From assembly GCF_004796535.1 (NCBI RefSeq), contig NZ_SPHY01000006.1, positions 62,001 to 126,000 on the forward strand: a DNA stretch of 64,000 nt, read 5' to 3'. The stretch comes from Sphingomonas flavalba (lineage in GTDB: Bacteria; Pseudomonadota; Alphaproteobacteria; Sphingomonadales; Sphingomonadaceae). Position 1 is the first letter of the stretch; the number at the start of each line of letters is the position of its first letter. Positions 1-64,000 of the stretch are shown piece after piece. A model generated the notes under the pieces. It was not told the DNA's origin. It worked only from the letters and a program-made list of their open reading frames with translations, and did not search any database. The translations under genes were made by a program, and so were the position numbers.

Positions 1-609
1 CGCGGTTGTCGCGTCGTTGATCAACTGACCGCGGCGGATGTCGTGGAAGAACGGATAGATATGCAGGCGCGGCGCGACGATTTCGTTGCGGGCGCTGCGC
101 TCCTTGATTGCTTTCAGCCACTCGATCGGGCCGCCGCTGCCCAGGTCGCGCGCGGTGGTGATGCCATGCCCCATCCACAGTTTCAGGATATATTCGGACG
201 GGACGTTCTGGCCCTGGCTCAGCGTGTGCAGGTGGACGTGGGCGTCGACGAAGCCGGGCATCACGTAATGTCCGGTCAGGTCGACCTCATAGTCGCCTTT
301 GGCGGCACGTGCATTGGGGTCGATCGCCCCCGGCGCGCCGATCGTCTTGATCTCGGCGATCTTGTCGCCCGACAGGACGATGTCAGCCGGCCCCTGCGCC
401 GGCGCGCCCGTCCCGTCGATATAATAGACATTGCGCAGGATGATCCGGTTGTAGGGGCCGACACCTTCGGTGCGGTTAGGGATCGGATCGGCCTGCAGGG
501 CGCCCGGCGGGTCAGCCGCGATGGCCGACCCTCCGCCGAAGGCGACCGATGCCATCATGGACAGCAGGACGAGCTTAACCCCCCGTATGCGCCTTTTTTC
601 GCTACGCAT
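1..609 (-). CDS. Secreted amidohydrolase (3' end beyond window)
   Basis: The first 203 codons of a metal-dependent amidohydrolase whose C-terminus lies left of base 1. The ATG at 609 follows a clear AGGAGAG ribosome site. Residues 1-32 look like a signal peptide ending in AIAA. A beta-sandwich segment (about 55-112) leads into VMPGFVDAHVHLH, where H124 and H126 are the first two metal ligands of the family. The following KLWMGHGITTARDLG segment closely resembles the amidohydrolase at the right edge of the window (62922), so the two are relatives. Enzymes of this group hydrolyse peptide-like or cyclic amide bonds in the periplasm; the substrate cannot be told. It lies 53 bp downstream of a TonB receptor on the same strand and is probably co-transcribed with it, suggesting it acts on what the receptor imports. 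Confidence 0.88.
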   Translation of the reverse strand, partial: MRSEKRRIRGVKLVLLSMMASVAFGGGSAIAADPPGALQADPIPNRTEGVGPYNRIILRNVYYIDGTGAPAQGPADIVLSGDKIAEIKTIGAPGAIDPNARAAKGDYEVDLTGHYVMPGFVDAHVHLHTLSQGQNVPSEYILKLWMGHGITTARDLGSGGPIEWLKAIKERSARNEIVAPRLHIYPFFHDIRRGQLINDATTA

Positions 610-662
610 TTTCGTCTCTCCTAGATCGAATATTCCGATATTTCGAATGTGTGTCGGCCAAC

Positions 663-3593
663 TTAGAACTTGAAACGAACGCCAAGGAAGTAACGGCTAC
701 CGATGACGTCATAGAGAGACGGGTCCGTATTGGCGTCGCCGGCAAGGACGGTGCCCATGATCGGCGGCTTTTTGTTGAAGATATTGTCGATGCCGGCGAC
801 GATCTCAGCAAAGCTGGTGATCCGGAACTGCGACGACAGGTCGAAGTAGTATTGCGGGCTGGTCCGCTGCACCGCCGCCGTGATCCCCGGATAGAGCTTC
901 AGCACGCCGACCCGCCGCATGCTGCCGCGCAGGGTCAGCGGGCCGCTGTTGTAGGTCAGGTTGGTCTTGAGGCTCAGCTTCGGCGTGCCGTAGATGCCGT
1001 AGCCGGTACAGCCGCCGCCCATCCGGCCCGCGCAATCGCGCTTCGGCTGGCCGGCAAGCACCTGGGTCGACCGCTCGAGCATCCAGCTGGCAACGACCTG
1101 GAAGTCGAGCCGCGCCAGATCCCCGCCGATTGCCAGCGCATCCGGCAGGTCGACACGATAGTCGATCTGCGCGTCGATGCCGCGCACCGCCAACGTACCG
1201 ATGTTCTGCAGGTTGGTCGCCACATAATCGACCTGGCCGTTGGGCAGCCGGACGATGGCGCGGCAGGTCGTCGAATTCGGGTCCAAGTTGATGAAGCAGT
1301 CGGTCAGCGTCTGATCGGTGTTAACGCTGGCGATCGCCCCGGTGACGTCGATGTTGTAATAGTCGACGGTCAGGTTCAGCCGGTCCAGGAAGGGCGGGGA
1401 AATCACCGCGCCCACCGTCCAGGTCTTGGACTTTTCTTCCTGCAGCGCGGGGTTGCCGCCGGTCAGGGCCGTCATGCCGACCGTTCCCTGCTGCCAGTTG
1501 GGCAGGTCCACCGCCGGGACGCCCTGCGAAATGCATAGCTGCTGCTGGGCGGATGTCGGCTGGCGGGTGGCGACGCACGGGTCCTCGCCCGATCCGTAGG
1601 AACGGCCCATCGGGCGATAAAGCTCGTTCAGGGTCGGCGCCCGGATGGCGCTGTTATACGCGCCGCGGAAGCGGAGCCAGCGCACCGGCGCCCACTCGCC
1701 GCCCAGTTTCCAGGCGAACACGCTGCCGATCGTCGAATAATCGGCGTAGCGTGCCGCACCCTCGATCGCCAGCGAGTCCGCGAACGGCACGTCGGCCAGG
1801 ATCGGCACGCGGGTTTCGCCGAAAAACTCCTTCAGGTTGTAGGACCCGCTCGCCGCCGCCAGCGACGACGGACCGTATTCGCCGGCCAGGTCCTGCGGGC
1901 TGGGCAGGAAGCTGTAGCTGTCCTTGCGATATTCGACGCCGATCGCGATCGGCACCGGCCCCGCCGGCATCTCGAACAGGTTGCCGCTCAGCGAGGCGCC
2001 AGCGACGGTGCGTGAGAAGGATTCGACGCTGGCGCGCGGCGGGGTCAGGAAAGTCGCGGCGGACGGATCGAGCACGTCGATGCCGAACACGCTCGCCGGA
2101 ACACAGCCGCGCGACGTGTCGCGGCAGACCACCTGCCCGCTGCCGTCGACCACCGAGTCCAGCGACTGGGCCAGTCGGGTCAGCGAGATCTGCCCGGTGT
2201 TCAGCTGGTCGGTCCGGCTGTGCTGGTACTGGAAGAAGCTGTCCCAGCGCCAGGTACCGCTGCCCAGGCCGAACTCGCCGCGCAACCCGCCGGTCAGGTT
2301 GTAGGACTGACGTTCATACGCGTAATGGCGCGGGCCCAGTTCGGTTGAACGCCGGTTGGCGTTGATGACGATCGCATCGCCGTCGGCGTCGGTGTCGAAT
2401 ACCGCGGCGTTGTCGACGAAGAATTGCCGCACGGCCGGGGCCAGTGTCGGGTTGGTCGCGTAGTTGGGGATCAACAACTGCGTGCTACCGAGACCAGGCG
2501 TCTGCAGCGTCGACTGGTCGGGCGCCTGCTGAAAGGCGTTGACGTTGCGCATGTAGAACGCCTCGGCATAGGCCTCGACGCCATCGGTGATCTCGTAATG
2601 GCCGAGCGCCGAAATCTGGGTCCGCTCCAGCGGCCGCAGCAAATAGTTGTCGGCGGAATAGTTGAATGCGTTCTGCGGGGTACAATAGGGCAGCACCTCG
2701 CCGTTGACGCCGAAACGGATGCCGGTGATCGCGGTGCACGGGCCGCTCGGGGTCAGGTTGACGCCCTGGAGCTGCGCCAGCGTCGACGCGGTCAGGCCGA
2801 TGCGCGTGCCGGGGATGCTCCCGGAACCGCCGGGAACCAGCTCGCCGTTGATCGTATCCAGCGCCACCGACGAGAATCCGCGATGCTGCTGAAACACCGG
2901 CTTGCGCTTGGTGTAGGACATCGACAGCGTGACGTTGCCCCGCCCCTCGTCCAGATTGGCGCCGACCGTCGCGTCGATCTTGTGCGACGCACCATCATTC
3001 TTGAACGTCTCTCCGTACAGGTAATTGAAACCGAAACCGGAAAAATCCTTCTTGAGCAGGAAGTTGACCGCGCCAGCGATCGCGTCGGACCCGTAGACGG
3101 CCGACGCGCCGCCAGTGACGATCTCGACGCGCTCGACCAGCACGTCGGGAATGCTGGCAAGGTCGACTTGCCCGTCGGAATTGGCCGGGATGAAGCGGCG
3201 GCCGTTGATCAGCACCAGCGTCCGCGTCGCCCCGAGGCCGCGCAGGTTGGCGGTCAGCACACCAGACCCGCCGGCGGCGTTGACGTTGGAATTCTGCCCG
3301 GCGGCAAGCTGCGGGAACTCGTTCAGCGTGTTCTCGATCGTGACGCTGCCCGACAGTTGAAGGTCGGCGCCGCCGACGACCGTGGTCGGGCTGGGCGCCG
3401 CCAGATCGGTCCGCACCAGGCGCGATCCGGTGACAATGATGTCTTCGTGGACGGCGGTCTCGGCCGGGGCATCCTGAGCCGAGGCGACCTGCACCGGGAC
3501 CAGCATCGTGCCGATCAGCAAGGCGGTTGCGATACCCCGCCGACGTGCCCCTCGGAACCGCGCGCGCGCACTTTCGCTGTCGTGATTTTGCAT
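663..3593 (-). CDS. TonB-dependent outer membrane receptor (Oar-like, 976 aa)
   Basis: An outer membrane active-transport beta-barrel. The start is the ATG at 3593, preceded by GGAGGGAGAG; an ATG 24 bases upstream (3617) lacks such a site. An Arg-rich N-terminus and a hydrophobic stretch ending ASAQ form the signal peptide. A TonB-box-like DIIVTGSRL follows, then a plug domain with LINGRRF, VDLASIP, VERVEIVTGGASAVYGSDAIAGAVNFLL, a long barrel and a C-terminal Phe (VRFKF). The plug wording and length match the long receptors common in sphingomonads and resemble the receptor at 52235 more than the two shorter ones at 27196 and 41154. The downstream amidohydrolase is probably its partner. A sigma-70-like promoter lies 80 bp upstream. 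The ligand is unknown. Confidence 0.93.
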   Translation of the reverse strand: MQNHDSESARARFRGARRRGIATALLIGTMLVPVQVASAQDAPAETAVHEDIIVTGSRLVRTDLAAPSPTTVVGGADLQLSGSVTIENTLNEFPQLAAGQNSNVNAAGGSGVLTANLRGLGATRTLVLINGRRFIPANSDGQVDLASIPDVLVERVEIVTGGASAVYGSDAIAGAVNFLLKKDFSGFGFNYLYGETFKNDGASHKIDATVGANLDEGRGNVTLSMSYTKRKPVFQQHRGFSSVALDTINGELVPGGSGSIPGTRIGLTASTLAQLQGVNLTPSGPCTAITGIRFGVNGEVLPYCTPQNAFNYSADNYLLRPLERTQISALGHYEITDGVEAYAEAFYMRNVNAFQQAPDQSTLQTPGLGSTQLLIPNYATNPTLAPAVRQFFVDNAAVFDTDADGDAIVINANRRSTELGPRHYAYERQSYNLTGGLRGEFGLGSGTWRWDSFFQYQHSRTDQLNTGQISLTRLAQSLDSVVDGSGQVVCRDTSRGCVPASVFGIDVLDPSAATFLTPPRASVESFSRTVAGASLSGNLFEMPAGPVPIAIGVEYRKDSYSFLPSPQDLAGEYGPSSLAAASGSYNLKEFFGETRVPILADVPFADSLAIEGAARYADYSTIGSVFAWKLGGEWAPVRWLRFRGAYNSAIRAPTLNELYRPMGRSYGSGEDPCVATRQPTSAQQQLCISQGVPAVDLPNWQQGTVGMTALTGGNPALQEEKSKTWTVGAVISPPFLDRLNLTVDYYNIDVTGAIASVNTDQTLTDCFINLDPNSTTCRAIVRLPNGQVDYVATNLQNIGTLAVRGIDAQIDYRVDLPDALAIGGDLARLDFQVVASWMLERSTQVLAGQPKRDCAGRMGGGCTGYGIYGTPKLSLKTNLTYNSGPLTLRGSMRRVGVLKLYPGITAAVQRTSPQYYFDLSSQFRITSFAEIVAGIDNIFNKKPPIMGTVLAGDANTDPSLYDVIGSRYFLGVRFKF

Positions 3594-3672
3594 AACTCTC
3601 CCTCCAGTTTTCGTCATGTTTTTTTGGGCCCCGGTCGCACAGATTATGACCTTATTGCCGCGTATGAGACGT

Positions 3673-3700
3673 ATACTATATATCGTCTACACCCTGTCAA
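3673..3700 (-). promoter_or_regulatory. Sigma-70-like promoter for the TonB receptor
   Basis: On the minus strand a perfect TTGACA (3700-3695), a 16-bp spacer and TAGTAT (3678-3673) precede the receptor start at 3593 by about 80 bases. The surrounding DNA is much more AT-rich than the genes. The ATAGTAT core recurs upstream of the receptors at 27196 and 52235. Read by eye; no transcript evidence. Confidence 0.6.
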
Positions 3701-4062
3701 GGTGATGAACTTTTAAAAATTATGTGGTTATTTTCAGTATATTATTATTATATCTTAATAAATTTTCGAGGATAGGATTTTTGAGAAAATTTGCCCTTTT
3801 ACCTGCCCCCCACTGCGTCGGCGGCGCAGGCAGCAACGCCGGATCGGACGCCTCTGCCACCGGCATTGTCAGGGGATCGCAGCGCTTTAAGATACCGCCG
3901 CGCTGCAACGGTGCGCGGTCATCGGCGGTAGTCGCCGCGACTCGCGCTCACATGGGGAAAAATCGCTTCCGGCCCTAATCCGAACCAGCGGCCCAGCGGG
4001 TCAGCAGCAGCTCCACGAATGCCTCGATCGCCACGTCGTCCGTCTACAACACGGCGCCGCCG
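3701..4062. other. Intergenic region, AT-rich then GC-rich, possible gene relic
   Basis: About 360 bases without a convincing gene. Bases 3710-3795 are strongly AT-rich, the rest GC-rich. On the minus strand, directly after the otsA stop, a stretch at about 3978-4046 reads (from just after a stop) DDVAIEAFVELLLTRWAAG and ends in SD plus a TAG stop. It looks protein-like but has no start, so it may be the tail of a lost gene or of a longer ancestral reading frame. Nothing else is recognisable. Confidence 0.45.
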
Positions 4063-5447
<1,385 letters not shown>

Positions 5448-5466
<19 letters not shown>

Positions 5467-7259
5467 GGTTTGCTCAGCAGGACGGCGCAGTTGATCAGCC
5501 CGGCCAGCGAGTAGGTTTGCGGGTAATTGCCCCACAATTCCCCGGTCACCGGGTCGATGTCCTCGGACAGCAGGCCGGCGGGGGTTCGCCGCGCCAGTAT
5601 CTCCTCAAACAGGGCGCGCGCATCCGCGGTGCGGCCGATGGCGTGCAGCGCCTCGATCAGCCAGAAGGTGCACATGTTGAACGCGGTGTGCGGCATGCCG
5701 AAATCATCCTCGCTGTCGTAACGCAGCATGTTGGACCCGCGCCGCAAACCGGCCTCGACCGCCGCCAGCGTTCCCTTGAAGCGCGGGTCGTCGGGCGACA
5801 GGAAACGCAGTTCGAGCAGTTGGATCAGGCTGGCGTCGAGCGTGTCGCCGGCGAAGGTCGCGGACAGCCGGTTGCTCTCCGGCCGCCATGCCGCCTGTTC
5901 GATCCGCGCCCGCATGCCGTCCGCCCGCGCCTGCCAGAAGGCGGCCCGCGCCTCCAGCCCCAGCGCCGCCGCCGCATTGGCCAGCCGGTCGCAGGCGGCC
6001 CAGCACATCGCCGCCGAATAGGTGTGGACATGGGCACGGGTCCGCAATTCCCACAACCCGGCATCGGGCTGGTCATAGCGTTCCCACGCCCGCTCGCCGA
6101 CCGGCTCCAGCGCTTCGAAATCGGCGACGCCGGCCATCCGCAGCAGCCGATGATCGAAAAACGCCTGGGTGTTGGACAGGACGATCTGGCCATAGGCGTC
6201 ATGCTGCATCTGGTCATAGGCCTGGTTGCCGACGCGCACCGGCCCCATCCCGCGATAGCCGTTCAGGCCGGGCGCCACGCGCTCGGTCAGCGTCTGCTCG
6301 CCGCCGACCCCGTAGAGCGGCTGGATATGCCCGCCGGCGGCGTTGTCGACGATGTTGCGCAGATATTCGAGATAGCCCTCCAGCACGTCGAGCGCGCCCA
6401 GTCGGTTCAGCGCCTGGATCGTGTAATAGGCGTCACGGATCCAGCAGTAGCGATAGTCCCAGTTGCGGCCGGAATCGGCATGCTCGGGGATCGACGTCGT
6501 CATTGCCGCGACGATCGCGCCGCTTTCCTCATGCTGGCACAGCTTCAGGGTGATCGCGGCGCGAATCACCGCTTCTTGCCATTCGAACGGCGTCGCCAGC
6601 CCGCGCACCCAGTGGCGCCACTCCGTCGCTGTCCGGTCGAGCATCTGCTCCAGCGCGGCGACGATGTCGTCGGCGAAGCTCTCGTCGGGGCCAAGGTAGA
6701 AATGCAGGCTGCGTTCGACCCGGAACAACCGCTCGCTCTCGATCCAGCCGACCGGCGCCGTCGTCGACAGCCGGATCACGCCGTCGTCCAGCAGGTAGCG
6801 GATATGGTTGGTGCCGCGCGTATGGCCGGCCCGCGCGCTGCCCCAGCCCCGGCCAGGCCGCAGGCGGATGCGGACGCGCGGGGAACCGGATACCGGCCGG
6901 ACGATCCGCACGAAGGCGGTCGGCCGGAACATCCGCCCCAGCCGGCGGAAACGCGGTGCGAAATCGATGACCTCGATCGCGTTGCCGTCGCCGTCGCTGT
7001 GCCGGGTCACCAGCACCGGCGTGTTACGCAGATAGGCCTGACTGGTCTCGACGACGCCGTCCAGGTCGATCTCCCAGAAGCCGTAGGCACCCTCGCCCGC
7101 CGGCGGCTTGTCGTCGAGCAGCGACGAAAAGGCTGGCTCTCCGTCGATCCGGGGCAGGCACCCCCAGACGAACCGGCCGGACCGGTCGACCAGCGCGGAC
7201 ACCTGGCAATTGCCGATCGGCCAGAGGTCGAGCGTCGCGGTCACAGCGCTGCCAGCCAT
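5448..7259 (-). CDS. GH15 glucoamylase/trehalase-like glycoside hydrolase
   Basis: A 603-aa protein without a signal peptide, so cytoplasmic. It has the GH15 (alpha/alpha)6-barrel signatures RNWDYRYCWIRDAYYT, an HTYSAAMCWAACDR helix, HTAFNMCTFWLIEAL, and GLLSEDIDP followed by LWGNYPQTYSLAGLIN; the Glu residues near these segments are the usual acid and base. Family members hydrolyse alpha-1,4-glucan ends or, in mycobacteria and some other bacteria, trehalose. Its position between otsB and otsA, overlapping each by 19 bases, favours a role in trehalose turnover or glucan recycling. Trehalase versus glucoamylase cannot be decided from sequence alone. Confidence 0.9.
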
Positions 7260-7984
7260 GCGCGCACCGCCGCTACATCGGCTAGCCGGGCGGTCGCCGC
7301 CGTCGGCCGCGCCGGGCCGACCAGTATGCCGGCGCCGCCCAGCGCCACGCAGCGCGCAAAGCCGGCTTCGTCGGTCACGTCGTCGCCCAGAAAGACCGGC
7401 CGATGGCCGATGAACGGCGGCCCGGCCATCAGTGCGGCGATCGCGCTGCCCTTGTCCGCTCCCGCCACGCGCAATTCGACCACCATCTTGCCTTTCTGGA
7501 CGTGAAGCCCGTGTGTCGCCGCCAATTGCCCGGCTAGCGCCTCCGCCGCCGCTTCCGCCGCCGGGTCGCCCCGGTAATGCAGCGCGACGCCAAGCGACTT
7601 CGCCTCGACGACGATCGCCGCATTACCGGCGAACGCCCGCCGGAACGCCGCCTCGACCGCGTCGAGCGCCGCCGGTCGTGGCACCGGCACCGCTGGCACG
7701 CCGGGCCTGCGGCTTTCCGCGCCATGGCTGCCGACCACCACCAGCGCAGCCGCCGCCGGGCCGATCAGCGCGTCGAGCTGGGCGATCGACCGGCCGCTGA
7801 TCAGCGCCAGCCGCCCGCCGAGCCTGCCCGCCAGCCGGTGCAGCAGCGCTGCCAGCCCAGGGTCAACGACAACCCCGTCCGGGCGTTCCGCCAGCCCGAC
7901 CAGCGTACCGTCGAAATCCAGGAAAAGGCTGATGTCGCGGCTGTCCAATGCGGGGGGAACCGCCAGTGTCCGCTGCTGGTGCAT
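7241..7984 (-). CDS. otsB: Trehalose-6-phosphate phosphatase
   Basis: A HAD-superfamily phosphatase that removes the phosphate from trehalose 6-phosphate, completing the OtsA reaction. Motif I DFDGT lies at residues 23-27, motif II is the SGR segment (ALISGRSIAQLD), the conserved Lys follows in GADKGSAI, and motif IV is GDDVTDE. Length is 247 aa from the ATG at 7984; a GTG at 7999 would add five residues and neither has a strong ribosome site. It is the first gene of the otsB - GH15 - otsA cluster and overlaps GH15 by 19 bases. Confidence 0.94.
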   Translation of the reverse strand: MHQQRTLAVPPALDSRDISLFLDFDGTLVGLAERPDGVVVDPGLAALLHRLAGRLGGRLALISGRSIAQLDALIGPAAAALVVVGSHGAESRRPGVPAVPVPRPAALDAVEAAFRRAFAGNAAIVVEAKSLGVALHYRGDPAAEAAAEALAGQLAATHGLHVQKGKMVVELRVAGADKGSAIAALMAGPPFIGHRPVFLGDDVTDEAGFARCVALGGAGILVGPARPTAATARLADVAAVRAWLAAL

Positions 7985-8062
7985 CGCAAGAGGATACACG
8001 CCCAGGCCCGTCGGGACACCCCCCCTTGCCCGGTCGCCGCACTCCGCCGCCGCCCGCGGGCT

Positions 8063-10279
8063 CTAGCGCTCACCCGGCCGGTATTGCCGCCGGGTGTTCG
8101 CGGCGATCTCGTCCGGGTAGAAATGGACCGGCCGCAGCCGTCCGGCCGCGTAGGCCGCCGCCTGATCGGTGAAATGCGGCGACGCCGGGTCGCCGCTTTC
8201 GCCGCCGGCGCTGACCGCCCAGGCGCGCAGCCGCGGCGCGAATTCGACGACGGCGACAAAGCTGTTGCCGGTGCTGCCATACAGGCGCTTGGTGCCCGCG
8301 CCGCGCTGCGCACCGAATGAGGCCAGCGAGCCCCAATGCGCGGAAGCGAAGCCGACCGGCAGGCTGGGCTTGCCGTCGTCGAATACGCCGTCGATCGCGC
8401 CGGTCAGCCGCTGGAAGCGGTTGACCGCACCCCAGGGGACGCGCCAGTCGCCGAAATCCTTCCTCAGCCGGTCGAGCGCCTCGCCGAGCGCCGCCAGCGC
8501 CGTCGCATCGTCAAGATGATCGGCCAGATAGGCCGGCACGTTCCGTCGCGCCGCCTGCGCCGCCGGGCCGTAGCGCGTCCACAACACCTCGCCCCAGAAG
8601 ACGGCGATCGTCATCGGGCGGGATGTGACCCCCCAGCGATAGTCCCAGCCCCGCAGCATCGCGATCGCCGGGCCGAGCCGCGCCCGCCGCGCATCGCCTC
8701 GCGGCAGCGCATCGAACGCCGCCGTCAATTTCGGGATCAGGGTCGCAAAGGCCGGCTGATAGCTGTCATAAGCCGCCGCCATCAGGCTTTTCGGGGTGAA
8801 ATCGCGCTGGGCGCGGAGCAGCATGTCGGCGTGGACGCCGCGCGCATTCTCGCCGAACCGGTCCATGTAGCGCGGGAAATCCGCCGCCTTCGGGCTGGCG
8901 TCGCCGGCCGCCGTCCACGGCCAGTTGTTGGTGTTCATCACCCAGCCGCCGGGCGGGTTGCGGACCGACGGCAGCGCGGCGAGCGGGGTCAGCCCCTGCC
9001 AGTCGGTCGCAGGATCGGCACCGTCAACCGGGTCGGCATAGTCGAAGCGGTCGTCGCGGATCGGCACGAATTGCGGGTGGAGATAGGCGATGTCGCCATT
9101 GGCATCGGCATAAAGCGTGTTGTTCGACGAATTGGCGCTGAGCGCCGCGACCGCCATGAACGCCTGATAGTCCTGCGCCTTGGTCCGCAGGAAGGACTGC
9201 TGCAGCGCCGCCACCGGCCGGAACATCATCGCGATCGCGATCCACTTGCCGTCGCGCTCGCCGATCACCGGGCCGTGATGGGTGCGATAGACGGTGAAGC
9301 GCCGCTCCGCCTGCCCGCCGTCGGCGGTGCGATAGCGCAGGATCAGCGGCGCTTCGGCGACCGGCCGCCATTCGGCGCCATAGCGGTAATGGGGGCGGCC
9401 TTCGCGCCGGGCGATCGTCTCGGCGAACTCGTCGATATTGTCGACGCCGCTCGATGTGTGCATCCACCCGGCCCGCTCGTTGAAACCCTGATAGATGAAG
9501 AACTGCCCCCAGGTCGCCGCGCCATAGGCGTTCAGCCCCTCGTCGCTGGTCATCTGCAGTTCGGAGCGAAAATAGAAGCTGGTATGGGGATTGATCAGCA
9601 GCATCGCGTGGCCGTCGCGGCTGTTGCGGGGGGCGATGGCGATGCCGTTGGAACCGCGCGGCTCGCGCGGGCGCAGGCCGGCCTCCTCCGCCGTCGGCGC
9701 CAGCGCCTGCCCGCCATAGAAGCGGGCGAGCCCGGCCAGCGGAATCCGCTCTATGTCGCCGCCGATGCTGCCCTCGCTGAACGCCAGCGCCATCCACGGT
9801 TCGAACCGGGTGATCAGGCGCGGGCGGACATGCGGGTGGCTGGCAAGATAGTAATTCAGCCCGTCCGCCCAGGCGCGGGTCAGCGCGTGCAGCCAGGCCG
9901 GGCTGGCGGCGTGGCGGGCCTGCAGGTCGGTCGGGTCGATGTACAGCCGCATCCGCAGATCCTGCCAGATCGCCTTCTCGCCCTCGACCTCCGCCAGCCG
10001 GCCGAGCGCGGTGATGTAGTTGGTCTCCACCCGATTGAAGTCGTCTTCCGCCTGGGCATAGATCGCGCCGAACACGGCGTCGGCGTCGCTCTTGCCGCGG
10101 ACATGGGCGATCCCCCAATTGTCGCGGGTAATGGTGACGCGGGCCGCCGTATCACGCCAGCGCGCCGCGTCGTCCCCCACCGCCAGCGCCACGCCCGGCA
10201 GCAACAGCAGCAGCGCCAGCGCCATGCCCCACAGACCCGGCCGCAGGGCGGGCCGGGCCGCGCGATAAAGGGATGGCAT
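8063..10279 (-). CDS. Penicillin acylase family Ntn-hydrolase (AHL/lactam acylase-like)
   Basis: A 738-aa N-terminal-nucleophile amidase precursor. The ATG at 10279 has GGAGGA eight bases upstream; an in-frame TTG at 10306 does not. The signal peptide has the core WGMALALLLLLPGVALA. The alpha chain is followed by RGSNGIAIAPRNS; the Ser about 210 residues in is the expected autocatalytic cleavage site and nucleophile, and LINPHTSF and MNTNNWPW segments follow as in the family. Such enzymes cleave amide bonds of penicillins, aculeacin or N-acyl-homoserine lactones in the periplasm. The low gene-family specificity means quorum-signal cleavage is only a possibility. It is separated from otsB by 78 bp and from nnrS-like by 132 bp, so it may have its own promoter. 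Confidence 0.9.
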   Translation of the reverse strand: MPSLYRAARPALRPGLWGMALALLLLLPGVALAVGDDAARWRDTAARVTITRDNWGIAHVRGKSDADAVFGAIYAQAEDDFNRVETNYITALGRLAEVEGEKAIWQDLRMRLYIDPTDLQARHAASPAWLHALTRAWADGLNYYLASHPHVRPRLITRFEPWMALAFSEGSIGGDIERIPLAGLARFYGGQALAPTAEEAGLRPREPRGSNGIAIAPRNSRDGHAMLLINPHTSFYFRSELQMTSDEGLNAYGAATWGQFFIYQGFNERAGWMHTSSGVDNIDEFAETIARREGRPHYRYGAEWRPVAEAPLILRYRTADGGQAERRFTVYRTHHGPVIGERDGKWIAIAMMFRPVAALQQSFLRTKAQDYQAFMAVAALSANSSNNTLYADANGDIAYLHPQFVPIRDDRFDYADPVDGADPATDWQGLTPLAALPSVRNPPGGWVMNTNNWPWTAAGDASPKAADFPRYMDRFGENARGVHADMLLRAQRDFTPKSLMAAAYDSYQPAFATLIPKLTAAFDALPRGDARRARLGPAIAMLRGWDYRWGVTSRPMTIAVFWGEVLWTRYGPAAQAARRNVPAYLADHLDDATALAALGEALDRLRKDFGDWRVPWGAVNRFQRLTGAIDGVFDDGKPSLPVGFASAHWGSLASFGAQRGAGTKRLYGSTGNSFVAVVEFAPRLRAWAVSAGGESGDPASPHFTDQAAAYAAGRLRPVHFYPDEIAANTRRQYRPGER

Positions 10280-10411
10280 CGGCTTCGTCCTCCAGTCGGG
10301 CTCCAACCCGGCCCAGCAGCAGCGAGGCCGTCGTCATTGTCGGTTCCGCCGCCGATGTCCAGCACGCGTTCAAAGCGCGTTTCCCCGCTCGAGGCCCCCA
10401 CATGCCCGGCG

Positions 10412-11644
10412 TTACCGCTCGCCGACTCGAGGCGCGAACAGTATCGGCGCGTAGCCCGCCAGGAACGCGCCGAACGCCGCCACCCACAGCCCGCCGGAAA
10501 CCGCGATCCCGACCTGATAACCAAGCAGGTCGAATGCCGTCGCCATCCGTAGCAACGCCCCCAGCGTCACCAGCGCATAGGCGGCGACGGTCAGCGGCCC
10601 GGCGCGCAGATCCCGTGCCGTCTGGCTCAGGATGGTGCGGGTCATCACCGCCAGGATCATCGTCGCCATCGCCCCCGCGGCCAGCGCGTGCAGCGCGGCG
10701 GTGCGCGGCACCGGTCCGCCGAGCACCGCCGCCGCCAGCAGGGCCAGCCCCGCGGACAGCCAGGCAAAGCCCAGATGCAGGCTCAGCACCAGCGGGTCGC
10801 GCGCCGCCGTCACGCCGCGCCAACGCGCCATCCGCCCCGCCTGCGCTACCGCGGCGGCGGCAAGGGCAAGGCCGGCGGCCCGCGCATCGGGCCAGACCGC
10901 CCAACCGGCAAGCGCCGCCGCAGTCACCACCATCGCGGCGCGGTCGTAACGGTCGGGCTGGCCCGGCATCCGCCCGGTCGCGTCGTTCCGCGCCAGCCAG
11001 TTGCGGGTGAAGGACGGGACCAGCCGGCCGCCGACCATCGCGATCAGCGCGACGATCAAGGCAAGGCCGGCGCGCCAGCCGAGCGCATCGTCCGCAACCC
11101 AGCCGGCGGCCCCGCCATGGTCGAGCACACTGGCAATGCCGAGCAGCAGCACCAGACCAACCAGCGGCAGGTTGCGGTTGCCCATCACCAGCGCCTCGCG
11201 CGCACCGAGCAGGGCCAGCACGAGCGGAAAGGCGCCATCGACCAGCATCACCGCCGCGCCGCCGGGGCCGCCGGCAAGCAGCAGCGCCGCCCGTCCGGCC
11301 AGCCACAGCAGCGCCAGCGCGGCAAGCGGCGGCCCGGCCACCGGCAGGCGGCCGCTGCGGTTGGGAATGGCGGTCAGGTAATAACCGGTGATCGCCGCGC
11401 CGACGAAGCCGAACAGCATTTCGTGGCGGTGCCAGGCAAGCCAGTCGCCCGGCCCCGGCGCGGGCAGGCCGGACAGCATCGCCACCCACAGGCCGATCGC
11501 CACCACCGCCCACAGCGCGGCGGCAAGGAAGAACGGCCGGAAACCGCCGCGCAGCACCGGCGGTGCCGCCGCCATCCGCGCCCGCCGCAGCGCCAGCATC
11601 CGTTCGCCGCGCGTCTCGCCACCTTCCTGCCGCCGCTCCGTCAT
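10412..11644 (-). CDS. NnrS family polytopic membrane protein
   Basis: A 410-aa integral membrane protein with about twelve hydrophobic segments. The N-terminal GGFRPFFLAAALWA and WHRHEMLFGFVGAAITGYYLTA motifs identify the NnrS family, which is haem- and copper-associated and linked to nitric oxide or nitrosative stress in other bacteria. The His residues of WHRHE and later HALAAGAMATMILAVMTR are candidate ligands. The start ATG at 11644 overlaps the preceding permease stop as ATGA, so it is translated as the last gene of the tolC-hlyD-permease operon. That linkage is unusual and may mean that the exporter serves in a stress response. Confidence 0.9.
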   Translation of the reverse strand: MTERRQEGGETRGERMLALRRARMAAAPPVLRGGFRPFFLAAALWAVVAIGLWVAMLSGLPAPGPGDWLAWHRHEMLFGFVGAAITGYYLTAIPNRSGRLPVAGPPLAALALLWLAGRAALLLAGGPGGAAVMLVDGAFPLVLALLGAREALVMGNRNLPLVGLVLLLGIASVLDHGGAAGWVADDALGWRAGLALIVALIAMVGGRLVPSFTRNWLARNDATGRMPGQPDRYDRAAMVVTAAALAGWAVWPDARAAGLALAAAAVAQAGRMARWRGVTAARDPLVLSLHLGFAWLSAGLALLAAAVLGGPVPRTAALHALAAGAMATMILAVMTRTILSQTARDLRAGPLTVAAYALVTLGALLRMATAFDLLGYQVGIAVSGGLWVAAFGAFLAGYAPILFAPRVGER

Positions 11645-12768
11645 CCGCCTGCCCCCTCGCCGCCCCGCGCCGGGAACTGGCCGTAACGGACCGCCGCGAC
11701 CGTGCCGTAAAGCAGAGTCAGCGCGGCGAGGTTCAGCAGTTCAATCCGCTGTTCAGCCAGCGTCGCGCCCATCTGGTTGATGCCGACCATCAGGTGAATG
11801 CCCGGCGTCGTCGGCAGCAGCCGGGCGAGCAGCGCCAGCCAGCCGGGCATCGCCTCCGCCGGCCAGGACAGGCCGGACAGGAAGAAGATCGGCACCGAGG
11901 TGACGATCCATAGCTGGATCGGCCGCTCCCGCGTACGGAACAGGCTGGCCAGCGCCAGCGCCGCCGCCACCGTCGCCGCCGCGAACAGCGCCGTCGCCAC
12001 CGCCAGCGCGCCAAAGCCGCCGGCGGCGCGCGGCATGTCCTGAAACCAGAAGACGAAGCCGGTGTAATAAGCCGTGTTCGCACAGCCGATGGTGAAGAAG
12101 GCCAGCGCGATGCCAACCAGCTCACCGGCATCGAAACGCCGCGCGCCGTGCCGTTCGCGCATGGTCGCGGCAAGCAATGCCAGGCCGATCAGCAGCGTCT
12201 GGTGGATGATGACGAAGGTCACGCCGGGGAACACCGCGCTGCCGTAACCTTCGCGTGTGTTGAACAACGGCCGCTGGACGACGCTGAACGCCGGCGGCGC
12301 CGGCGCCCCGAGCATCATCGCCTGGTCCGTCGCCGCATCCCGGCCGAGCGCGCCCAGCGCGGCACCGACCCCGGCGAGCGCGGTGCTGCCGCGCAGCAGA
12401 TAGGCGCCGTTGCCATAAAGCGCGACCGTACCCTGCTCGCCGCGCAGGATGCTGCGTTCGAACCCTTCGGGGACCAATACCGCCGCGCTCGCCCGCCGAT
12501 CGGCGATCCAGCCCAGCGCCGCCTGCGGCGACGGCAGCCGCGCGACCAGTTCCGCCTGCTGCACTGCCCGCAGCCTGCCGACCAGCGCCCGGCTGCTGCC
12601 GCTGTTGTCCATGTCGACAACGACGATCGGGATGCGCGTCGGCACCTCCCCGGCATAGGCGCTGGGGTAGAAGAAGGAATAGAGGATCGCCGAACCGACC
12701 AGCAGCATCAGCGCGGTGCCGTCGCTCAGCACCGCGCGGAAGGTGGCGCGGAACGCCCGCCCGATCAT
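11641..12768 (-). CDS. ABC-2 type permease (ABC2_membrane_3-like), second of pair
   Basis: A 375-aa membrane protein. One N-terminal transmembrane helix (about 18-36) is followed by a large periplasmic domain (RIPIVVVDMDNSGSSRALVGRL, then about 150 residues) and five or six C-terminal helices, the YhhJ/YbhR-type layout of ABC-2 export permeases. Its ATG at 12768 overlaps the previous gene's TGA as ATGA. It is a diverged paralogue of the gene before it, so the two probably form a heterodimeric channel working with HlyD and TolC. No ATP-binding subunit is encoded beside them. Likely cargo is a drug or hydrophobic compound, by family only. Confidence 0.88.
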   Translation of the reverse strand: MIGRAFRATFRAVLSDGTALMLLVGSAILYSFFYPSAYAGEVPTRIPIVVVDMDNSGSSRALVGRLRAVQQAELVARLPSPQAALGWIADRRASAAVLVPEGFERSILRGEQGTVALYGNGAYLLRGSTALAGVGAALGALGRDAATDQAMMLGAPAPPAFSVVQRPLFNTREGYGSAVFPGVTFVIIHQTLLIGLALLAATMRERHGARRFDAGELVGIALAFFTIGCANTAYYTGFVFWFQDMPRAAGGFGALAVATALFAAATVAAALALASLFRTRERPIQLWIVTSVPIFFLSGLSWPAEAMPGWLALLARLLPTTPGIHLMVGINQMGATLAEQRIELLNLAALTLLYGTVAAVRYGQFPARGGEGAGG

Positions 12769-13937
12769 CGCCGCCCCCAGACCGCCGGCCGCGACGCCGC
12801 CGCGATGTAGCGCGGCAGCCCCGCGACCGCACCGACAAGCAGGAAGGCGAGCATGATCGCCAGTTGCGGCACCGACACGCCGGCTGGCGCGCCCATCATC
12901 CATTGCTCGGCAAGCAGCTTGGCGAAGGCGGTGTAGGGCAGCAGTGCGCTCCACAGCCGCGCGAACAGCGACGCGGATTCGATCGGGAAGATCGCGCCGG
13001 CGAAGGCGAAGGACGCGCCGGCATACAGCCCTGTCGCCGACAGCGCCTTGCCCATCGACAACGTCACCGCGGTGACCAGCACCGTCACCCCCGCATAGGC
13101 CAGGTACATTGCCGCATAGCCGCACAGGATCATCATCGGGCTGCCGAGGATCGGCCAGCCGCGCAGCCCGGCGAGATAGCCGGTGGCGACGACGCCCCAT
13201 GCCATGAAGATGGCGAGGTAGACGGCGATCTTGCCGGCGGCGGCGGCCGCCGCCTCCCGCCGGGACAGCGCGGCCAGCCAGGGCCCGATGCTGCCGTCGC
13301 GCAGTTCCCGGCCCAGCGCGCTCGCCACCGCGACCATGAACAGCAGGTGGAGCAACGCCGGGTGGAGCAGCACGACCAGTTGCAGTTCGTAACTGCCCTG
13401 CGGGTTGAACAGGATCGTGGTGTGCGCGGCGATCGGCGGCGGGCGGATCGCACCGGGCGTGACGGCGGCCCCCTGCTCCGCCGCCAGCCGCGTGGCGTGG
13501 GCCTGAACGACCGCGCCGACGTCGCGCAGCGCCGCCCCCGACGCCGTCATATAGCTGGCGTTGTAGAACACGGTCAGGCCGGCGGTTTCCCCGCGCAGCA
13601 CCGTCCGCTCGGTATCGCGCGGGATCAGCACCACGGCATAGGCCCGGTTGGCGCGGACCAGCCGCCGCGCCGCGACCATGTCCGCCGGGCGCGCCACCAC
13701 GCGCAGGCCGGGCGCCGCGTCCAGCCGCCGCGTCAATTCGCGGGCGATGCCGCCGCCGTCGAGATCGACGACCGCAATCGGCAACGCGCGCGGCACCCCG
13801 GCGGCGAACTGAACGGCAACCAGCACCAGCAGAAGCAGCGGAATCCAGCTAACCAGCGCCAGATCCCAGGCGCTGCCGCGCAGGAAGCGGATTTCCCGGC
13901 GCCATCCATCGCGAAAGGCAGCGCCCGCCCCCGGCAC
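12765..13937 (-). CDS. ABC-2 type permease, first of pair
   Basis: A 390-aa permease with the same architecture as its neighbour: helix near 27-45, periplasmic domain starting ALPIAVVDLDGGGIARELTRRL, then C-terminal helices. I place the start at the GTG at 13937, which overlaps the hlyD stop as TAGTG; the longer open frame reaching 14201 would lie entirely over hlyD. Motif parallels between the two permeases (IAVVDLDGG versus IVVVDMDNS) show they are duplicates. It forms the inner-membrane part of a tripartite exporter with the TolC and HlyD genes upstream. Confidence 0.86.
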   Translation of the reverse strand: MPGAGAAFRDGWRREIRFLRGSAWDLALVSWIPLLLLVLVAVQFAAGVPRALPIAVVDLDGGGIARELTRRLDAAPGLRVVARPADMVAARRLVRANRAYAVVLIPRDTERTVLRGETAGLTVFYNASYMTASGAALRDVGAVVQAHATRLAAEQGAAVTPGAIRPPPIAAHTTILFNPQGSYELQLVVLLHPALLHLLFMVAVASALGRELRDGSIGPWLAALSRREAAAAAAGKIAVYLAIFMAWGVVATGYLAGLRGWPILGSPMMILCGYAAMYLAYAGVTVLVTAVTLSMGKALSATGLYAGASFAFAGAIFPIESASLFARLWSALLPYTAFAKLLAEQWMMGAPAGVSVPQLAIMLAFLLVGAVAGLPRYIAAASRPAVWGRR

Positions 13938-14968
13938 TATTGCGGCCAGTCGAACAACACGGTCATGCCCGGTCGCAGGCCCCGCACCGGGGCAAGCGGT
14001 GCGACGCGGACCTCGAAGCTCTTGACGTCGAACCCGCTCGACTGGCGGGTCGCGCGCCAGGTCGCGAAATCGCCGGCCGGCGCGACATAGCTGACCCGAA
14101 AGCGTACCCGCTGGCCGGACAGCGCCGGCACGGTGCCAGCCAGTTCGCTGCCCCGCGCGATGCCGCGCAACTGGTCCTCGCGCAGGGTCAGCGTCACCCA
14201 CGGATGGGCGACGTCGCTGAGCACGAACACCGGAAAACCCTGCGGCACCAATTCGCCGGGCTGAGCCAGCCGGCGGCCGACCTCGCCGGCGATCGGCGCG
14301 ATCACCCGCGTCTCGGCCGCTGCCGCCGCCACTTCCGCCGCCGCGCCCTGCGCCTGTTCCGTCTGGCCGCGCGCCGCCGCCTTGTCTTCGGCCCGCGCGC
14401 CGGCGAGCGCCTGGTCATACTGCGCCCGCGCCGCCCGCGCCGCCTCCCCGGCGGCGATGGCGTTGGTCCGTGCCTCGTCGCGCTTCTGACCGGCCAGGAC
14501 CCCTTCGTCATACAGCCGCTGGCTGCGCTGGTAGGTGGTCTGCGCCAACGCCGCCGCCGCATCGGCCCGGCGCCACTGCGCCTCCGCGGCACGGACATCC
14601 TCCGGCCGCGCGCCGTTGTTCGTCTTGCTCTCCACCGCCCGCGCCGATGCTAGCGCCCCATCCGCCTGCTGCGCCCTTGCCGACACTTCCGGGCTGGCGA
14701 CGGTATAGAGCAGCTGCCCGGCACGCACCGCCTGCCCTTCCTCGACGTGGAAGGCGGCGATCCGTCCGGTGACCTTGCTGGCGATCCGCACCTGCCGCGC
14801 GTCGACCATGCCCTGCACCAGATCGGGCACCGGCCGGTAGGCAAGCCACAGCCCCGCCGCGAGCAGCAGCAGCGCAGCGCCCATCGCGACAATGGTTAGC
14901 CGGCGGCGGCGCTGCCCCTCGGCCATCGGCGGCTCCGCCGCCCGGGCTTCCTCGCTCTCCTCGCTCAC
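13937..14968 (-). CDS. HlyD/EmrA-like membrane fusion protein
   Basis: A 343-aa periplasmic adaptor. It has a short acidic cytoplasmic head, a single transmembrane helix (about 26-44), a split lipoyl domain (KVTGRIAAFHVEEGQAVRAG and later ETRVIAPIAGEVGRRLAQPGELV), an Ala-rich coiled-coil hairpin in between (about 98-215) and a C-terminal beta-barrel. The GTG start at 14968 overlaps the tolC stop as GTGA. The adaptor links the ABC-2 permeases to the TolC-like channel. The two-gene order adaptor then permeases matches the YhiI/YbhG type. Confidence 0.92.
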   Translation of the reverse strand: MSEESEEARAAEPPMAEGQRRRRLTIVAMGAALLLLAAGLWLAYRPVPDLVQGMVDARQVRIASKVTGRIAAFHVEEGQAVRAGQLLYTVASPEVSARAQQADGALASARAVESKTNNGARPEDVRAAEAQWRRADAAAALAQTTYQRSQRLYDEGVLAGQKRDEARTNAIAAGEAARAARAQYDQALAGARAEDKAAARGQTEQAQGAAAEVAAAAAETRVIAPIAGEVGRRLAQPGELVPQGFPVFVLSDVAHPWVTLTLREDQLRGIARGSELAGTVPALSGQRVRFRVSYVAPAGDFATWRATRQSSGFDVKSFEVRVAPLAPVRGLRPGMTVLFDWPQ

Positions 14969-16323
14969 CGGACTGCCCTGTCGGCGCGGGCGGCATAATC
15001 GGGCAGCGCGCCGATCTCCCCGCTGAGATCGAGCAGTTGCGCCAGCGCCAGCACATAGTCATGCGCCGCCTGCGCGCGCTGGATGCGGGCGCGGCCAAGG
15101 CCCAGTTCGGCATCGATCACGTCGAGCGACGTCGCCTGCTGCTCGCGATAGGACAGCCGCTGCAACCGCAGATTCTCCCCCGCCGATTCCAGCGCGCTGT
15201 CGAGCAGCAGGAAGCGCTTGCGCGCCGCCTCCGCCGCGTTCCATGCGCCGGTCACGCCAATGGTGATCTGGGTACGCGCCTCACGCAGGCCGGCGTCGGC
15301 CTGCAGCGCCGTCTGCCGCGCCGCCGCCACCGCCTGGTTGCGCCCCAAGCCCGACGCCAGCTTGTAGCGCAGGCCGATGCCGACGCTCCAGTCCGGGTCG
15401 GTCAGCAGAGAATCCCGCCGGTCGAAATTATACTGGCCGAAGCCGTAGAGCGTCGGCCGCCGCTTCGATTCCTCGATCATCACCCCCGCCTCGGCCTGCG
15501 CCTCCAGCGCGCGCAGCCGGCCGATCTCGGGGTGGGTATCCAGCGCCCGCGCGGTGAAGGTCTCCAGCGGGGGAAGCGCCCGCGCATCGACAAACAGCGG
15601 CGTCAGCGGCCGAACGCCGTCGGGCGCGCGCAGCAGCCCGGCCAGCGCCGCATTGGCGCTTGCCAGGTCGGACGCCGCCGTCTCGAACGCGCGCGCGGCA
15701 TCATCGCGCGCGACCTGCGCCTGCAGACGCTGCGCGCGGCTGATGAATTGCTCGCGCTCCAGCTTCACCGCGTCGGACAGGTGCCGCTCCAGCCCGGCGA
15801 GCACGTCGCGCCGCACGCCCAGCGCCTGCTCGGCCAGCTGCTGGCCGTAATAGGCCTGCGCCAGTTGCAGCAACGCCTTGTCGACCGCGACCTGCCGTTC
15901 GGCACGCGCCTGGTCGAGCTGGGCGCGCGCGCCCGCCTTCACCCCCGCCATCTGCCCACCGGTGTAGAACGGCAGCGTCGCCGTAACGATCGGCCGCACC
16001 GCTGTCTCTCGCCGCCGGAACCGCAACGGATCCTCTATGCCGAACGACTGCGCGACCGGGGCAAGCGATCCGAAGGGCAGGTAGAGCGTCTTCTGATAAT
16101 CGAGCAGTTGCGCTTCGACATCGACCTCCGGCCGGCCGAGCGACCGCGTCGCCCCGGCCTGCAACGCCTTGCCGCGCAGATTGGCGTCGGATGCGGCGAT
16201 CGCGTCGGACCGCTCCAGCAACCGCTGCTGCGCCGCCCGGTAATCGAGCGCCACGGGCGCGGCGTCCTGCGCAACGGCCGGCCCCGCACACACCCCGACA
16301 ACCGCCGCCAGCCAGACTCGCAT
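14965..16323 (-). CDS. TolC-family outer membrane efflux channel
   Basis: A 452-aa outer membrane factor. The ATG at 16323 is preceded by AGGAGG with a six-base spacer. A signal peptide (MRVWLAAVVGVCAGPAVAQ) is followed by two repeated halves of long amphipathic coiled-coil helices rich in Ala, Gln and Arg, with the family's beta-strand turns around TATLPFYTGGQ and GIGLRYKLASG. It is the first gene of the exporter operon. The upstream lactonase-like gene ends only 45 bp away on the same strand, so read-through from the catabolic block is possible. Confidence 0.92.
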   Translation of the reverse strand: MRVWLAAVVGVCAGPAVAQDAAPVALDYRAAQQRLLERSDAIAASDANLRGKALQAGATRSLGRPEVDVEAQLLDYQKTLYLPFGSLAPVAQSFGIEDPLRFRRRETAVRPIVTATLPFYTGGQMAGVKAGARAQLDQARAERQVAVDKALLQLAQAYYGQQLAEQALGVRRDVLAGLERHLSDAVKLEREQFISRAQRLQAQVARDDAARAFETAASDLASANAALAGLLRAPDGVRPLTPLFVDARALPPLETFTARALDTHPEIGRLRALEAQAEAGVMIEESKRRPTLYGFGQYNFDRRDSLLTDPDWSVGIGLRYKLASGLGRNQAVAAARQTALQADAGLREARTQITIGVTGAWNAAEAARKRFLLLDSALESAGENLRLQRLSYREQQATSLDVIDAELGLGRARIQRAQAAHDYVLALAQLLDLSGEIGALPDYAARADRAVR

Positions 16324-16368
16324 GGCCCGCCTCCTGACCCCACTGCCTATTGCCGCCCGCCGGAAATC

Positions 16369-17241
16369 TCAATGGCGCGGTGTCAGCCCGTAGAAACGGA
16401 TCGCGTTGGCGCCGAGGATGGCGGCGCGTTCGGGGGCGGACAGGTGGCCGATCAGGCGATCGGTGCAGGCGACCCAGCCGGCATAGCTGCTGGCGCTCAG
16501 CGCCACCGGCCAGTCGCTGCCCCAGAGCAGCCGGGCCGGGCCGAACAGTTGCAGCAGCGCGTCGCTATAGGGTTTCAGGCTGTCGGGGGTGTAATCGGTC
16601 GCGGCTTCCGTCACCATGCCGGACAGCTTGCAGCACACCCGGCGATGGCGCGCCAGCCGGTCCATCGCGTCCCACCATTGCAGCCGCTCCTCCGCGTCGG
16701 GGGGCCAGCGGGCGATATCCGGCTTGGCGCCGTGGTCGACGACGAAGCGCACGTCGGGGCTGGCGTCGACCAGCGCGACGGCGGCCGACAGGTGGCGCGG
16801 CCGGATCAGCAGGTCGATCGGCATGTCGTGCGCCGCCGCCCAGGAGAGGAGCGGCGCCCCGATCACCGAGTGCAGCCGCTCGCCATCCGCATCGTCCTGA
16901 TACCAGAGGCGGATGCCGGCGAGTTGACCGGTTGCCCGCCACGCCTCGGCGCGGGCGACGGCGCCGGCATCGGCCGGGTCGAGCCAGCCGACGACGCCCC
17001 ACACCCACGGCACCTCCCGCGCCAGTGCCAGCAGCCAGTCGGTCTCGACCGGCGTCTCCGCCGCCTGGACGACGACGGTCCCGGCGATGCCCGCCGCCTT
17101 CAGCGCCGGCGCCAGATCGGCGGGTAGATAGTCGCGATGCAGGATCGCCGGCGCGTCCGCCATCCACGCGCAATAGCCGTCAGCATAACGCCAGAAATGG
17201 TGGTGTGCGTCGACGCGCAGCGCCGGGGCGTCAGCCGGCAT
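16369..17241 (-). CDS. Amidohydrolase_2 / COG3618 lactonase-like TIM-barrel hydrolase
   Basis: A 290-aa cytoplasmic protein with the COG3618 hallmarks: LRVDAHHHFWRY at the start (HxH metal-site region), GIRLWY, VDHGAKPD, KLSGMVTEA and a C-terminal LLWGSDWPV with the catalytic Asp. Characterised relatives open sugar-acid lactones (L-fucono- or L-rhamnono-lactone) or related cyclic esters. It follows the UxaA-type dehydratase by 42 bp. With the SDR and FAH-fold genes upstream, the set recalls oxidative sugar-acid pathways, though the adjacent importer is of amino-acid type. Confidence 0.88.
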   Translation of the reverse strand: MPADAPALRVDAHHHFWRYADGYCAWMADAPAILHRDYLPADLAPALKAAGIAGTVVVQAAETPVETDWLLALAREVPWVWGVVGWLDPADAGAVARAEAWRATGQLAGIRLWYQDDADGERLHSVIGAPLLSWAAAHDMPIDLLIRPRHLSAAVALVDASPDVRFVVDHGAKPDIARWPPDAEERLQWWDAMDRLARHRRVCCKLSGMVTEAATDYTPDSLKPYSDALLQLFGPARLLWGSDWPVALSASSYAGWVACTDRLIGHLSAPERAAILGANAIRFYGLTPRH

Positions 17242-17283
17242 CGGCGGTGTCCGGCGCGCGGCGGTTTGTCCTCCCCCGACGCG

Positions 17284-18804
17284 TCACATCGTCGCTCCAA
17301 TGATCCAGGGCGCGAACTCATTGTCGCCCAGCCCCAGCACCTCGCTCTTGGTCGGCTCGCCGGAGGCGGTACGCAGGATCAGGTCGAAAATCTCCGCCCC
17401 TTTCTCCTCCACCGTCGCCGCGCCGTCGGCGACGGGGCCGCAGTCCAGGTCCATGTCGTCGGTCATCCGCTCGTACATCGGCGTATTGGTCGCCAGCTTG
17501 ATCGACGGCGCCGGCTTCGCGCCGAACACACTGCCGCGCCCGGTGGTGAAGCAGATGATGTTGGCGCCGCCCGCGACCTGCCCGGTCACCGCCACCGGGT
17601 CGTAACCCGGCGTATCCATGAAGACGAGGCCGGACGCGGTCACCGGCTCGGCATAGCCATAGACGTCGACCAGATTGGTCGACCCGCCCTTGGCCACCGC
17701 GCCAAGCGATTTTTCGAGGATGGTAGTCAGCCCGCCCGCCTTGTTGCCGGGCGACGGGTTGTTGTTCATCTCGCCGTGGTTGCGGGCGGCGTAATCCTCC
17801 CACCAGGCGATCCGCGCCATCAGCTTTTCCGCCACCGCCGGGCTGGCGGCGCGGCGGGTCAGCAGGTGCTCGGCGCCATAGATCTCCGGCGTTTCGGACA
17901 GGATGGCGGTGCCGCCATTGGCGACGAGCAGGTCGGCGGCGGCGCCCAGTGCCGGGTTGGCGGTGATCCCCGAATAGCCGTCCGATCCGCCGCATTCGAG
18001 CGCCAGGCGCAGCGCGGATGCCGGCACCGGCTCACGCCGCGCCGCTTCGGCCAGCGGCACCATCGCGCGCAAGGCATCGACCCCCCAGGCGATCGTCGCC
18101 GCCGTGCCGCCCTTGTCCTGGATGGTGGCGAAGCGCAGCCGCTCGCTTTCCTCCAGCCCGGTCGCGGCGGCGAGCCGGCTCAACTGGTTGGATTCGCAGC
18201 CAAGACCAAGCAGAAGCACGCCGGCGAAATTCGGGTGGTCGGCATAGCCGGCGATGGTCCGGCGCAGCACGTCCATCCCCTCCCCCTCCGGCGCCATGCC
18301 GCAGCCGGCATTGTGGGTGATCGGCACCACACCATCGATGTTCGGGTGGCCGTACAGCTCCCTTCCCATCCGATCGGCAATGGCGCGGGCGACCGTGGCG
18401 GAACAGTTCACGCTGGTCACCACGCCCAGATAGTTGCGGGTGGCGATCCGCCCGTCCGGGCGGCGGATGCCCTGAAACACCGCCGGCGGATCGCGATAGG
18501 CGGTCGGCCGCGCATCGGCGCCGACGGCGTTGTCGCGGGCGAAGGCGCGCATCTCGACATTGTGGACGTGGACGTGGTCGCCCGGCGCGATCGGGGCGCT
18601 GGCAAAGCCGATGACCTGGCCGTAACGGCGGATCGGCTCCCCAGCCGCTATCGCCGCTATCGCCAGCTTGTGCCCGGTCGGGATCGGCTGGCGCAGGGTC
18701 AGCGCCGGTTCGGCGAGCACCGTTCCGGCGGCCAGATCCTGCCGTGCGATGACGACATTGTCGGCCGGCGACAGGCACAGAACCGGTGGCGGGGCAATGG
18801 CCAT
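17284..18804 (-). CDS. UxaA-family dehydratase (altronate/galactarate dehydratase-like)
   Basis: A 506-aa protein with an N-terminal SAF domain (about 10-85: DNVVIARQDLAAGT...GEPIRRYGQVIGFA) and a C-terminal UxaA/GarD catalytic part with ITHNAGCGMAPEG, LECGGSDGYSG, NPSPGNKAGG and TTGRGSVFGAKPAPSIK. Known relatives dehydrate D-altronate, D-galactarate or similar hydroxy acids using iron. I start at the ATG at 18804, one base after the TGA of the permease gene; the frame stays open upstream but overlaps that permease with implausible sequence. The substrate here is probably a hydroxy-acid intermediate of the operon's pathway. Confidence 0.9.
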   Translation of the reverse strand: MAIAPPPVLCLSPADNVVIARQDLAAGTVLAEPALTLRQPIPTGHKLAIAAIAAGEPIRRYGQVIGFASAPIAPGDHVHVHNVEMRAFARDNAVGADARPTAYRDPPAVFQGIRRPDGRIATRNYLGVVTSVNCSATVARAIADRMGRELYGHPNIDGVVPITHNAGCGMAPEGEGMDVLRRTIAGYADHPNFAGVLLLGLGCESNQLSRLAAATGLEESERLRFATIQDKGGTAATIAWGVDALRAMVPLAEAARREPVPASALRLALECGGSDGYSGITANPALGAAADLLVANGGTAILSETPEIYGAEHLLTRRAASPAVAEKLMARIAWWEDYAARNHGEMNNNPSPGNKAGGLTTILEKSLGAVAKGGSTNLVDVYGYAEPVTASGLVFMDTPGYDPVAVTGQVAGGANIICFTTGRGSVFGAKPAPSIKLATNTPMYERMTDDMDLDCGPVADGAATVEEKGAEIFDLILRTASGEPTKSEVLGLGDNEFAPWIIGATM

Positions 18805-18805
18805 G

Positions 18806-19894
18806 TCAGGCCCCTCCGCCAAGGCCGGTGGCAGCGCCGCCGACCCAGCCGCGACGGGCGCGGCGTTCGAGATAGGCGCTGTAGCGCGACATGGCAAAGC
18901 AGATGCCCCAATAGAGAAGCGCGATAAACAGATAGCCGGTCGCGCGCGCCGACGACAGATGCCATTCGGTGTCGCCCGACGCCGCCTGGACGACGCCGAG
19001 CAGGTCCGACAGGCCGATGACGACAAGCAGCGATGTTTCCTTGAACAGGCCGATGACGATGTTGGTGATCTGCGGCGTCGCCACCCGGATCGCCTGCGGC
19101 AGGATGACGTGGATATGGGCGCGCCAATACCCCATGCCCAGCGCCCGTGCGCTCTCGTACTGGCCGCGCGGGACGGAACGCAGCGCGCCGCGGATCGATT
19201 CGCCGACATAGCAGGCCATCAGGATCGACAGCGCGACCAGGGCCCGCGCCAGCTTGTCGATCTCCCGCTCCACCGGCAGGAACAGCGGCAGCATGATCAC
19301 AGCGACAAACAGCACGACCAGGGTCGGCACGCCGCGCCAGAACTCGACCCAGCTGCCGGCCAGCATCCGCACCACCGGGATCGGCGATTCCCGGCCGAGC
19401 GCCAGCAATATCCCCATCGGGAAAGCGGCGGTGAAGGCGAACAGGCCGACGACGATGGTCAGGAACAGGCCGCCCCAGGCGCTGGTCCCGACCGGCGCCA
19501 GCCCGAATACGCCGCCGGCGAACAGCGCCAGCGCCGCCAGCGGGTAGAGCAGCAGGAACGCGCCGACCCACACCGCCTTGCGGCGCAGCGGCAGCAGGAT
19601 CAGCGGCACCAGCAGCAGCGCGCCGAGGCCAAGCCCGGTGTTGACCCGCCAGCGCTCCCCCGCCGGATAGGCGCCGTAAAGGATCTGGTCGAACCGTTCG
19701 CGGATGAACGGCCAGCAGGCGCCCGACCGGTCCGGGCACGCCTGCGGCCCCTGCCCCGCCCAATAGGCGCTGGTCACCGCCCAGTCGAAGGCCGGCCAGA
19801 GCAGCAGCAGCACCCCGGCGAGGACCAGCAGCCCGATCACCGCGCGGATGCGACCGCCCTCGCTCAGCCCAGCGGCCACGCCCGCCACCCTCAT
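18806..19894 (-). CDS. Amino-acid ABC transporter permease (AapM-like)
   Basis: A 362-aa inner-membrane permease of the general/polar amino-acid uptake family. It has several helices, a periplasmic loop with two Cys (QACPDRSGACWPF) typical of AapM, and the EAA-type loop ESARALGMGYWRAHIHVILPQAIR. The ATG at 19894 overlaps the stop of the first permease as ATGA. Together with the first permease, the binding protein at 22785 and the ATPase at 30875 it makes a complete importer whose parts are spread over two transcription units. Confidence 0.92.
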   Translation of the reverse strand: MRVAGVAAGLSEGGRIRAVIGLLVLAGVLLLLWPAFDWAVTSAYWAGQGPQACPDRSGACWPFIRERFDQILYGAYPAGERWRVNTGLGLGALLLVPLILLPLRRKAVWVGAFLLLYPLAALALFAGGVFGLAPVGTSAWGGLFLTIVVGLFAFTAAFPMGILLALGRESPIPVVRMLAGSWVEFWRGVPTLVVLFVAVIMLPLFLPVEREIDKLARALVALSILMACYVGESIRGALRSVPRGQYESARALGMGYWRAHIHVILPQAIRVATPQITNIVIGLFKETSLLVVIGLSDLLGVVQAASGDTEWHLSSARATGYLFIALLYWGICFAMSRYSAYLERRARRGWVGGAATGLGGGA

Positions 19895-21072
19895 AGCGCC
19901 GCCGACCGGCCGACGCGGCGGTCGATCCGGTGCATGATGAAGGCGACGAGCAGCGAGATCAGCAGATAGGTGACAAGGGTCAGCGCCATGATCTCGATCG
20001 GCCGGCCGACGATGTTGTTGGTGGTGCCGACCATTACCGACACCACTTCGGGATAGGCGACGGCGGCGCCCAGCGATGACGCCTTCAGCACGTTCAGATA
20101 GGCATTGGCCATCGGCGGCAGGATGACGCGCAGCGCCTGCGGAAAGACGATCCGGCGCAATGTCTGGGCCGGGGTGAAGCCCAGCGCGCGCGCCGCCTCC
20201 CACTGCCCGCGCGGCACCGCGTTGATCCCGGACCGGATGATCTCGGCGATATAGCTGGCGTTGTAGACGGCTAGGCCCAGGACCAGCGCGCACAGTTCCG
20301 GGCTGATCTCCCAGCGCGATTCATAGCCGAACCGGCCAAGCGTCGGTGCTGTCACCGTCCCCCAGCGCAGCGCCCAGAGCGCGGCGGCGGCGACGCCGAG
20401 CAGCACCAGCCAGCGCCTCGCCCGGTGGCGCAGCACAATGGCGGCACCAGCAACGGCAGCGGCAAGGCCAAGCGCCTCGACCAGCGCGCCGCCGCCGCCG
20501 ACACCGATCGCCGGCAGGAAGATGCCGCGGTTGTTGATCGCCATCCAGCCGCCAAGGTCCAGGCTGTCGGTCGCCGCCGGCAACGCGCGCAGCACGACGA
20601 AATAGCAGACGAAGATCTGGAGTAGCGCGGGGATGTTGCGGAATATCTCGACATAGCTCCAGCCGATCGCGCCAAGCAGCCGGTCGCCGCTCATGCACAG
20701 CAGCGCGACGACCAGCGCGATCAGCGTCGACAGCGCGATCGCCAGCACGGTCAGCACCAGCGTGTTGGCGATACCCGCGAGGAACGCCATGTAGACCGGA
20801 GAGGTCGAGGTGAACGGCAGCAGCGTGGTGCCGAGGTCGAACCCGGCCGGCTGGAACAGGAAATCGAAGCCGTGCTGGATGCCCAGCCTGTCGAGGTTGC
20901 GGGCCGTCGTCGCCGCGATCGCCGCGACCAGCGCGGCGATGCCGAGCAGGATCGCCGCCTGCCCCGCCCACAGCCAGAGCCGCGACCTAGGCAGGGCGCA
21001 CCGCCTTCGGCGCCGCCGCGATCCGGGCGAGGTCTGCGACCACCCCGGCGACCGGCGGCAGGCCCGTAACAT
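19891..21072 (-). CDS. Amino-acid ABC transporter permease (AapQ-like)
   Basis: The partner permease, with the AapQ layout: first helix, GIQHGFDFLFQPAGFDLG periplasmic segment, helices, and the EAA loop EAARALGFTPAQTLRRIVFPQALR. The start is uncertain. The nearest normal start is the ATG at 21072, giving 393 aa but with an odd Arg-rich 26-residue lead lying wholly over the GST gene. A CTG at 20994 would overlap the GST stop, give a 367-aa protein and place the first helix about ten residues from the start, as in relatives; a weak AAGGCGG lies six bases before it. Only the start is in doubt. Confidence 0.88.
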   Translation of the reverse strand: MLRACRRSPGWSQTSPGSRRRRRRCALPRSRLWLWAGQAAILLGIAALVAAIAATTARNLDRLGIQHGFDFLFQPAGFDLGTTLLPFTSTSPVYMAFLAGIANTLVLTVLAIALSTLIALVVALLCMSGDRLLGAIGWSYVEIFRNIPALLQIFVCYFVVLRALPAATDSLDLGGWMAINNRGIFLPAIGVGGGGALVEALGLAAAVAGAAIVLRHRARRWLVLLGVAAAALWALRWGTVTAPTLGRFGYESRWEISPELCALVLGLAVYNASYIAEIIRSGINAVPRGQWEAARALGFTPAQTLRRIVFPQALRVILPPMANAYLNVLKASSLGAAVAYPEVVSVMVGTTNNIVGRPIEIMALTLVTYLLISLLVAFIMHRIDRRVGRSAAL

Positions 21073-21628
21073 GCGCCCACCACGCTTCGAACCCGGCATC
21101 GCGCGCGAAGGGAGAGACGAAGCCGAGGCGCGCGGCGAATAGGTCGGTGTAGAAACGCGCCGGGACCAGCGCGCAATCGGCCAGGCTCAGCGACGGCCCG
21201 CACAGGCAGGCGCCCGGCGCCGTCAGCCGGGCCAGTCGTTCGACCGCCGTCTCCAGCTCCGCCACCGCCCCGGCCAGCGCGCTCGCATCCCCCGCCGCCG
21301 CGCCGCGCAGCCCGAACAGCGCCGGGAACAGGTAGAGGTCCACGGCGCGGGTAAAGGCGCGGACGCCGGCCACCGCGAACGGGTCGGCGCCACGCAGGTC
21401 CGGCGCCGGATACATGTCTTCCAGATATTCCTGGATGACCGCCGATTCGATGATGTCGCCGGCGTCGGTCCGCAGCACCGGCACCTTGCCGAACGGGTTG
21501 ACCGCCCGCCATTCGTCCGATCCAAGCCCACCCGGCGGCTCCGCCAGCGTCAGCGCCAGCCCCTTCGCCGCCGCCTGGATGCGAATGCGCGCGCCGAACG
21601 GAGACGAGGGGACGGTGAACAGGATCAT
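20987..21628 (-). CDS. Glutathione S-transferase family protein
   Basis: A 213-aa two-domain protein. The thioredoxin-like N-domain begins ILFTVPSSPFGARIRI (Ser in the catalytic region), with NPFGKVPVLRTDAG and IIESAVIQEYLEDMYP as the cis-Pro and glutathione-binding segments. The helical C-domain contains GPSLSLADCALVP, the usual N-capping box region. ATG 21628 overlaps the aminotransferase stop as ATGA. In a catabolic operon it could be an isomerase or a detoxifying/dehalogenating GST; maleylacetoacetate isomerase activity is conceivable given the FAH-fold gene but its active-site motif is not clearly of zeta class. Confidence 0.88.
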   Translation of the reverse strand: MILFTVPSSPFGARIRIQAAAKGLALTLAEPPGGLGSDEWRAVNPFGKVPVLRTDAGDIIESAVIQEYLEDMYPAPDLRGADPFAVAGVRAFTRAVDLYLFPALFGLRGAAAGDASALAGAVAELETAVERLARLTAPGACLCGPSLSLADCALVPARFYTDLFAARLGFVSPFARDAGFEAWWAHVTGLPPVAGVVADLARIAAAPKAVRPA

Positions 21629-22740
21629 TGCACCGGACTCGGCACGCGGACGCAGCTTTCCATCGCCGCGAGGAAGGCCAGATTCTCCTCCTCCGTGCCG
21701 ATCGTGATGCGCAGGCTGTTGCCGGGGCCGGACACGCCGAGCGGCCGGGGGATAATGCCATGCTCCAGCAGATGAGCCGCCACCCCCTTGCTGGTCAGGC
21801 CGCTGTCGGGCGACAGGGTGAGCAGCAGGAAATTGGTCACGCTCGGCACCACCGGAATGCCCAGATCGGCCAGCGCCGCCGCCATCCGGCCGCGCCAGGC
21901 AATGGTGTGGTCGCGCACCCGATCGGCATAATCCCGGTCGCCCAGCGCCGCGGTTGCCGCCGCCAGCGCCGGCGCGTTGGCGTTGAACGGGGTGCGGATG
22001 CGCTGGATCGCCGCAATGACGTCGGGCGAACCATAAGCCCAGCCGATCCGCATGCCGGCAAGGCCGTAGAGCTTGGAGAATGTGCGCGTCATGATCGCGT
22101 TCGACGCCGTCCGGACGATGGCGATGCCGCTGTCGTAATCCGGCGCAACGACATAATCGCCATAGGCGCTGTCGATCATCAGCAGCACGTTTTCCGGCAG
22201 GCCGGCGTGCAGCCGCCGCAGTTCCGCCGCGCTGATATAGGTGCCGGTCGGGTTGTTGGGGTTGGCGATGGCGACCACCCTGGTCCGCTCGGTCACCGCC
22301 GCCAGGATATTGTCGACGCTGACCCGCCAGTCGGCCTCTTCCACCTCGACCACCTCGGCGCCCTGCGCCAGCGCGTGGATGCGGGTCATGACGAAGCCGT
22401 TCTGGCTGAGCACGACCTGATCGCCGGGGTCGACGAAGGCGCGCAGCGCCAGCAGGATCAGCTCCTCGCTGCCGTTGCCGGCGATCAGTTGGTCCGCCTC
22501 GACATCGAAGCGCGCGGCCAGCGCCTCGCGCAGCGCCCGCTGGCTGCCGTCGGGGTAGCGGTGCAATTCATCGACGGCGGCCAGATAGGCCGCCTTCGCC
22601 GCCGGGCTGGGGCCGAACGGGGATTCGTTCGACGACAGCTTGATCGGCTTCTCCATGCCGGCGATCGCGCTTTTGCCCTGCACATAGGGCGGGCAGGCCG
22701 CGAGGGCGGCGCGAGGGGCTGGGGAAGTGCGGCTACGCAT
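21625..22740 (-). CDS. HisC-like PLP-dependent aminotransferase
   Basis: A 371-aa fold-type I aminotransferase of the histidinol-phosphate/aromatic group. Motifs: KLSSNESPFGPSP, YPDGSQRALREALA, GNGSEELILL, ANPNNPTGTY (Asn and Pro of the PLP site), DSAYGDYV, and TFSKLYGLAGMRIGWA with the PLP Lys. An Arg near the end (SLRITIGTEEENLAFL) would bind the carboxylate. I chose the ATG at 22740 with AAGGATG upstream; an earlier ATG at 22773 also exists. A true hisC normally sits with the his genes, so in this operon the enzyme probably transaminates the imported amino compound to a 2-keto acid for the ThDP enzyme. Confidence 0.9.
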   Translation of the reverse strand: MRSRTSPAPRAALAACPPYVQGKSAIAGMEKPIKLSSNESPFGPSPAAKAAYLAAVDELHRYPDGSQRALREALAARFDVEADQLIAGNGSEELILLALRAFVDPGDQVVLSQNGFVMTRIHALAQGAEVVEVEEADWRVSVDNILAAVTERTRVVAIANPNNPTGTYISAAELRRLHAGLPENVLLMIDSAYGDYVVAPDYDSGIAIVRTASNAIMTRTFSKLYGLAGMRIGWAYGSPDVIAAIQRIRTPFNANAPALAAATAALGDRDYADRVRDHTIAWRGRMAAALADLGIPVVPSVTNFLLLTLSPDSGLTSKGVAAHLLEHGIIPRPLGVSGPGNSLRITIGTEEENLAFLAAMESCVRVPSPVQ

Positions 22741-22784
22741 CGACAGGCATCCTTGATCAAACGGTGTGAACATGAAAATCGCGA

Positions 22785-23840
22785 TCAGCGGAACGGCAGG
22801 GCCAGCATCGCCCCGCCCTGGCTGACCAGCCGGTTCGGCCCGCGCTCCAGGCCGATCGGCGACAGGTTGCGCCGCCAGACATCGTCGTAATTGCCGACAA
22901 GACGGATGACGTTGAACGCCCAGTCGTTCGACAGGCCGAGCGCGCGGCCGTAATTGCCGTAGACGCCCAGCATCCGCTGCACCTCCCGGTTCGGCGAGCT
23001 CTTGCGCATCTGGGCGACGTTGCGCTGGCTGACGCCCAGCTCCTCCGCGGCAACGCGGACGTTCAGCGCCCAGAACACGATGTCGCGCCAGCGCGAATCA
23101 TTCTGGCGAACCAGCGGCCCCTGCGGCTCGCGCGAGATGATCTCACCAAGAATGCGGTGCTGGGCGCGGTCGGGCATGCCGGCGGCGCGCGCGGCCAGCG
23201 CCGCCCGCTGCATCGTCACCGCGTCGCAGCGGTCGGCCTGGTACGCCTCCAGTGCCTTGTCGGCGTCGCCATAGGTGATCGGCCGGTATTTGAGGCGGCG
23301 GCGGTGAAAGTAGTCGGCGAGATTCTGTTCCAGCGTCGTGCCCTGCGCGACGCAGATCGTCGCCCCGGCCAAGTCGGCGACCCGCTGCACCCCGCTGCGG
23401 TTGCGGACGAGGAAACCCTGCCCGTCGATGAAATAGACCCCGGCGAAATCAAGGCCCAGCGCCGCATCGCGCGAGAAGGACCAGGTCGCGCCGGCCGGGA
23501 ACACGTCGATCCCGCGCGACTGGAGCAGGGTGAAGGCGGTCTGCGGCGTGGTCAGCACATATTGCACCTTCAGCGTGCCGAACAGCGCGGCGGCGATGGT
23601 GTTGCAATGGTCGATCTCGAACCCGGCCCGCTTGCCGGCGGCGTTGACGAAGCTGAAGCCGGGGCCGGATTCGGTGATTCCGCAGCGCAGATAGCCGCGC
23701 TGCCTGACCTCGCCCAGCGTGTCGGCGCGCGCCGCCGTCGCGGCCATCGCCGCCGCCAGCACCGCCAGTGCGCCGGCGGCGGCGCGCGCTACGCTCACCT
23801 CCGCCCGCCGGCGCCGCTTTCCTTGACAGAGGCCAGACAC
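22785..23840 (-). CDS. Amino-acid ABC transporter periplasmic binding protein (AapJ-like)
   Basis: A 351-aa solute-binding protein. It has a basic N-terminus and signal peptide (core ALAVLAAAMAATAARA), then LRCGITESGPGFSFVNAAGKRAGFEIDHCNTIAAALFG, which is the AapJ/BztA signature, and the second-lobe segment CVAQGTTLEQNLADYF. The start is the GTG at 23840, 14 bases after the flavoprotein stop; a GTG 45 bases further in would also leave a signal peptide. It delivers an amino-acid-like solute to the two permeases downstream. Confidence 0.9.
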   Translation of the reverse strand: MSGLCQGKRRRRAEVSVARAAAGALAVLAAAMAATAARADTLGEVRQRGYLRCGITESGPGFSFVNAAGKRAGFEIDHCNTIAAALFGTLKVQYVLTTPQTAFTLLQSRGIDVFPAGATWSFSRDAALGLDFAGVYFIDGQGFLVRNRSGVQRVADLAGATICVAQGTTLEQNLADYFHRRRLKYRPITYGDADKALEAYQADRCDAVTMQRAALAARAAGMPDRAQHRILGEIISREPQGPLVRQNDSRWRDIVFWALNVRVAAEELGVSQRNVAQMRKSSPNREVQRMLGVYGNYGRALGLSNDWAFNVIRLVGNYDDVWRRNLSPIGLERGPNRLVSQGGAMLALPFR

Positions 23841-23856
23841 AACACGCGCTCCCGGT

Positions 23857-25416
23857 TCAATCGTCGCTGGACAGTCCGAAATCCTTCAGCATCTCCTGCG
23901 CGGTGATGACGCCCATCCCGCTGATCCCGCCGCCAGGGTGGCAGGACGGACCGGCAAGGTACAGGTTCTTCAGCGGCCCGCGATACTGCGAGAAGCCGGG
24001 CAGCGGGCGGAAATAGCCCATCTGCGCCAGCGTGCGCTCGCCGCCCGACGGCACGCCGCCGACGAAGCAGGGGTTATGCGCCTCGATGTCGTCGGGCGAA
24101 TGGGCGAAACGCTGGATGATGTTATCATCCTCCATGTTCGTCGTGTATTTGCGCAGCGTCTTGATCAGTTCCTCGGCATAGCTGTCCTTGATCTCCGCCC
24201 AGTTGCCGGAAGCGAGCTTGCTCGGCACGAAGGTGTCGATCATGAAGGTCTGTTTGCCTTCCGGCGCGCGGGTCGGGTCGACCAGGCTCCAGCAATGGGC
24301 GTGGACCGGCGGCTCCTTCGTCGGCACGCCGACGGACAGTTCGGCGAAATGCCGGTCGATGTCGGCGACGCTGCCGATCGTGCGCTGGAACGGCGCCTTG
24401 CTGATGTCGGGGCCGCCCTTGAACTGCGGCGCCTCGTGCAGCGCGAAATGGACGCGGAACGAGGCGACGTCGCCAAAGGTGAAATTGCGCACGGCGCGGA
24501 CGAAGCCGGGGTCGAGCGCATTCTCATCGATCAGCTTCAGGAAGGTCTGCTTCGGCTCAAGCGCGCTGACCACGCCCATCCGTGCGGTGATCTCGGTACC
24601 GTCGGCAAGGCGGATGCCGCGCGCGGTGCCGTCCTCCACCAGAATGCCGGCGACCGGGCTGTTGGTCATCACCTTGCCGCCATGCGCCTCGACATAGCGG
24701 GCAAGGGCATTGGGCAGCTGGATGCTGCCGCCGCGCGGGATCGCCTGCCCGTAGACGTGGATCGCCGGGATCATGATGTAGAAGGTAGACCCGGCGCCCT
24801 GCTGGGTCGGCTTGATGTTCGGCCCCAGCGCCCAGCTGATCAGGAACGCCTGGATGTGCGGGTCCTCGAAATTCTCCATCACGAATGCGCGGGCGCTGAG
24901 GCTGTAGTTGCGCAGCATGCGCAGCCCTTCCTCGCTGCGCTCCATCGCCGCCGGCAAATAGCTGGGCGGTGACGGCGGCGAGAACATGTTGCGGGTGAAG
25001 CCGTCCTTGATCTCGACGAACCCGTCGTAGATCTCGCGATAGCGGTCGGCGTCGCGCCGCGAATATTCGGCGATGCTGTCGCAGGTCTTGTCTACGGAGC
25101 GATGGACGATGACGCCGGGGCCTTCCGTCATCGGATGGCCCATGATCTCGTTCTCGCCCCAGACATATTCCAGGCCGTAATCCTTCAGTTCGGGCAGCAG
25201 TTCGCGGATATGCGGGTTGGCGTGGATCCAGACGTGGTTGGAACCGAACAGGTCGTGCTTGAAGCCGGGCTGGGTCAGCTCGCGCGTCACCGCGCCGCCG
25301 CCAACCCAGTCGTTGCGCTCCGCCACCAGCGTGCGGATGCCGTTCTTGCAGAGCACGGCGGCACAGGCGAGGGCGTTATGGCCGCCGCCCGCGATCACTA
25401 CGTCATAATCGTACAT
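23857..25416 (-). CDS. CrtI/PYROXD2-like FAD-dependent oxidoreductase (copy 2)
   Basis: A 519-aa flavoprotein. An N-terminal Rossmann fold YDVVIAGGGHNALACAAVL binds FAD, and the C-terminal PSCHPGGGISGMGVITAQEML is the second FAD motif of phytoene-desaturase relatives. It is plainly paralogous, over its full length, to the protein at 35519 (shared blocks such as PGFKHDL, HVWIHANP, REIYDGF, PPSYLP, AIPRGGS, EPKQTFLKLID-type, RAPEGK). It is not a carotenoid enzyme in context: there are no crt genes nearby and it sits between an amino-acid binding protein and a ThDP enzyme. A desaturase or amine/alcohol oxidase step on the imported compound is the best guess. Confidence 0.88.
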   Translation of the reverse strand: MYDYDVVIAGGGHNALACAAVLCKNGIRTLVAERNDWVGGGAVTRELTQPGFKHDLFGSNHVWIHANPHIRELLPELKDYGLEYVWGENEIMGHPMTEGPGVIVHRSVDKTCDSIAEYSRRDADRYREIYDGFVEIKDGFTRNMFSPPSPPSYLPAAMERSEEGLRMLRNYSLSARAFVMENFEDPHIQAFLISWALGPNIKPTQQGAGSTFYIMIPAIHVYGQAIPRGGSIQLPNALARYVEAHGGKVMTNSPVAGILVEDGTARGIRLADGTEITARMGVVSALEPKQTFLKLIDENALDPGFVRAVRNFTFGDVASFRVHFALHEAPQFKGGPDISKAPFQRTIGSVADIDRHFAELSVGVPTKEPPVHAHCWSLVDPTRAPEGKQTFMIDTFVPSKLASGNWAEIKDSYAEELIKTLRKYTTNMEDDNIIQRFAHSPDDIEAHNPCFVGGVPSGGERTLAQMGYFRPLPGFSQYRGPLKNLYLAGPSCHPGGGISGMGVITAQEMLKDFGLSSDD

Positions 25417-25454
25417 CGAACTGTCCTGTTACTTTGGCCTGTTAGCCGGGCCTG

Positions 25455-27107
25455 TCACTTGGGCTGCGCATTCGCCTTCGGGCCGCGCACGGAGGGGAGC
25501 AGAAGGTATTTCCATGGGAAGGCCGTCTCGCCGATCGGCACCTCGATCAGCATCGGCCCCTTCGCCTTGAACGCCGCGCGCACTGCCTCGCGCAGCTCAG
25601 CCGGGGTTTCGGCCCGGCGCCCGGCGACGCCGAAGGCCTCGGCCATCTTGACGAAATCGGGGTTCTGCAGCGCGGTGCCGACGACCCGGCCGCCGAAACG
25701 GCTGGTCTGCGCGCGCGCGACGTTGGTGAAGGCCCCGTCGCTGAACACGATGATGACCATGTCGAGATTGTATTTGGCGACGGTCGCCAGCTCGCCGCAA
25801 TGGTACATGAAGCCGCCGTCGCCGTTGATCGAGACGACCTGCCGCCCCGGATTGGCGATCTTGACGCCGACCGCGGTCGACAGCCCGTAGCCCAGATTGC
25901 CGGAATAGCCGCTGGTGATCAGCGTGCGCGGCGCATAGACCGGGAAGCCGTACCAGGATGCGTAGCCGACCTGGGTGATCTCATCGACCAGGACCGCGTC
26001 GTCGCTCATCTCGCCGCGCAGCACGTCGAGATAGGCGATCTGCGGCTGGATGTCGTCGGAAAACGCTTTGGTGAAGCCGGCCTTCAGCGCCTCCAGCCGG
26101 TCCTTCTCGCTGTCGCGGCGGCGGTTGGTGGCGCCGAGATCGGCGATCAGCGCGCGCAGCGTCGCCTGCGCGTCGCCGGCCAGGCCGACGGCAGGCGCCG
26201 CGATCCGGGTCAGCTGCATCGGGTCGATATCGATATGGACGACCTTCAATGCGGCGTCGTTGCCCCAGTGCATCCGCGGGTATTTGAGCCGGGTGCCGAT
26301 GGCGAGGACGACATCCGCCTCCGGCCACAGCCTGTGGCCGGCGGGGAAGGTCTGGCTCAGGTAATGGCGGTCGCTCAATATGCCGCGCCCGCCCCGGTGC
26401 GAGACGACCGGCGCCTGCAGCATCTCGGCGATCTCGCGCACCTCCTCGGCCGCGCCGATCGCGCCGGCGCCGACGAAGATCAGCGGTTTTTCCGCCGCGC
26501 CCAGCAGCGCCGCCGCCTCGGCGATCAGGTCGGGGTCGGGCAGCAGCACCTCCGCCGGCGCCACCGGTTCCGGCAGGGTGACCGGCGCGGTCTGCCCCAT
26601 CACGTCCAGCGCCATTTCCAGCGACACTGGGCCGGGCCGCCCGGTGGTCAGCTGCCGGAACGCCTCCGCCACCGCGCCGGGGGCGTGGGCGGGGTGATCG
26701 ATCCGCGCCGCCCATTTGGTCATCCGCTGTACCGCGCCAAGCTGGTCCGGCACATCGTGGAGGAAACCGATGCCCTTGCCGATCCCGGTCGACGGCACCT
26801 GGCCGGTCAAGCACAGCACCGGCGCGTTGCAGGCATAAGCGGTGGTCAGCGCCGCGCCGGCGTTCAGCACGCCCGGCCCCGGCACGACGGTGAAGGTGCC
26901 GACCTTGCCGGTCGACCGGGCATAGCCAAACGCCATGTAGGCGGCGCCCTGCTCGCTGCGGCTGGTGATCAGCCTGACCGTATTCTCGCGGCCGTAGAGC
27001 GCATCGAACAGCTCATATGTCTGGCCGCCGGGGATACCGAAAATGGTGTCGACGCCGTGGCGGAGCACCGACTCCACGATTGCACGACCACCCTTCATCT
27101 TCACCAT
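25455..27107 (-). CDS. ThDP-dependent decarboxylase/acetolactate synthase-like enzyme
   Basis: A 550-aa three-domain thiamin diphosphate enzyme. The N-terminal PYR domain has GIPGGQ and SRSEQGAAYMAFGYAR with the activating E52. The central domain (about 190-330) has FVGAGA. The PP domain has NGDGGFMYHCGELATVAK, with Asp430 in the GDG metal motif; the usual NN pair about 26 residues later reads SDGAFTN, with D457 able to serve as ligand. The start at 27107 follows GAAGAG. No small regulatory subunit is present, so a true acetolactate synthase is unlikely; decarboxylation or carboligation of the keto acid from the aminotransferase is more plausible. Confidence 0.88.
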   Translation of the reverse strand: MVKMKGGRAIVESVLRHGVDTIFGIPGGQTYELFDALYGRENTVRLITSRSEQGAAYMAFGYARSTGKVGTFTVVPGPGVLNAGAALTTAYACNAPVLCLTGQVPSTGIGKGIGFLHDVPDQLGAVQRMTKWAARIDHPAHAPGAVAEAFRQLTTGRPGPVSLEMALDVMGQTAPVTLPEPVAPAEVLLPDPDLIAEAAALLGAAEKPLIFVGAGAIGAAEEVREIAEMLQAPVVSHRGGRGILSDRHYLSQTFPAGHRLWPEADVVLAIGTRLKYPRMHWGNDAALKVVHIDIDPMQLTRIAAPAVGLAGDAQATLRALIADLGATNRRRDSEKDRLEALKAGFTKAFSDDIQPQIAYLDVLRGEMSDDAVLVDEITQVGYASWYGFPVYAPRTLITSGYSGNLGYGLSTAVGVKIANPGRQVVSINGDGGFMYHCGELATVAKYNLDMVIIVFSDGAFTNVARAQTSRFGGRVVGTALQNPDFVKMAEAFGVAGRRAETPAELREAVRAAFKAKGPMLIEVPIGETAFPWKYLLLPSVRGPKANAQPK

Positions 27108-27139
27108 TATAACTCTTCTCGCTTGTAGACCCGGAAACA

Positions 27140-27189
27140 ACAAAGGCGGCCACCGGCACCCGCCGCCGCCGGGCGCGGGTGCCGGTGGC
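27140..27189 (-). terminator. Intrinsic terminator behind the TonB receptor
   Basis: Seven bases after the receptor stop, the minus strand forms a perfect 15-bp stem (arms 27175-27189 and 27149-27163, 11-base loop) followed by a T-rich run reading TTTGTTGTTT. This is a textbook rho-independent terminator. It lies between the receptor and the ThDP gene on the same strand, so the downstream enzymes need read-through or another promoter. Confidence 0.85.
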
Positions 27190-27195
27190 GCGCAG

Positions 27196-29502
27196 CTAGA
27201 ATTTCAGCCCTACGTTCGCACCGATGATGCGTGGGTGCGGACGCAGGCGGATGCCACCCAGGCCGAAATTCTCACCTGTGCTGGTGTAATACGCCTCGGC
27301 CAGCAGGTTCTCGACGAACAGGCCGAACTTCAGCCGCTCGTTGACCTCAAGCCCGGCGCGCAGGCTGACGACATCGAACGCCGGCAGACGGTAGGGGAAG
27401 ACCGGCCGACCGAGCTGAACTCGTCCCGTCGCCTCCAGGTCGCCGTAGGAATGGCTGCGGTGCGTCCAGTTGACGCCCAGATAGGCCTCGCCCGCCCCCG
27501 TGGAGAAATTATACTCGGTGTCGAGATTCCACGTCCATTTCGGCGATTTGGGCGTGCTCAGCCCCTCGACGTCGACGGGCAGGCCGCCGGTAACGACGAT
27601 GCGCTCGTCCGACAGCATCTTGGCATCGAGATAGCCAAGTCCGCCGGAAATGGTCAGCCCGCGGGTGGGAACCGCCGCGAATTCGAACTCGACGCCCTTC
27701 GATCGCGCCTTGCGGACATTATGGGTCAGCTCAACCTGGCTGCTGATGTCGGTCGGGTCGAGCAGGTAGAAGGTCTGCAGCTGCAGGTCCTTCCAGTCGA
27801 GGTAGAAGGCGGAGATGTTCAGGCGCAACCGCCGGTCGAACAGCTCGGACTTGAACCCGATCTCGTAGTTCCACAGCCGCTCCGGCGCGAAGGTGTCGAC
27901 GAACGGATCGCTGGCGTCGTCATGCCCGACATTGACGCCGCCGGCCTTGTAGCCCTTCGACACCACGCCATAGAGGCTGACGTCGCGATCCAGCTTGTAG
28001 CGCAGCGAAAGGCGCGGCGCGAAATCGTCGAAGCTGTGCTTGCCGCGCACGTCGGGCAGCGGGCGGCCGCCGAATACCTGCACGTCGACCACCCCGGTCG
28101 ACACGCTGTCATGGGTATAACGGCCGCCGGCGATCACCTCCAGCTCCGGCGTCACCCGCCAGGTCAGGTCGGCAAACGCCGCCAGGCTCCTGATCCCGAA
28201 GGTGCCGGTGTCGCGGTTGATCGGCGTGCCGGCCGGGAAGGCGGCGACCGGCGGCAGGATGCCGACGCCGCCGAGCGAGCGATCGCTGCCCATGAAGATA
28301 TGATTGCGCTTGACCTGCTTGTCGCGCGCGTAAAGACCGCCGACGGTCAGGTCGAACTGGTCGGTCTGCGCTTCCAGCCGCAGCTCCTGGCTCCACGACC
28401 GGCTGTCGAAGTCGTTTTCGCGGATGACGATGTCCAGGCTGGTCACGTCCTGGTCGAAGCGGCGATCGGTCGCCGTTTTCAGGAAACCGGTCACCGACTT
28501 CAGCGTCAGCCCGGGCGACAGCTCCTGGCTGATCCGCAGGTTGCCCAGCGTCGTGCGGTTCTTGTTGTACTCGCGCGCGTCGTGGTTGACCTTGCTCTGG
28601 TTCTTCGGGAAGAAGCCCAGCCCTTCGCCCCACGGCGTCAGCCCGGCGGCGACCGCGCCGGCGAAGGTGCCCGAGGTATCAAGGTCCAGCACGCCCGAAT
28701 TGACGGTCGGGTCATGCCCCTCATTCTCGTTGGTATGGAATAGCTGCGCGTCGATCGTCGTGCCTTCCGCCGGCATCCAGCGCAGCGACAGCCGGCCGTG
28801 GAAATAATCCCAGCCGCTGTTTGGCGTGCCGTTCGGGTTGACGTTCTTCACATAGCCGTCGCTGCGCTCGACGTGCATCACGCCACGCGTCCACAGCGTT
28901 TCGCTGAGCGGCACGTTCAGGATGCCGGTGACATGCTGCTCGGCACCGCCATTCTCGTAGAAGCTGGCGCCGGCCTGCACCTCGCCGCCCAGCTCGCCGA
29001 CCGGCTTCTTGGTCGTAATGTTGAGCGCGCCACCGATCGCATTGCGGCCGAAATAGGTGCCCTGCGGACCGCGCAGAACCTCGATCCGCTCAACGTCCTG
29101 CAACTGCGGGTTGATCGTGCCGCCGGACACCGACGCGACCGAGAATTCGTCGAGGTAGATACCGATCGAATTGATCACCGAATTGTCGAGCGACTTGATA
29201 TCGCTGACGCCGCGGATGCCGATGCTGACGCCGCGGTTGCCGGTCTGGCCGTCGTCCTGGAAGCTGACGTTGGGCGTACGCTTCAGATAGTCGGCGGCGG
29301 CGGTGATGTTGCTGCGTTCGAGCGCCTCGGAATCGAACGCGGTAACGCTGATCGGCACGTCCTGGAGCGACTGCGCGCGGCGCTGCGCGGTAACGACGAT
29401 CTCACTCAGGCCGCCTTCCGCTTCACTCTGGGCAACCGCAACCGTCGGCATGCTGGCGCCGGCAAGCAGCGCACACATCATCAAAGTGGCATTTCTGGAC
29501 AC
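27196..29502 (-). CDS. TonB-dependent receptor (768 aa)
   Basis: An outer membrane receptor of the shorter sphingomonad type. GTG start at 29502 behind a long G/A-rich ribosome site (GGAGGGGAGGG). Signal peptide to about residue 24, TonB box SEIVVTAQRRAQSLQDVPISVTAF, plug motifs LKRTPNVSF, GIRGVSD, ERIEVLRGPQGTYFGRNAIGGALNI, and a barrel ending in Phe (GANVGLKF). It sits inside the catabolic block between the FAH-fold gene (203 bp upstream, with an AT-rich promoter region) and the ThDP gene, so it probably imports the block's substrate across the outer membrane. It carries its own terminator. Confidence 0.94.
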   Translation of the reverse strand: MSRNATLMMCALLAGASMPTVAVAQSEAEGGLSEIVVTAQRRAQSLQDVPISVTAFDSEALERSNITAAADYLKRTPNVSFQDDGQTGNRGVSIGIRGVSDIKSLDNSVINSIGIYLDEFSVASVSGGTINPQLQDVERIEVLRGPQGTYFGRNAIGGALNITTKKPVGELGGEVQAGASFYENGGAEQHVTGILNVPLSETLWTRGVMHVERSDGYVKNVNPNGTPNSGWDYFHGRLSLRWMPAEGTTIDAQLFHTNENEGHDPTVNSGVLDLDTSGTFAGAVAAGLTPWGEGLGFFPKNQSKVNHDAREYNKNRTTLGNLRISQELSPGLTLKSVTGFLKTATDRRFDQDVTSLDIVIRENDFDSRSWSQELRLEAQTDQFDLTVGGLYARDKQVKRNHIFMGSDRSLGGVGILPPVAAFPAGTPINRDTGTFGIRSLAAFADLTWRVTPELEVIAGGRYTHDSVSTGVVDVQVFGGRPLPDVRGKHSFDDFAPRLSLRYKLDRDVSLYGVVSKGYKAGGVNVGHDDASDPFVDTFAPERLWNYEIGFKSELFDRRLRLNISAFYLDWKDLQLQTFYLLDPTDISSQVELTHNVRKARSKGVEFEFAAVPTRGLTISGGLGYLDAKMLSDERIVVTGGLPVDVEGLSTPKSPKWTWNLDTEYNFSTGAGEAYLGVNWTHRSHSYGDLEATGRVQLGRPVFPYRLPAFDVVSLRAGLEVNERLKFGLFVENLLAEAYYTSTGENFGLGGIRLRPHPRIIGANVGLKF

Positions 29503-29609
29503 AAACCCTCCCCTCCGCAGTTATGCGGATGTTGTCATCGCTGGTAGTCTGGCATTCTGATCTTTTCAGCGCGTCTAAACGTAATACTCATGTACTAGTT
29601 GAGAACGAT

Positions 29610-29640
29610 GGAAGAATACTATCGCCCCCGATCAGCGACA
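29610..29640 (-). promoter_or_regulatory. Candidate promoter element for the 27196 receptor
   Basis: The minus strand carries ATAGTAT (29622-29616) in AT-rich DNA 114 bases before the receptor start, with TTTGTC-like sequence about 15-16 bases upstream. The same ATAGTAT core precedes the receptors at 663 and 52235. Weak on its own; supported mainly by recurrence. Confidence 0.35.
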
Positions 29641-29705
29641 AAGGATATTAATTAATACGACCAATGAGGAATTTTTGGCCTCGCTACTGGCCTTCATTAC
29701 AATTT

Positions 29706-30857
29706 CTACGGGTTCGCCCGCCCGGCCAGGCTCGCGATCAGCGCGCGCGTGCCGAACGTCCACGGCGGCGCCAGGTCGCTGGTCGTCACCGTGTTGCGCA
29801 GCGTACCGAGCAACGGCGAGCGGATCTCGACGACATCGCCGATCTTGTGGGTAAAGCCGCCGCCCGGCGTGTCGCGGTCCTGCGTCGGCGCGAACAGCGT
29901 GCCGCAGAACAGCACGAAGCCGTCGGGGAAATGGTGGTATTCGATCGTCTGCGCGACCAGGTCGAGCGGGTCGCGGCTGATCTGGCGCATCGAGCTTTCA
30001 CCGGCGAGGCGAAAGCCGTCCCGCCCGTCGACGGTCAGGGTCAGGTCGGCGGCACGGACATCGTCCAGCCCGAAACCGTCGTCAAACAGGCGGATGAACG
30101 GGCCGATCGCGCAGGAGGCGTTGTTGTCCTTGGCGCGGGACAGCAGCAGCGCGCTGCGCCCCTCGAAATCGCGCAGGTTGACGTCGTTGCCCAGCGTCGC
30201 GCCGACCACCTGCCCCCGGCTCGACACCGCCAGCACCACCTCCGGCTCCGGGTTGTTCCAGCGCGAGCGCGGGTGGATACCGATATAGGCGCCGAAGCCG
30301 ACCGCCGACATCGGCTGCGCCTTGGAGAAGATCTCGGCGTCCGGCCCCAGCCCGACTTCCAGATACTGCGACCACAGCCCGCGCTCGGTCAGCAGCGCCT
30401 TGGCGCGCGCCGCCTCCGGGCTGCCCGGCCGGATCGCCCGCAGCTCGCTGCCCAGCTCGCTGACCAGCGCCGCGCGGAACTGCTCGGCCTGGGCCGCGTC
30501 GCCGCCGGCCCGTTCCTCGACCACCCGCTCGATCATGCTCGACACGAAAGTGACGCCGGCCGCCTTGATGGCCTGCAGGTCGCATGGCGCGAGCAGGAAA
30601 GGCCCCGCCGCCGCCCAACCCGGCGTGCTGTTCTCCAGAATCTCGTCGATCGCGCCGATCGGTGTGCCGCGCACCGCGCGCACCGCCGCCGCCGGATCGT
30701 CCAGATCGAGCAGGTCGCTCATCGTCGGCGCCAGCGCGCCGATGTCGATCACCTCGCCGGCGCGCACCGCGATCAGCCGGGGCGCGCCGTCCAGCCACAG
30801 CCGGCCGACAAGCAGCGCGCGGTGCAGGTCGACGGGGAGCAGGTCGCGGTTGCGCAT
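29706..30857 (-). CDS. Fumarylacetoacetate hydrolase (FAH) fold enzyme
   Basis: A 383-aa member of the FAH superfamily, which hydrolyse or dehydrate keto acids in sugar-acid and aromatic catabolism. The metal site is visible as NNPEPEVVLAV (the Glu-x-Glu pair) and GNDVNLRDFEGRSALLLSRAKD, the counterpart of the NDVSARD segment; DGRDGFRLAGESSMRQISRDP and FCGTLFAP follow. I start at the ATG at 30857 (AAGGA upstream) rather than a GTG at 30878 that overlaps the ATPase stop. Relatives with this extended N-terminus include 2-keto-3-deoxy-sugar-acid enzymes, consistent with the lactonase- and UxaA-like genes in the block; exact reaction unknown. Confidence 0.86.
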   Translation of the reverse strand: MRNRDLLPVDLHRALLVGRLWLDGAPRLIAVRAGEVIDIGALAPTMSDLLDLDDPAAAVRAVRGTPIGAIDEILENSTPGWAAAGPFLLAPCDLQAIKAAGVTFVSSMIERVVEERAGGDAAQAEQFRAALVSELGSELRAIRPGSPEAARAKALLTERGLWSQYLEVGLGPDAEIFSKAQPMSAVGFGAYIGIHPRSRWNNPEPEVVLAVSSRGQVVGATLGNDVNLRDFEGRSALLLSRAKDNNASCAIGPFIRLFDDGFGLDDVRAADLTLTVDGRDGFRLAGESSMRQISRDPLDLVAQTIEYHHFPDGFVLFCGTLFAPTQDRDTPGGGFTHKIGDVVEIRSPLLGTLRNTVTTSDLAPPWTFGTRALIASLAGRANP

Positions 30858-30874
30858 CGCAGAATCCTTCGCGG

Positions 30875-31618
30875 TCACGCCAGGGAAACCTGGGAGAGAA
30901 AACGTTTCAGCCGGTCGGTCTGCGGGGCGTCGAAGAAGCGCGCCGGCTCGCTTTCCTCGACGATCCGGCCGTCATCCATGAACAGCACGCGGCTGGCGAT
31001 CCGCCGGGCGAAGCCCATTTCGTGGGTGACGCACAGCATCGTCATCCCCGAATTGGCGAGGTGGGTCATCGTCTCCAGCACCTCGCCGATCATCTCCGGG
31101 TCGAGGGCGGATGTCGGCTCATCGAACAGCATGATGCTCGGCTGCATGCACAGCGCACGGGCGATGGCGACGCGCTGCTGCTGCCCGCCGGACAGTTGCG
31201 CCGGGTAGCGCCCGCAGAAATCGGCGAGCCGCACCTTGGTCAGATATTCCATCGCCAGGTCGACGGCGGCGGGGCGCGGCACCTTGCGGACTATCTGCGG
31301 CGCCAGGATCAGGTTCTCCAGCACGGTCAGGTGCGGGAACAGGTTGAACTGCTGGAACACCATGCCGACGCTGCGCCTGACCGCCCGCACGTCGCGCGGG
31401 CCGTTGATCTCCTGCCCCGCCACCGCCAGCGTCCCCGACTGCGCCGTCTCCAGCCCGTTGATGCAGCGGATCAGCGTCGATTTGCCTGATCCCGACGGGC
31501 CGCAGATCACCACCCGTTCGCCGGTCGTCACCTGCAGGTCGACGTCCTTCAGCACGTGCTGCTCGCGATACCATTTGTTCAGCCCGGCGATGCGGACGGC
31601 GGTTTCCGGCGCGCTCAC
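30875..31618 (-). CDS. Amino-acid ABC transporter ATP-binding protein (AapP/GlnQ-like)
   Basis: A 247-aa nucleotide-binding subunit: Walker A GPSGSGKST, Q-loop VFQQFNLFPHLT, signature LSGGQQQR, Walker B IMLFDEPTSALDPE and switch His in VTHEMGFAR. The pattern is that of polar amino-acid importers. The GTG at 31618 overlaps the SDR stop as GTGA. It is separated by about 7 kb from the binding protein and 9-10 kb from the permeases of the same family, which have no ATPase of their own, so it almost certainly powers them. Confidence 0.93.
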   Translation of the reverse strand: MSAPETAVRIAGLNKWYREQHVLKDVDLQVTTGERVVICGPSGSGKSTLIRCINGLETAQSGTLAVAGQEINGPRDVRAVRRSVGMVFQQFNLFPHLTVLENLILAPQIVRKVPRPAAVDLAMEYLTKVRLADFCGRYPAQLSGGQQQRVAIARALCMQPSIMLFDEPTSALDPEMIGEVLETMTHLANSGMTMLCVTHEMGFARRIASRVLFMDDGRIVEESEPARFFDAPQTDRLKRFLSQVSLA

Positions 31619-32472
31619 CGCTCCGCCTCCGGCCCGGCAGCACCGGCGATCCACCAACCGATGCCGGAAAAGCGGGTCAGCAGCTCCGCCCGCGCCTCGG
31701 CGTCGGCGGCGGACAGCGCCGCATCCAGCCCGATCGCCTTGTCGCCGACGAGATGGCGGAAGGCCGGTGCCGGATCGCCGGCGATCCGCAGCAGCGCCGC
31801 CGCTACCTCAGCCGGGTCGCCGCCGTCGCGGCACGCCTCGCGCACCCGCTCCATCCGGTACCGGTGCAGCGCCGCATAGGGCGAGCGCGCCTGCGCGTCG
31901 GACAGGGTAAAATTGCGGTCGATCCCGGTCCTGAACGCGCCGGGGCAGACCACCGCCACCTGCACGCCGAAGCGCGCGACTTCGTAGCGCATCGCCTCCA
32001 GCGCGCTTTCGACCGCCGCCTTGCTGGCGCAATAGATGCCGTCCATCACCCGGCCGACGCGCGAGCCGACCGACGATACCGTCAGGATGTGGCCGCCGCC
32101 TGCCCGCCGCATCGCCGGCAATACCGCGCGGCTCAGCGCCAGCACGCCAAAGAAATTGGTCCGCATCACGCGGTCCAGATCGGCCTCGGCCATATCCTCG
32201 ACGGCGCCGAGCAGATGGACGCCGGCATTGTTGACCAGCACGTCGATGCGGCCATGGTCGGCGAGCACGGCGGCAACGCAGGCGGCAACATCGTCGCCGT
32301 CTGTCACGTCGAGCGCGCGCACCTCAATCGCCCCCGCCCCGTCGAAGATGCCGGGGTCGGCCCGCGCCGGATCGCGCATCGTCGCGACGACGCGGTAGCC
32401 GGCGGCGGCAAAGGCCCGCGCGGTCAGCGCGCCGAAGCCGGAACTGCACCCGGTGACGAGCACCGTCTTCAT
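31615..32472 (-). CDS. Short-chain dehydrogenase/reductase
   Basis: A 285-aa NAD(P)-dependent oxidoreductase. VLVTGCSSGFGALTARAFA is the cofactor loop, NNAGVHLLG follows, and the catalytic residues are the Ser of VSSVGSRVG and Tyr/Lys of IYCASKAAVES. The ATG at 32472 is preferred over a GTG at 32490 just after the ALDH stop. In the operon it lies between an aldehyde dehydrogenase and the importer ATPase, suggesting alcohol-to-carbonyl oxidation of an intermediate. Confidence 0.9.
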   Translation of the reverse strand: MKTVLVTGCSSGFGALTARAFAAAGYRVVATMRDPARADPGIFDGAGAIEVRALDVTDGDDVAACVAAVLADHGRIDVLVNNAGVHLLGAVEDMAEADLDRVMRTNFFGVLALSRAVLPAMRRAGGGHILTVSSVGSRVGRVMDGIYCASKAAVESALEAMRYEVARFGVQVAVVCPGAFRTGIDRNFTLSDAQARSPYAALHRYRMERVREACRDGGDPAEVAAALLRIAGDPAPAFRHLVGDKAIGLDAALSAADAEARAELLTRFSGIGWWIAGAAGPEAER

Positions 32473-32491
32473 GGTTGCCTGCCCCGTCACC

Positions 32492-33964
32492 TCAGTCGAG
32501 CCGCGCGATCACGGACTTCGCCTCGGTATACTGCTCCATCCCGGCCCAGCCATTCTCCCGTCCCCAGCCGGATTGCTTGAAGCCGCCGAATTCGATGCCG
32601 GGGTCCGCCACCGCGTGGCAGTTGATCCACACCAGCCCGGCCTCGATCTGCGCCGCCAGCTTGTGGGCGCGGCCGATGTCGCGGGTCCAGATGCTCGCCG
32701 CCAACCCGTATTCGGTGTCGTTCGCCTTCTCCGCCACCTCCTCCAGCGCGTCGAACTTCATCGCGCAGAGCACGGGGCCGAAAATCTCCTCGTCGACGAC
32801 GCTCATCCCGCGCCGCACCCCGGTCAGCACGGTCGGGCGCACGAAATAGCCTTTGTTCCCCTGCCGCTCGCCGCCGGCCACCACCTCGGCGCCCTCGTCG
32901 CGGCCGCGCGCGATGTAGCCGAGCACGCGCTCCATCTGCTTTTCGGACACCACCGGGCCCATCGCCGTGTCCGCCTCCACGCCGGGGCCGACCTTCATCC
33001 CCTCGGCGATGCGGGCGATGCCGGCGACCACCCGGTCATAGACCGGCGCCTCGACATAGAGGCGCGATCCGGCGATGCACACCTGCCCGGCGTTGAAGAA
33101 GATGGCGTTGGCCGCCGCCGGGATCGCGCGGTCGAGATCGGCGTCGGCGAAGATGATCAGCGGCGATTTGCCGCCCAGCTCCAGCGACAGCTTCTTCAGG
33201 TTGCCGGCCGCCGCGGTGACGATCCGCTTGCCGACCTCGGTCGATCCGGTGAACGCAATCTTACGGACGCCGTCATGCGCGCACAGCGCCGCGCCGGCGG
33301 TATGGCCGTAACCGGGAACAATGTTGACCACCCCGGCCGGCACCCCCGCCTCCAGCAGCAATTCGCCGATATAGAGCGCGGTCAGCGGCGTTTCCTCGGC
33401 CGGCTTGAACACGATCGCGCAACCGGCGGCCAGTGCCGGCGCCAATTTCCACGACGACGCGACGATCGGCCCGTTCCACGGCGTGATCTGGCCAACGACG
33501 CCGATCGGCTCGTGGCGGGTGTAGACATGAAAATTGGCCGGGTCCGCCGACAGCACCGGCGATCGCCCGGCAATCGCGGTGCACAGCCCGGCATAATGGC
33601 GGAAGGTCCTGGCCGCCGCCGGCACGTCGCCCCCGCGCGAGGCGTGGAGCGGCTTGCCGTTTTCCAGCGTGTTGAGCAGCGCCAGATCTTCGGCATGCGC
33701 CTCCAGCAGGTCGGCGATCCGCCACAGCACGGCGGCGCGGCGGTGCGGCGGCAGCCCGCGCCACTCGGCCGCGGCAAAGGCGGCGGCGGCGGCAGCCACC
33801 GCGGCGTCGACCTCGGCCGGGCCGGCGGCGGCGATCGTCGCGATCCGCTCTGCGGTCGCCGGATCGAGCACGTCGATCGTGTCTCCACCAGCCGCGCCCA
33901 CCCATTCGCCGCCGATCAGCATCGGCCGGGTCCGGGCCAGGAAGGCGTTCACCCTGTCGGTCAT
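32492..33964 (-). CDS. NAD(P)-dependent aldehyde dehydrogenase
   Basis: A 490-aa ALDH. It shows the coenzyme-binding TPWNGP (161-166) and FTGSTEVGK, general base Glu262 in LELGGKSP, and nucleophile Cys296 in [13 protein letters not shown], followed by EEIFGPV. Length and motifs resemble betaine/phenylacetaldehyde/general aldehyde dehydrogenases. It would oxidise an aldehyde such as that made by the ThDP decarboxylase, to an acid. It starts 20 bp after the small gene at 33985 and the SDR follows within 20 bp, so it is firmly in the operon. Confidence 0.94.
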
Positions 33965-33984
33965 CGTCGCCGTCTCCCGCCCGC

Positions 33985-34245
33985 TCAGCGCTTCTTCGCC
34001 GGCGGCGTCTTCTTCCCGCCGCCCAGCTTGCGGCGGAGCACGCTAAACGGAAAACTGATCATGAAGAACAGCGCCGCCGGGCTGGTCAGGACGACCCGTG
34101 CGATGGAAGCGGCGTCCTCCGCCGACACATGCACCTTGGTCGCCATCGCCTTGCCCGGATCGTTCAGGATGACGATGCCGTTCGCGGTCTTTTCGATCCG
34201 GCTGATCTCGAAATCCAGCTCGACCAGCTTGCTGACTACCTTCAT
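33985..34245 (-). CDS. Small conserved-looking protein of unknown function (86 aa)
   Basis: An 86-aa protein with a strong ribosome site (AGGAGGGG, five bases before ATG 34245). It begins MKVVSKLVELDFEISRIEK, then ANGIVILNDPGKAMATKVHVSAEDAASIAR, a hydrophobic stretch VVLTSPAALFFMISFPFSV that could be one membrane helix or an amphipathic helix, and a Lys-rich tail GGGKKTPPAKKR. I do not recognise the family. It sits between the nitrilase and ALDH genes with short gaps, so it is likely a subunit or accessory factor of the pathway; the tail resembles a membrane-anchored regulator or adaptor. Confidence 0.8.
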   Translation of the reverse strand: MKVVSKLVELDFEISRIEKTANGIVILNDPGKAMATKVHVSAEDAASIARVVLTSPAALFFMISFPFSVLRRKLGGGKKTPPAKKR

Positions 34246-34273
34246 CACCGCCCCTCCTGCCCGGTGGTGGGAC

Positions 34274-34300
34274 CGCGCGGCCGGTCGCCCCGGCCGCGCG
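34274..34300. other. Perfect 11-bp GC stem-loop between nitrilase and small gene
   Basis: Arms 34274-34284 (CGCGCGGCCGG) and 34290-34300 (CCGGCCGCGCG) with a five-base loop lie 10 bases after the nitrilase stop. There is no T-run, so it is more likely an mRNA-stabilising or attenuating hairpin inside the operon than a full terminator. Confidence 0.6.
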
Positions 34301-34309
34301 TCCCTCGCT

Positions 34310-35464
34310 TTAATCGATCTTCCGCAGCGTGCCGATGCTGTGCGCATAGTCGACGCGCCGATCGAGTTCGTCTGCCATGTCGGCAACGCTCAACCCGTCC
34401 GGCGGGGTGAAGGTGCCGCGCTCGTACAGCGTCTTCAGCGCCGCCTTCGCACCGTTGATCTTCTCGGTCAGGCTGCGCGGCGGCCGCCCGACCGGGAACA
34501 GGTTGGCCGGGTAGATCGGCGCCTCGTACATTTCCTTGAAGATCTCGGCGCGCACGTCGACCCAGGTGTTGTGCGAGATGCGCGACCGGTGCTCGCGCAG
34601 CGCCTCGATGTCGATCGGCGCGCCGATCACCTGCTCCGCCGGGTAGGGCGCGCGGCGCACCAGATTGCCGATATAGTCGATGATGAACGAATTGCCGGCG
34701 CAGAATGCGTGGGGGTAATAGTCATATTCGACCGAACCCCAGTTCGACCCGAGGATGTAGCACATATTGTCGTGCGCCCGCGCCCGCCGGGTGAAGGTCC
34801 AGAAATCCCACGGCTCGCTGACCCCCTCGAACTCCTGCTGGGCGGTCGGGTGGCAGATCACCTCGGCGCCGTTGAAGCCCAGCGCGCGGGCGATCTCCGG
34901 CGTCGCGCCGTCGTGGCAGGTCATCGTGCCCAGCTTGCCGATCTCGGTGTCGACGACCGGGAAGCGGCTCTTCAGGTCGCCGCCGTAATGCTTCGCATAT
35001 TCGTCGATCATGTCGTGCGGGCTGGTGCCGAGGCCGATGAACGCCGGCACGTGCCATTTGTGGTATTTCAGGATCACGTCGCCGTCGGGACCGATGATGA
35101 ACGCGGCGTTGAACCAGCGATCGGGGAATTCGGGAAGCTGTTCGACGACGCCGCCGCCGGAAATATAGATGCCGTACTGCTTCGCCTTCTTGGCGAGGAT
35201 CTCGATCTCCGGTCCGGGGATCGTGATCGCCTTCTTCATGAACTCCTCAAGGCCGTGCTCGCCCTTGCCTGGCGTCGTCACGCCCTGCAGGAAATATTCC
35301 GGCAGCACGACCAGCCGCGCCGGCAATTCCCAGTTATAGCCGACGCCGAAATCGATCATCTTGCAGACGCGATCGAGGTTGATCATGATCTCGTCGCGCG
35401 TTTCCGCCACCTTCACATGCGGCTGAATCACCAGCCCGGTATATTTCTTGATCTTGCCCGTCAT
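34310..35464 (-). CDS. Carbon-nitrogen hydrolase (nitrilase/amidase superfamily)
   Basis: A 384-aa cytoplasmic hydrolase of the C-N hydrolase fold. The Glu-Lys-Cys triad is visible: E56 in VVLPEYFLQG, K136 in ILKYHKWHV and C183 in GTMTCHDGATPE. A C-terminal extension of about 90 residues goes beyond the core fold. Such enzymes hydrolyse amides, N-carbamoyl compounds or nitriles to acid and ammonia. In an operon with an amino-acid importer and an aminotransferase it probably releases nitrogen from the substrate; the preserved Cys context does not by itself separate amidase from nitrilase. Confidence 0.91.
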   Translation of the reverse strand: MTGKIKKYTGLVIQPHVKVAETRDEIMINLDRVCKMIDFGVGYNWELPARLVVLPEYFLQGVTTPGKGEHGLEEFMKKAITIPGPEIEILAKKAKQYGIYISGGGVVEQLPEFPDRWFNAAFIIGPDGDVILKYHKWHVPAFIGLGTSPHDMIDEYAKHYGGDLKSRFPVVDTEIGKLGTMTCHDGATPEIARALGFNGAEVICHPTAQQEFEGVSEPWDFWTFTRRARAHDNMCYILGSNWGSVEYDYYPHAFCAGNSFIIDYIGNLVRRAPYPAEQVIGAPIDIEALREHRSRISHNTWVDVRAEIFKEMYEAPIYPANLFPVGRPPRSLTEKINGAKAALKTLYERGTFTPPDGLSVADMADELDRRVDYAHSIGTLRKID

Positions 35465-35518
35465 TTTGTCCTCTGCGTCATCTGGTGGCGGTTGCGGCGC
35501 GCGCGGGCGCGCCGGCGG

Positions 35519-37072
35519 TTACTGGTCGAGGTCGTCGAGTATCTCGTTGGCGGTCACCATCCCCATCGCGGTGATGCCGCCGCCGGGGTGGCAGGACGCG
35601 CCGGTCAGGTAGAGGCCGGGGACCGGCCCGCGATATTGCGAATAGCCCGGCACCGGCCGGAAATAGCCGGTCTGCGACAGGGTCCGCTCGCCGCCGGTGC
35701 TGGCGCCGCCGATCAGGCAGGCATTGGCCCGCTCGATGCTGAGCGGGGTGTCGACATAGCTGGCGAGGATGTTCTCGTCGCCCATGTTGTCGGTATAGTC
35801 GCGCAGCCGCTTGAGCAGCAGCGCGGCATAATCGTCCTTGACCTCGTCCCAAGACCGGCCGTCGGCCAGCCGGTTCGGCACGAAGGTGTCGATGATCAGC
35901 GTATGCTTGCCCTCCGGCGCCCGCGTCGGGTCCTGCAACGTCCAGCAGGCGGTCCAGATGAACGGGTTCTTCGGCGGCACGCCCAGCGCGATGTCGGCAT
36001 AATGGTCGCAGGTTTCCGCGACCGAATGGAAAATGCGCTGGAACGCCGTCGCGGTCATCTCCTCGCCGTTCAGGAAGCGCGGCGGTTCGTTGACCGCGTA
36101 ATGGGCGCGGAACACGCCGATCGCGCCGAACGAGAAGGCTTCGGCATTGCGCACCGTCGCCTCGTCCAGATAGGCGCGGTCGATCAGCTTCAGGAAGGTC
36201 TGCTTGGGGTCGAGCGAGCTGACCACCGCCTTTTCGGCGCGCAGTTCGCGGCCGTCGGCCAGCCGGACGCCCCGCGCCGTGCCGTCCTCGATCAGGATCG
36301 CCTCAGCGCGCACGCCGGTCAGCACCTGCCCGCCATGGGCGCGGACGTAACCGGCCAGCGCCTCGGACAGCATCTGGCTGCCGCCGCGCGGGATCGCCTG
36401 GCCATATTCGTGCAGGCCGGGGATCATGATATAGAATGTCTGGCCGACCGCTTCCTGGTCCGGCGTGATCTGCGGCGCCAGCGCCCAGCCGAGGATGACG
36501 TTGCGCACCTCCGGGTGCTCGAAATTCTCCTCGACGAAGGCGCGCGCGCTCAAGTTGTAGTCGCGCAGCATCCGCAGCCCTTCGCTGCTGTTCTCCATCG
36601 CGCTCGGCAGGTAGCTCGGCGGCGCGGGCGGAGAGAACATGCCCTTCACGAAGCCGTCGCGGATCTCGATGAAGCCGTCGTAGATCTCGCGGTAACGCTG
36701 CGCGTCGGCGGCGGAATAGCGGGCGATGCTCTCGCAGGTGCGCTCGACGTCGCGATAGACGATGATGCCGGGGCCGTTGGCCGTCGGGTGGCCGGTGATC
36801 GCGTCGTCGGCCCAGATATAGTCGAGCCCGAATTCGGCCAGTTCGGGCAGCAGCTCGCGGAAATACGGGTTGGCGTGGATCCAGACATGGCTCGACCCGT
36901 ACAGGTCGTGCTTGAAACCGGGCAGCGTCACCTCGTGGGTGCCGGTCGCCCCGCCGATCCAGTCATTGGCCTCGACGACGATCGTCGACAGGCCGGCGCG
37001 CCCCAACTGCGCGGCGCAGGCCAGCCCGTTATGGCCGCCGCCGATGACGATGATATCCGCATCACAAGACAT
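35519..37072 (-). CDS. CrtI/PYROXD2-like FAD-dependent oxidoreductase (copy 1)
   Basis: A 517-aa flavoprotein, first gene of the catabolic operon and a full-length paralogue of the one at 23857. FAD-binding DIIVIGGGHNGLACAAQL at the N-terminus and GASCHPGGGITAMGMVTANEIL at the C-terminus. ATG at 37072 with GAGG ten bases upstream. No carotenoid genes are present. Keeping two paralogues within one pathway suggests two successive oxidations or desaturations, or a heteromeric enzyme. A divergent LysR gene lies 243 bp away and a candidate binding site lies between. Confidence 0.88.
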   Translation of the reverse strand: MSCDADIIVIGGGHNGLACAAQLGRAGLSTIVVEANDWIGGATGTHEVTLPGFKHDLYGSSHVWIHANPYFRELLPELAEFGLDYIWADDAITGHPTANGPGIIVYRDVERTCESIARYSAADAQRYREIYDGFIEIRDGFVKGMFSPPAPPSYLPSAMENSSEGLRMLRDYNLSARAFVEENFEHPEVRNVILGWALAPQITPDQEAVGQTFYIMIPGLHEYGQAIPRGGSQMLSEALAGYVRAHGGQVLTGVRAEAILIEDGTARGVRLADGRELRAEKAVVSSLDPKQTFLKLIDRAYLDEATVRNAEAFSFGAIGVFRAHYAVNEPPRFLNGEEMTATAFQRIFHSVAETCDHYADIALGVPPKNPFIWTACWTLQDPTRAPEGKHTLIIDTFVPNRLADGRSWDEVKDDYAALLLKRLRDYTDNMGDENILASYVDTPLSIERANACLIGGASTGGERTLSQTGYFRPVPGYSQYRGPVPGLYLTGASCHPGGGITAMGMVTANEILDDLDQ

Positions 37073-37172
37073 TAATCGAACGCCTCAATCCCAACGCTTC
37101 TGTTTTCCGGCCCGGCCGGGCCACCGCCCTTGCCGCTTCCGTCGCCGCAGGAGGTGCGGGGAACAGGCGGGC

Positions 37173-37211
37173 CAGGTCAAACCAATGTTTTTCATGGTCA
37201 TCATGGATGAC
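37173..37211. promoter_or_regulatory. Candidate LysR-type operator in the divergent promoter region
   Basis: The 15-bp dyad GTCATCATGGATGAC (37197-37211) contains a T-N11-A core (37198 to 37210), the classic LysR-family half-site arrangement, and lies between the LysR gene (start 37316) and the divergent catabolic operon (start 37072). A TTTGACC on the minus strand nearby (about 37173-37180) could be a -35 element for the operon. Inferred from pattern only. Confidence 0.45.
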
Positions 37212-37315
37212 TTCATCGATCCGCCGGCGCGCTTGACGACCGGGCGGGAAGCCGTGACAAAATAGGGCGCGCGCAGCGGTCCGCGCGCAGGTCCTTTGGC
37301 AAAGCGGTATCCGGT

Positions 37316-38251
37316 ATGGTCCCACCCCAATCGCCGCGCAGGCTCCCTCCCCTGAACGCGGTGCGCGCGTTCGAAGCGGCAGCGCGCCACGGCAACTTCA
37401 CCCGCGCCGCCGACGAACTGTCGGTCACCCAGGGCGCGGTCAGCCATCAGGTGCGCTCGTTGGAGGAATGGTTCGGCTTCCCGCTGTTCGAACGCCACAA
37501 GCGCGAGGTCCGGCTGACGCAGAAGGGGGAAACCTACCTCGCCTTCGTCCGCGCGATGCTGAACGAACTGCATTCGGTAACGCAGATGGTGCGCGGCAAG
37601 ACGACGGAGGAATCGCTGTGCATCTCGGTGCCGGAATCCTTCGCGGTCAACTGGCTGATCGGCCGGCTCGGCTCCTTCGCCGAACGCCATCCGGAACTGA
37701 CGATCCGCCTGACCTCGCAGAACCAGATCGACGATCAGGGCCGCGTCGTCGGCGAGGAAGGGCCGCACTGGGTCGACCTGCGCATCCGCTACGGCCGGGC
37801 GAAATGGCCGGGCCTGAGGGTGCTGAAGCTGTTCGACGAGCAGGTGTTTCCGGTGTGCAGCCCCGGCTATGCCGCCGGCGGGCTGCGTGAGTTGGCCGAC
37901 CTTGGCGATCATGCTCTGATCCATGACGACATGCAGATGTCGTGGGCCAGTTGGCTGCGCGCGGTCGGCGCCGAACATGTCTCGCCGCCGCACGGGCCGG
38001 CGTTCAGCCATTCGCACATGGCGCTTCAGGCCGCCGCCGCCGGGCTCGGCATCGCCCTCGGCCGCAGCGTGCTGACCCACGACTATCTTGAAAGCGGCGC
38101 GCTGATCCGCCCGTTCGACGCCTATGTCCCGGCCGAGCACGGCTATTACCTGCTGTGCCAGGAACGCATGGTCAACCTGCCGAAGATCCAGGCGTTCAAG
38201 GTCTGGATCGCCGAGCAGGCGAAGGAATTCGCGCCGCCGGCCGCCGCATGA
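37316..38251 (+). CDS. LysR-family transcriptional regulator (GcvA-like)
   Basis: A 311-aa regulator with an N-terminal winged helix-turn-helix (LNAVRAFEAAARHGNFTRAADELSVTQGAVSHQVRSLE, about 13-47) and a periplasmic-binding-like effector domain (about 95-300). The GcvA-subgroup wording (PPLNAVRAFEAAARH, VTQGAVSHQV) is clear. It is divergent from the catabolic operon beginning at 37072 and most likely controls it in response to the substrate or an intermediate. The ATG at 37316 is used; no strong ribosome site is visible. Confidence 0.93.
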   Translation: MVPPQSPRRLPPLNAVRAFEAAARHGNFTRAADELSVTQGAVSHQVRSLEEWFGFPLFERHKREVRLTQKGETYLAFVRAMLNELHSVTQMVRGKTTEESLCISVPESFAVNWLIGRLGSFAERHPELTIRLTSQNQIDDQGRVVGEEGPHWVDLRIRYGRAKWPGLRVLKLFDEQVFPVCSPGYAAGGLRELADLGDHALIHDDMQMSWASWLRAVGAEHVSPPHGPAFSHSHMALQAAAAGLGIALGRSVLTHDYLESGALIRPFDAYVPAEHGYYLLCQERMVNLPKIQAFKVWIAEQAKEFAPPAAA

Positions 38252-38300
38252 CCCGATCTTTCCCTCCGGCCGCGATCGGGTTAGCGTCGGGTGGGGCAGG

Positions 38301-41009
38301 ATGAAAAAAGCAGAGACCAGAGCGATCGGGCCGGACGCGGCGCCGCCGTCGGCGCCGCCCACGATGCTGATCGGCAAGATGCGCCCGCCCCGGCAGCGGA
38401 TCGTCGCCTCGGTGCGCGAGGCGCTGCTCGGCCAGCTCGAAACCTCGCTCAGCGCGCTGATCACCATCGCCCAGTCGCCCGCCGGCTTCGGCAAGACGAC
38501 GCTGCTCGGGCAATGGTTCGAACGGCTGCGCGCACGCGGCGGGATCAAGGTCGCCTGGCTCAGCCTTGACGAGGATGACGGGGAAATCACCCGCTTCCTC
38601 GCCAACCTCGCCCTTGCCTTCCAGGCGGCGGGAATCGCGGTCGATCCGGCGGCGACCAGCCAGGCGCCGTCGTTCAGCGAGGCCGCCTATCGCCGCGACG
38701 CGCTGCGCGACGCGATCGAGCGGGAACCGGCGACGGTCATCGTCATCCTCGACGATTATCACCGCGTCCGCTCCGCGGAGGTCGACAGCGCGATCAACTA
38801 CCTGGTCCGCGCAGTGCCGACCGGACTGCACGTCGTCATCAGCACCCGCGACTGGCCCGACCTGCGCGTCGCCGATCTCGAGGCGCAGGGGCTGGTCGCC
38901 ACCGTCGACGCGGCAATGCTCGCCCTGACCGTGGCGGAGGCGGCGACGATCTTCGAAGGGCGGCTGGAGGGCGAGGACCTCGCCCGCATCCACGCCCGCA
39001 CCGAGGGCTGGGCCGTCGCCCTGCAACTCGCCAAGCTGTGGATCGACCGCGACCCCGCCCGCCGGGGGGAAATCGGCGCATTCAGCGGCCATACCGACGC
39101 GATCGGCCGCTATCTGCTCGAACAGGTGCTCGGCGACCTCGAACCGGATCTTCAGGATTTCCTCGTCGAAACCTCGATCCTCGACAGCTTCGATGCCGAG
39201 GCGGCCGATGCGGTGCGCGACCGCGACGACAGCCGGCAGGCGCTGACCCGGCTCGGGCGGTTCGACGCGCTGCTGATCCCACTCGACGCCGGGCGCCGGT
39301 GGTTCCGCTATCACCATCTGTTCGCCGATTTCCTGCGCGAGCAGTTGCAGCGCGATCCGGCCCGCGCCACCCGGCTCCACCGCCGCGCCGCCACCCGCTT
39401 CGCCGCCGACGGCGACGTGCTGCAGGCGGTGAAGCATGCCCAGCGCGCCGGCGACCTCGCCGGGGCCGTCGCCCTCGTCAACCAGGCCGGCGGCTGGGAA
39501 ATCGTGCTGCACCAGGGCGTCGGCTTCGCACGCGGGCTGATGGCGCTGTTCGACCCGGCCGCGATCGAATGCGAGCCAGCGCTGCTGCGCGTCCACGGCT
39601 ATCTTCGCCTGAAATACGGCGAGGTGGACGAAGCGCGGCGCTGCATCGACCGGGCAAGGCTGCTGGCCGGCGGCGTCGAGGAGCATCGCGACGACGCGAT
39701 CCTCGGCGCGCTGCTGCGCACCTATGCCGACGAAGTGCACGACGCGGCGTGGATGCCGGCGCTCGACGCGCGCATCGCCCGGCTCGCCCCGGCCGACCAT
39801 CTCGGCCGGGCGACGCTGCAGGCGACGGTCGCGGTCGGCGCGCTCGGCGCCGGCGATTTCGCGCTGGCCGAGCGCGCCAGCGCTGCCGGCATCCGCGCGA
39901 TGGAGGCGGCCGGCTCCGCGCTCGGCGCCACCTATTGCCAGTTCCACCTCGCCCAGAGCCACTTCTATCGCGGCGCGATCGAGGCGGCGGAGGCATCGTT
40001 CCGCGCCGCGCTGGTCACGGCGGAGGAGAATTACGGGTCGGACCGCGCGCTGAAGGCGGTCGGCAACAGCCTTCTCGCCCATATCCTCTACTGGCGCGAC
40101 GAGCTGGACGAAGCCCGTCGCCGCGTCGATTCGGCGCTCGATGCGCTCGAGGCGCACGATAGCTGGCTCGATATCCTGACCGTCGCCTGCTTCACCGCCG
40201 TCTTCCTCGCCGCCGGCCGGGGCGATGCCGCCGCGCTCGACACGCTGTTCGACCGGGTCAAGGCCATGGCGCGCGGGCGCGGCCTGCCGCAGCTCGACGC
40301 GCTCGCCGATGCCTGGCGGCTGGAAACCCTGGTCGCCCGCGGCGATGTCGAAGGGGCAGCGCAGATCGCCGCCGACCGCGGTTTCGATGCGCTGGCCCGC
40401 GGGCCGGACCAGCCGGGCGAATGGCGGATCCGCACCGCCGCCGGCCTCGCCGTCGCCCAGCTTCACCTGCGCACCGGCCAGGCGGCGCGGGCGTTGCAGA
40501 TCCTCCGCCCCTTGCGTGCCACTGCCGAGCGCCAACAGCGCGCCCTCGATGTCGCCCGGGTCGATACGCTGCTCGCCTGCGCGGCACGGCTGCGCGGCGA
40601 GACCCCGGCGATGCTGACGTCGATCGCCGCCGCCCTCGATTATGCCGCCGCCCACGACGTGCCGCGCGTCGTCACCGGCGTGGCGGTGGAGATCGACCCG
40701 CTGCTCAACGCGGCACTGCGCGGCGGCGCCACCGCCCTGCCCGACCGCTCGCGCGCCTATGCCCGCCGTCTGCGCCAGGCGCTGCCGACCCGGCCGCCGC
40801 CCACCGGCGAATCACTGTCCGGCCGCGAACTGGCGGTGCTCGGCCAGCTTTGCGTCGGCCGCTCCAACAAGGACATCGGCCGCCAGCTCGACCTGTCGGA
40901 AAACACGGTGAAGTTCCATCTGAAGCGCGTCTACGAGAAGCTTGGCGCCCATTCGCGCTCGGCGGCGGTTTCGGCCGCCATCCAGCGCGGCCTGATCCGC
41001 ATCGACTGA
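38301..41009 (+). CDS. MalT-like LuxR-family ATP-dependent transcriptional activator
   Basis: A 902-aa STAND-type regulator. Residues 20-300 form an NTPase domain with Walker A SPAGFGKTTLLGQW (59-72) and Walker B TVIVILDDYHRV; FRYHHLFADFLREQL marks the winged-helix segment seen in MalT; a long Ala-rich helical repeat (TPR-like) region follows; and the C-terminal 65 residues are a LuxR helix-turn-helix (SGRELAVLGQLCVGRSNKDIGRQLDLSENTVKFHLKRVYEKLG). The ATG at 38301 starts the conserved part. It lies 144 bp before, and on the same strand as, the receptor-hydantoinase-protease-avidin operon, which it probably activates on sensing an inducer. Confidence 0.93.
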   Translation: MKKAETRAIGPDAAPPSAPPTMLIGKMRPPRQRIVASVREALLGQLETSLSALITIAQSPAGFGKTTLLGQWFERLRARGGIKVAWLSLDEDDGEITRFLANLALAFQAAGIAVDPAATSQAPSFSEAAYRRDALRDAIEREPATVIVILDDYHRVRSAEVDSAINYLVRAVPTGLHVVISTRDWPDLRVADLEAQGLVATVDAAMLALTVAEAATIFEGRLEGEDLARIHARTEGWAVALQLAKLWIDRDPARRGEIGAFSGHTDAIGRYLLEQVLGDLEPDLQDFLVETSILDSFDAEAADAVRDRDDSRQALTRLGRFDALLIPLDAGRRWFRYHHLFADFLREQLQRDPARATRLHRRAATRFAADGDVLQAVKHAQRAGDLAGAVALVNQAGGWEIVLHQGVGFARGLMALFDPAAIECEPALLRVHGYLRLKYGEVDEARRCIDRARLLAGGVEEHRDDAILGALLRTYADEVHDAAWMPALDARIARLAPADHLGRATLQATVAVGALGAGDFALAERASAAGIRAMEAAGSALGATYCQFHLAQSHFYRGAIEAAEASFRAALVTAEENYGSDRALKAVGNSLLAHILYWRDELDEARRRVDSALDALEAHDSWLDILTVACFTAVFLAAGRGDAAALDTLFDRVKAMARGRGLPQLDALADAWRLETLVARGDVEGAAQIAADRGFDALARGPDQPGEWRIRTAAGLAVAQLHLRTGQAARALQILRPLRATAERQQRALDVARVDTLLACAARLRGETPAMLTSIAAALDYAAAHDVPRVVTGVAVEIDPLLNAALRGGATALPDRSRAYARRLRQALPTRPPPTGESLSGRELAVLGQLCVGRSNKDIGRQLDLSENTVKFHLKRVYEKLGAHSRSAAVSAAIQRGLIRID

Positions 41010-41016
41010 CCGCGCG

Positions 41017-41069
41017 CCTACCCGTTCGGGTAGGGCGCCGCCGCCGCCGCTACGTCACTACCCGTTTCG
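41017..41069. promoter_or_regulatory. Dyad and repeated half-site upstream of the receptor operon
   Basis: CCTACCCGTTCGGGTAGG (41017-41034) is a perfect dyad with 8-bp arms and a 2-base centre. The half-site recurs as CTACCCGTTTCG at 41058-41069, 40 bp after the first copy at 41018, close to four helical turns. It lies between the LuxR-type activator and the receptor gene, fitting an operator for that activator. The dyad could also fold as a hairpin ending the regulator's message, but no T-run follows. Confidence 0.5.
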
Positions 41070-41153
41070 ACCGCCGCCGCCCGCGCGTTGGGCATTGCAC
41101 ATCCCCCGCCTCTGCCCGCACCCTGACACGCACAAAAAGGGGAGGGTTTGGAA

Positions 41154-43379
41154 ATGGTTGCACGCACGGTCGCGGCCCTGCTGACGGGGACGATGCTGCT
41201 GGGCCTGGGCGCCACCGCGGCGGCCGGCCAGACGACGGAAGGCCGGGCCGCCCCGGCCGCCGACGCGCCGGACACCGATATCGTCGTCACCGCCCGCTAC
41301 CGCGAGGAACGGCTGCAGGACGTGCCGATCGCGGTCACCGCCTTCGGCGAAAAGCAGATCGCCGACGCCAAGGTCGACCGGGTCGGCGATTTCATCGGCC
41401 TGACCCCCAATGTCACCATCGCCCAGTCGGAAAGCTCCGGCCTCAGCGCCATTTCGATCCGCGGCATCACCCAGGTCCGCAATTCGGAAGCGCCGGTCGC
41501 GGTCGTCGTCGACGGCGTGCTGCAGAACAATCCGCGCCAGTTCGCGCAGGAGCTGTTCGACGTCGGCTCCATTCAGGTGCTGCGCGGGCCGCAGGGCGCG
41601 CTCTACGGCCGCAACGCCACCGGCGGCGCGATCATCATCAACACCCGCCAGCCGACCAATGATTTCTCCGGCCATGTCCGCGCCGGCTACGCCACCGGCC
41701 GTGAATACATGATCGAAGGGTCGGTCAGCGGGCCGATCGTCACCGACACGCTGCTGTTCCGCCTCGGCGCCCGCTACACCGACCGCAACGGCTATTTCGA
41801 CAATATCACCGTCGGCAAGAAGCAGGACCCGTATCGCGACCTGTCGGTCAGCGGCCTGATCAAATGGATGCCGACCGAAACGCTGACCGTCGACCTGCGC
41901 GGTTCGCTGTCCCGTACCCGCGGCGGGGCGCTCGACTTCCGTTACCAGCCGGCGAACCTCGCCGCCGACGGCAAGTCGCTGGACCCGGCCAATCCGTTCG
42001 ACTTCACCCGCGCCGATGCCAATCTGGTCGACCGCAGATTCTACTCGACCAATATCGGCCACGACGTCCGCGACATCGACGATATTTCGCTGAAGCTGGA
42101 CCTCGACCTCGGCTTTGCGACGCTGACCTCGATCACTGCCTACAACCGGCTGGAGGAATTCGTCTCGGGCGACCAGGTACCCTACACCGCGTCGCGCAAC
42201 GTCTTCGGCCTCGACGGCACCCAGACGCAGTATATCGACATCAGCGCGTTCAGCCAGGAACTGCGGCTGGCCTCCGCCTCATCCAGCCGGCTGCGCTGGA
42301 TGATCGGCGGCTATTTCCTCGATTCGAAGCGCTTCATCTCGACGACGACCGGCTTCGACAGCGGCACCGGCATCGCCCGCGTCGAACACAGCCCGCGCCC
42401 GATGACCGCCGACAATCCGTCGCTCAGCTTCTTCGGCGACAGCAACCGCAACCGCGACTATGCCGGCTTCGGCAACATCGCCTACGATATCGTGCCCGGC
42501 CTCGAAGCCAGCGTCGCGCTGCGCTACGACAAGGAAACCCGGCGCCAGACGGTCTCGCCCTACAACAGCGGCGGCGTGCCCGGCGCGGTCAACCGCGCCA
42601 GTTTCGACAAATGGCAGCCGAAGGTGACGCTGGCCTACAAGCCCAATGACGACGTCAACGTCTACGCCTCCTATGGCGAGGGTTTCCGCTCCGGCCAGTT
42701 CAACCAGAATGGCACCGCCGCCGCCGCCCAGGCCGCGGGGGTCGCCGGCGTGTCGGACCGGGTGCCGCAGGAAAACACCCTGACCTACGAAATCGGCACC
42801 AAGCTTCAGCTCGCCGACCGCCGGGTCCGCATCGACGCCGCGCTGTTCGACACGCGGGTGAAGAACCAGCAGTATTTCGTGTTCATCGGCGCGATCGGCG
42901 CGCAGGTGCTGGTGCCGATCGACAAGGTCAAGCTGACCGGCGGCGAAGTGCTCGTCACCGCCGACATGGGCGGCGGGCTCAGCGCCTATGCCGGCTTCGG
43001 CTACACCGACAGCACGATCAAGCGCTACCTCGTCACCCCGGCCGACGTCGGCAACCGCGCGCCCTATGTGCCGAAAACGACAATCAACGGCGGCCTGCAA
43101 TACCGCACGCCGCTGACCGACAGCCTCGGCCTGTTCGCGCGAGCCGATTATCGCCGCCTCGGCCGGCAATATTGGGACCCGGAGAATGCGACCGCGCGCT
43201 CCAATATCAGCCTCGCCGATTTCCGGCTGGGCATAGAGGACCCGAACGGCGGCTGGTCGGTGATCGGCTCGCTCGAAAACGCCTTCGACAAGAAATACAA
43301 TTCCGAATACGTCGCTGGCGGCTTCGCGCACGCCGCTGCCCCGCGCGTGTGGCGCATCGACCTGCGCTATAATTTCTGA
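41154..43379 (+). CDS. TonB-dependent receptor (741 aa), first gene of the avidin-like operon
   Basis: An outer membrane receptor. The ATG at 41154 has GGGGAGGG seven bases upstream. A signal peptide (AALLTGTMLLGLGATAAAGQ) is followed by DTDIVVTARYREERLQDVPIAVTAF, plug motifs ISIRGITQVRNSEAPVAVVVDGV, SIQVLRGPQGALYGRNATGGAIIINT, and a barrel ending RIDLRYNF. It opens a five-gene set (next gene 16 bp on) with hydantoinase A/B, a pepsin-type protease and an avidin-like protein, so it presumably imports that set's substrate. The ligand is unknown; see the biotin-like hypothesis. Confidence 0.94.
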   Translation: MVARTVAALLTGTMLLGLGATAAAGQTTEGRAAPAADAPDTDIVVTARYREERLQDVPIAVTAFGEKQIADAKVDRVGDFIGLTPNVTIAQSESSGLSAISIRGITQVRNSEAPVAVVVDGVLQNNPRQFAQELFDVGSIQVLRGPQGALYGRNATGGAIIINTRQPTNDFSGHVRAGYATGREYMIEGSVSGPIVTDTLLFRLGARYTDRNGYFDNITVGKKQDPYRDLSVSGLIKWMPTETLTVDLRGSLSRTRGGALDFRYQPANLAADGKSLDPANPFDFTRADANLVDRRFYSTNIGHDVRDIDDISLKLDLDLGFATLTSITAYNRLEEFVSGDQVPYTASRNVFGLDGTQTQYIDISAFSQELRLASASSSRLRWMIGGYFLDSKRFISTTTGFDSGTGIARVEHSPRPMTADNPSLSFFGDSNRNRDYAGFGNIAYDIVPGLEASVALRYDKETRRQTVSPYNSGGVPGAVNRASFDKWQPKVTLAYKPNDDVNVYASYGEGFRSGQFNQNGTAAAAQAAGVAGVSDRVPQENTLTYEIGTKLQLADRRVRIDAALFDTRVKNQQYFVFIGAIGAQVLVPIDKVKLTGGEVLVTADMGGGLSAYAGFGYTDSTIKRYLVTPADVGNRAPYVPKTTINGGLQYRTPLTDSLGLFARADYRRLGRQYWDPENATARSNISLADFRLGIEDPNGGWSVIGSLENAFDKKYNSEYVAGGFAHAAAPRVWRIDLRYNF

Positions 43380-43395
43380 GCCGGGCCGGGCGGAC

Positions 43396-45465
43396 ATGGC
43401 AAGGCGGCTGAGAGTAGCGAGTGACGTCGGCGGCACCTTCACCGACATGGTGTGGTGCGAAGTCGATACGGCCAGCGGCACGGCCGGGGCGGTGCAGGCG
43501 GTCAAGGCCGACACCACCCCGCCGGATTTCGAACAGGGGGTGCTGGCCGCCATCGCCAAGGCGGGGGTCGATCTCGGCGCGGTCGACTTCCTCGCCCACG
43601 GGTCGACGGTCGTCATCAACGCGCTGACCGAGCGCAAGGGCGCGCCGACCGGCCTCGTCACCACCGCCGGCTTCCGCGACGTGCTGGAAATCGCGCGCGG
43701 CAACCGGCCGGACCTTTTCAACTTCAACTTCCGCAAGCCGCCGCCCTTCGTCGAGCGCCATCTGCGCCGCGAGATCGACGAACGCACCAACGTGCAGGGG
43801 GAGATCGTACGCGAACCGGCGCTGGACGCTCTTGCCGCCATCGTCGCGCATTTCCGGGCGGAAGGGGTGACGGCGGTCGCCGTCTGCTTCCTCCACGCCT
43901 ATGCCAACCCGGCGAACGAACAGCATGTCGCCCAGCGGCTGCGGGAACTGATGCCGGAAGCATCGGTCATCGCCAGCCACGAGATCAGCCGCGAATGGCG
44001 CGAATATGAACGCACGTCGACGACGGTGCTGTCGGCCTATGTCGCGCCGACGGTCGAACGCTATGTCGGCGCGCTCCGACATGGGCTCAGCGAACGCGGT
44101 CTCGCCGGCGCGCCTTATATCATGCAGTCGAACGGCGGCATCGCCACGGTGGCGGCGGTTTGCCGCAACCCGATCACCATGGTCGAATCCGGCCCGGCAT
44201 CGGGCATCTTCGCCGCCGCCGCGCTCGGCCGGCTGATCGACGAACCAGACCTGCTGGTCCTCGACATCGGCGGCACCACCGCCAAATGCGCGCTGATCGA
44301 AGACGGCGAGGTCAAGGTCGGCACCGATTATTACATCGAGCGCGATCGCAAGCGCCCCGGCTACCCGATCCAGACGCCGGTCGCCGAAATCGTCGAGATC
44401 GGCAATGGCGGCGGCTCGATCGCCTGGGTCGACGACGGCGGCAAGCTGCATGTCGGCCCGCGCTCGGCGGGCGCCCGGCCCGGCCCGGCCGCCTATGGCC
44501 GCGGCGGCGACCAGCCGACGACGACCGACGCCAATCTGCTGCTCGGCCGCATCGATCCCGCCACCTTCGTCGGCGGAGAGGTGGTGCCGGACTGGGCGGC
44601 GATCGACGGCGCCTTCGCCCCGCTCGCCCGGCGGCTGGAGATGGACAACGCCCAGCTCGCCGCCGGCATCGTCCGCATCGCCAATGCCAACATGGTCAAT
44701 GCCCTGCGCCTGGTGTCGACAAACAAGGGGTACGACCCGCGCGACTTTGCCCTGCTGGTCTGCGGCGGGGGGGGCGCGATGCACGGCGTCGCGCTGGCCG
44801 AGGAACTGGGCGTCCGGCATGTCATCGTGCCGGTCAATTCCTCGGCGTTCTCGGCGTGGGGGATGCTGCTGTCCGACCTGCGCCGCGACTATCTGCGCAC
44901 CAGCCTCGTCGACCTGGACGACGGCGCGCGCGCGCAGGTCGAGGCGCTGTTCTCGGAGCTGGAGGCGACTGCAACCGCCGACTTCGCCGAGGACGGCGCC
45001 CAGAACCCGCCCCGGTTCGAACGCTTCGCCGACATGCGCTATCTGGGCCAGGAACACACGGTGAAGGTGCCGATGGCCGGTGCCGACACCCTCGCCGCGC
45101 TGATCGACCGTTTCCATGCGCTGCACGAGAAACGCTACACCTACCGGCTCGACGGCGCGGTCCAGCTGGTCAACGCCCATCTCGTCGCGCTGATCGAGGT
45201 GCCGAAGCCGTCGCTGCCGGAACGGCCGGCGACCGGCGCGCCGCTCGCCACCGCGCGGATCGGCAGCCGCCGCGTCTCGTTCGACCGGCAGGGCGCGCAT
45301 GACGCGGCGATCTACGACGGCCTGGCGCTCGAACCCGGCATGGCCTTCGCCGGGCCGGCGGTGGTGCAGGAACCGTCGGCAACACTGGTCGTGCCGCCCG
45401 GCCACGGCGTCTCGATCGACCGCTTCGGCAACTACCACGTCCACCTTGGCGCAGCGGAGGCCTGA
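43396..45465 (+). CDS. hyuA: Hydantoinase/oxoprolinase family protein, A subunit
   Basis: A 689-aa ASKHA-fold ATPase subunit. It has the family start RVASDVGGTFTDMV (phosphate loop at 9-16), AHGSTVVINALTERKGAPTGLVTT, the ESGPASGIFAAAALG segment, LDIGGTTAKCALI and GGGGAMHGVALAEELG. With HyuB it forms an ATP-dependent enzyme that opens cyclic amides (hydantoins, 5-oxoproline) or, in other branches, carboxylates ketones. HyuB starts two bases after its stop. Substrate choice cannot be read from sequence; the neighbouring avidin-like gene hints at a cyclic urea. Confidence 0.92.
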   Translation: MARRLRVASDVGGTFTDMVWCEVDTASGTAGAVQAVKADTTPPDFEQGVLAAIAKAGVDLGAVDFLAHGSTVVINALTERKGAPTGLVTTAGFRDVLEIARGNRPDLFNFNFRKPPPFVERHLRREIDERTNVQGEIVREPALDALAAIVAHFRAEGVTAVAVCFLHAYANPANEQHVAQRLRELMPEASVIASHEISREWREYERTSTTVLSAYVAPTVERYVGALRHGLSERGLAGAPYIMQSNGGIATVAAVCRNPITMVESGPASGIFAAAALGRLIDEPDLLVLDIGGTTAKCALIEDGEVKVGTDYYIERDRKRPGYPIQTPVAEIVEIGNGGGSIAWVDDGGKLHVGPRSAGARPGPAAYGRGGDQPTTTDANLLLGRIDPATFVGGEVVPDWAAIDGAFAPLARRLEMDNAQLAAGIVRIANANMVNALRLVSTNKGYDPRDFALLVCGGGGAMHGVALAEELGVRHVIVPVNSSAFSAWGMLLSDLRRDYLRTSLVDLDDGARAQVEALFSELEATATADFAEDGAQNPPRFERFADMRYLGQEHTVKVPMAGADTLAALIDRFHALHEKRYTYRLDGAVQLVNAHLVALIEVPKPSLPERPATGAPLATARIGSRRVSFDRQGAHDAAIYDGLALEPGMAFAGPAVVQEPSATLVVPPGHGVSIDRFGNYHVHLGAAEA

Positions 45466-45467
45466 CC

Positions 45468-47141
45468 ATGCAGGACGATCTTTTCACCATAGAGATCATC
45501 AAGGAAGCGCTGGTCGCGATCGGCGACGAGATGTTCGCGGCGCTGATCCGCACCTCGATGAGCCCGATCATCTACGAAACCACCGATTTCGCGGTCGGCG
45601 CCACCGATGCGCGCGGCAACCTGCTGGCGCAGGGCAACGGCGTCACCGGCTTCCTCGCCACGCTCGACACCGCGGTGCAGAGCACCCTGCTCCATTATCC
45701 GGCGCCGGGCGACGTGCGCCCCGGCGACATCTTCATTACCAACAGCCCCTATGAAGGCGGCGGCACCCACCTGTCGGACGTCGTCATCCTGCTGCCGGTG
45801 TTCCACGGCGACCGGCTGATCGCCTGGACGGTCAACAAGGCGCACTGGACGGAGGTCGGCGGTGCCTTCGCCGGCAGCGCCTCGACCCAGTCGACCGACA
45901 TCTATCAGGAGGGGCTGCATTTCCGATTCCTGAAACTCTACGAAGGGGGCCGCATAAACCGCGGCATCGTCGAGATTATCCGCGCCAATGTCCGCCTGCC
46001 GGACAGCACGATCGGCGATCTTCACGCCGGCGTCGCCGCCTGCCGGGTCGGCGGCAACCGGGTGCTGGAACTGGTTGCCAAATACGGGCTGGAGCCGGTG
46101 CTCGGCGCGATGGACGAGCTGCTCGACTATGGCGAGCGGATGACCCGCGCCGCCCTCGCCCGCCTGCCGCAGGGCGTGTTCGAGGCGGAGGACGTGATCG
46201 AGGAGGACGGCGTCGGCAACGGCCCGTTCGCGATCCGGGTCAAGGTGACGGTCGCCGGCGACCGGATGGTCGCCGACTTCACCGGCACCGCCGATCAGGC
46301 GAAAGGGCCGATCAACACCAGCATGGCCGGCCTGGTCACCGCCGCGCGCTGCGCGTTCAAGGCGGTGACCGATCCCGACATCCCGGCCAATGGCGGCTGC
46401 TTCCGCGCGCTGGAGGTGATCTGCCCGCCCGGCACCATCCTGTCGGCGCAAAGCCCGGCGCCGGTCTCGGTCTACTATGAATCGATGATCGCCGCGATCG
46501 AGGTGATGTGGCGCGCGCTGATGCCGCACATGCCGGACCGGCTGCCGGTCGGCCATACCCGCAGCGTCGGCGCCACCTTCATTTCCGGCATCCACCCGCG
46601 CAGCGGCGCCCTGTTCGTGATGGGCGAACCGCTGCTCGGCGGCTGGGGCGCCTCCGCCGGGGCGGACGGCGATAACGGGCAGTTCTGCTGCGGCAACGGC
46701 GAGACATTCAATATCCCGGTCGAACTGGCCGAAAGCCGCTACGGCTTCGAGATCGATCGCTATGCCTTCCGTGAGGATGCCGGCGGCGAAGGGCGCTATC
46801 GCGGCGGCCGCGGCGTCGTGCTCGATTACCGGATCACCGCGGACGAAGCGTTCCTGACCTTCTCGTCGACCCGCACCGTGTCGCGCCCCTGGGCGGCGGC
46901 CGGAGGCTGCGAAGGCTCGCACAACGGCGCCTTCATCTTGCGCGCCGACGGCTCGGAAGAACCCCATACCATGGTCACCGGCCTGCGCGTGGCGAAGGGC
47001 GAGACCATCCGTCTCCTTACCGCCACCGGCGGCGGCTACGGCCCGCCGGCCGAGCGGCCGGCGGCGGCCATCGCGCGCGACATCAGGAACGGCTTCATCA
47101 CGGCTGATCGGGCGAAGGAGGTTTTCGGCCGGCCAGAGTAA
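45468..47141 (+). CDS. hyuB: Hydantoinase/oxoprolinase family protein, B subunit
   Basis: A 557-aa HyuB subunit. Family blocks seen: ALVAIGDEMFAALIRTSMSPIIYETTDFAVGATD, DIFITNSPYEGGGTHLSDVVIL, NKAHWTEVGG (metal-binding region), DFTGTADQAKGPINTS, NGGCFRALEVICPPGTI and the late EDAGGEGRYRGGRGVVLDYRI. Length is typical. It follows hyuA by two bases, implying coupled translation and a 1:1 complex. Confidence 0.92.
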   Translation: MQDDLFTIEIIKEALVAIGDEMFAALIRTSMSPIIYETTDFAVGATDARGNLLAQGNGVTGFLATLDTAVQSTLLHYPAPGDVRPGDIFITNSPYEGGGTHLSDVVILLPVFHGDRLIAWTVNKAHWTEVGGAFAGSASTQSTDIYQEGLHFRFLKLYEGGRINRGIVEIIRANVRLPDSTIGDLHAGVAACRVGGNRVLELVAKYGLEPVLGAMDELLDYGERMTRAALARLPQGVFEAEDVIEEDGVGNGPFAIRVKVTVAGDRMVADFTGTADQAKGPINTSMAGLVTAARCAFKAVTDPDIPANGGCFRALEVICPPGTILSAQSPAPVSVYYESMIAAIEVMWRALMPHMPDRLPVGHTRSVGATFISGIHPRSGALFVMGEPLLGGWGASAGADGDNGQFCCGNGETFNIPVELAESRYGFEIDRYAFREDAGGEGRYRGGRGVVLDYRITADEAFLTFSSTRTVSRPWAAAGGCEGSHNGAFILRADGSEEPHTMVTGLRVAKGETIRLLTATGGGYGPPAERPAAAIARDIRNGFITADRAKEVFGRPE

Positions 47142-47170
47142 AAGCGTAAGCATTGAAATGGAGAGGAAAA

Positions 47171-48313
47171 ATGACCGATTCCACCGCGCCGCTCGGCGGC
47201 GTCTCGTTTCCCATGCAACGCGGACCCTACCAGAATAACGGCGCCAGCCCCTGGTATACCGAAACGACGCTCGGCACCCCCGGTCAGACGCTCAAATTCG
47301 CGATCGACACCGGCACCAACATGGTCTGGTCGACCTCGACCCTCTGCGCCCCGACCAGTTGCCAGCATTACAGCGGCGCCCGCTTCGACTATCAGAAATC
47401 CTCGACCTACACCTGGGTGGACTGCATCCAGGTGCCGTTCAGCTTCGGACCGTGGGGGACGATGCAGGTCGAAACCGGCCAGGATTTCCTGGGCCTGCCC
47501 GGCGGCGTTCGCCTTCCGCTCGTGCTCTATCTGTCGGCCGACTATACCGGCGACCAGTTCGCCCAGCTCGACTGGGACGGCGGCATCGGCATCCCGTCTG
47601 GCAGCCCGTACAAGCAGGGCGACACGACGTTCATCGTCCAGGACATGATGAACAAGGGGCTGATCTCCCCCAACCTTCCGTACGTCGCGTTCGACTGGAA
47701 CGCGGCGACGTCCACCGGCTCCTGCCTGATCGGCGGCGTCGACCCGGCGAAATACATCCCCGACGAAGGCATTTTTCTGCCGTGGACGCCCTACACCCAG
47801 TTTGCTGGCGTCGAATATATCTGGAGCGCCGATCTGAAGGCCTATTTCGTCGGCAACCAACTGGTTGCGCAGAACGTCCAGTTTGCGCTCGATTCCGGCT
47901 CGTCGCAGTTCAAGGGCGACGACGACATCATGAACAAGACACTGTCGCTGCTCCAGGCGATGGGTAACCCGCCGGTGCGGATGGGCTTCGCCGACGGCGG
48001 GATGATCACCATCCCGTCCAACCTCTACAACGTCACGATCCAGGCCGGGCCGGACAAGGGCAAGACCCTGCCGCAGTTCCAGCCGCTCGGCCTGACCGGG
48101 CTGGTGCTGGTCGGCTCGGTGGTGATGGAAAGCTGCTACACCGTCCACGAATATCGCGTCGTTCAGTGCGGGGCGAACCGCTTCTCGCTCGCCCCGGTTG
48201 GCATGTACGTGTTCAACAAGCCCGGCGGGCCGAAGATCGTTACCCCGCCGTCGTCCGGCATCGGCCGCCCGTTCGGCCAGCGTGAGGTCGTGCGCGGCCG
48301 CACCATGGAATAG
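47171..48313 (+). CDS. Pepsin-like (A1 family) aspartic protease
   Basis: A 380-aa protein recognisable as a bilobal pepsin-type aspartic peptidase. The first lobe has YTETTLGTPGQTLKFAIDTGTNMVWSTS with catalytic D46, then WDGGIGIPSG (the usual DGILGLG position). The second lobe has VQFALDSGSSQFKGDD with catalytic D241, and VLVGSVVMESCYTVHE like the strand before the C-terminus. The flap position that is Tyr75 in pepsin appears to be Phe92 (FSFGPWGTM). No signal or propeptide is visible, as in cytoplasmic bacterial shewasins. ATG 47171 has GAGAGGA upstream; a GAGATG-like earlier start in the same frame at 47153 is less likely. Such proteases are rare in bacteria. It lies between hyuB and the avidin-like gene. 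Confidence 0.82.
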   Translation: MTDSTAPLGGVSFPMQRGPYQNNGASPWYTETTLGTPGQTLKFAIDTGTNMVWSTSTLCAPTSCQHYSGARFDYQKSSTYTWVDCIQVPFSFGPWGTMQVETGQDFLGLPGGVRLPLVLYLSADYTGDQFAQLDWDGGIGIPSGSPYKQGDTTFIVQDMMNKGLISPNLPYVAFDWNAATSTGSCLIGGVDPAKYIPDEGIFLPWTPYTQFAGVEYIWSADLKAYFVGNQLVAQNVQFALDSGSSQFKGDDDIMNKTLSLLQAMGNPPVRMGFADGGMITIPSNLYNVTIQAGPDKGKTLPQFQPLGLTGLVLVGSVVMESCYTVHEYRVVQCGANRFSLAPVGMYVFNKPGGPKIVTPPSSGIGRPFGQREVVRGRTME

Positions 48314-48355
48314 CGCCGCAGCGCCCAATCCACCCCCACAAGCAAGGAGGATAAC

Positions 48356-49168
48356 ATGACCCTCGCAGGTACTTGGCAGAACGAATACGGCTCGCAGATG
48401 GTGTTGAGCGAGATCAACGCCAATCTGGTTTGGGGCCAATACTCGTCGACCACCGGCTCGACCGGCAAATACATGGTCATCGGCTATCAGCAGACCGCCA
48501 ATCCCAAGCCGGCCGCCGGCCAGGCGGTGGCGCTCGCCATCGAATGGCACTCGATCGTCGCGGGGCCGGGCGACCCGAGCTGGAACTGGTCGTCGGGCCT
48601 GAGCGGCCAGATCAGCATCCAGAACGGCAAGGAATCGCTGGTCCTCGCCCATGCCATGGTCGCCAGCAGCGATTTTTCCGGCCTGGCGGCAGCCGGCACA
48701 TATATCGACAAACTGACCTACTTCCGCACCGCCACGGCGCCGGACGGAGCCGGGCAGCGGCCGCAGAACGGCGCCGCGCTGGCCGACCCGCTACAAGGCA
48801 CGTGGGAAAGCGCCGACGGCACGATGCTGGCGATCCAGGTCTACCCCTATACCGGCTCCCAGTTCGGCTGGGCCGAGGGCAAGATGCTGTACAACGGCAT
48901 AGTCTGTCCGATCGAGGGCGTGACCGACATCAACGCCCAGGCCAGCGGCCTCAACCTGCAATCGACGGCGATCACCGCCCTGCCGACCCCCACCGGCCCG
49001 GCGATCGCGCTGGCCGGCTGCCTCGACTATCGCAACGGCCGGCTGACCTTGACCAACCTGACCAGCCAGTCGACCGCGTCCAACGCGACCTATGTCGAAA
49101 CGACGGTATCGCAGCTCACCTTCGTCCGCGTCGGCGACATGACCGACCTCGACAAGCTGCGCCGCTGA
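48356..49168 (+). CDS. Tandem avidin/streptavidin-like domain protein
   Basis: A 270-aa protein, ATG 48356 with AAGGAGG five bases upstream. Residues 3-124 read like a streptavidin-type barrel: GTWQNEYGS (W7, N9, S13 match streptavidin W21, N23, S27), GQYSS (Y29, S31 match Y43, S45), IEWHS (W64 for W79), SGLSGQIS, and a final TYIDKLTYF whose D118 matches D128. The Trp residues equivalent to W108 and W120 are missing. Residues 146-262 look like a second, more diverged copy (LQGTWESADGT to VSQLTFVR). No signal peptide is seen. Avidins bind biotin; here the ligand may be biotin with lower affinity or something similar. Last gene of the operon, 42 bp after the protease. Confidence 0.78.
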   Translation: MTLAGTWQNEYGSQMVLSEINANLVWGQYSSTTGSTGKYMVIGYQQTANPKPAAGQAVALAIEWHSIVAGPGDPSWNWSSGLSGQISIQNGKESLVLAHAMVASSDFSGLAAAGTYIDKLTYFRTATAPDGAGQRPQNGAALADPLQGTWESADGTMLAIQVYPYTGSQFGWAEGKMLYNGIVCPIEGVTDINAQASGLNLQSTAITALPTPTGPAIALAGCLDYRNGRLTLTNLTSQSTASNATYVETTVSQLTFVRVGDMTDLDKLRR

Positions 49169-49170
49169 TA

Positions 49171-49208
49171 CCCCCCCTGCTTCTGCACAAGCAGAAGCTC
49201 GGGAGGGG
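49171..49208 (+). terminator. Hairpin at the end of the receptor-avidin operon
   Basis: Two bases after the avidin-like stop, GCTTCTGC (49179-49186) and GCAGAAGC (49191-49198) pair around a four-base loop, extended outside by CCCCCC with GGGAGGGG. It is a strong structure and the right place for transcription to end, but no T-run follows, so it may be a REP-like hairpin. Confidence 0.55.
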
Positions 49209-49280
49209 CGACGAGCGCCATGGATCCGGCGCGCCCCATCGCCTGACGACTGGGAAAGCGCGGCAAGACACCCTCCAGAG

Positions 49281-49307
49281 CGCGGCTTTGAGTCCCTCAG
49301 AGCCGCG
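49281..49307. other. Stable 12-bp stem-loop
   Basis: CGCGGCTTTGAG (49281-49292) pairs with CTCAGAGCCGCG (49296-49307) around a three-base loop, with one G-T wobble. It lies at the downstream end of the acyl-CoA dehydrogenase relic and is followed by TTTCGG on the plus strand. It may be a terminator remnant. Confidence 0.5.
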
Positions 49308-49620
49308 TTTCGGAAGATCCGGCTTGGCGCCGCCGCCGCAACGGCGCTGGCGGAACGGCGAAGGCGAGCAGCAGCGCCGCCTGGCTTCGCCGCAGCCAGG
49401 CGACGGCAACATGGCGGAAGGCGCGGAAGAACGGCGTCGCATTATCGAACGCCCGCGCCTGACCGCCGACGCGTAGCGCGGCGATCGTGTCGCCCACCGC
49501 CGACGGCGCCGCTACGTGGGCTTCCAGCCCGGCGGTCGCCCCGTTTCCGGCACCGTCTCGGCGATCCGCCGGCCGAGGATCGGCAGCGCCGCGTCGTCCG
49601 GCCGCTACGCTCGGCTTCAA
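49297..49620 (-). pseudogene. Acyl-CoA dehydrogenase C-terminal remnant
   Basis: On the minus strand one frame reads AHVAAPSAVGDTIAALR, then DNATPFFRAFRHVAVAWL and RRSQAALLLAFAVP, closely resembling the C-terminal helices of FadE-type acyl-CoA dehydrogenases (family wording is of the form ATPYLRAFGHVVVAWLWL). Just upstream the same kind of sequence continues in another frame (ETVPETGRPPGW), so there is at least one frameshift. No catalytic part of the gene is left. It is a relic, probably of a gene deleted when the neighbouring operon was inserted or rearranged. Confidence 0.6.
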
Positions 49621-49735
49621 ACCTCATTCTCTATGCAAAAATAATTCGCTATACTGTTGATATATAATCCAATAAATTAAGCATATCGTAGATGCATTCC
49701 GTGCTCCCGCAAAAAGCAGGGTCCAGCCATCACCC
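49621..49735. other. AT-rich spacer without a gene
   Basis: About 115 bases of AT-rich DNA between the acyl-CoA dehydrogenase relic and the end of the PPIase gene. CGCAAAAAGC-type and TATA-rich sequence occurs but I see no gene and no convincing promoter for a neighbour. Together with the relic and hairpins it makes up a 567-base stretch with no intact gene. Confidence 0.6.
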
Positions 49736-50407
49736 TTAGTTCCGTGTCGCGCCAGCCCGTCGCCGGTCGATCGCCAGCCCGCACCGTTCTCGTATCGCGG
49801 CAACGGTCGCCCGGCTCGCGCGGTGCACGGCGATGCGCCTGATCCGCACCGGCGGACGCAGGCGCTCCCCGTCCGCCTCCGCGCGGTGGATCTTACGCAC
49901 CACGTCCATGCCGCGGGTGACATGGCCGAACACGGCGAAGCCCTGCCCATCGCGGTTGCGGGGGCCGGCGAAGTCCATCGACGGGCTTGGCTTCACGACG
50001 ATCGAGAAGCTCGACGTCGCCGTGTCCGGTCCCCAGCGCGCCATCGACAGTGCGCCCGCCCGGTGGCGGAGGCCGGTCACCGACGTCCGCTCCAGCGGGA
50101 TCGGCCCGAACGCGTCATGCTCCTCGCCGTCGCGCGCCTCGATCTGGATCACGTCGATCGGCGGGGCGGTGCCATCGTTCCGGTCGCTGCGCACGGTGCG
50201 GAAGAAGCGGCCGCCGTCATAATGGCCGCCCGCGATGTAGCGCAACGCGTTGCAGACGGTGACCGGCGCCGCCGCCAGCGCCAGTGCCGCGTCGATAGGG
50301 CCCCGGTCGGTCTCGATCCGGATCGGCACCTCCGCCACCACCGTGCGCGCGCCCGCCGCCGCCGGCAGCAGCGCCAGCAGGATCGGCGGCAGCGCGCGGC
50401 GGATCAG
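49736..50407 (-). CDS. Cyclophilin-type peptidyl-prolyl isomerase, probable CTG start
   Basis: A periplasmic PPIase of about 223 aa. Cyclophilin features are VCNALRYIAGGHYDGGRFFRTV, GALSMARWGPDTATSSFSIVV and GQGFAVFGHVTRGMDVVRKI; several active-site residues deviate from human cyclophilin A. The only ATG/GTG starts (GTG 50341 or 50338) fall after a clear signal peptide that reads IRRALPPILLALLPAAAGA in the same frame. A CTG at 50407, overlapping the TGA stop of the M1 peptidase gene as CTGA, would start exactly at that peptide, so I use it. It is co-transcribed with the peptidase and may help fold secreted proteins. Confidence 0.82.
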   Translation of the reverse strand: MIRRALPPILLALLPAAAGARTVVAEVPIRIETDRGPIDAALALAAAPVTVCNALRYIAGGHYDGGRFFRTVRSDRNDGTAPPIDVIQIEARDGEEHDAFGPIPLERTSVTGLRHRAGALSMARWGPDTATSSFSIVVKPSPSMDFAGPRNRDGQGFAVFGHVTRGMDVVRKIHRAEADGERLRPPVRIRRIAVHRASRATVAAIRERCGLAIDRRRAGATRN

Positions 50408-52155
50408 CGGCGGCGCCCCTGGTCCGGCTGCGTCGCGCGCCAGGCCTGGAACTGGTCGATCGAGTCGAGCTGACGCAGGATCTTCGCCTCCGGATCCAGC
50501 GTCACCGTCGCCGATGCCGGCGCATCCACCACGCCCGTGCCGTCGGCCATCGCCAGCGTCACCGTCCTGCCGTCGACGCGGACGTCGACCGGCATCGGGA
50601 ACGGCAGGTTGTCCGGCGTTTCCCAGCGAAGGCTCAGCCGGTCTCCGGCGCGCGTCTCGACCAGCTTCGGCAATCCGGCGCGGTAGAGATAGATATTGAA
50701 GAACCAGTCGTAATTGCTTCCGGTAACTTGGTTTACCGTCGCCATGAAGCCCTTGCTGGTTCCGAATTGCGGCTCGAAGTTACCGGGCCTCGGGTCCGGC
50801 CGGCCATAAGTGACTCGCCTGATAACCTCGTAGAAAGCCTCGTCGCCGATCAGGTTGCGCAGCGTATGCATCACCCAGCTGCCCTTGGGGTAGATATCCC
50901 CCCTCGGCCCGGTCGGGTCGGCATAGACCCAGTTCTCCGGCCGCTCCTCGCCGCTGACCAGCGGCTTCTCGTTGCGGATGCCGGCCCGCTGCGACTTGAG
51001 CAGCGCATGATAGTCCAGGTCGCCGTACAGATAGCGGCCGAGCAGCGGCTGCATGTACGACCCGATCCCCTCGTGCAGCCACAGGTCGTCGTAATTGGCG
51101 ACGGACAACTGGTTGGCGAACCACTCGTGCGAGAACTCGTGGTGCATCAGCGGGTCGAACCCGTACATCGTCTTGGTATAGTCGATGCTGTAGCCGTTGA
51201 GCGTCTGGTTCTCGAGTCCGGAATAGGGCACGCGGATCACGCCCATCTTCTGGTCGCCCCACGGATAGGGGCCGATCTGCGATTCGAAGAAATCGAGCGC
51301 GACAGGGAATTCCTTGAACAGTTCGGCGGCCTTCTCCTCCTCACCCGGCAGGTACCAGAAGCGCATCGGGATGGTGTTGCCGAACCGGCTCTTATAATCG
51401 CCCTCCAGCAGCTTGTACGGCCCGACGTCGAGCACCAGGCCATAGGTATGCGGGCTGCGCGCGCGCCAGTTGTAGGTGCGCCAGCCATCCTTCTCGGTCA
51501 TCCCCATGAACGTGCCGTTTCCTGGGGCGACCAGCGGGGCGGGCACGGTATAGTGCAGGTCGGCGAGCTTGGTCTTGCCGGTCGGGTGGTCGATGCACGG
51601 ATAGAGCAGATCGCAGCCGCCGCCCCAGTGCGACGTGTCGATCCAGGTCTGGCCGTCCGGTGTCTTGGTCCAGGTGGTGCCGCCTTCCCACGGCGGCCGC
51701 TTGGCGAGCGGCGGCGTGCCGGACCAGACGATCCGCGCCTTGGTCACCGATCCCTTGGCCAGCGGCCGGCGCAGCTTGATGCGTAGCTGCCCTTCCGTAT
51801 TCGTATAGTCGGCCGGCGATACGGTTCGCCCGTTGAGCACGATCGAGGCGATCCGGAACTTGGGATAGAGGTCGAGGATCAGCTCGGGCACCGCCTCCTT
51901 CGCGCGCAGGGTCAGCGTCGCATCGCCCTCGATGCGCTTTTCGTCCGGAAACACCTTCAGCGCCAAGTCGAGATGCTCGAACGACAGTGCAAGCTGTTCC
52001 GGCGGCATGACGCCGCCCATCTTGCGGGTCTGCGGAGTGATGAACTTCGCCTCCGCATCCGGGTCGGGTGCGGCGGCTGTGGTCTGCGCGACGGCGGCGG
52101 TCGCGACCAGAAGGGCGGCGCCCGCCACCAGGGTCCGGTAGGCGACTGGCTTCAT
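50404..52155 (-). CDS. M1 family zinc aminopeptidase-like metallopeptidase
   Basis: A 583-aa secreted gluzincin. Signal peptide MKPVAYRTLVAGAALLVATAAVAQ. The N-terminal beta-domain precedes a GLENQ motif (variant of GAMEN, around 313-317) and the zinc site HHEFSHEWFANQL (H339, E340, H343) with E362 in LWLHEGIGSYM as third ligand. The C-terminal helical domain is shorter than in full aminopeptidase N. ATG at 52155 with GGAG upstream. It probably degrades peptides in the periplasm. It lies 79 bp after the TonB receptor at 52235, which may feed it peptides. Confidence 0.93.
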   Translation of the reverse strand: MKPVAYRTLVAGAALLVATAAVAQTTAAAPDPDAEAKFITPQTRKMGGVMPPEQLALSFEHLDLALKVFPDEKRIEGDATLTLRAKEAVPELILDLYPKFRIASIVLNGRTVSPADYTNTEGQLRIKLRRPLAKGSVTKARIVWSGTPPLAKRPPWEGGTTWTKTPDGQTWIDTSHWGGGCDLLYPCIDHPTGKTKLADLHYTVPAPLVAPGNGTFMGMTEKDGWRTYNWRARSPHTYGLVLDVGPYKLLEGDYKSRFGNTIPMRFWYLPGEEEKAAELFKEFPVALDFFESQIGPYPWGDQKMGVIRVPYSGLENQTLNGYSIDYTKTMYGFDPLMHHEFSHEWFANQLSVANYDDLWLHEGIGSYMQPLLGRYLYGDLDYHALLKSQRAGIRNEKPLVSGEERPENWVYADPTGPRGDIYPKGSWVMHTLRNLIGDEAFYEVIRRVTYGRPDPRPGNFEPQFGTSKGFMATVNQVTGSNYDWFFNIYLYRAGLPKLVETRAGDRLSLRWETPDNLPFPMPVDVRVDGRTVTLAMADGTGVVDAPASATVTLDPEAKILRQLDSIDQFQAWRATQPDQGRRR

Positions 52156-52234
52156 CCTGTTTCTCCGCTCGTGAACCGGCATCGCCGGCGCCGTGGTGGC
52201 GCTGGTGATGCCATGATACCCCGCTGCTTCGCGA

Positions 52235-54952
52235 TCAGAAGTCCTTCGCGATGCGGAACGAGAAGAACCGCCCGCGCGAATTGAACGTCTTTTCGTCGAA
52301 GCCGTTGAAGTAGTTGCCTTCAAGCCACGGCGGCATCCGGTCGGTGAAATTGTCGACCGCCGCCGTCAGCTTCACCTGCATCGGCTCGACGAAGTAGCTG
52401 ACTGCGATGTCGTGCTGCATGTACGACTTGGCGCGCAGCCGCGCCCCGTTCACCAGCAGCGACGCATCGTTGCGCACCGGGCCGACATAACGGGTGCCGT
52501 ACGTGACCTGCAGGTCGTCCAGCGCCCACGTCACGCGGCCCGTCGCCTTCCACTTGGCGATCGTGCCGAGCGCCGTCGTGTAGGTGCCGACCCGCTCGAC
52601 TGCCGGCGTGGCGGGCGCCGGCGACAGCTTGTAGCTGTCGGTATAGGTCGCGTCCGCGCGCAGGTTGATGCTGCCCCACGACATCTCGCCGGTGTTGTAT
52701 TCGACACCGAAGTCCAGGCCCTTGATCGACTGGTCGAGCAGGTTGTCGCGAACCGCGTACACCTCGTAGATCGAGTTGTTGGGATCGCGGACCACCTGCC
52801 CGGCGAAGCCGGCGTTGAGCGCGTTCTGTTGGATGATGTAGTCGGGGTCGGCGACACCGATGATGTTCGACTTCGTGATCCGGAAGAAGTCGACAGTGGC
52901 GGAGAAGCGCGGGATGAACTTCGGCGTCCACACCGCGCCGATGGTCAGCGTCTTGGCGGTTTCCGGCCGCAGGTTGGGATTGCCGCCGGTGACGACCCAC
53001 GCACCGGTCAGCACGGGCGCGCGCCGGCCGCCGCAGACCGGGTAAGAGGCGTATTCCGCGCCCTGGCACGGGTCGGTCAGTGGGCGATAGCCGCGGCTCT
53101 GCGTGCTGTTCGCTTCCGCAAAGGTCGGCGCGCGGAAGCCGGTGCCCCACGACCCACGCACCAGCAGGTCGGAATAGGGCCGCCATTTCACGCCTGCCTT
53201 GGGATTGGTCGTCGAACCGAACGCGTTGTAGTGCGAGTAACGGACCGCGCCTTCGATATCGAGGCTGTAGATGCCCGGAATATCTCTCAGCAGCGGCACC
53301 GCCGTTTCCGCGTAGAATTCGTAGATCTTGCGGGTCGGCGGCAGGAACGGCGGCGTCGGCGTCGTCTTCTCCGGCGCGTTGTCCTGGATCTGCGAGAAGC
53401 TTTCGGTGCGGTATTCGGCGCCGAGCGCGACGCTGACGTCACCCGCTGGCAGCTCGAACAGCTTGCCGGTGACGTTGCCGATGACCGACTTCAGGTCGGC
53501 CTGGGTATTCGTCCAGCGCGGCGAGGTGAGCGAGTTCAGCATCGCTTCGGTAACGCTGCCCGGTCCGCCGAACACGTTGACCGGAATGCAGCCGGCGGTG
53601 GCGGCGCAGAGCGCCGGATCGCCGACCGCCCGCTGCAGGCGGACGATGTCGAGCGAGCGGCCGCCGTTGCGGAACATGTCCAGCTTCTGGAAATTAGCCG
53701 AGACGTCCCACTTCCAAGCATCGGTGAACTTGCCTTCCAGGCCGGCGACGATGCGATAGACCTTGCTGTTCACGTCGTTCATCCGGGTCCGGCCCTTGCC
53801 CAGCTCCTGCAGGGTGCGGATGGCGAAGACATCGAAGCCGAACGGGTTGAACTGGTTGGCGGCGCTGACGATCACGCCGTTGCCGAGGCCTGGGTTGGTG
53901 CCGCTCGACGGATCGAAATAGTCCGGCGCGAGGAAGCCCAGCGAGTTGCGGCTGTTGTAGGATGTCTCGACGAAGGCGGTGATGTCGTTGCCGATTTCCT
54001 GATGGCCGGAAAACCACAGGTTGACCTGGGAAATCTTCGAGGCGCTGCTCTCATATTCCCAATAGTTGATGCCGTCGTTGCCCGAGGTGATCGGCGTATT
54101 GGTGCCCGGATAGACCATCGGCCGCAGGTCGGCCGCCGATGTCGCCTGCGCGACACCATCGCGCAGGATGTAGTATGGGTTGCCCGCGCCGAACGCATTG
54201 GCCGGGTCGACCGCCTTGAACGCGCCGACCAGCGGCGCCTCGTCGCGGAAGTTGCGGCCGCCGAGCGCCCGCCAGTCGGGGTCGCGGCTGACCGGGCGGT
54301 CGGCGATAACGTTGCCGCCCGACTTGCGGTAGCTGACGTTGAAGACGAAGCCGCCGCCGTCATATTCCTTACCGTAGGTGCCGCTCGCCTCGTAATTGGG
54401 CAGGTCGCCGCGGCTGCTGACGCCATAGCCGGCCTTCAGCTGCAAACCGTCGTAGCTGCGCCGCATGATGATGTTGACGACACCGGCGATCGCATCGGAT
54501 CCGTAAACGGCGGATGCGCCGTCCTGGAGCACCTCCATCCGGTCGATCGCCTCGAACGGGATGCTGTTCAGGTCGACCGTACCACCGTCGGAGTTCGACA
54601 GCACGCGACGGCCGTTGACCAGAACCAGCGTGTTAACGGCGCTCAGGCCACGCAGCGCGATATTGGCCGAGCCGTTGTTGCCGCGACCGGCAGAATCGCT
54701 CGCCGACGCCGATGCGACCGGCAGTTCGCGCAGCAGTTCGCCGACGCTCTGCGCCCCCGTCGCCTCGATCTCGCCGCGATCGAGCACGGTCAGCGGTGCG
54801 GCACCGGTCAGGTCCGTGCTCGGCAGGCGCGAACCGGTGACGATGATCACCTCCTCGGCCGGTCCGTCCTGCGCCGGCGCTTGCGCAGGCAGCAGCAGGG
54901 CAAGCGGCGCCGCCGCTGCCAAAAGCACCGTCTTTGTCGATATATTTCTCAT
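52235..54952 (-). CDS. TonB-dependent receptor (Oar-like, 905 aa)
   Basis: A long outer membrane receptor. ATG 54952 follows a G/A-rich site. Signal peptide (KTVLLAAAAPLALLLPAQAPAQ), then EEVIIVTGSRLPSTDLTG, plug blocks LVLVNGRRVLSNSDGG, VDLNSIPFEAIDRMEVLQDGASAVYGSDAIAGVVNIIMRR, and a barrel ending in Phe (FSFRIAKDF). It closely resembles the 976-aa receptor at 663 in plug wording. The M1 peptidase and PPIase genes follow on the same strand, suggesting peptide uptake and processing. Promoter element ATAGTAT lies 75 bp upstream. Confidence 0.94.
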   Translation of the reverse strand: MRNISTKTVLLAAAAPLALLLPAQAPAQDGPAEEVIIVTGSRLPSTDLTGAAPLTVLDRGEIEATGAQSVGELLRELPVASASASDSAGRGNNGSANIALRGLSAVNTLVLVNGRRVLSNSDGGTVDLNSIPFEAIDRMEVLQDGASAVYGSDAIAGVVNIIMRRSYDGLQLKAGYGVSSRGDLPNYEASGTYGKEYDGGGFVFNVSYRKSGGNVIADRPVSRDPDWRALGGRNFRDEAPLVGAFKAVDPANAFGAGNPYYILRDGVAQATSAADLRPMVYPGTNTPITSGNDGINYWEYESSASKISQVNLWFSGHQEIGNDITAFVETSYNSRNSLGFLAPDYFDPSSGTNPGLGNGVIVSAANQFNPFGFDVFAIRTLQELGKGRTRMNDVNSKVYRIVAGLEGKFTDAWKWDVSANFQKLDMFRNGGRSLDIVRLQRAVGDPALCAATAGCIPVNVFGGPGSVTEAMLNSLTSPRWTNTQADLKSVIGNVTGKLFELPAGDVSVALGAEYRTESFSQIQDNAPEKTTPTPPFLPPTRKIYEFYAETAVPLLRDIPGIYSLDIEGAVRYSHYNAFGSTTNPKAGVKWRPYSDLLVRGSWGTGFRAPTFAEANSTQSRGYRPLTDPCQGAEYASYPVCGGRRAPVLTGAWVVTGGNPNLRPETAKTLTIGAVWTPKFIPRFSATVDFFRITKSNIIGVADPDYIIQQNALNAGFAGQVVRDPNNSIYEVYAVRDNLLDQSIKGLDFGVEYNTGEMSWGSINLRADATYTDSYKLSPAPATPAVERVGTYTTALGTIAKWKATGRVTWALDDLQVTYGTRYVGPVRNDASLLVNGARLRAKSYMQHDIAVSYFVEPMQVKLTAAVDNFTDRMPPWLEGNYFNGFDEKTFNSRGRFFSFRIAKDF

Positions 54953-55263
54953 TTCCCCTATCTCCCTGACATGCGGGGCACGCTGCACCTTGCGTTGCCA
55001 CGGCCCCGACTTTCACTATTTAATGTATACTATCTACGATTATTATCCAGACAGTACGCATATTTCAAGCAGACCCCCGTCGTCCAACGCCCAGAGAATA
55101 CGCCGGAATCATGCGAGATATGCCATATCCCGTACAATATGCATAGATAACGAAGCAATTTTTAAAAGCTATTTATTTAATTATTTATTGTTGCGTGCAC
55201 GACACGGCCAGGTTTCGCCGCCCGCGCCAGGCGATCCCTTGCTGGCAGCCATGCCGGTCGGCT
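54953..55263. promoter_or_regulatory. Intergenic region with the promoter of the 52235 receptor
   Basis: About 310 bases without a gene. The minus strand has ATAGTATAC (55033-55025) 75 bases before the receptor start, matching the core found before the 663 receptor. Bases 55150-55195 are nearly all A/T just beyond the end of the metallo-beta-lactamase-fold gene. No RNA gene or other open frame is supported. Confidence 0.45.
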
Positions 55264-56427
55264 TCAGCGCAGGGCGGCGATCGCCGCCGGGGTCGGGCAG
55301 CGCGGCGGGACGCGGCGCGGCGGCGCATAGGCCGGCACTTCCGCCGCCTCACCGATACGGAAGGGGCGGAACGCCGCCGGGTCCAGCCCGGCGCAACGCA
55401 TTTCCAGCGCCAGCAGCTTCGGCGGCGTGTCATACGCCTCGTAGGACAGGCGGAACGTGCCCCAGTGGATCGCCACGGCATGGGCGGCGCCCAGCCCTTC
55501 GAACACTTTCACCGCGTCGACCGGGCCGATATGGCTGCCGGCGCGCATCTCGCCGGGGGCAAAGCGGAACGCGCCGATCGGGATCAGCGCCAGCCGCACC
55601 GGGCCGAGCGTCGCCGCTTCCGCCGGCCAGCGCATATCACCCGGCCCGGTATCGCCGGCAAAGAAGATATTGCCGCCGGGCAAGCGGACGACGAAGCTGG
55701 ACCAGAGCGCGCGATTGCGATCGGCCATCCAGCGCGAATCCCAGTGGTGGTTGCGGGTCACCACCACCTCCACCCCCGACCGGATCGTCACCCGCTGGCC
55801 CCAATCGAGCGCGGCGACGCGGACACCGGCTGGCTTCATCACCGTGTCGTTGCCCAGGCTGGTGACGACCAGCGGCCGGTCGCGCGCCTGCAGCCGCTTC
55901 AGCGTCGCCAGGTCCATATGGTCGTAATGGTTGTGGGAGATCAGTACGACGTCGATCTTCGGCAGATCTGCAAAGCGCACGCCCGGTGCGGTGACACGGC
56001 GCGGCCCGATGCCGAACGGCCCGGCGGTGTCGGACCAGATCGGATCGGTCAGGATGTTCAGCCCCTGGGTCTGGACCAGCATCGTCGCGTGGCCGACCCA
56101 GGTGACGACCATCCGCTCCCCGGCGACACGCGCCGGCGGCCGCGTCGGGCTGACCGCGACATGGGCCGGCCAGGGCGGCCGCTCGTCCCGCCTCAGCAGG
56201 TAACGCAGCATGAACCGGCTCTGCCCGCCGGGCGGCCGGAACGTGTCGTTGCCGTCGGGGTTGAAGAAGCGCTCGCCGTCGTAATGGTCGCTCGCCGGCC
56301 CGGCGTAATAGCGGAAATCCAGGAAAGGCGGCACCAGCGTCAGCAGCAGGCACAGCGCAACGACCAGAAACAGCAGGGCGGCGCCCGCCCACCGCGCCAG
56401 TCGTCCGATCGCCCGCGTTGCCGCCAC
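55264..56427 (-). CDS. Membrane-anchored metallo-beta-lactamase-fold hydrolase (NAPE-PLD/UlaG-like)
   Basis: A 387-aa protein with one N-terminal transmembrane helix (about 13-34) and an MBL fold facing the periplasm. The zinc site is VLISHNHYDHMD (H165, H167, D169, H170), with VTWVGHATMLVQTQGLNILTDPIWS before it and FFAGDTGPG and AIHWGTFRLSYEAY after. The layout is that of the NAPE-phospholipase D / lipid-hydrolase branch. GTG 56427 with GAGGTGG upstream. Runs as a single gene; substrate likely a phospholipid or lactone, not determined. Confidence 0.88.
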   Translation of the reverse strand: MAATRAIGRLARWAGAALLFLVVALCLLLTLVPPFLDFRYYAGPASDHYDGERFFNPDGNDTFRPPGGQSRFMLRYLLRRDERPPWPAHVAVSPTRPPARVAGERMVVTWVGHATMLVQTQGLNILTDPIWSDTAGPFGIGPRRVTAPGVRFADLPKIDVVLISHNHYDHMDLATLKRLQARDRPLVVTSLGNDTVMKPAGVRVAALDWGQRVTIRSGVEVVVTRNHHWDSRWMADRNRALWSSFVVRLPGGNIFFAGDTGPGDMRWPAEAATLGPVRLALIPIGAFRFAPGEMRAGSHIGPVDAVKVFEGLGAAHAVAIHWGTFRLSYEAYDTPPKLLALEMRCAGLDPAAFRPFRIGEAAEVPAYAPPRRVPPRCPTPAAIAALR

Positions 56428-56868
56428 TCGCCACCTCGTTTCCGCCGCGCCCCAGCCTTAACCGCTCCGGCGCGCGCGACAACCCATCCGTTAGCGCCAC
56501 GTTCACCAACGAAATATTTTTTGTTCTCGCTTTGCCCCCTTGCGTTTGCCGTACCCGTTGGAAAGCCGCGCGTCGCTGCGTCGCAACATTGACTCATGGT
56601 TACCATTGAAGATCATTTTCGTCCGATTTAACTCTTAACCGTCTTGCACAGCGGTCGGCTTATGGACACTATCACTGGTGCGTCGATCGCGGGGGCAACC
56701 CAAGGTCTAGTGGTTTCTGCCGTGCAACCCCATATTGCATGCAGGGCCGCCAAACGCCCCTCGACAGCGCGCACACGACCCGTTCGCAGGGTTTTCCGCG
56801 CGGGTTGGTGGTACAGTGGGGGCCTGCCCCCGAGTCGAACGTAACGGGAACGATAGCGGGGGTCGAAC
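56428..56868. promoter_or_regulatory. Intergenic region upstream of nrdA
   Basis: A 441-base gap between the divergent MBL-fold gene and nrdA. It is AT-rich at 56500-56530 and 56590-56640. GTCGAACGT occurs twice close to nrdA (about 56834 and 56862), 28 bases apart. I looked for NrdR boxes (ACAnTATATnTTGT type) and found none convincing. No gene is supported. Confidence 0.45.
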
Positions 56869-58764
56869 GTGGATTTCAGGGATACTCGGGAAAGCGCGCA
56901 CGACGTGGAGGCAATTGCGATCGAAACCCAGCAATCCGGGGACACCGGCAGCGGTTCGGCGAAGGTCCTGCCGCGCGCCTTCCCGATTACAGTCGACCCG
57001 GGCCGCGACGCGCTGCTGACCGATTTCGGCAAGGAAACGCTTAAGGACCGCTACCTGCTGCCGGGCGAGAGCTATCAGGACCTGTTCGCGCGCGTCGCCT
57101 CGGCCTACGCCGACGATGCCGACCACGCCCAGCGGCTCTACGACTATATCTCAAAGCTGTGGTTCATGCCGGCGACGCCGGTCCTGTCCAACGGCGGCAC
57201 CGGACGCGGCCTGCCGATTTCCTGCTACCTGAATTCGGTGCCGGACAGCCTGGACGGCATCGTCGCCACCTGGAACGAGAATGTCTGGCTGGCGTCGCGC
57301 GGCGGCGGCATCGGCACCTATTGGGGCAATGTCCGCGGCATCGGCGAACCGGTCGGCCTGAACGGCAAAACCAGCGGCATCATCCCGTTCGTCCGGGTCA
57401 TGGATTCGCTGACGCTGGCGATCTCGCAGGGGTCGCTGCGCCGCGGCTCGGCCGCCTGCTACCTCGACATTTCCCACCCGGAGATCGAGGAGTTCCTGGA
57501 AATCCGCAAGGCGAGCGGCGATTTCAACCGCAAGGCGCTGAACCTGCACCACGGCGTGCTGATCACCGACGCGTTCATGCAGGCGGTGCGCGACGGCGCC
57601 GAATGGGTGCTGACCAGCCCCAAGGACGGGTCTGAGCGCGCCCGCGTCGACGCGCGCTCGCTGTTCCAGAAGCTGGTCGAGACCCGGCTGGCCACCGGCG
57701 AGCCCTATATCGTGTTCATCGACAAGGTGAACGCGGCGATGCCGAAGCACCATCGCGAGCTGGGGCTGAAGGTGTCGACGTCCAACCTGTGCTCGGAAAT
57801 CACCCTGCCGACCGGCACCGACCACCTCGGCAAGGACCGCACCGCCGTCTGCTGCCTGTCGTCGCTGAACCTGGAGACGTGGGACGAATGGAGCGCCGAC
57901 AAGCGCTTCATCGAGGATGTGATGCGCTTCCTCGACAATGTCCTCCAGGACTATATCGACCGCGCTGAGCCGGGGATGGAACGCGCCGCCTATTCGGCGA
58001 TGCGCGAGCGTTCGGTCGGCCTCGGCATCATGGGCTTCCACAGCTTCCTGCAGGCGCGCGGCCTGCCGTTCGAAGGGGCGATGGCCAAGTCCTGGAACCT
58101 GAAGATCTTCAAGCATGTCAGCGCCCAGGCCAACGAGGCGTCGATGCATCTGGCGGTGGAGCGCGGGCCGTGCCCGGACGCGGCCGACCGCGGGGTGATG
58201 GAGCGTTTCTCCTGCAAGACGGCGATCGCGCCGACCGCGTCGATCTCGATCATCTGCGGCGGCACCAGCGCCTGCATCGAGCCGATCCCGGCCAATATCT
58301 ACACCCACAAGACGCTGTCCGGCAGCTTTTCGATCCGCAATCCCTATCTGGAGGCGCTGCTGACCGAGAAATCGAAGAACAGCGAAGCGGTGTGGAACTC
58401 GATTCTCGAGCAGGGCGGCTCCGTCCAGCACCTCGATTTCCTCAGTCAGGACGAGAAGGACGTGTTCAAGACCAGCTTCGAGATCGACCAGCGCTGGCTG
58501 CTCGAACTGGCGGCGGACCGCACCCCCTATATCGACCAGTCGGCGTCGCTGAACCTGTTCATCCCCGCCGACGTCGAGAAGTGGGACCTGCTGATGCTCC
58601 ACTACCGCGCGTGGGAACTGGGCATCAAATCGCTCTATTATCTGCGCTCGAAATCGGTGCAGCGCGCCGGTTTCGCCGGCGGGGTGGAAACCGACAACAC
58701 GCCCGACCTGAAGCAGATCGAGCTACAGTCGACCGACTATGACGAGTGTTTGGCGTGCCAATGA
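56869..58764 (+). CDS. nrdA: Class I ribonucleoside-diphosphate reductase, alpha subunit
   Basis: A 631-aa catalytic subunit making dNDPs from NDPs. It starts GTG 56869 behind GGGGG. Motifs: FMPATPVLSNGGTGRGLPISCYLNSVPD with the N-terminal active-site Cys, ISQGSLRRGSAACYLDISHPEIEEFL, the middle active-site region NLCSEITLP (Asn, Cys and Glu), AIAPTASISIICGGTSACIEP, and a tail DYDECLACQ with the CxxC-like pair that passes electrons. The N-terminal ATP-cone seen in many homologues is absent, so overall ATP/dATP activity regulation of that kind is not expected. It pairs with nrdB at 59199, 434 bp downstream. Confidence 0.95.
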   Translation: MDFRDTRESAHDVEAIAIETQQSGDTGSGSAKVLPRAFPITVDPGRDALLTDFGKETLKDRYLLPGESYQDLFARVASAYADDADHAQRLYDYISKLWFMPATPVLSNGGTGRGLPISCYLNSVPDSLDGIVATWNENVWLASRGGGIGTYWGNVRGIGEPVGLNGKTSGIIPFVRVMDSLTLAISQGSLRRGSAACYLDISHPEIEEFLEIRKASGDFNRKALNLHHGVLITDAFMQAVRDGAEWVLTSPKDGSERARVDARSLFQKLVETRLATGEPYIVFIDKVNAAMPKHHRELGLKVSTSNLCSEITLPTGTDHLGKDRTAVCCLSSLNLETWDEWSADKRFIEDVMRFLDNVLQDYIDRAEPGMERAAYSAMRERSVGLGIMGFHSFLQARGLPFEGAMAKSWNLKIFKHVSAQANEASMHLAVERGPCPDAADRGVMERFSCKTAIAPTASISIICGGTSACIEPIPANIYTHKTLSGSFSIRNPYLEALLTEKSKNSEAVWNSILEQGGSVQHLDFLSQDEKDVFKTSFEIDQRWLLELAADRTPYIDQSASLNLFIPADVEKWDLLMLHYRAWELGIKSLYYLRSKSVQRAGFAGGVETDNTPDLKQIELQSTDYDECLACQ

Positions 58765-58811
58765 CCAGCATCATTGGCCGTACTCGGCACCCTGCCGGCG
58801 CGCCGGACCGC

Positions 58812-59057
58812 TCAGTCGCCTTCTTCCTCGAAGCTGACGGCAACGGCTGCGTTGGCGGAGAGGCGGACGGTGCCCTCCTCGATATCGGCGACCAGGCCGC
58901 CGGAAATATAGTGGTGATGCCCCTTGTGGCTGCCCTCGCCGCTGTCCCGGCGGGTGAGCTTGATGCGGTCGCCCTCGACATGGTCGACGGTGCCGACGTG
59001 GACGCCGTCGGCGCCGATGACTTCGGCGTGTTCCTTGATGCGGGAAAGATCGGCCAT
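58812..59057 (-). CDS. DUF2171 family small protein
   Basis: An 81-aa soluble protein, ATG 59057 with AGGAGA seven bases upstream. It reads MADLSRIKEHAEVIGADGVHVGTVDHVEGDRIKLTRRD, then a His-rich SHKGHHHYISGGLVADIEEGTVRLSANAAVAV. The pattern of two short beta-repeats (GxHVGTVDxVEGDxIKL) is that of DUF2171 proteins, seen in sphingomonads and relatives; function unknown, with a PRC-barrel-like fold as an inference. It is encoded opposite to, and between, nrdA and nrdB. Confidence 0.85.
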   Translation of the reverse strand: MADLSRIKEHAEVIGADGVHVGTVDHVEGDRIKLTRRDSGEGSHKGHHHYISGGLVADIEEGTVRLSANAAVAVSFEEEGD

Positions 59058-59198
59058 CGCTGGTCTCCTGTTGGGGGTGTTGCAGGGGTTGAACGCATGA
59101 CGGCCCGGTTGGCCGCATGTGTCCCCAGGGTCGCTTACGCTTGAGTGAGGCGGCGCGGCGAACGCGCCGGATTCTGCTGTTTTCTGAAAGGTCGCACG

Positions 59199-60251
59199 AT
59201 GTCTCTTCTCGAAGCCCGCAAGGTCTACAAGCCGTTCGAATATCCCTGGGCCTATGACTATTGGAAGCGCCAGCAGCAGATCCACTGGATGGTGGAGGAA
59301 GTGCCGCTGGGCGAGGATTGCCGCGACTGGGCGCAGAAGCTGACCGACCATGAGCGCAACCTGCTGACCCAGATTTTCCGCTTCTTCACCCAGGCCGACG
59401 TTGAGGTGCAGGACTGCTACCACGACAAATATGGCCGGGTGTTCAAGCCGACCGAGATCAAGATGATGCTGACCGCCTTCTCCAACATGGAGACGGTGCA
59501 CATCGCCGCCTACTCCCACCTGCTCGACACGATCGGCATGCCGGAGAGCGAATACAGCATGTTCCTTCAGTACAAGGAGATGAAGGACAAGCACGACTAT
59601 CTCGCCACCTTCGGCGTCGACACCGACGAGGATATCGCCCGTACCCTGGCGATGTTCGGCGGCTTCACCGAGGGGCTTCAGCTGTTCGCCAGCTTCGCGA
59701 TGCTGATGAACTTCCCGCGCTTCAACAAGATGAAGGGCATGGGCCAGATCATCTCGTGGAGCGTGCGCGACGAAAGCCTGCACTGCGAAGGGATCATCCG
59801 CCTGTTCCACGCCTTCGTGAAGGAGCGCGACTGCTACACCCGGCAGGTGAAGGAGGACATTCTCGACGTCTGCCAGAAGGCGGTGCGGCTCGAGGACGCG
59901 TTCATCGACCTGGCGTTCGAGCAGGGCCCGGTGCCCGGCATGACCGCCAAGGAGATCAAGAAGTATATCCGCTACATCGCCGACTGGCGGCTCGGCCAGC
60001 TCGGCCTGAAACCGGTCTACATGGTCGAGGATCACCCGCTGCCCTGGCTGGCCCCGCTGCTCAACGGGGTGGAACACGCCAATTTCTTCGAAACCCGCGC
60101 CACCGAATATTCGAAGGCGGCGACGCGCGGCAACTGGAACGAGGTCTGGGACAGCTTCGACCGCCGCAAATCCGCCGTCGCCAACGACGCCGGCAGCGAT
60201 GAAACGGTGCCGGAGGACATGTTCTCAAAGGCCGGCATCGCGGCGGAGTAA
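59199..60251 (+). CDS. nrdB: Class I ribonucleoside-diphosphate reductase, beta subunit
   Basis: A 350-aa ferritin-like radical-generating subunit. Di-iron ligands are D67 (QADVEV), E98 and H101 (NMETVHIAAYSH), E158 (GGFTEGLQLF), E192 and H195 (VRDESLHCEG). Y105 in the ETVHIAAY segment matches the radical Tyr of E. coli R2, so a tyrosyl-radical enzyme is expected, not the Phe-containing class Ic type. ATG 59199 has AAAGG seven bases upstream. It works with NrdA; a palindrome follows its stop. Confidence 0.95.
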   Translation: MSLLEARKVYKPFEYPWAYDYWKRQQQIHWMVEEVPLGEDCRDWAQKLTDHERNLLTQIFRFFTQADVEVQDCYHDKYGRVFKPTEIKMMLTAFSNMETVHIAAYSHLLDTIGMPESEYSMFLQYKEMKDKHDYLATFGVDTDEDIARTLAMFGGFTEGLQLFASFAMLMNFPRFNKMKGMGQIISWSVRDESLHCEGIIRLFHAFVKERDCYTRQVKEDILDVCQKAVRLEDAFIDLAFEQGPVPGMTAKEIKKYIRYIADWRLGQLGLKPVYMVEDHPLPWLAPLLNGVEHANFFETRATEYSKAATRGNWNEVWDSFDRRKSAVANDAGSDETVPEDMFSKAGIAAE

Positions 60252-60256
60252 CGCCT

Positions 60257-60304
60257 CATAGTGAACGGAGCGTGGAAACCACACCCCACGCCCCGTTCAC
60301 TATG
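60257..60304 (+). terminator. Inverted repeat after nrdB
   Basis: The arms 60257-60275 and 60286-60304 (CATAGTGAACGG plus GCGTGG paired with CCACGC and CCGTTCACTATG, one mismatch) form a long stem starting six bases after the nrdB stop. No T-run follows. It is the likely end of the nrdB message. Confidence 0.6.
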
Positions 60305-60309
60305 CCCCC

Positions 60310-60374
60310 GTCATTGCGAGCCGCGCGACGGCGCGGCAATCCGCCTGTCAGCGTGCTCCTGCGAAAGCAGGAGC
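60310..60374. repeat. REP-like palindromes (two elements)
   Basis: First, TCATTGCGAGCCGCGC...GCGCGGCAATCC (60311-60342) is an imperfect palindrome of the CATTGCGAG...GCAATCC type widespread between bacterial genes. Second, GCTCCTGC GAAA GCAGGAGC (60355-60374) is a perfect 8-bp stem with a GNRA loop. Both are typical dispersed extragenic palindromes and mark a non-coding hotspot between nrdB and the nuclease gene. Confidence 0.65.
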
Positions 60375-60454
60375 CCAACTCCGCGCCCGTTCCGCCGCCT
60401 CCCGCCTTCAGCAAGCACGAACACATGCGGGAACAGCGGGCGGCAGGCTCTGGT

Positions 60455-61135
60455 TCAATCGCACCAGCTCCGCCGCGCCCCTCCCCACTGCCGCGCCAAC
60501 CCTTCGGCGACCAACACCGCGCCCAGCGACTCCCCGTCCCGGCTGACGATGCGGAGCTTGCGGCCGTAGCGGTCGGTATCGCGGTCGGCCGACCCCAAGC
60601 TGATCGGTCCGGCGTTCAGCAACGCATGGAGCCGCTGCGTCGCCCGCGCGCCAAGCTCCGCCTCGCGTGGGCATCGGCTCGGGTGGGTTTCCGGTGCATC
60701 GATGTCGGCGACGCGGATCTTCTCGCCATCCATCCAGAACGTATCGCCGTCGACGACACAATTTCTTCCGCCGCCGACATGGCAGAAGGTGAAGCGCCGC
60801 ACGCCTCCGCCGGCAGGAACTGCACGTGTTCGCGTCGGCGCCGGCGCCGCCGCACTCACCGCGTTGCGCTCAGAGACAGCGGGATCCGCGCCACCGGCCA
60901 GCGGCGCCGTGCCCACCCCCGCACCAACGCCGTCCGGCGGCCCACCAAAGCCCCCGCCGAACTGGACATAGCCGAGGCCGAGCAGCACGCCGGCCGCCGC
61001 CATCGTCAGCAGATCGCGCAATCCGGCCCGGCGGCGCGCACGGGCGCGGCGGCGCCGAGCCTGTTCCCAGGCGCGGTCGGGCCCGTCGCGCCGCAGCTGA
61101 TCCGTCCGCTTGTCCGGCCACCATTGCTGCCCCAC
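60455..61135 (-). CDS. Thermonuclease (SNase-like) family protein
   Basis: A 226-aa protein. The N-terminus is very Arg-rich, then one transmembrane or signal segment (LLTMAAAGVLLGLGYVQFG, about 42-60), a Gly/Pro linker, and an SNase OB-fold: CVVDGDTFWMDGEKIRVADIDAPETHPSRCP and DRDTDRYGRKLRIV, where D (DGDT), R (IRVADID), E (APET) and R (RYGRKL) match the nuclease catalytic set. GTG 61135 has GGAG eight bases upstream. Probably a membrane-anchored periplasmic nuclease or binding protein. Confidence 0.87.
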   Translation of the reverse strand: MGQQWWPDKRTDQLRRDGPDRAWEQARRRRARARRRAGLRDLLTMAAAGVLLGLGYVQFGGGFGGPPDGVGAGVGTAPLAGGADPAVSERNAVSAAAPAPTRTRAVPAGGGVRRFTFCHVGGGRNCVVDGDTFWMDGEKIRVADIDAPETHPSRCPREAELGARATQRLHALLNAGPISLGSADRDTDRYGRKLRIVSRDGESLGAVLVAEGLARQWGGARRSWCD

Positions 61136-61416
61136 CGTACGCTACTCCACACACTCGCCGGATCGGGCATAGCGGTCGCGATGCCAACGCGACATTAATA
61201 ATATGAACGATTTCGGCCCTTCTTTATTTTTATTTATAACCGATATGGATTGTTTTCGATCGATGACAGCGTCCGGTCGGGCACATCGGATCGGCGAGGC
61301 TGGCGCGCAGGAATTTGATCCGCCATTCCTTTTTCCCGCACGAGCCGCGCCGCCGCTTCCACTCCGGCGGATCAGCGCCTAGTCTGCCGCTCGCGATGGA
61401 TTTGGCGGGAGGCGGC

Positions 61417-62844
61417 ATGGACAGCTACAGGCAGCATTATATCGACGGCGCCTGGGTCGACAGCGTCGGCGGCACCCCGCATCAGGTCATCAACCCGGCG
61501 ACCGAGGCGCCGTGCACCGAAATAACGCTGGCCAGCGCCGCCGATGTCGACCGGGCCGTCGCCGCCGCCGCCCGCGCCTTCCCCGATTTCGCGCGAACCA
61601 GCGTCGCCGGCCGGCTGGCGCTGCTCGAACGGATCGGCGCCGCCTACAAGGCGCGCATCCCTGATCTGGCGCGGGCGATGGCGACGGAAATGGGCGCGCC
61701 GCTCAGCTTCGCCGCCGCCGCGCAGGCCCCGTCCGGTCTCGCCCATTTCAGCGCGACGCGACGCGCCCTTGCCGATTTCGCGTTCGAGGAAACCGCCGGC
61801 AATGCCCGCGTCGTCCATGAGCCGATCGGCGTCGTCGCGATGATCACGCCATGGAACTGGCCGTTGAACCAGATCGCGGCAAAGGTCGCGCCGGCGCTCG
61901 CCGCCGGCAACACGATGGTGTTGAAACCATCGGAGGAGGCACCCGGCTGTGCCGCGATCTTCGCCGAAATCCTGCACGAGGCCGGGGTCCCCGCCGGCGT
62001 GTTCAACCTGGTGCAGGGCGATGGGCCGACGGCGGGCGCCGCGCTCTCCGCCCACCCGGATGTCGCGATGGTCAGCTTCACCGGCTCGACCCGCGCCGGC
62101 ATCGCCGTCGCCGCCGCCGCCGCGCCGACGGTCAAGCGCGTCCATCAGGAATTGGGCGGCAAGGCGCCCAATCTGGTGCTGGAAGGCGCCGACCTCGCCG
62201 CCGTGCTGCCGCTGACCGTGCAGGGCGTACTCGCCAATTCCGGGCAGAGCTGCATCGCGCCGACCCGCATCCTCGTCCACCGCTCGCAGGCGGATGAAGC
62301 CGCTACGGTCATCGCCCGGCTGATGGCGGCAACGGCCGTCGGCGATCCGCTGGCCGAGGGCAAGCATATCGGCCCGGTGGTCAACAAGGCGCAATACGAC
62401 AAGATTCAGGCGTTGATCGCCAGCGCCATGGAACAGGGCGCGACTCTGGTCACCGGCGGCCCCGGCCGGCCGGCCGGCATCGCCAGCGGCTATTACGTCC
62501 GCCCCACCCTGTTCGCCGGCGTCACCCCGGACATGCGGATCGCGCAGGAGGAGATTTTCGGCCCCGTCGCCACGCTGACCAGCTACGACAGCGAGGAAGA
62601 GGCGATCGAACTGGCCAACGCCACCGTCTACGGCCTGTCGGCCACGCTGTCCGGCGACCCGGACCGCGCCGCCGCCATCGCTCCGCGCCTGCGCGCCGGG
62701 CTGGTGACGATCAACGGCTGGGGCCCGGACATCAACGCCCCATTCGGCGGCTACAAGCGCTCGGGGAACGGCCGCGAGAACGGTCGCTTCGGCCTCGCCG
62801 AGTTCATGGAAACCAAGACCATTCTCGGCGCTCCGGCCCACTGA
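61417..62844 (+). CDS. NAD(P)-dependent aldehyde dehydrogenase
   Basis: A 475-aa ALDH, ATG 61417 with GGGAGG five bases before it. TPWNWP (144-149), FTGSTRAG (221-228), base E245 in HQELGGKAPN and nucleophile C279 in ANSGQSCIAPTR, then EEIFGPVATL. It is distinct from the ALDH at 32492 (which has NAGQVC). The downstream secreted amidohydrolase starts 77 bp later on the same strand; no further operon partner is visible. Confidence 0.94.
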   Translation: MDSYRQHYIDGAWVDSVGGTPHQVINPATEAPCTEITLASAADVDRAVAAAARAFPDFARTSVAGRLALLERIGAAYKARIPDLARAMATEMGAPLSFAAAAQAPSGLAHFSATRRALADFAFEETAGNARVVHEPIGVVAMITPWNWPLNQIAAKVAPALAAGNTMVLKPSEEAPGCAAIFAEILHEAGVPAGVFNLVQGDGPTAGAALSAHPDVAMVSFTGSTRAGIAVAAAAAPTVKRVHQELGGKAPNLVLEGADLAAVLPLTVQGVLANSGQSCIAPTRILVHRSQADEAATVIARLMAATAVGDPLAEGKHIGPVVNKAQYDKIQALIASAMEQGATLVTGGPGRPAGIASGYYVRPTLFAGVTPDMRIAQEEIFGPVATLTSYDSEEEAIELANATVYGLSATLSGDPDRAAAIAPRLRAGLVTINGWGPDINAPFGGYKRSGNGRENGRFGLAEFMETKTILGAPAH

Positions 62845-62921
62845 CCCCGGCGGCCGCCGCGCACCCGGTTTGAAGAATTCTTGTAACGCGTTCTCCCCTT
62901 CCCGCATTCGAGGATCCGGCA

Positions 62922-64000
62922 ATGATTTCGCAGAGTTTGAAACTGGGCTGCGCGGCCTTCGCGCTGGCGCTTGGCGGCGTGGCGCTCCACGCCCAGCAGG
63001 CGGCGCCGACGCCGCGTACCGCCGCCGCCGACGAGGATGCGGTCAAGACGCCGCTGAAGGGGCAGTGGGTGCCGGCGCCGGCGCGCAATTCCAAGGAGAG
63101 CGTCGGCCCGTTCCGCAAGATGGTCATTCGCGGGGCGACGCTGATCGACGGGTCGGGCGGGCCGCCGATGGGGCCGATGGACATCGTCGTCGAAGGCAAC
63201 CGGATCACCGCGGTGAATCAAGCCGGCTGGCCGGGCCTGCCGATGCAGGCCAACCGCGCCCCGCACGACGCCGACTATGAGATCGACGCAACCGGCATGT
63301 ACGTGCTGCCCGGCTTCGTCGACGCGCACACCCACGCGGCGGGCACCGACAAGGCACCCGACATGGGCTATAATTACAAGCTGTGGCTGGCCCATGGCGT
63401 GACGACGGTGCGCGGCGTCCCCCTCGCCTCGCCCGCCGTCGCGTCGAGCGAGAAGAACCGTTCGGCCGCCAACGAGATCGCGGCGCCGCGCATCTTCAAC
63501 TACCAGACGCTGGGAGCGGGCTGGAGCGGCGGCACCGTCGATTCCGTCGCCAAGGCGCGCGCCTGGGTCCAGTGGGCGGCGAAGAACAATATCGACGGCA
63601 TCAAGTTCTTCAACCGGCCAAACGAGACACCGGAGATCATCACCGCCGCGATCGACGAGGCGCACAAGAACAACATGGGCACCGTCGCCCATCTGTCGCA
63701 GAACGGCGTCGCCAATTTCAACGCGCGCCAGGCCGGCGAAGCGGGGCTGGATACCGTTACCCACTTCTACGGCCATTTCGAATCGCTGCTGAAGGATGCG
63801 ACGATCCAGAAATTCCGCAACGACTATAACTACAACAACGAGCAGGACCGCTTCGGCAGCGTCGCCGAGCTTTGGTATCAGGCCTATGGTCCTGGTACCA
63901 AGCCGTGGCAGGACTATCTGGAAGAACAAAAAGAACATCACGTCAATTTCGACCCGACGTTCAACATCTATGCCGCCTCGCGCGATCTGATGCGCGCGCG
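62922..64000 (+). CDS. Secreted amidohydrolase (3' end beyond window)
   Basis: The first 359 codons of an amidohydrolase-superfamily protein that runs off the right edge. ATG 62922, signal peptide (GCAAFALALGGVALHAQQ). MYVLPGFVDAHTHAAG carries metal ligands H135 and H137; NIDGIKFFNRPNE holds the Lys expected to be carboxylated; TVAHLSQNG and TVTHFYGHF hold the later His ligands. It resembles the truncated gene at the left edge (shared KLWLAHGVTTVR-type segment). Likely a periplasmic peptidase/amidase; substrate unknown. Confidence 0.88.
   Translation, partial: MISQSLKLGCAAFALALGGVALHAQQAAPTPRTAAADEDAVKTPLKGQWVPAPARNSKESVGPFRKMVIRGATLIDGSGGPPMGPMDIVVEGNRITAVNQAGWPGLPMQANRAPHDADYEIDATGMYVLPGFVDAHTHAAGTDKAPDMGYNYKLWLAHGVTTVRGVPLASPAVASSEKNRSAANEIAAPRIFNYQTLGAGWSGGTVDSVAKARAWVQWAAKNNIDGIKFFNRPNETPEIITAAIDEAHKNNMGTVAHLSQNGVANFNARQAGEAGLDTVTHFYGHFESLLKDATIQKFRNDYNYNNEQDRFGSVAELWYQAYGPGTKPWQDYLEEQKEHHVNFDPTFNIYAASRDLMRA

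Follow-up and report, generated by a model that had tools for sequence, protein, structure and literature searches.

A conserved bacterial gene set linking a tandem avidin-like protein to a two-subunit cyclic amide hydrolase, with a possible role in cyclic dipeptide catabolism

Gene content and layout of the locus

The window analysed here is a 64,000-nucleotide stretch of Sphingomonas flavalba DNA (contig NZ_SPHY01000006.1, positions 62,001 to 126,000). Five plus-strand genes span positions 41154–49168 of it with intergenic gaps of 16, 2, 29 and 42 bp, and 144 bp separate them from the end, at 41009, of an upstream gene for a MalT-like regulator. This gene set, its coordinates and its gaps are as the initial annotation had described them, and a Pfam scan of nine window proteins (37316–52323) placed the families of the five genes above their cut-offs; the TonB receptor and the upstream regulator that it had named were likewise recovered. 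The features are as follows.

38301..41009, plus strand: MalT-like LuxR-family STAND regulator (GerE, 66.3 bits; TPR_MalT, 59.6 bits); start codon assumed near 38301 in a reading frame open from 38124
41154..43379, plus strand: TonB-dependent receptor (Pfam TonB barrel, 139.6 bits, above cut-off)
43396..45465, plus strand: HyuA, ATP-binding subunit of an ATP-dependent cyclic amide hydrolase (Hydantoinase_A, 294.7 bits)
45468..47141, plus strand: HyuB, metal-site hydrolase subunit (Hydantoinase_B, 553.1 bits; tetrad D40, H101, D104, H126)
47171..48313, plus strand: A1 (pepsin-type) aspartic protease (Asp, 77.5 bits, cut-off 19.9; DTG and DSG motifs)
48356..49168, plus strand: tandem avidin-like protein, 270 aa (Avidin, PF01382, 38.3 bits, cut-off 24)
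48356..48733, plus strand: avidin domain 1, residues 1–126 (conserved N9, S13, Y29, S31 and W64)
48779..49135, plus strand: avidin domain 2, residues 142–260 (same fold, far less conserved)

Both Hydantoinase_A, with its N and C domains, and Hydantoinase_B exceed the Pfam cut-offs in HyuA and HyuB. The avidin-like protein is the sole PF01382 match in the window's genome (40.5 bits). GGAG-like motifs lie just ahead of several gene starts by eye, and the protease, called from the ATG at 47171, has a possible alternative in-frame TTG at 47153. In a promoter and terminator scan the counts were no different from the range of shuffles. A viral origin, plasmid carriage and a defence system were each considered and rejected. 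PADLOC returned no defence-system match for the avidin, the protease, HyuA or HyuB; its one weak match to the MalT-like regulator covers the C-terminal end only. One scan of viral contigs gave no relative, and among 72,556 plasmid records a single one, non-mobilizable, carried a match.

Conservation of the linkage across genomes

We compared 27 avidin loci, a collection that is not a census: one scan, based on a pair of short patterns, overlooked relatives recovered by two later searches. These gave avidin matches in 10 of 249 genomes and in 10 of 341, with 2 and 6 full-length relatives, respectively, used as loci; among the full-length relatives, G679 and G687 were already known loci. Short partial avidin matches in 8 and 3 genomes were not used as loci, G1036 holds a broken copy, and the A2 set leaves out L027, which is cut by a contig end.

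HyuAB is present at 16 of the 27 loci, and 10 others carry only the protease–avidin pair, usually with a histidine kinase beside it. At the HyuAB-linked loci, the MalT-like regulator is found in 15 of 16, the sixteenth running to a contig end. A TonB receptor homologue occurs in half of the 16, and the other eight have a different protein that looks like an outer-membrane barrel by eye. The protease is missing from 10 of the 16, all with the avidin present, and in 8 of these 10 the avidin gene lies directly ahead of the MalT-like gene. The 10 protease–avidin loci are gammaproteobacterial; a hybrid histidine kinase is close by in 8 and a GGDEF response regulator in 7, and no HyuAB, racemase or prolidase was detected within the stretch examined at the thresholds used.

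The gene order of the window's operon recurs identically in G089, so that the conservation of order on which the initial annotation had staked its proposal is borne out, as is its view of the genes as one linked unit. Since the same genes are grouped in other genomes, with avidins 27–67% identical, the gene set is not a product of chance. The sequences thus show that regulator, outer-membrane receptor, HyuAB and tandem avidin stay linked across genomes. In a 385-genome sample of the class, the window's genome was the only one matching. Among 149 genomes of the same family, 4 have HyuA at 60% identity or more, and these are also the four with the avidin. The 15 avidin-linked HyuA sequences formed one clade (support 1.0) within a 42-sequence tree built without the near duplicates L010, L016 and L017 and without the second copy of G011. 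That copy, a further HyuAB of this type (60%), has a TonB receptor beside it and no avidin.

Avidin pocket and catalytic sites

The predicted structure of the avidin-like protein (pLDDT 89.6) contains two barrels of 8 + 8 strands, and its top structural match is an engineered single-chain dimeric streptavidin, 6s50 (Z 28.6, rmsd 2.4, 228 residues aligned). The avidin fold and the tandem arrangement claimed at the outset thus both hold in the model, in which the protein is a natural single-chain pseudo-dimer with two avidin barrels per chain. Invariant columns number 23 of 126 in domain 1 and 5 of 119 in domain 2, and ligand-pocket residues are among the most conserved. By eye, the protein has no N-terminal signal peptide.

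In streptavidin, N23, S27, Y43 and S45 hold the ureido carbonyl and NH of biotin, and high-affinity biotin binders have a Trp box of W79, W92, W108 and W120. Aligned to a streptavidin reference sequence, and given in streptavidin numbering, the N23/S27/Y43/S45 positions and W79 are kept in 28 of 28 domain-1 sequences, and W92, W108 and W120 in none. Other Trp residues occupy the same pocket region (W78 in 28/28, W76 in 19/28). The counterpart of D128 lies two positions upstream in the alignment; 26 of the 28 rows have Asp there, one has Asn and one is cut. As a control, we aligned 11 short bacterial avidins, one match for each of the 8 and 3 genomes with short partial matches, which were used here only: W79 is kept in 5, W92 in 4, W108 in 10 and W120 in 7. 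Because these controls also vary, W108 is the only Trp whose loss sets the present avidins apart. No biotin gene appeared among the 39 proteins run against Pfam in general family scans. Biotin is therefore unlikely as the ligand, given the uniform loss of three Trp positions, even though the ureido-site residues and W79 are kept, and the proposal of biotin, biocytin or dethiobiotin is not upheld. This avidin appears adapted to hold a different ligand.

HyuA and HyuB both have N-methylhydantoinase as best PDB match (7hk5 for HyuA, followed by 6yra). The Asp-His-Asp-His metal tetrad of subunit B, as described in PMC8453981, is present in 11 of 11 aligned HyuB sequences, those of five further loci lying outside the alignment, and supports the ring-opening activity initially predicted. 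Against the NCBIfam caprolactamase equivalogs the pair scored 517 and 247.8 bits, below the cut-offs of 1000, and it is nearer the N-methylhydantoinase and caprolactamase profile than the carboxylases. A carboxylase assignment was rejected, acetone and acetophenone carboxylases scoring lower. Many genes annotated as 5-oxoprolinase may encode lactamases or cyclic dipeptide hydrolases (PMC6061476).

Two D[TS]G motifs are found in 14 of 14 aligned A1 proteases, and the model, with a pLDDT of only 65, matches chymosin over its full-length fold. The protease might release a ligand bound to protein, as the initial annotation suggested; it also lacks a signal peptide by eye, and since neither it nor the avidin has one, action outside the cell is disfavoured. 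Of 298 genomes, 3 have the protease, all with the avidin, and the two are fused as one protein in G1150 and G1246. No protease match was found in 7 of 17 avidin-bearing genomes searched. The idea that the protease stands in for an M24 prolidase was rejected: both are present at the D8 locus, and the fused protease of G1246 coexists with an aminopeptidase P.

Candidate substrate, alternatives and comparison with known systems

We infer the substrate of the window's operon from its relatives, because its own locus has neither a racemase nor a prolidase gene. The operon racemases of relatives have OpaE-like residues at four diagnostic positions and both catalytic Cys (12/12, representing about nine independent genes, as L014–L016 are near-identical, as are L006 and L018), and the hydantoin/allantoin racemase pocket (N/D, M, T/S, T) in 0 of 12. 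L006b, cut on its N-terminal side, is a further racemase gene close to the EMRT-2 operon and is not part of these counts; its second pocket carries T and V. The substrates of both OpaE and NozR are ketopiperazine rings (PMC12661438, PMC10156859). A racemase search gave only distant matches in G687 and G688 (34–35%) and none in G686; with a threshold of E ≤ 0.001, the window's genome likewise has no homologue. Prolidase or aminopeptidase P occurs at 8 of the 16 HyuAB loci, some of which end soon after HyuB. The relatives' M24 enzyme matches proline dipeptidase (E 3.5e-141), and an M24 homologue in G052 lies ~1.5 kb from a 4-hydroxyproline epimerase (above the NCBIfam cut-off). The best prolidase homologue in the window's genome (67%) is on another contig. 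An NCS1 or MFS permease is encoded at six loci; the NCS1 family also transports allantoin and nucleobases and would fit cyclic ureas equally.

Evident in the sequences are the catalytic motifs of both HyuB and the A1 protease and, in relatives, the racemase and prolidase. We tentatively favour an operon for cyclic amide breakdown, the most likely substrate being a cyclic dipeptide (a 2,5-diketopiperazine that may contain proline or hydroxyproline), with the avidin as a cytosolic ligand holder or sensor. The ligand would enter through the TonB receptor or alternative outer-membrane protein and cross the inner membrane by a permease, which in relatives is of NCS1 or MFS type. Avidin domain 1 would then grip the ring amide in the cytosol via the old biotin-carbonyl site. 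Where present, the OpaE-like racemase would invert a ring carbon; ATP-driven ring opening by HyuAB would yield a linear dipeptide, to be split by prolidase or aminopeptidase P. The avidin would probably be coupled to the MalT-like activator; a histidine kinase would take the activator's place at most gammaproteobacterial loci. The A1 protease would work in complex with the avidin.

The same operon could instead act on a cyclic urea (a 5-substituted hydantoin, dihydropyrimidine or allantoin-like compound), HyuAB giving an N-carbamoyl product. The N-methylhydantoinase match of HyuAB is in keeping with this, as are the top PDB hit of the racemase, a hydantoin/allantoin racemase that outranks OpaE, the NCS1-type permease at two loci and the retention of biotin's ureido site. 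Yet none of the 12 operon racemases has the hydantoin-racemase pocket, so that hydantoin and other cyclic ureas look less probable than a cyclic dipeptide; moreover, no carbamoylase-type gene was found among the nine window proteins scanned (37316–52323), and an M20 enzyme was seen in one relative only, next to a second HyuAB, in a search with one reference. We regard this substrate as unlikely. Slightly more credible, though still a minority possibility, is that protease and avidin form a regulatory module independent of HyuAB, in which detection of a small cyclic ligand by the avidin would switch a cytosolic pepsin-type protease acting on the linked MalT-like regulator or histidine kinase. 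The pair kept without HyuAB beside signalling genes in gammaproteobacteria, the two fusions, and the avidin gene placed immediately before the MalT-like gene would all suit such a module; the absence of the protease from 10 of 16 HyuAB loci does not, and operon genes often lie next to a regulator.

Calycin-fold metalloprotease inhibitors are inhibitors of their own proteases, and by analogy the avidin barrel might be an inhibitor or immunity partner of the A1 protease. Strict pairing wherever the protease occurs, and the fusions, would agree with this; the avidins kept at HyuAB loci and in 7 of 17 genomes without a protease match, and the conservation of the ligand-pocket residues, make it very doubtful. 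Equally improbable is capture and salvage of biotin, biocytin or a biotinyl-peptide. It draws on the Avidin family score, the kept ureido-site positions and W79, other Trp near the pocket region, and the judgement, made from sequence in the text of Laitinen et al. 2021 (PMC8033661), that Extended-clade avidins are potent biotin binders, but it has to contend with the loss of W92, W108 and W120 (W108 being kept by 10 of 11 short avidins), the lack of biotin genes among the 39 scanned proteins and of a signal peptide by eye, and the racemase, prolidase and lactamase character of the relatives' enzymes.

Returning to cyclic dipeptide catabolism, a bolder form of the proposal, to which we give rather little credence, is that this avidin branch left biotin to become a cytosolic cyclic-dipeptide receptor: a single-chain pseudo-dimer with one live pocket would use the former ureido site to hold the ring amide, gate a fused or bound pepsin-type protease, and feed a STAND activator or histidine kinase, the same module serving in the breakdown of ring amides at loci with HyuAB and in signalling at gammaproteobacterial loci without it. 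The role of bacterial avidins is described as little studied (PMC8033661); conserved linkage, co-occurrence and gene fusion tie one avidin clade to a named reaction type and make its ligand directly testable. Diketopiperazine ring-opening enzymes were called unknown in a 2013 text (PMC3852281), and the present loci would supply candidate genes for this breakdown. A single-chain avidin dimer that occurs in nature and has an altered pocket would also be a scaffold for protein engineering.

The initial annotation knew of no described system with this combination, which holds in part. The "Extended clade" of bacterial avidins (Laitinen et al. 2021, PMC8033661) comprises an avidin domain with a ~150 aa C-terminal extension and A1 peptidase fusions, features shared with the loci compared here, so that protease–avidin fusion is already published. 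Its taxa include Haematobacter missouriensis, Burkholderia oxyphila and Marinomonas species, also met in our comparison. The extension, assigned no known domain there, is a second avidin barrel in our model. The main text of that paper does not contain "hydantoin"; our comparison adds HyuAB, the racemase, prolidase and the TonB receptor as linked genes, and our literature search found no publication joining avidin and hydantoinase, nor avidin, hydantoinase and TonB-dependent receptor. Caprolactamase CapAB and ATP-dependent N-methylhydantoinase, as described in PMC8453981, likewise have two subunits, with ATP binding in A and the metal tetrad in B, and are hydrolytic, not carboxylating; in contrast to CapAB, the window's HyuAB falls below the equivalog cut-offs (517 and 248 against 1000 bits) and is avidin-linked. 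HyuA and HyuB are shared with the hyuABC operon of Pseudomonas sp. NS671 (PMC8453981). Unlike that operon, the scanned window proteins include no carbamoylase, the racemase pocket of relatives is not of the hydantoin type, and an avidin and an A1 protease are added. The hyuE gene of the NS671 operon encodes a racemase of the superfamily seen in relatives' operons. The racemases of the relatives have four OpaE pocket residues and the catalytic Cys pair; the OpaE and NozR stereoisomerases serve biosynthesis in the published accounts (PMC12661438, PMC10156859), whereas the setting here looks catabolic and the window's genome has no racemase homologue. Finally, Shewasin D is reported as a bacterial cytoplasmic A1 pepsin homologue (PMC4814920); the A1 protease described here, whose cytoplasmic location is suggested by the missing signal peptide (by eye), differs in being paired or fused with an avidin, which would supply a cellular setting for bacterial pepsins.

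Operon and conserved linkage

The five operon genes lie where the initial annotation had placed them, each scoring above its Pfam cut-off. Contig C32 of a 3.07-Mb genome contains the window, and the operon is flanked as follows:

37316-38251, + (strand of the operon): LysR gene, 5' of the operon along with the MalT-like regulator
3' of the operon, opposite strand: cyclophilin gene and M1 peptidase gene

Between 40900 and 49500, terminator and sigma-70 promoter counts were not above those of shuffles, a comparison that is little informative for such a genome.

Among 298 genomes of the same family, the avidin occurs in four and the protease in three, all of them among those four (hypergeometric probability about 9e-7, the genomes not being independent). 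HyuA at 60% identity or above was found in 4 of 149 genomes, namely the four that carry the avidin; elsewhere, the best among the matches listed reached 44-47%. A scan of 84,980 species genomes with two short patterns yielded 18 loci; together with the Novosphingobium sp. EMRT-2 plasmid and full-length matches from further genome searches, 27 loci were compared, with L010 and L017 merged because they lie on the same contigs as in the relatives' genomes G089 and G011. HyuA and HyuB are present at 16 of these 27 loci; since the loci were selected for having the avidin, such counts measure the avidin's companions, not how often HyuAB has an avidin. The 16 HyuAB loci come from alphaproteobacteria, from Paraburkholderia oxyphila and one other genome in its family, and from two genomes belonging to the same order as Marinomonas. 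The MalT-like regulator accompanies 15, and the sixteenth locus reaches a contig end. A racemase is encoded at 12, a prolidase or aminopeptidase P at eight (some loci end too early to judge) and the A1 protease at six. The TonB receptor is present at eight; the other eight carry a different protein with, by eye, a signal-like start and an outer-membrane-barrel look (for example L014:14700-15599, L065:13796-14686 and relatives), whose scanned members had no Pfam or NCBIfam match. The order of the window's genes, whose conservation the initial annotation proposed to look for, recurs exactly in G089. G1150 and G1246 encode the protease and the avidin as a single fused gene, at a locus with a racemase, an MFS permease and HyuAB.

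Within the stretch examined, 11 of the 27 loci lack HyuAB. Ten of these, from gammaproteobacteria (Marinomonas, six; Vibrio salinus, one; others, three), carry protease and avidin, with a hybrid histidine kinase at eight and a GGDEF response regulator at seven; these neighbors suggest a signaling role. The kinase at locus L023 has no membrane segment at its start by eye. In several of the gammaproteobacterial loci that pair protease and avidin with this kinase (L022-L026, L067-L069), a DUF3422 gene comes next. At L020, the avidin gene lies near a peptide-type ABC transporter, with neither protease nor HyuAB in the stretch examined. Against strict coupling of HyuAB and avidin, G011 has a second HyuAB of the same type (L117, G011:C34:247001-266000; HyuA 60%, TonB receptor 38%) with no avidin alongside.

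Several loci show individual arrangements. At L011:7886-10816, one A1 protease gene stands between two tandem-avidin genes, divergent from a TonB-HyuAB-prolidase-NCS1 set (L115). Avidin-relative fragments with several stops, a decayed copy, lie at G1036:C1:2571951-2572366. A Pseudochrobactrum-like avidin-HyuAB locus (L016, JAHREI010000011.1, 9995-19440) occurs in an assembly titled Bacillus subtilis SK6B4; its outer-membrane protein and racemase are 97-99% identical to those of L014, and the assembly is probably mislabeled or contaminated.

Avidin barrels, pocket and protease

By sequence, the avidin-like protein matched PDB entries only weakly (tamavidin 2, E 0.004). Structure prediction, which the initial annotation had called for, bore out the avidin fold: the model, from a 19-row alignment (pLDDT 89.6, pTM 0.90), has 8 + 8 strands and best matches 6s50, an engineered single-chain dimeric streptavidin (Z 28.6, rmsd 2.4, 228 residues), with single avidin barrels at Z near 11. 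The C-terminal extension, in which Laitinen et al. 2021 (PMC8033661) report no known domain, is thus modeled in this protein as a second avidin barrel. Invariant columns are unevenly distributed, with 23 of 126 in domain 1 and 5 of 119 in domain 2.

The pocket was compared at the level of a sequence alignment of 28 domain-1 sequences, 11 short bacterial avidins and a streptavidin reference. N23, S27, Y43, S45 and W79 are retained in 28/28 domain-1 sequences, and W92, W108 and W120 are each found in 0/28. Two positions before D128, a conserved Asp is present in 26/28, with Asn in one and, by eye, Glu in the remaining row (G868). The short avidins are variable too (W79 in 5, W92 in 4, W108 in 10, W120 in 7, Y43 in 4 and S45 in 7 of 11). 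From the alignment, we read the site gripping the ring carbonyl as retained more strictly than in short avidins; the box accommodating the rings of biotin we read as rebuilt in domain 1. Counting against a simple story, further Trp residues lie in the same region (W78, 28/28; W76, 19/28).

Both catalytic motifs are present in all 14 A1 proteases aligned, and the protease model, although its pLDDT of 65 is modest, resembles pepsins from end to end. By eye, neither protease nor avidin-like protein begins with a signal peptide, although some relatives' starts are uncertain; a bacterial pepsin of the cytoplasm has been described before, Shewasin D (PMC4814920). Where both exist, protease and avidin probably act together, judging by their fusion, adjacency and co-occurrence. 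The protease is absent from 10 of the 16 HyuAB loci, so the avidin has its own role; in eight of those ten, its gene immediately precedes the regulator gene. We take the avidin to be a ligand holder or sensor.

HyuAB and the candidate substrate

The PDB entries closest to HyuA and HyuB are N-methylhydantoinase 7hk5 and 6yra, with carboxylases further off; 6yra is listed as 5-oxoprolinase and hydantoinase and is presumably a caprolactamase structure. Caprolactamase models score highest in NCBIfam, yet remain under their cut-offs. The HyuB metal tetrad is kept in 11/11 aligned sequences. In a tree of 42 HyuA sequences, the 15 from avidin loci form one clade (support 1.0). The P. oxyphila locus (L012:10214-18542) also carries a second, distant HyuAB, its HyuA outside this clade, and an M20-family enzyme, possibly a separate hydantoin-type set.

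Two substrates were weighed, a diketopiperazine and a hydantoin. At four diagnostic positions, hydantoin/allantoin racemases have N or D; M; T or S; T, and OpaE-like racemases V/I/L; Y/F/W; V/I/L; G/P (PMC12661438). With positions mapped via PDB alignments, the first two via OpaE only, 12/12 operon racemases of relatives carry I/V; F/Y/W; I/V; G together with the two catalytic cysteines, and 0/12 the hydantoin set; by overall score, the operon racemase is nevertheless nearest to hydantoin/allantoin racemases. OpaE epimerizes a fused ketopiperazine (PMC12661438), and NozR, of its subfamily, isomerizes cyclo-Trp-Trp (PMC10156859). The operon M24 enzyme has a proline dipeptidase as its nearest match, and four M24 enzymes share GHG(I/L)G and RLED motifs (pattern only). 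On chemical grounds, cyclo(Xaa-Pro) opened at its NH amide would yield Xaa-Pro, a prolidase substrate. Based on the racemase residues, the prolidase-type M24 enzyme and this chemistry, we rank a diketopiperazine as the likelier substrate, before a hydantoin. The window's own locus has neither racemase nor prolidase, so this assignment is by kinship. The window's genome encodes, on a different contig, an M24 homologue (67%) that adjoins an Ldh_2 enzyme and lies near an amino acid permease; in the relative G052, a 4-hydroxyproline epimerase (536.6 bits, cut-off 376) is encoded some 1.5 kb away from the homologue, and next comes a gene whose start is similarly permease-like. Among the loci, an NCS1-type permease occurs at two and an MFS permease at four.

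Relation to described systems

In the literature searched, we found no link of avidin to HyuAB, an OpaE-like racemase or prolidase, no paper combining 'avidin' and 'hydantoinase', and neither the second barrel nor the altered pocket of these avidins. Fusion of protease and avidin is already known, with PMC8033661 describing it in two Pseudomonas, among others. Our verdict is that the avidin-HyuAB-protease system is real and conserved.
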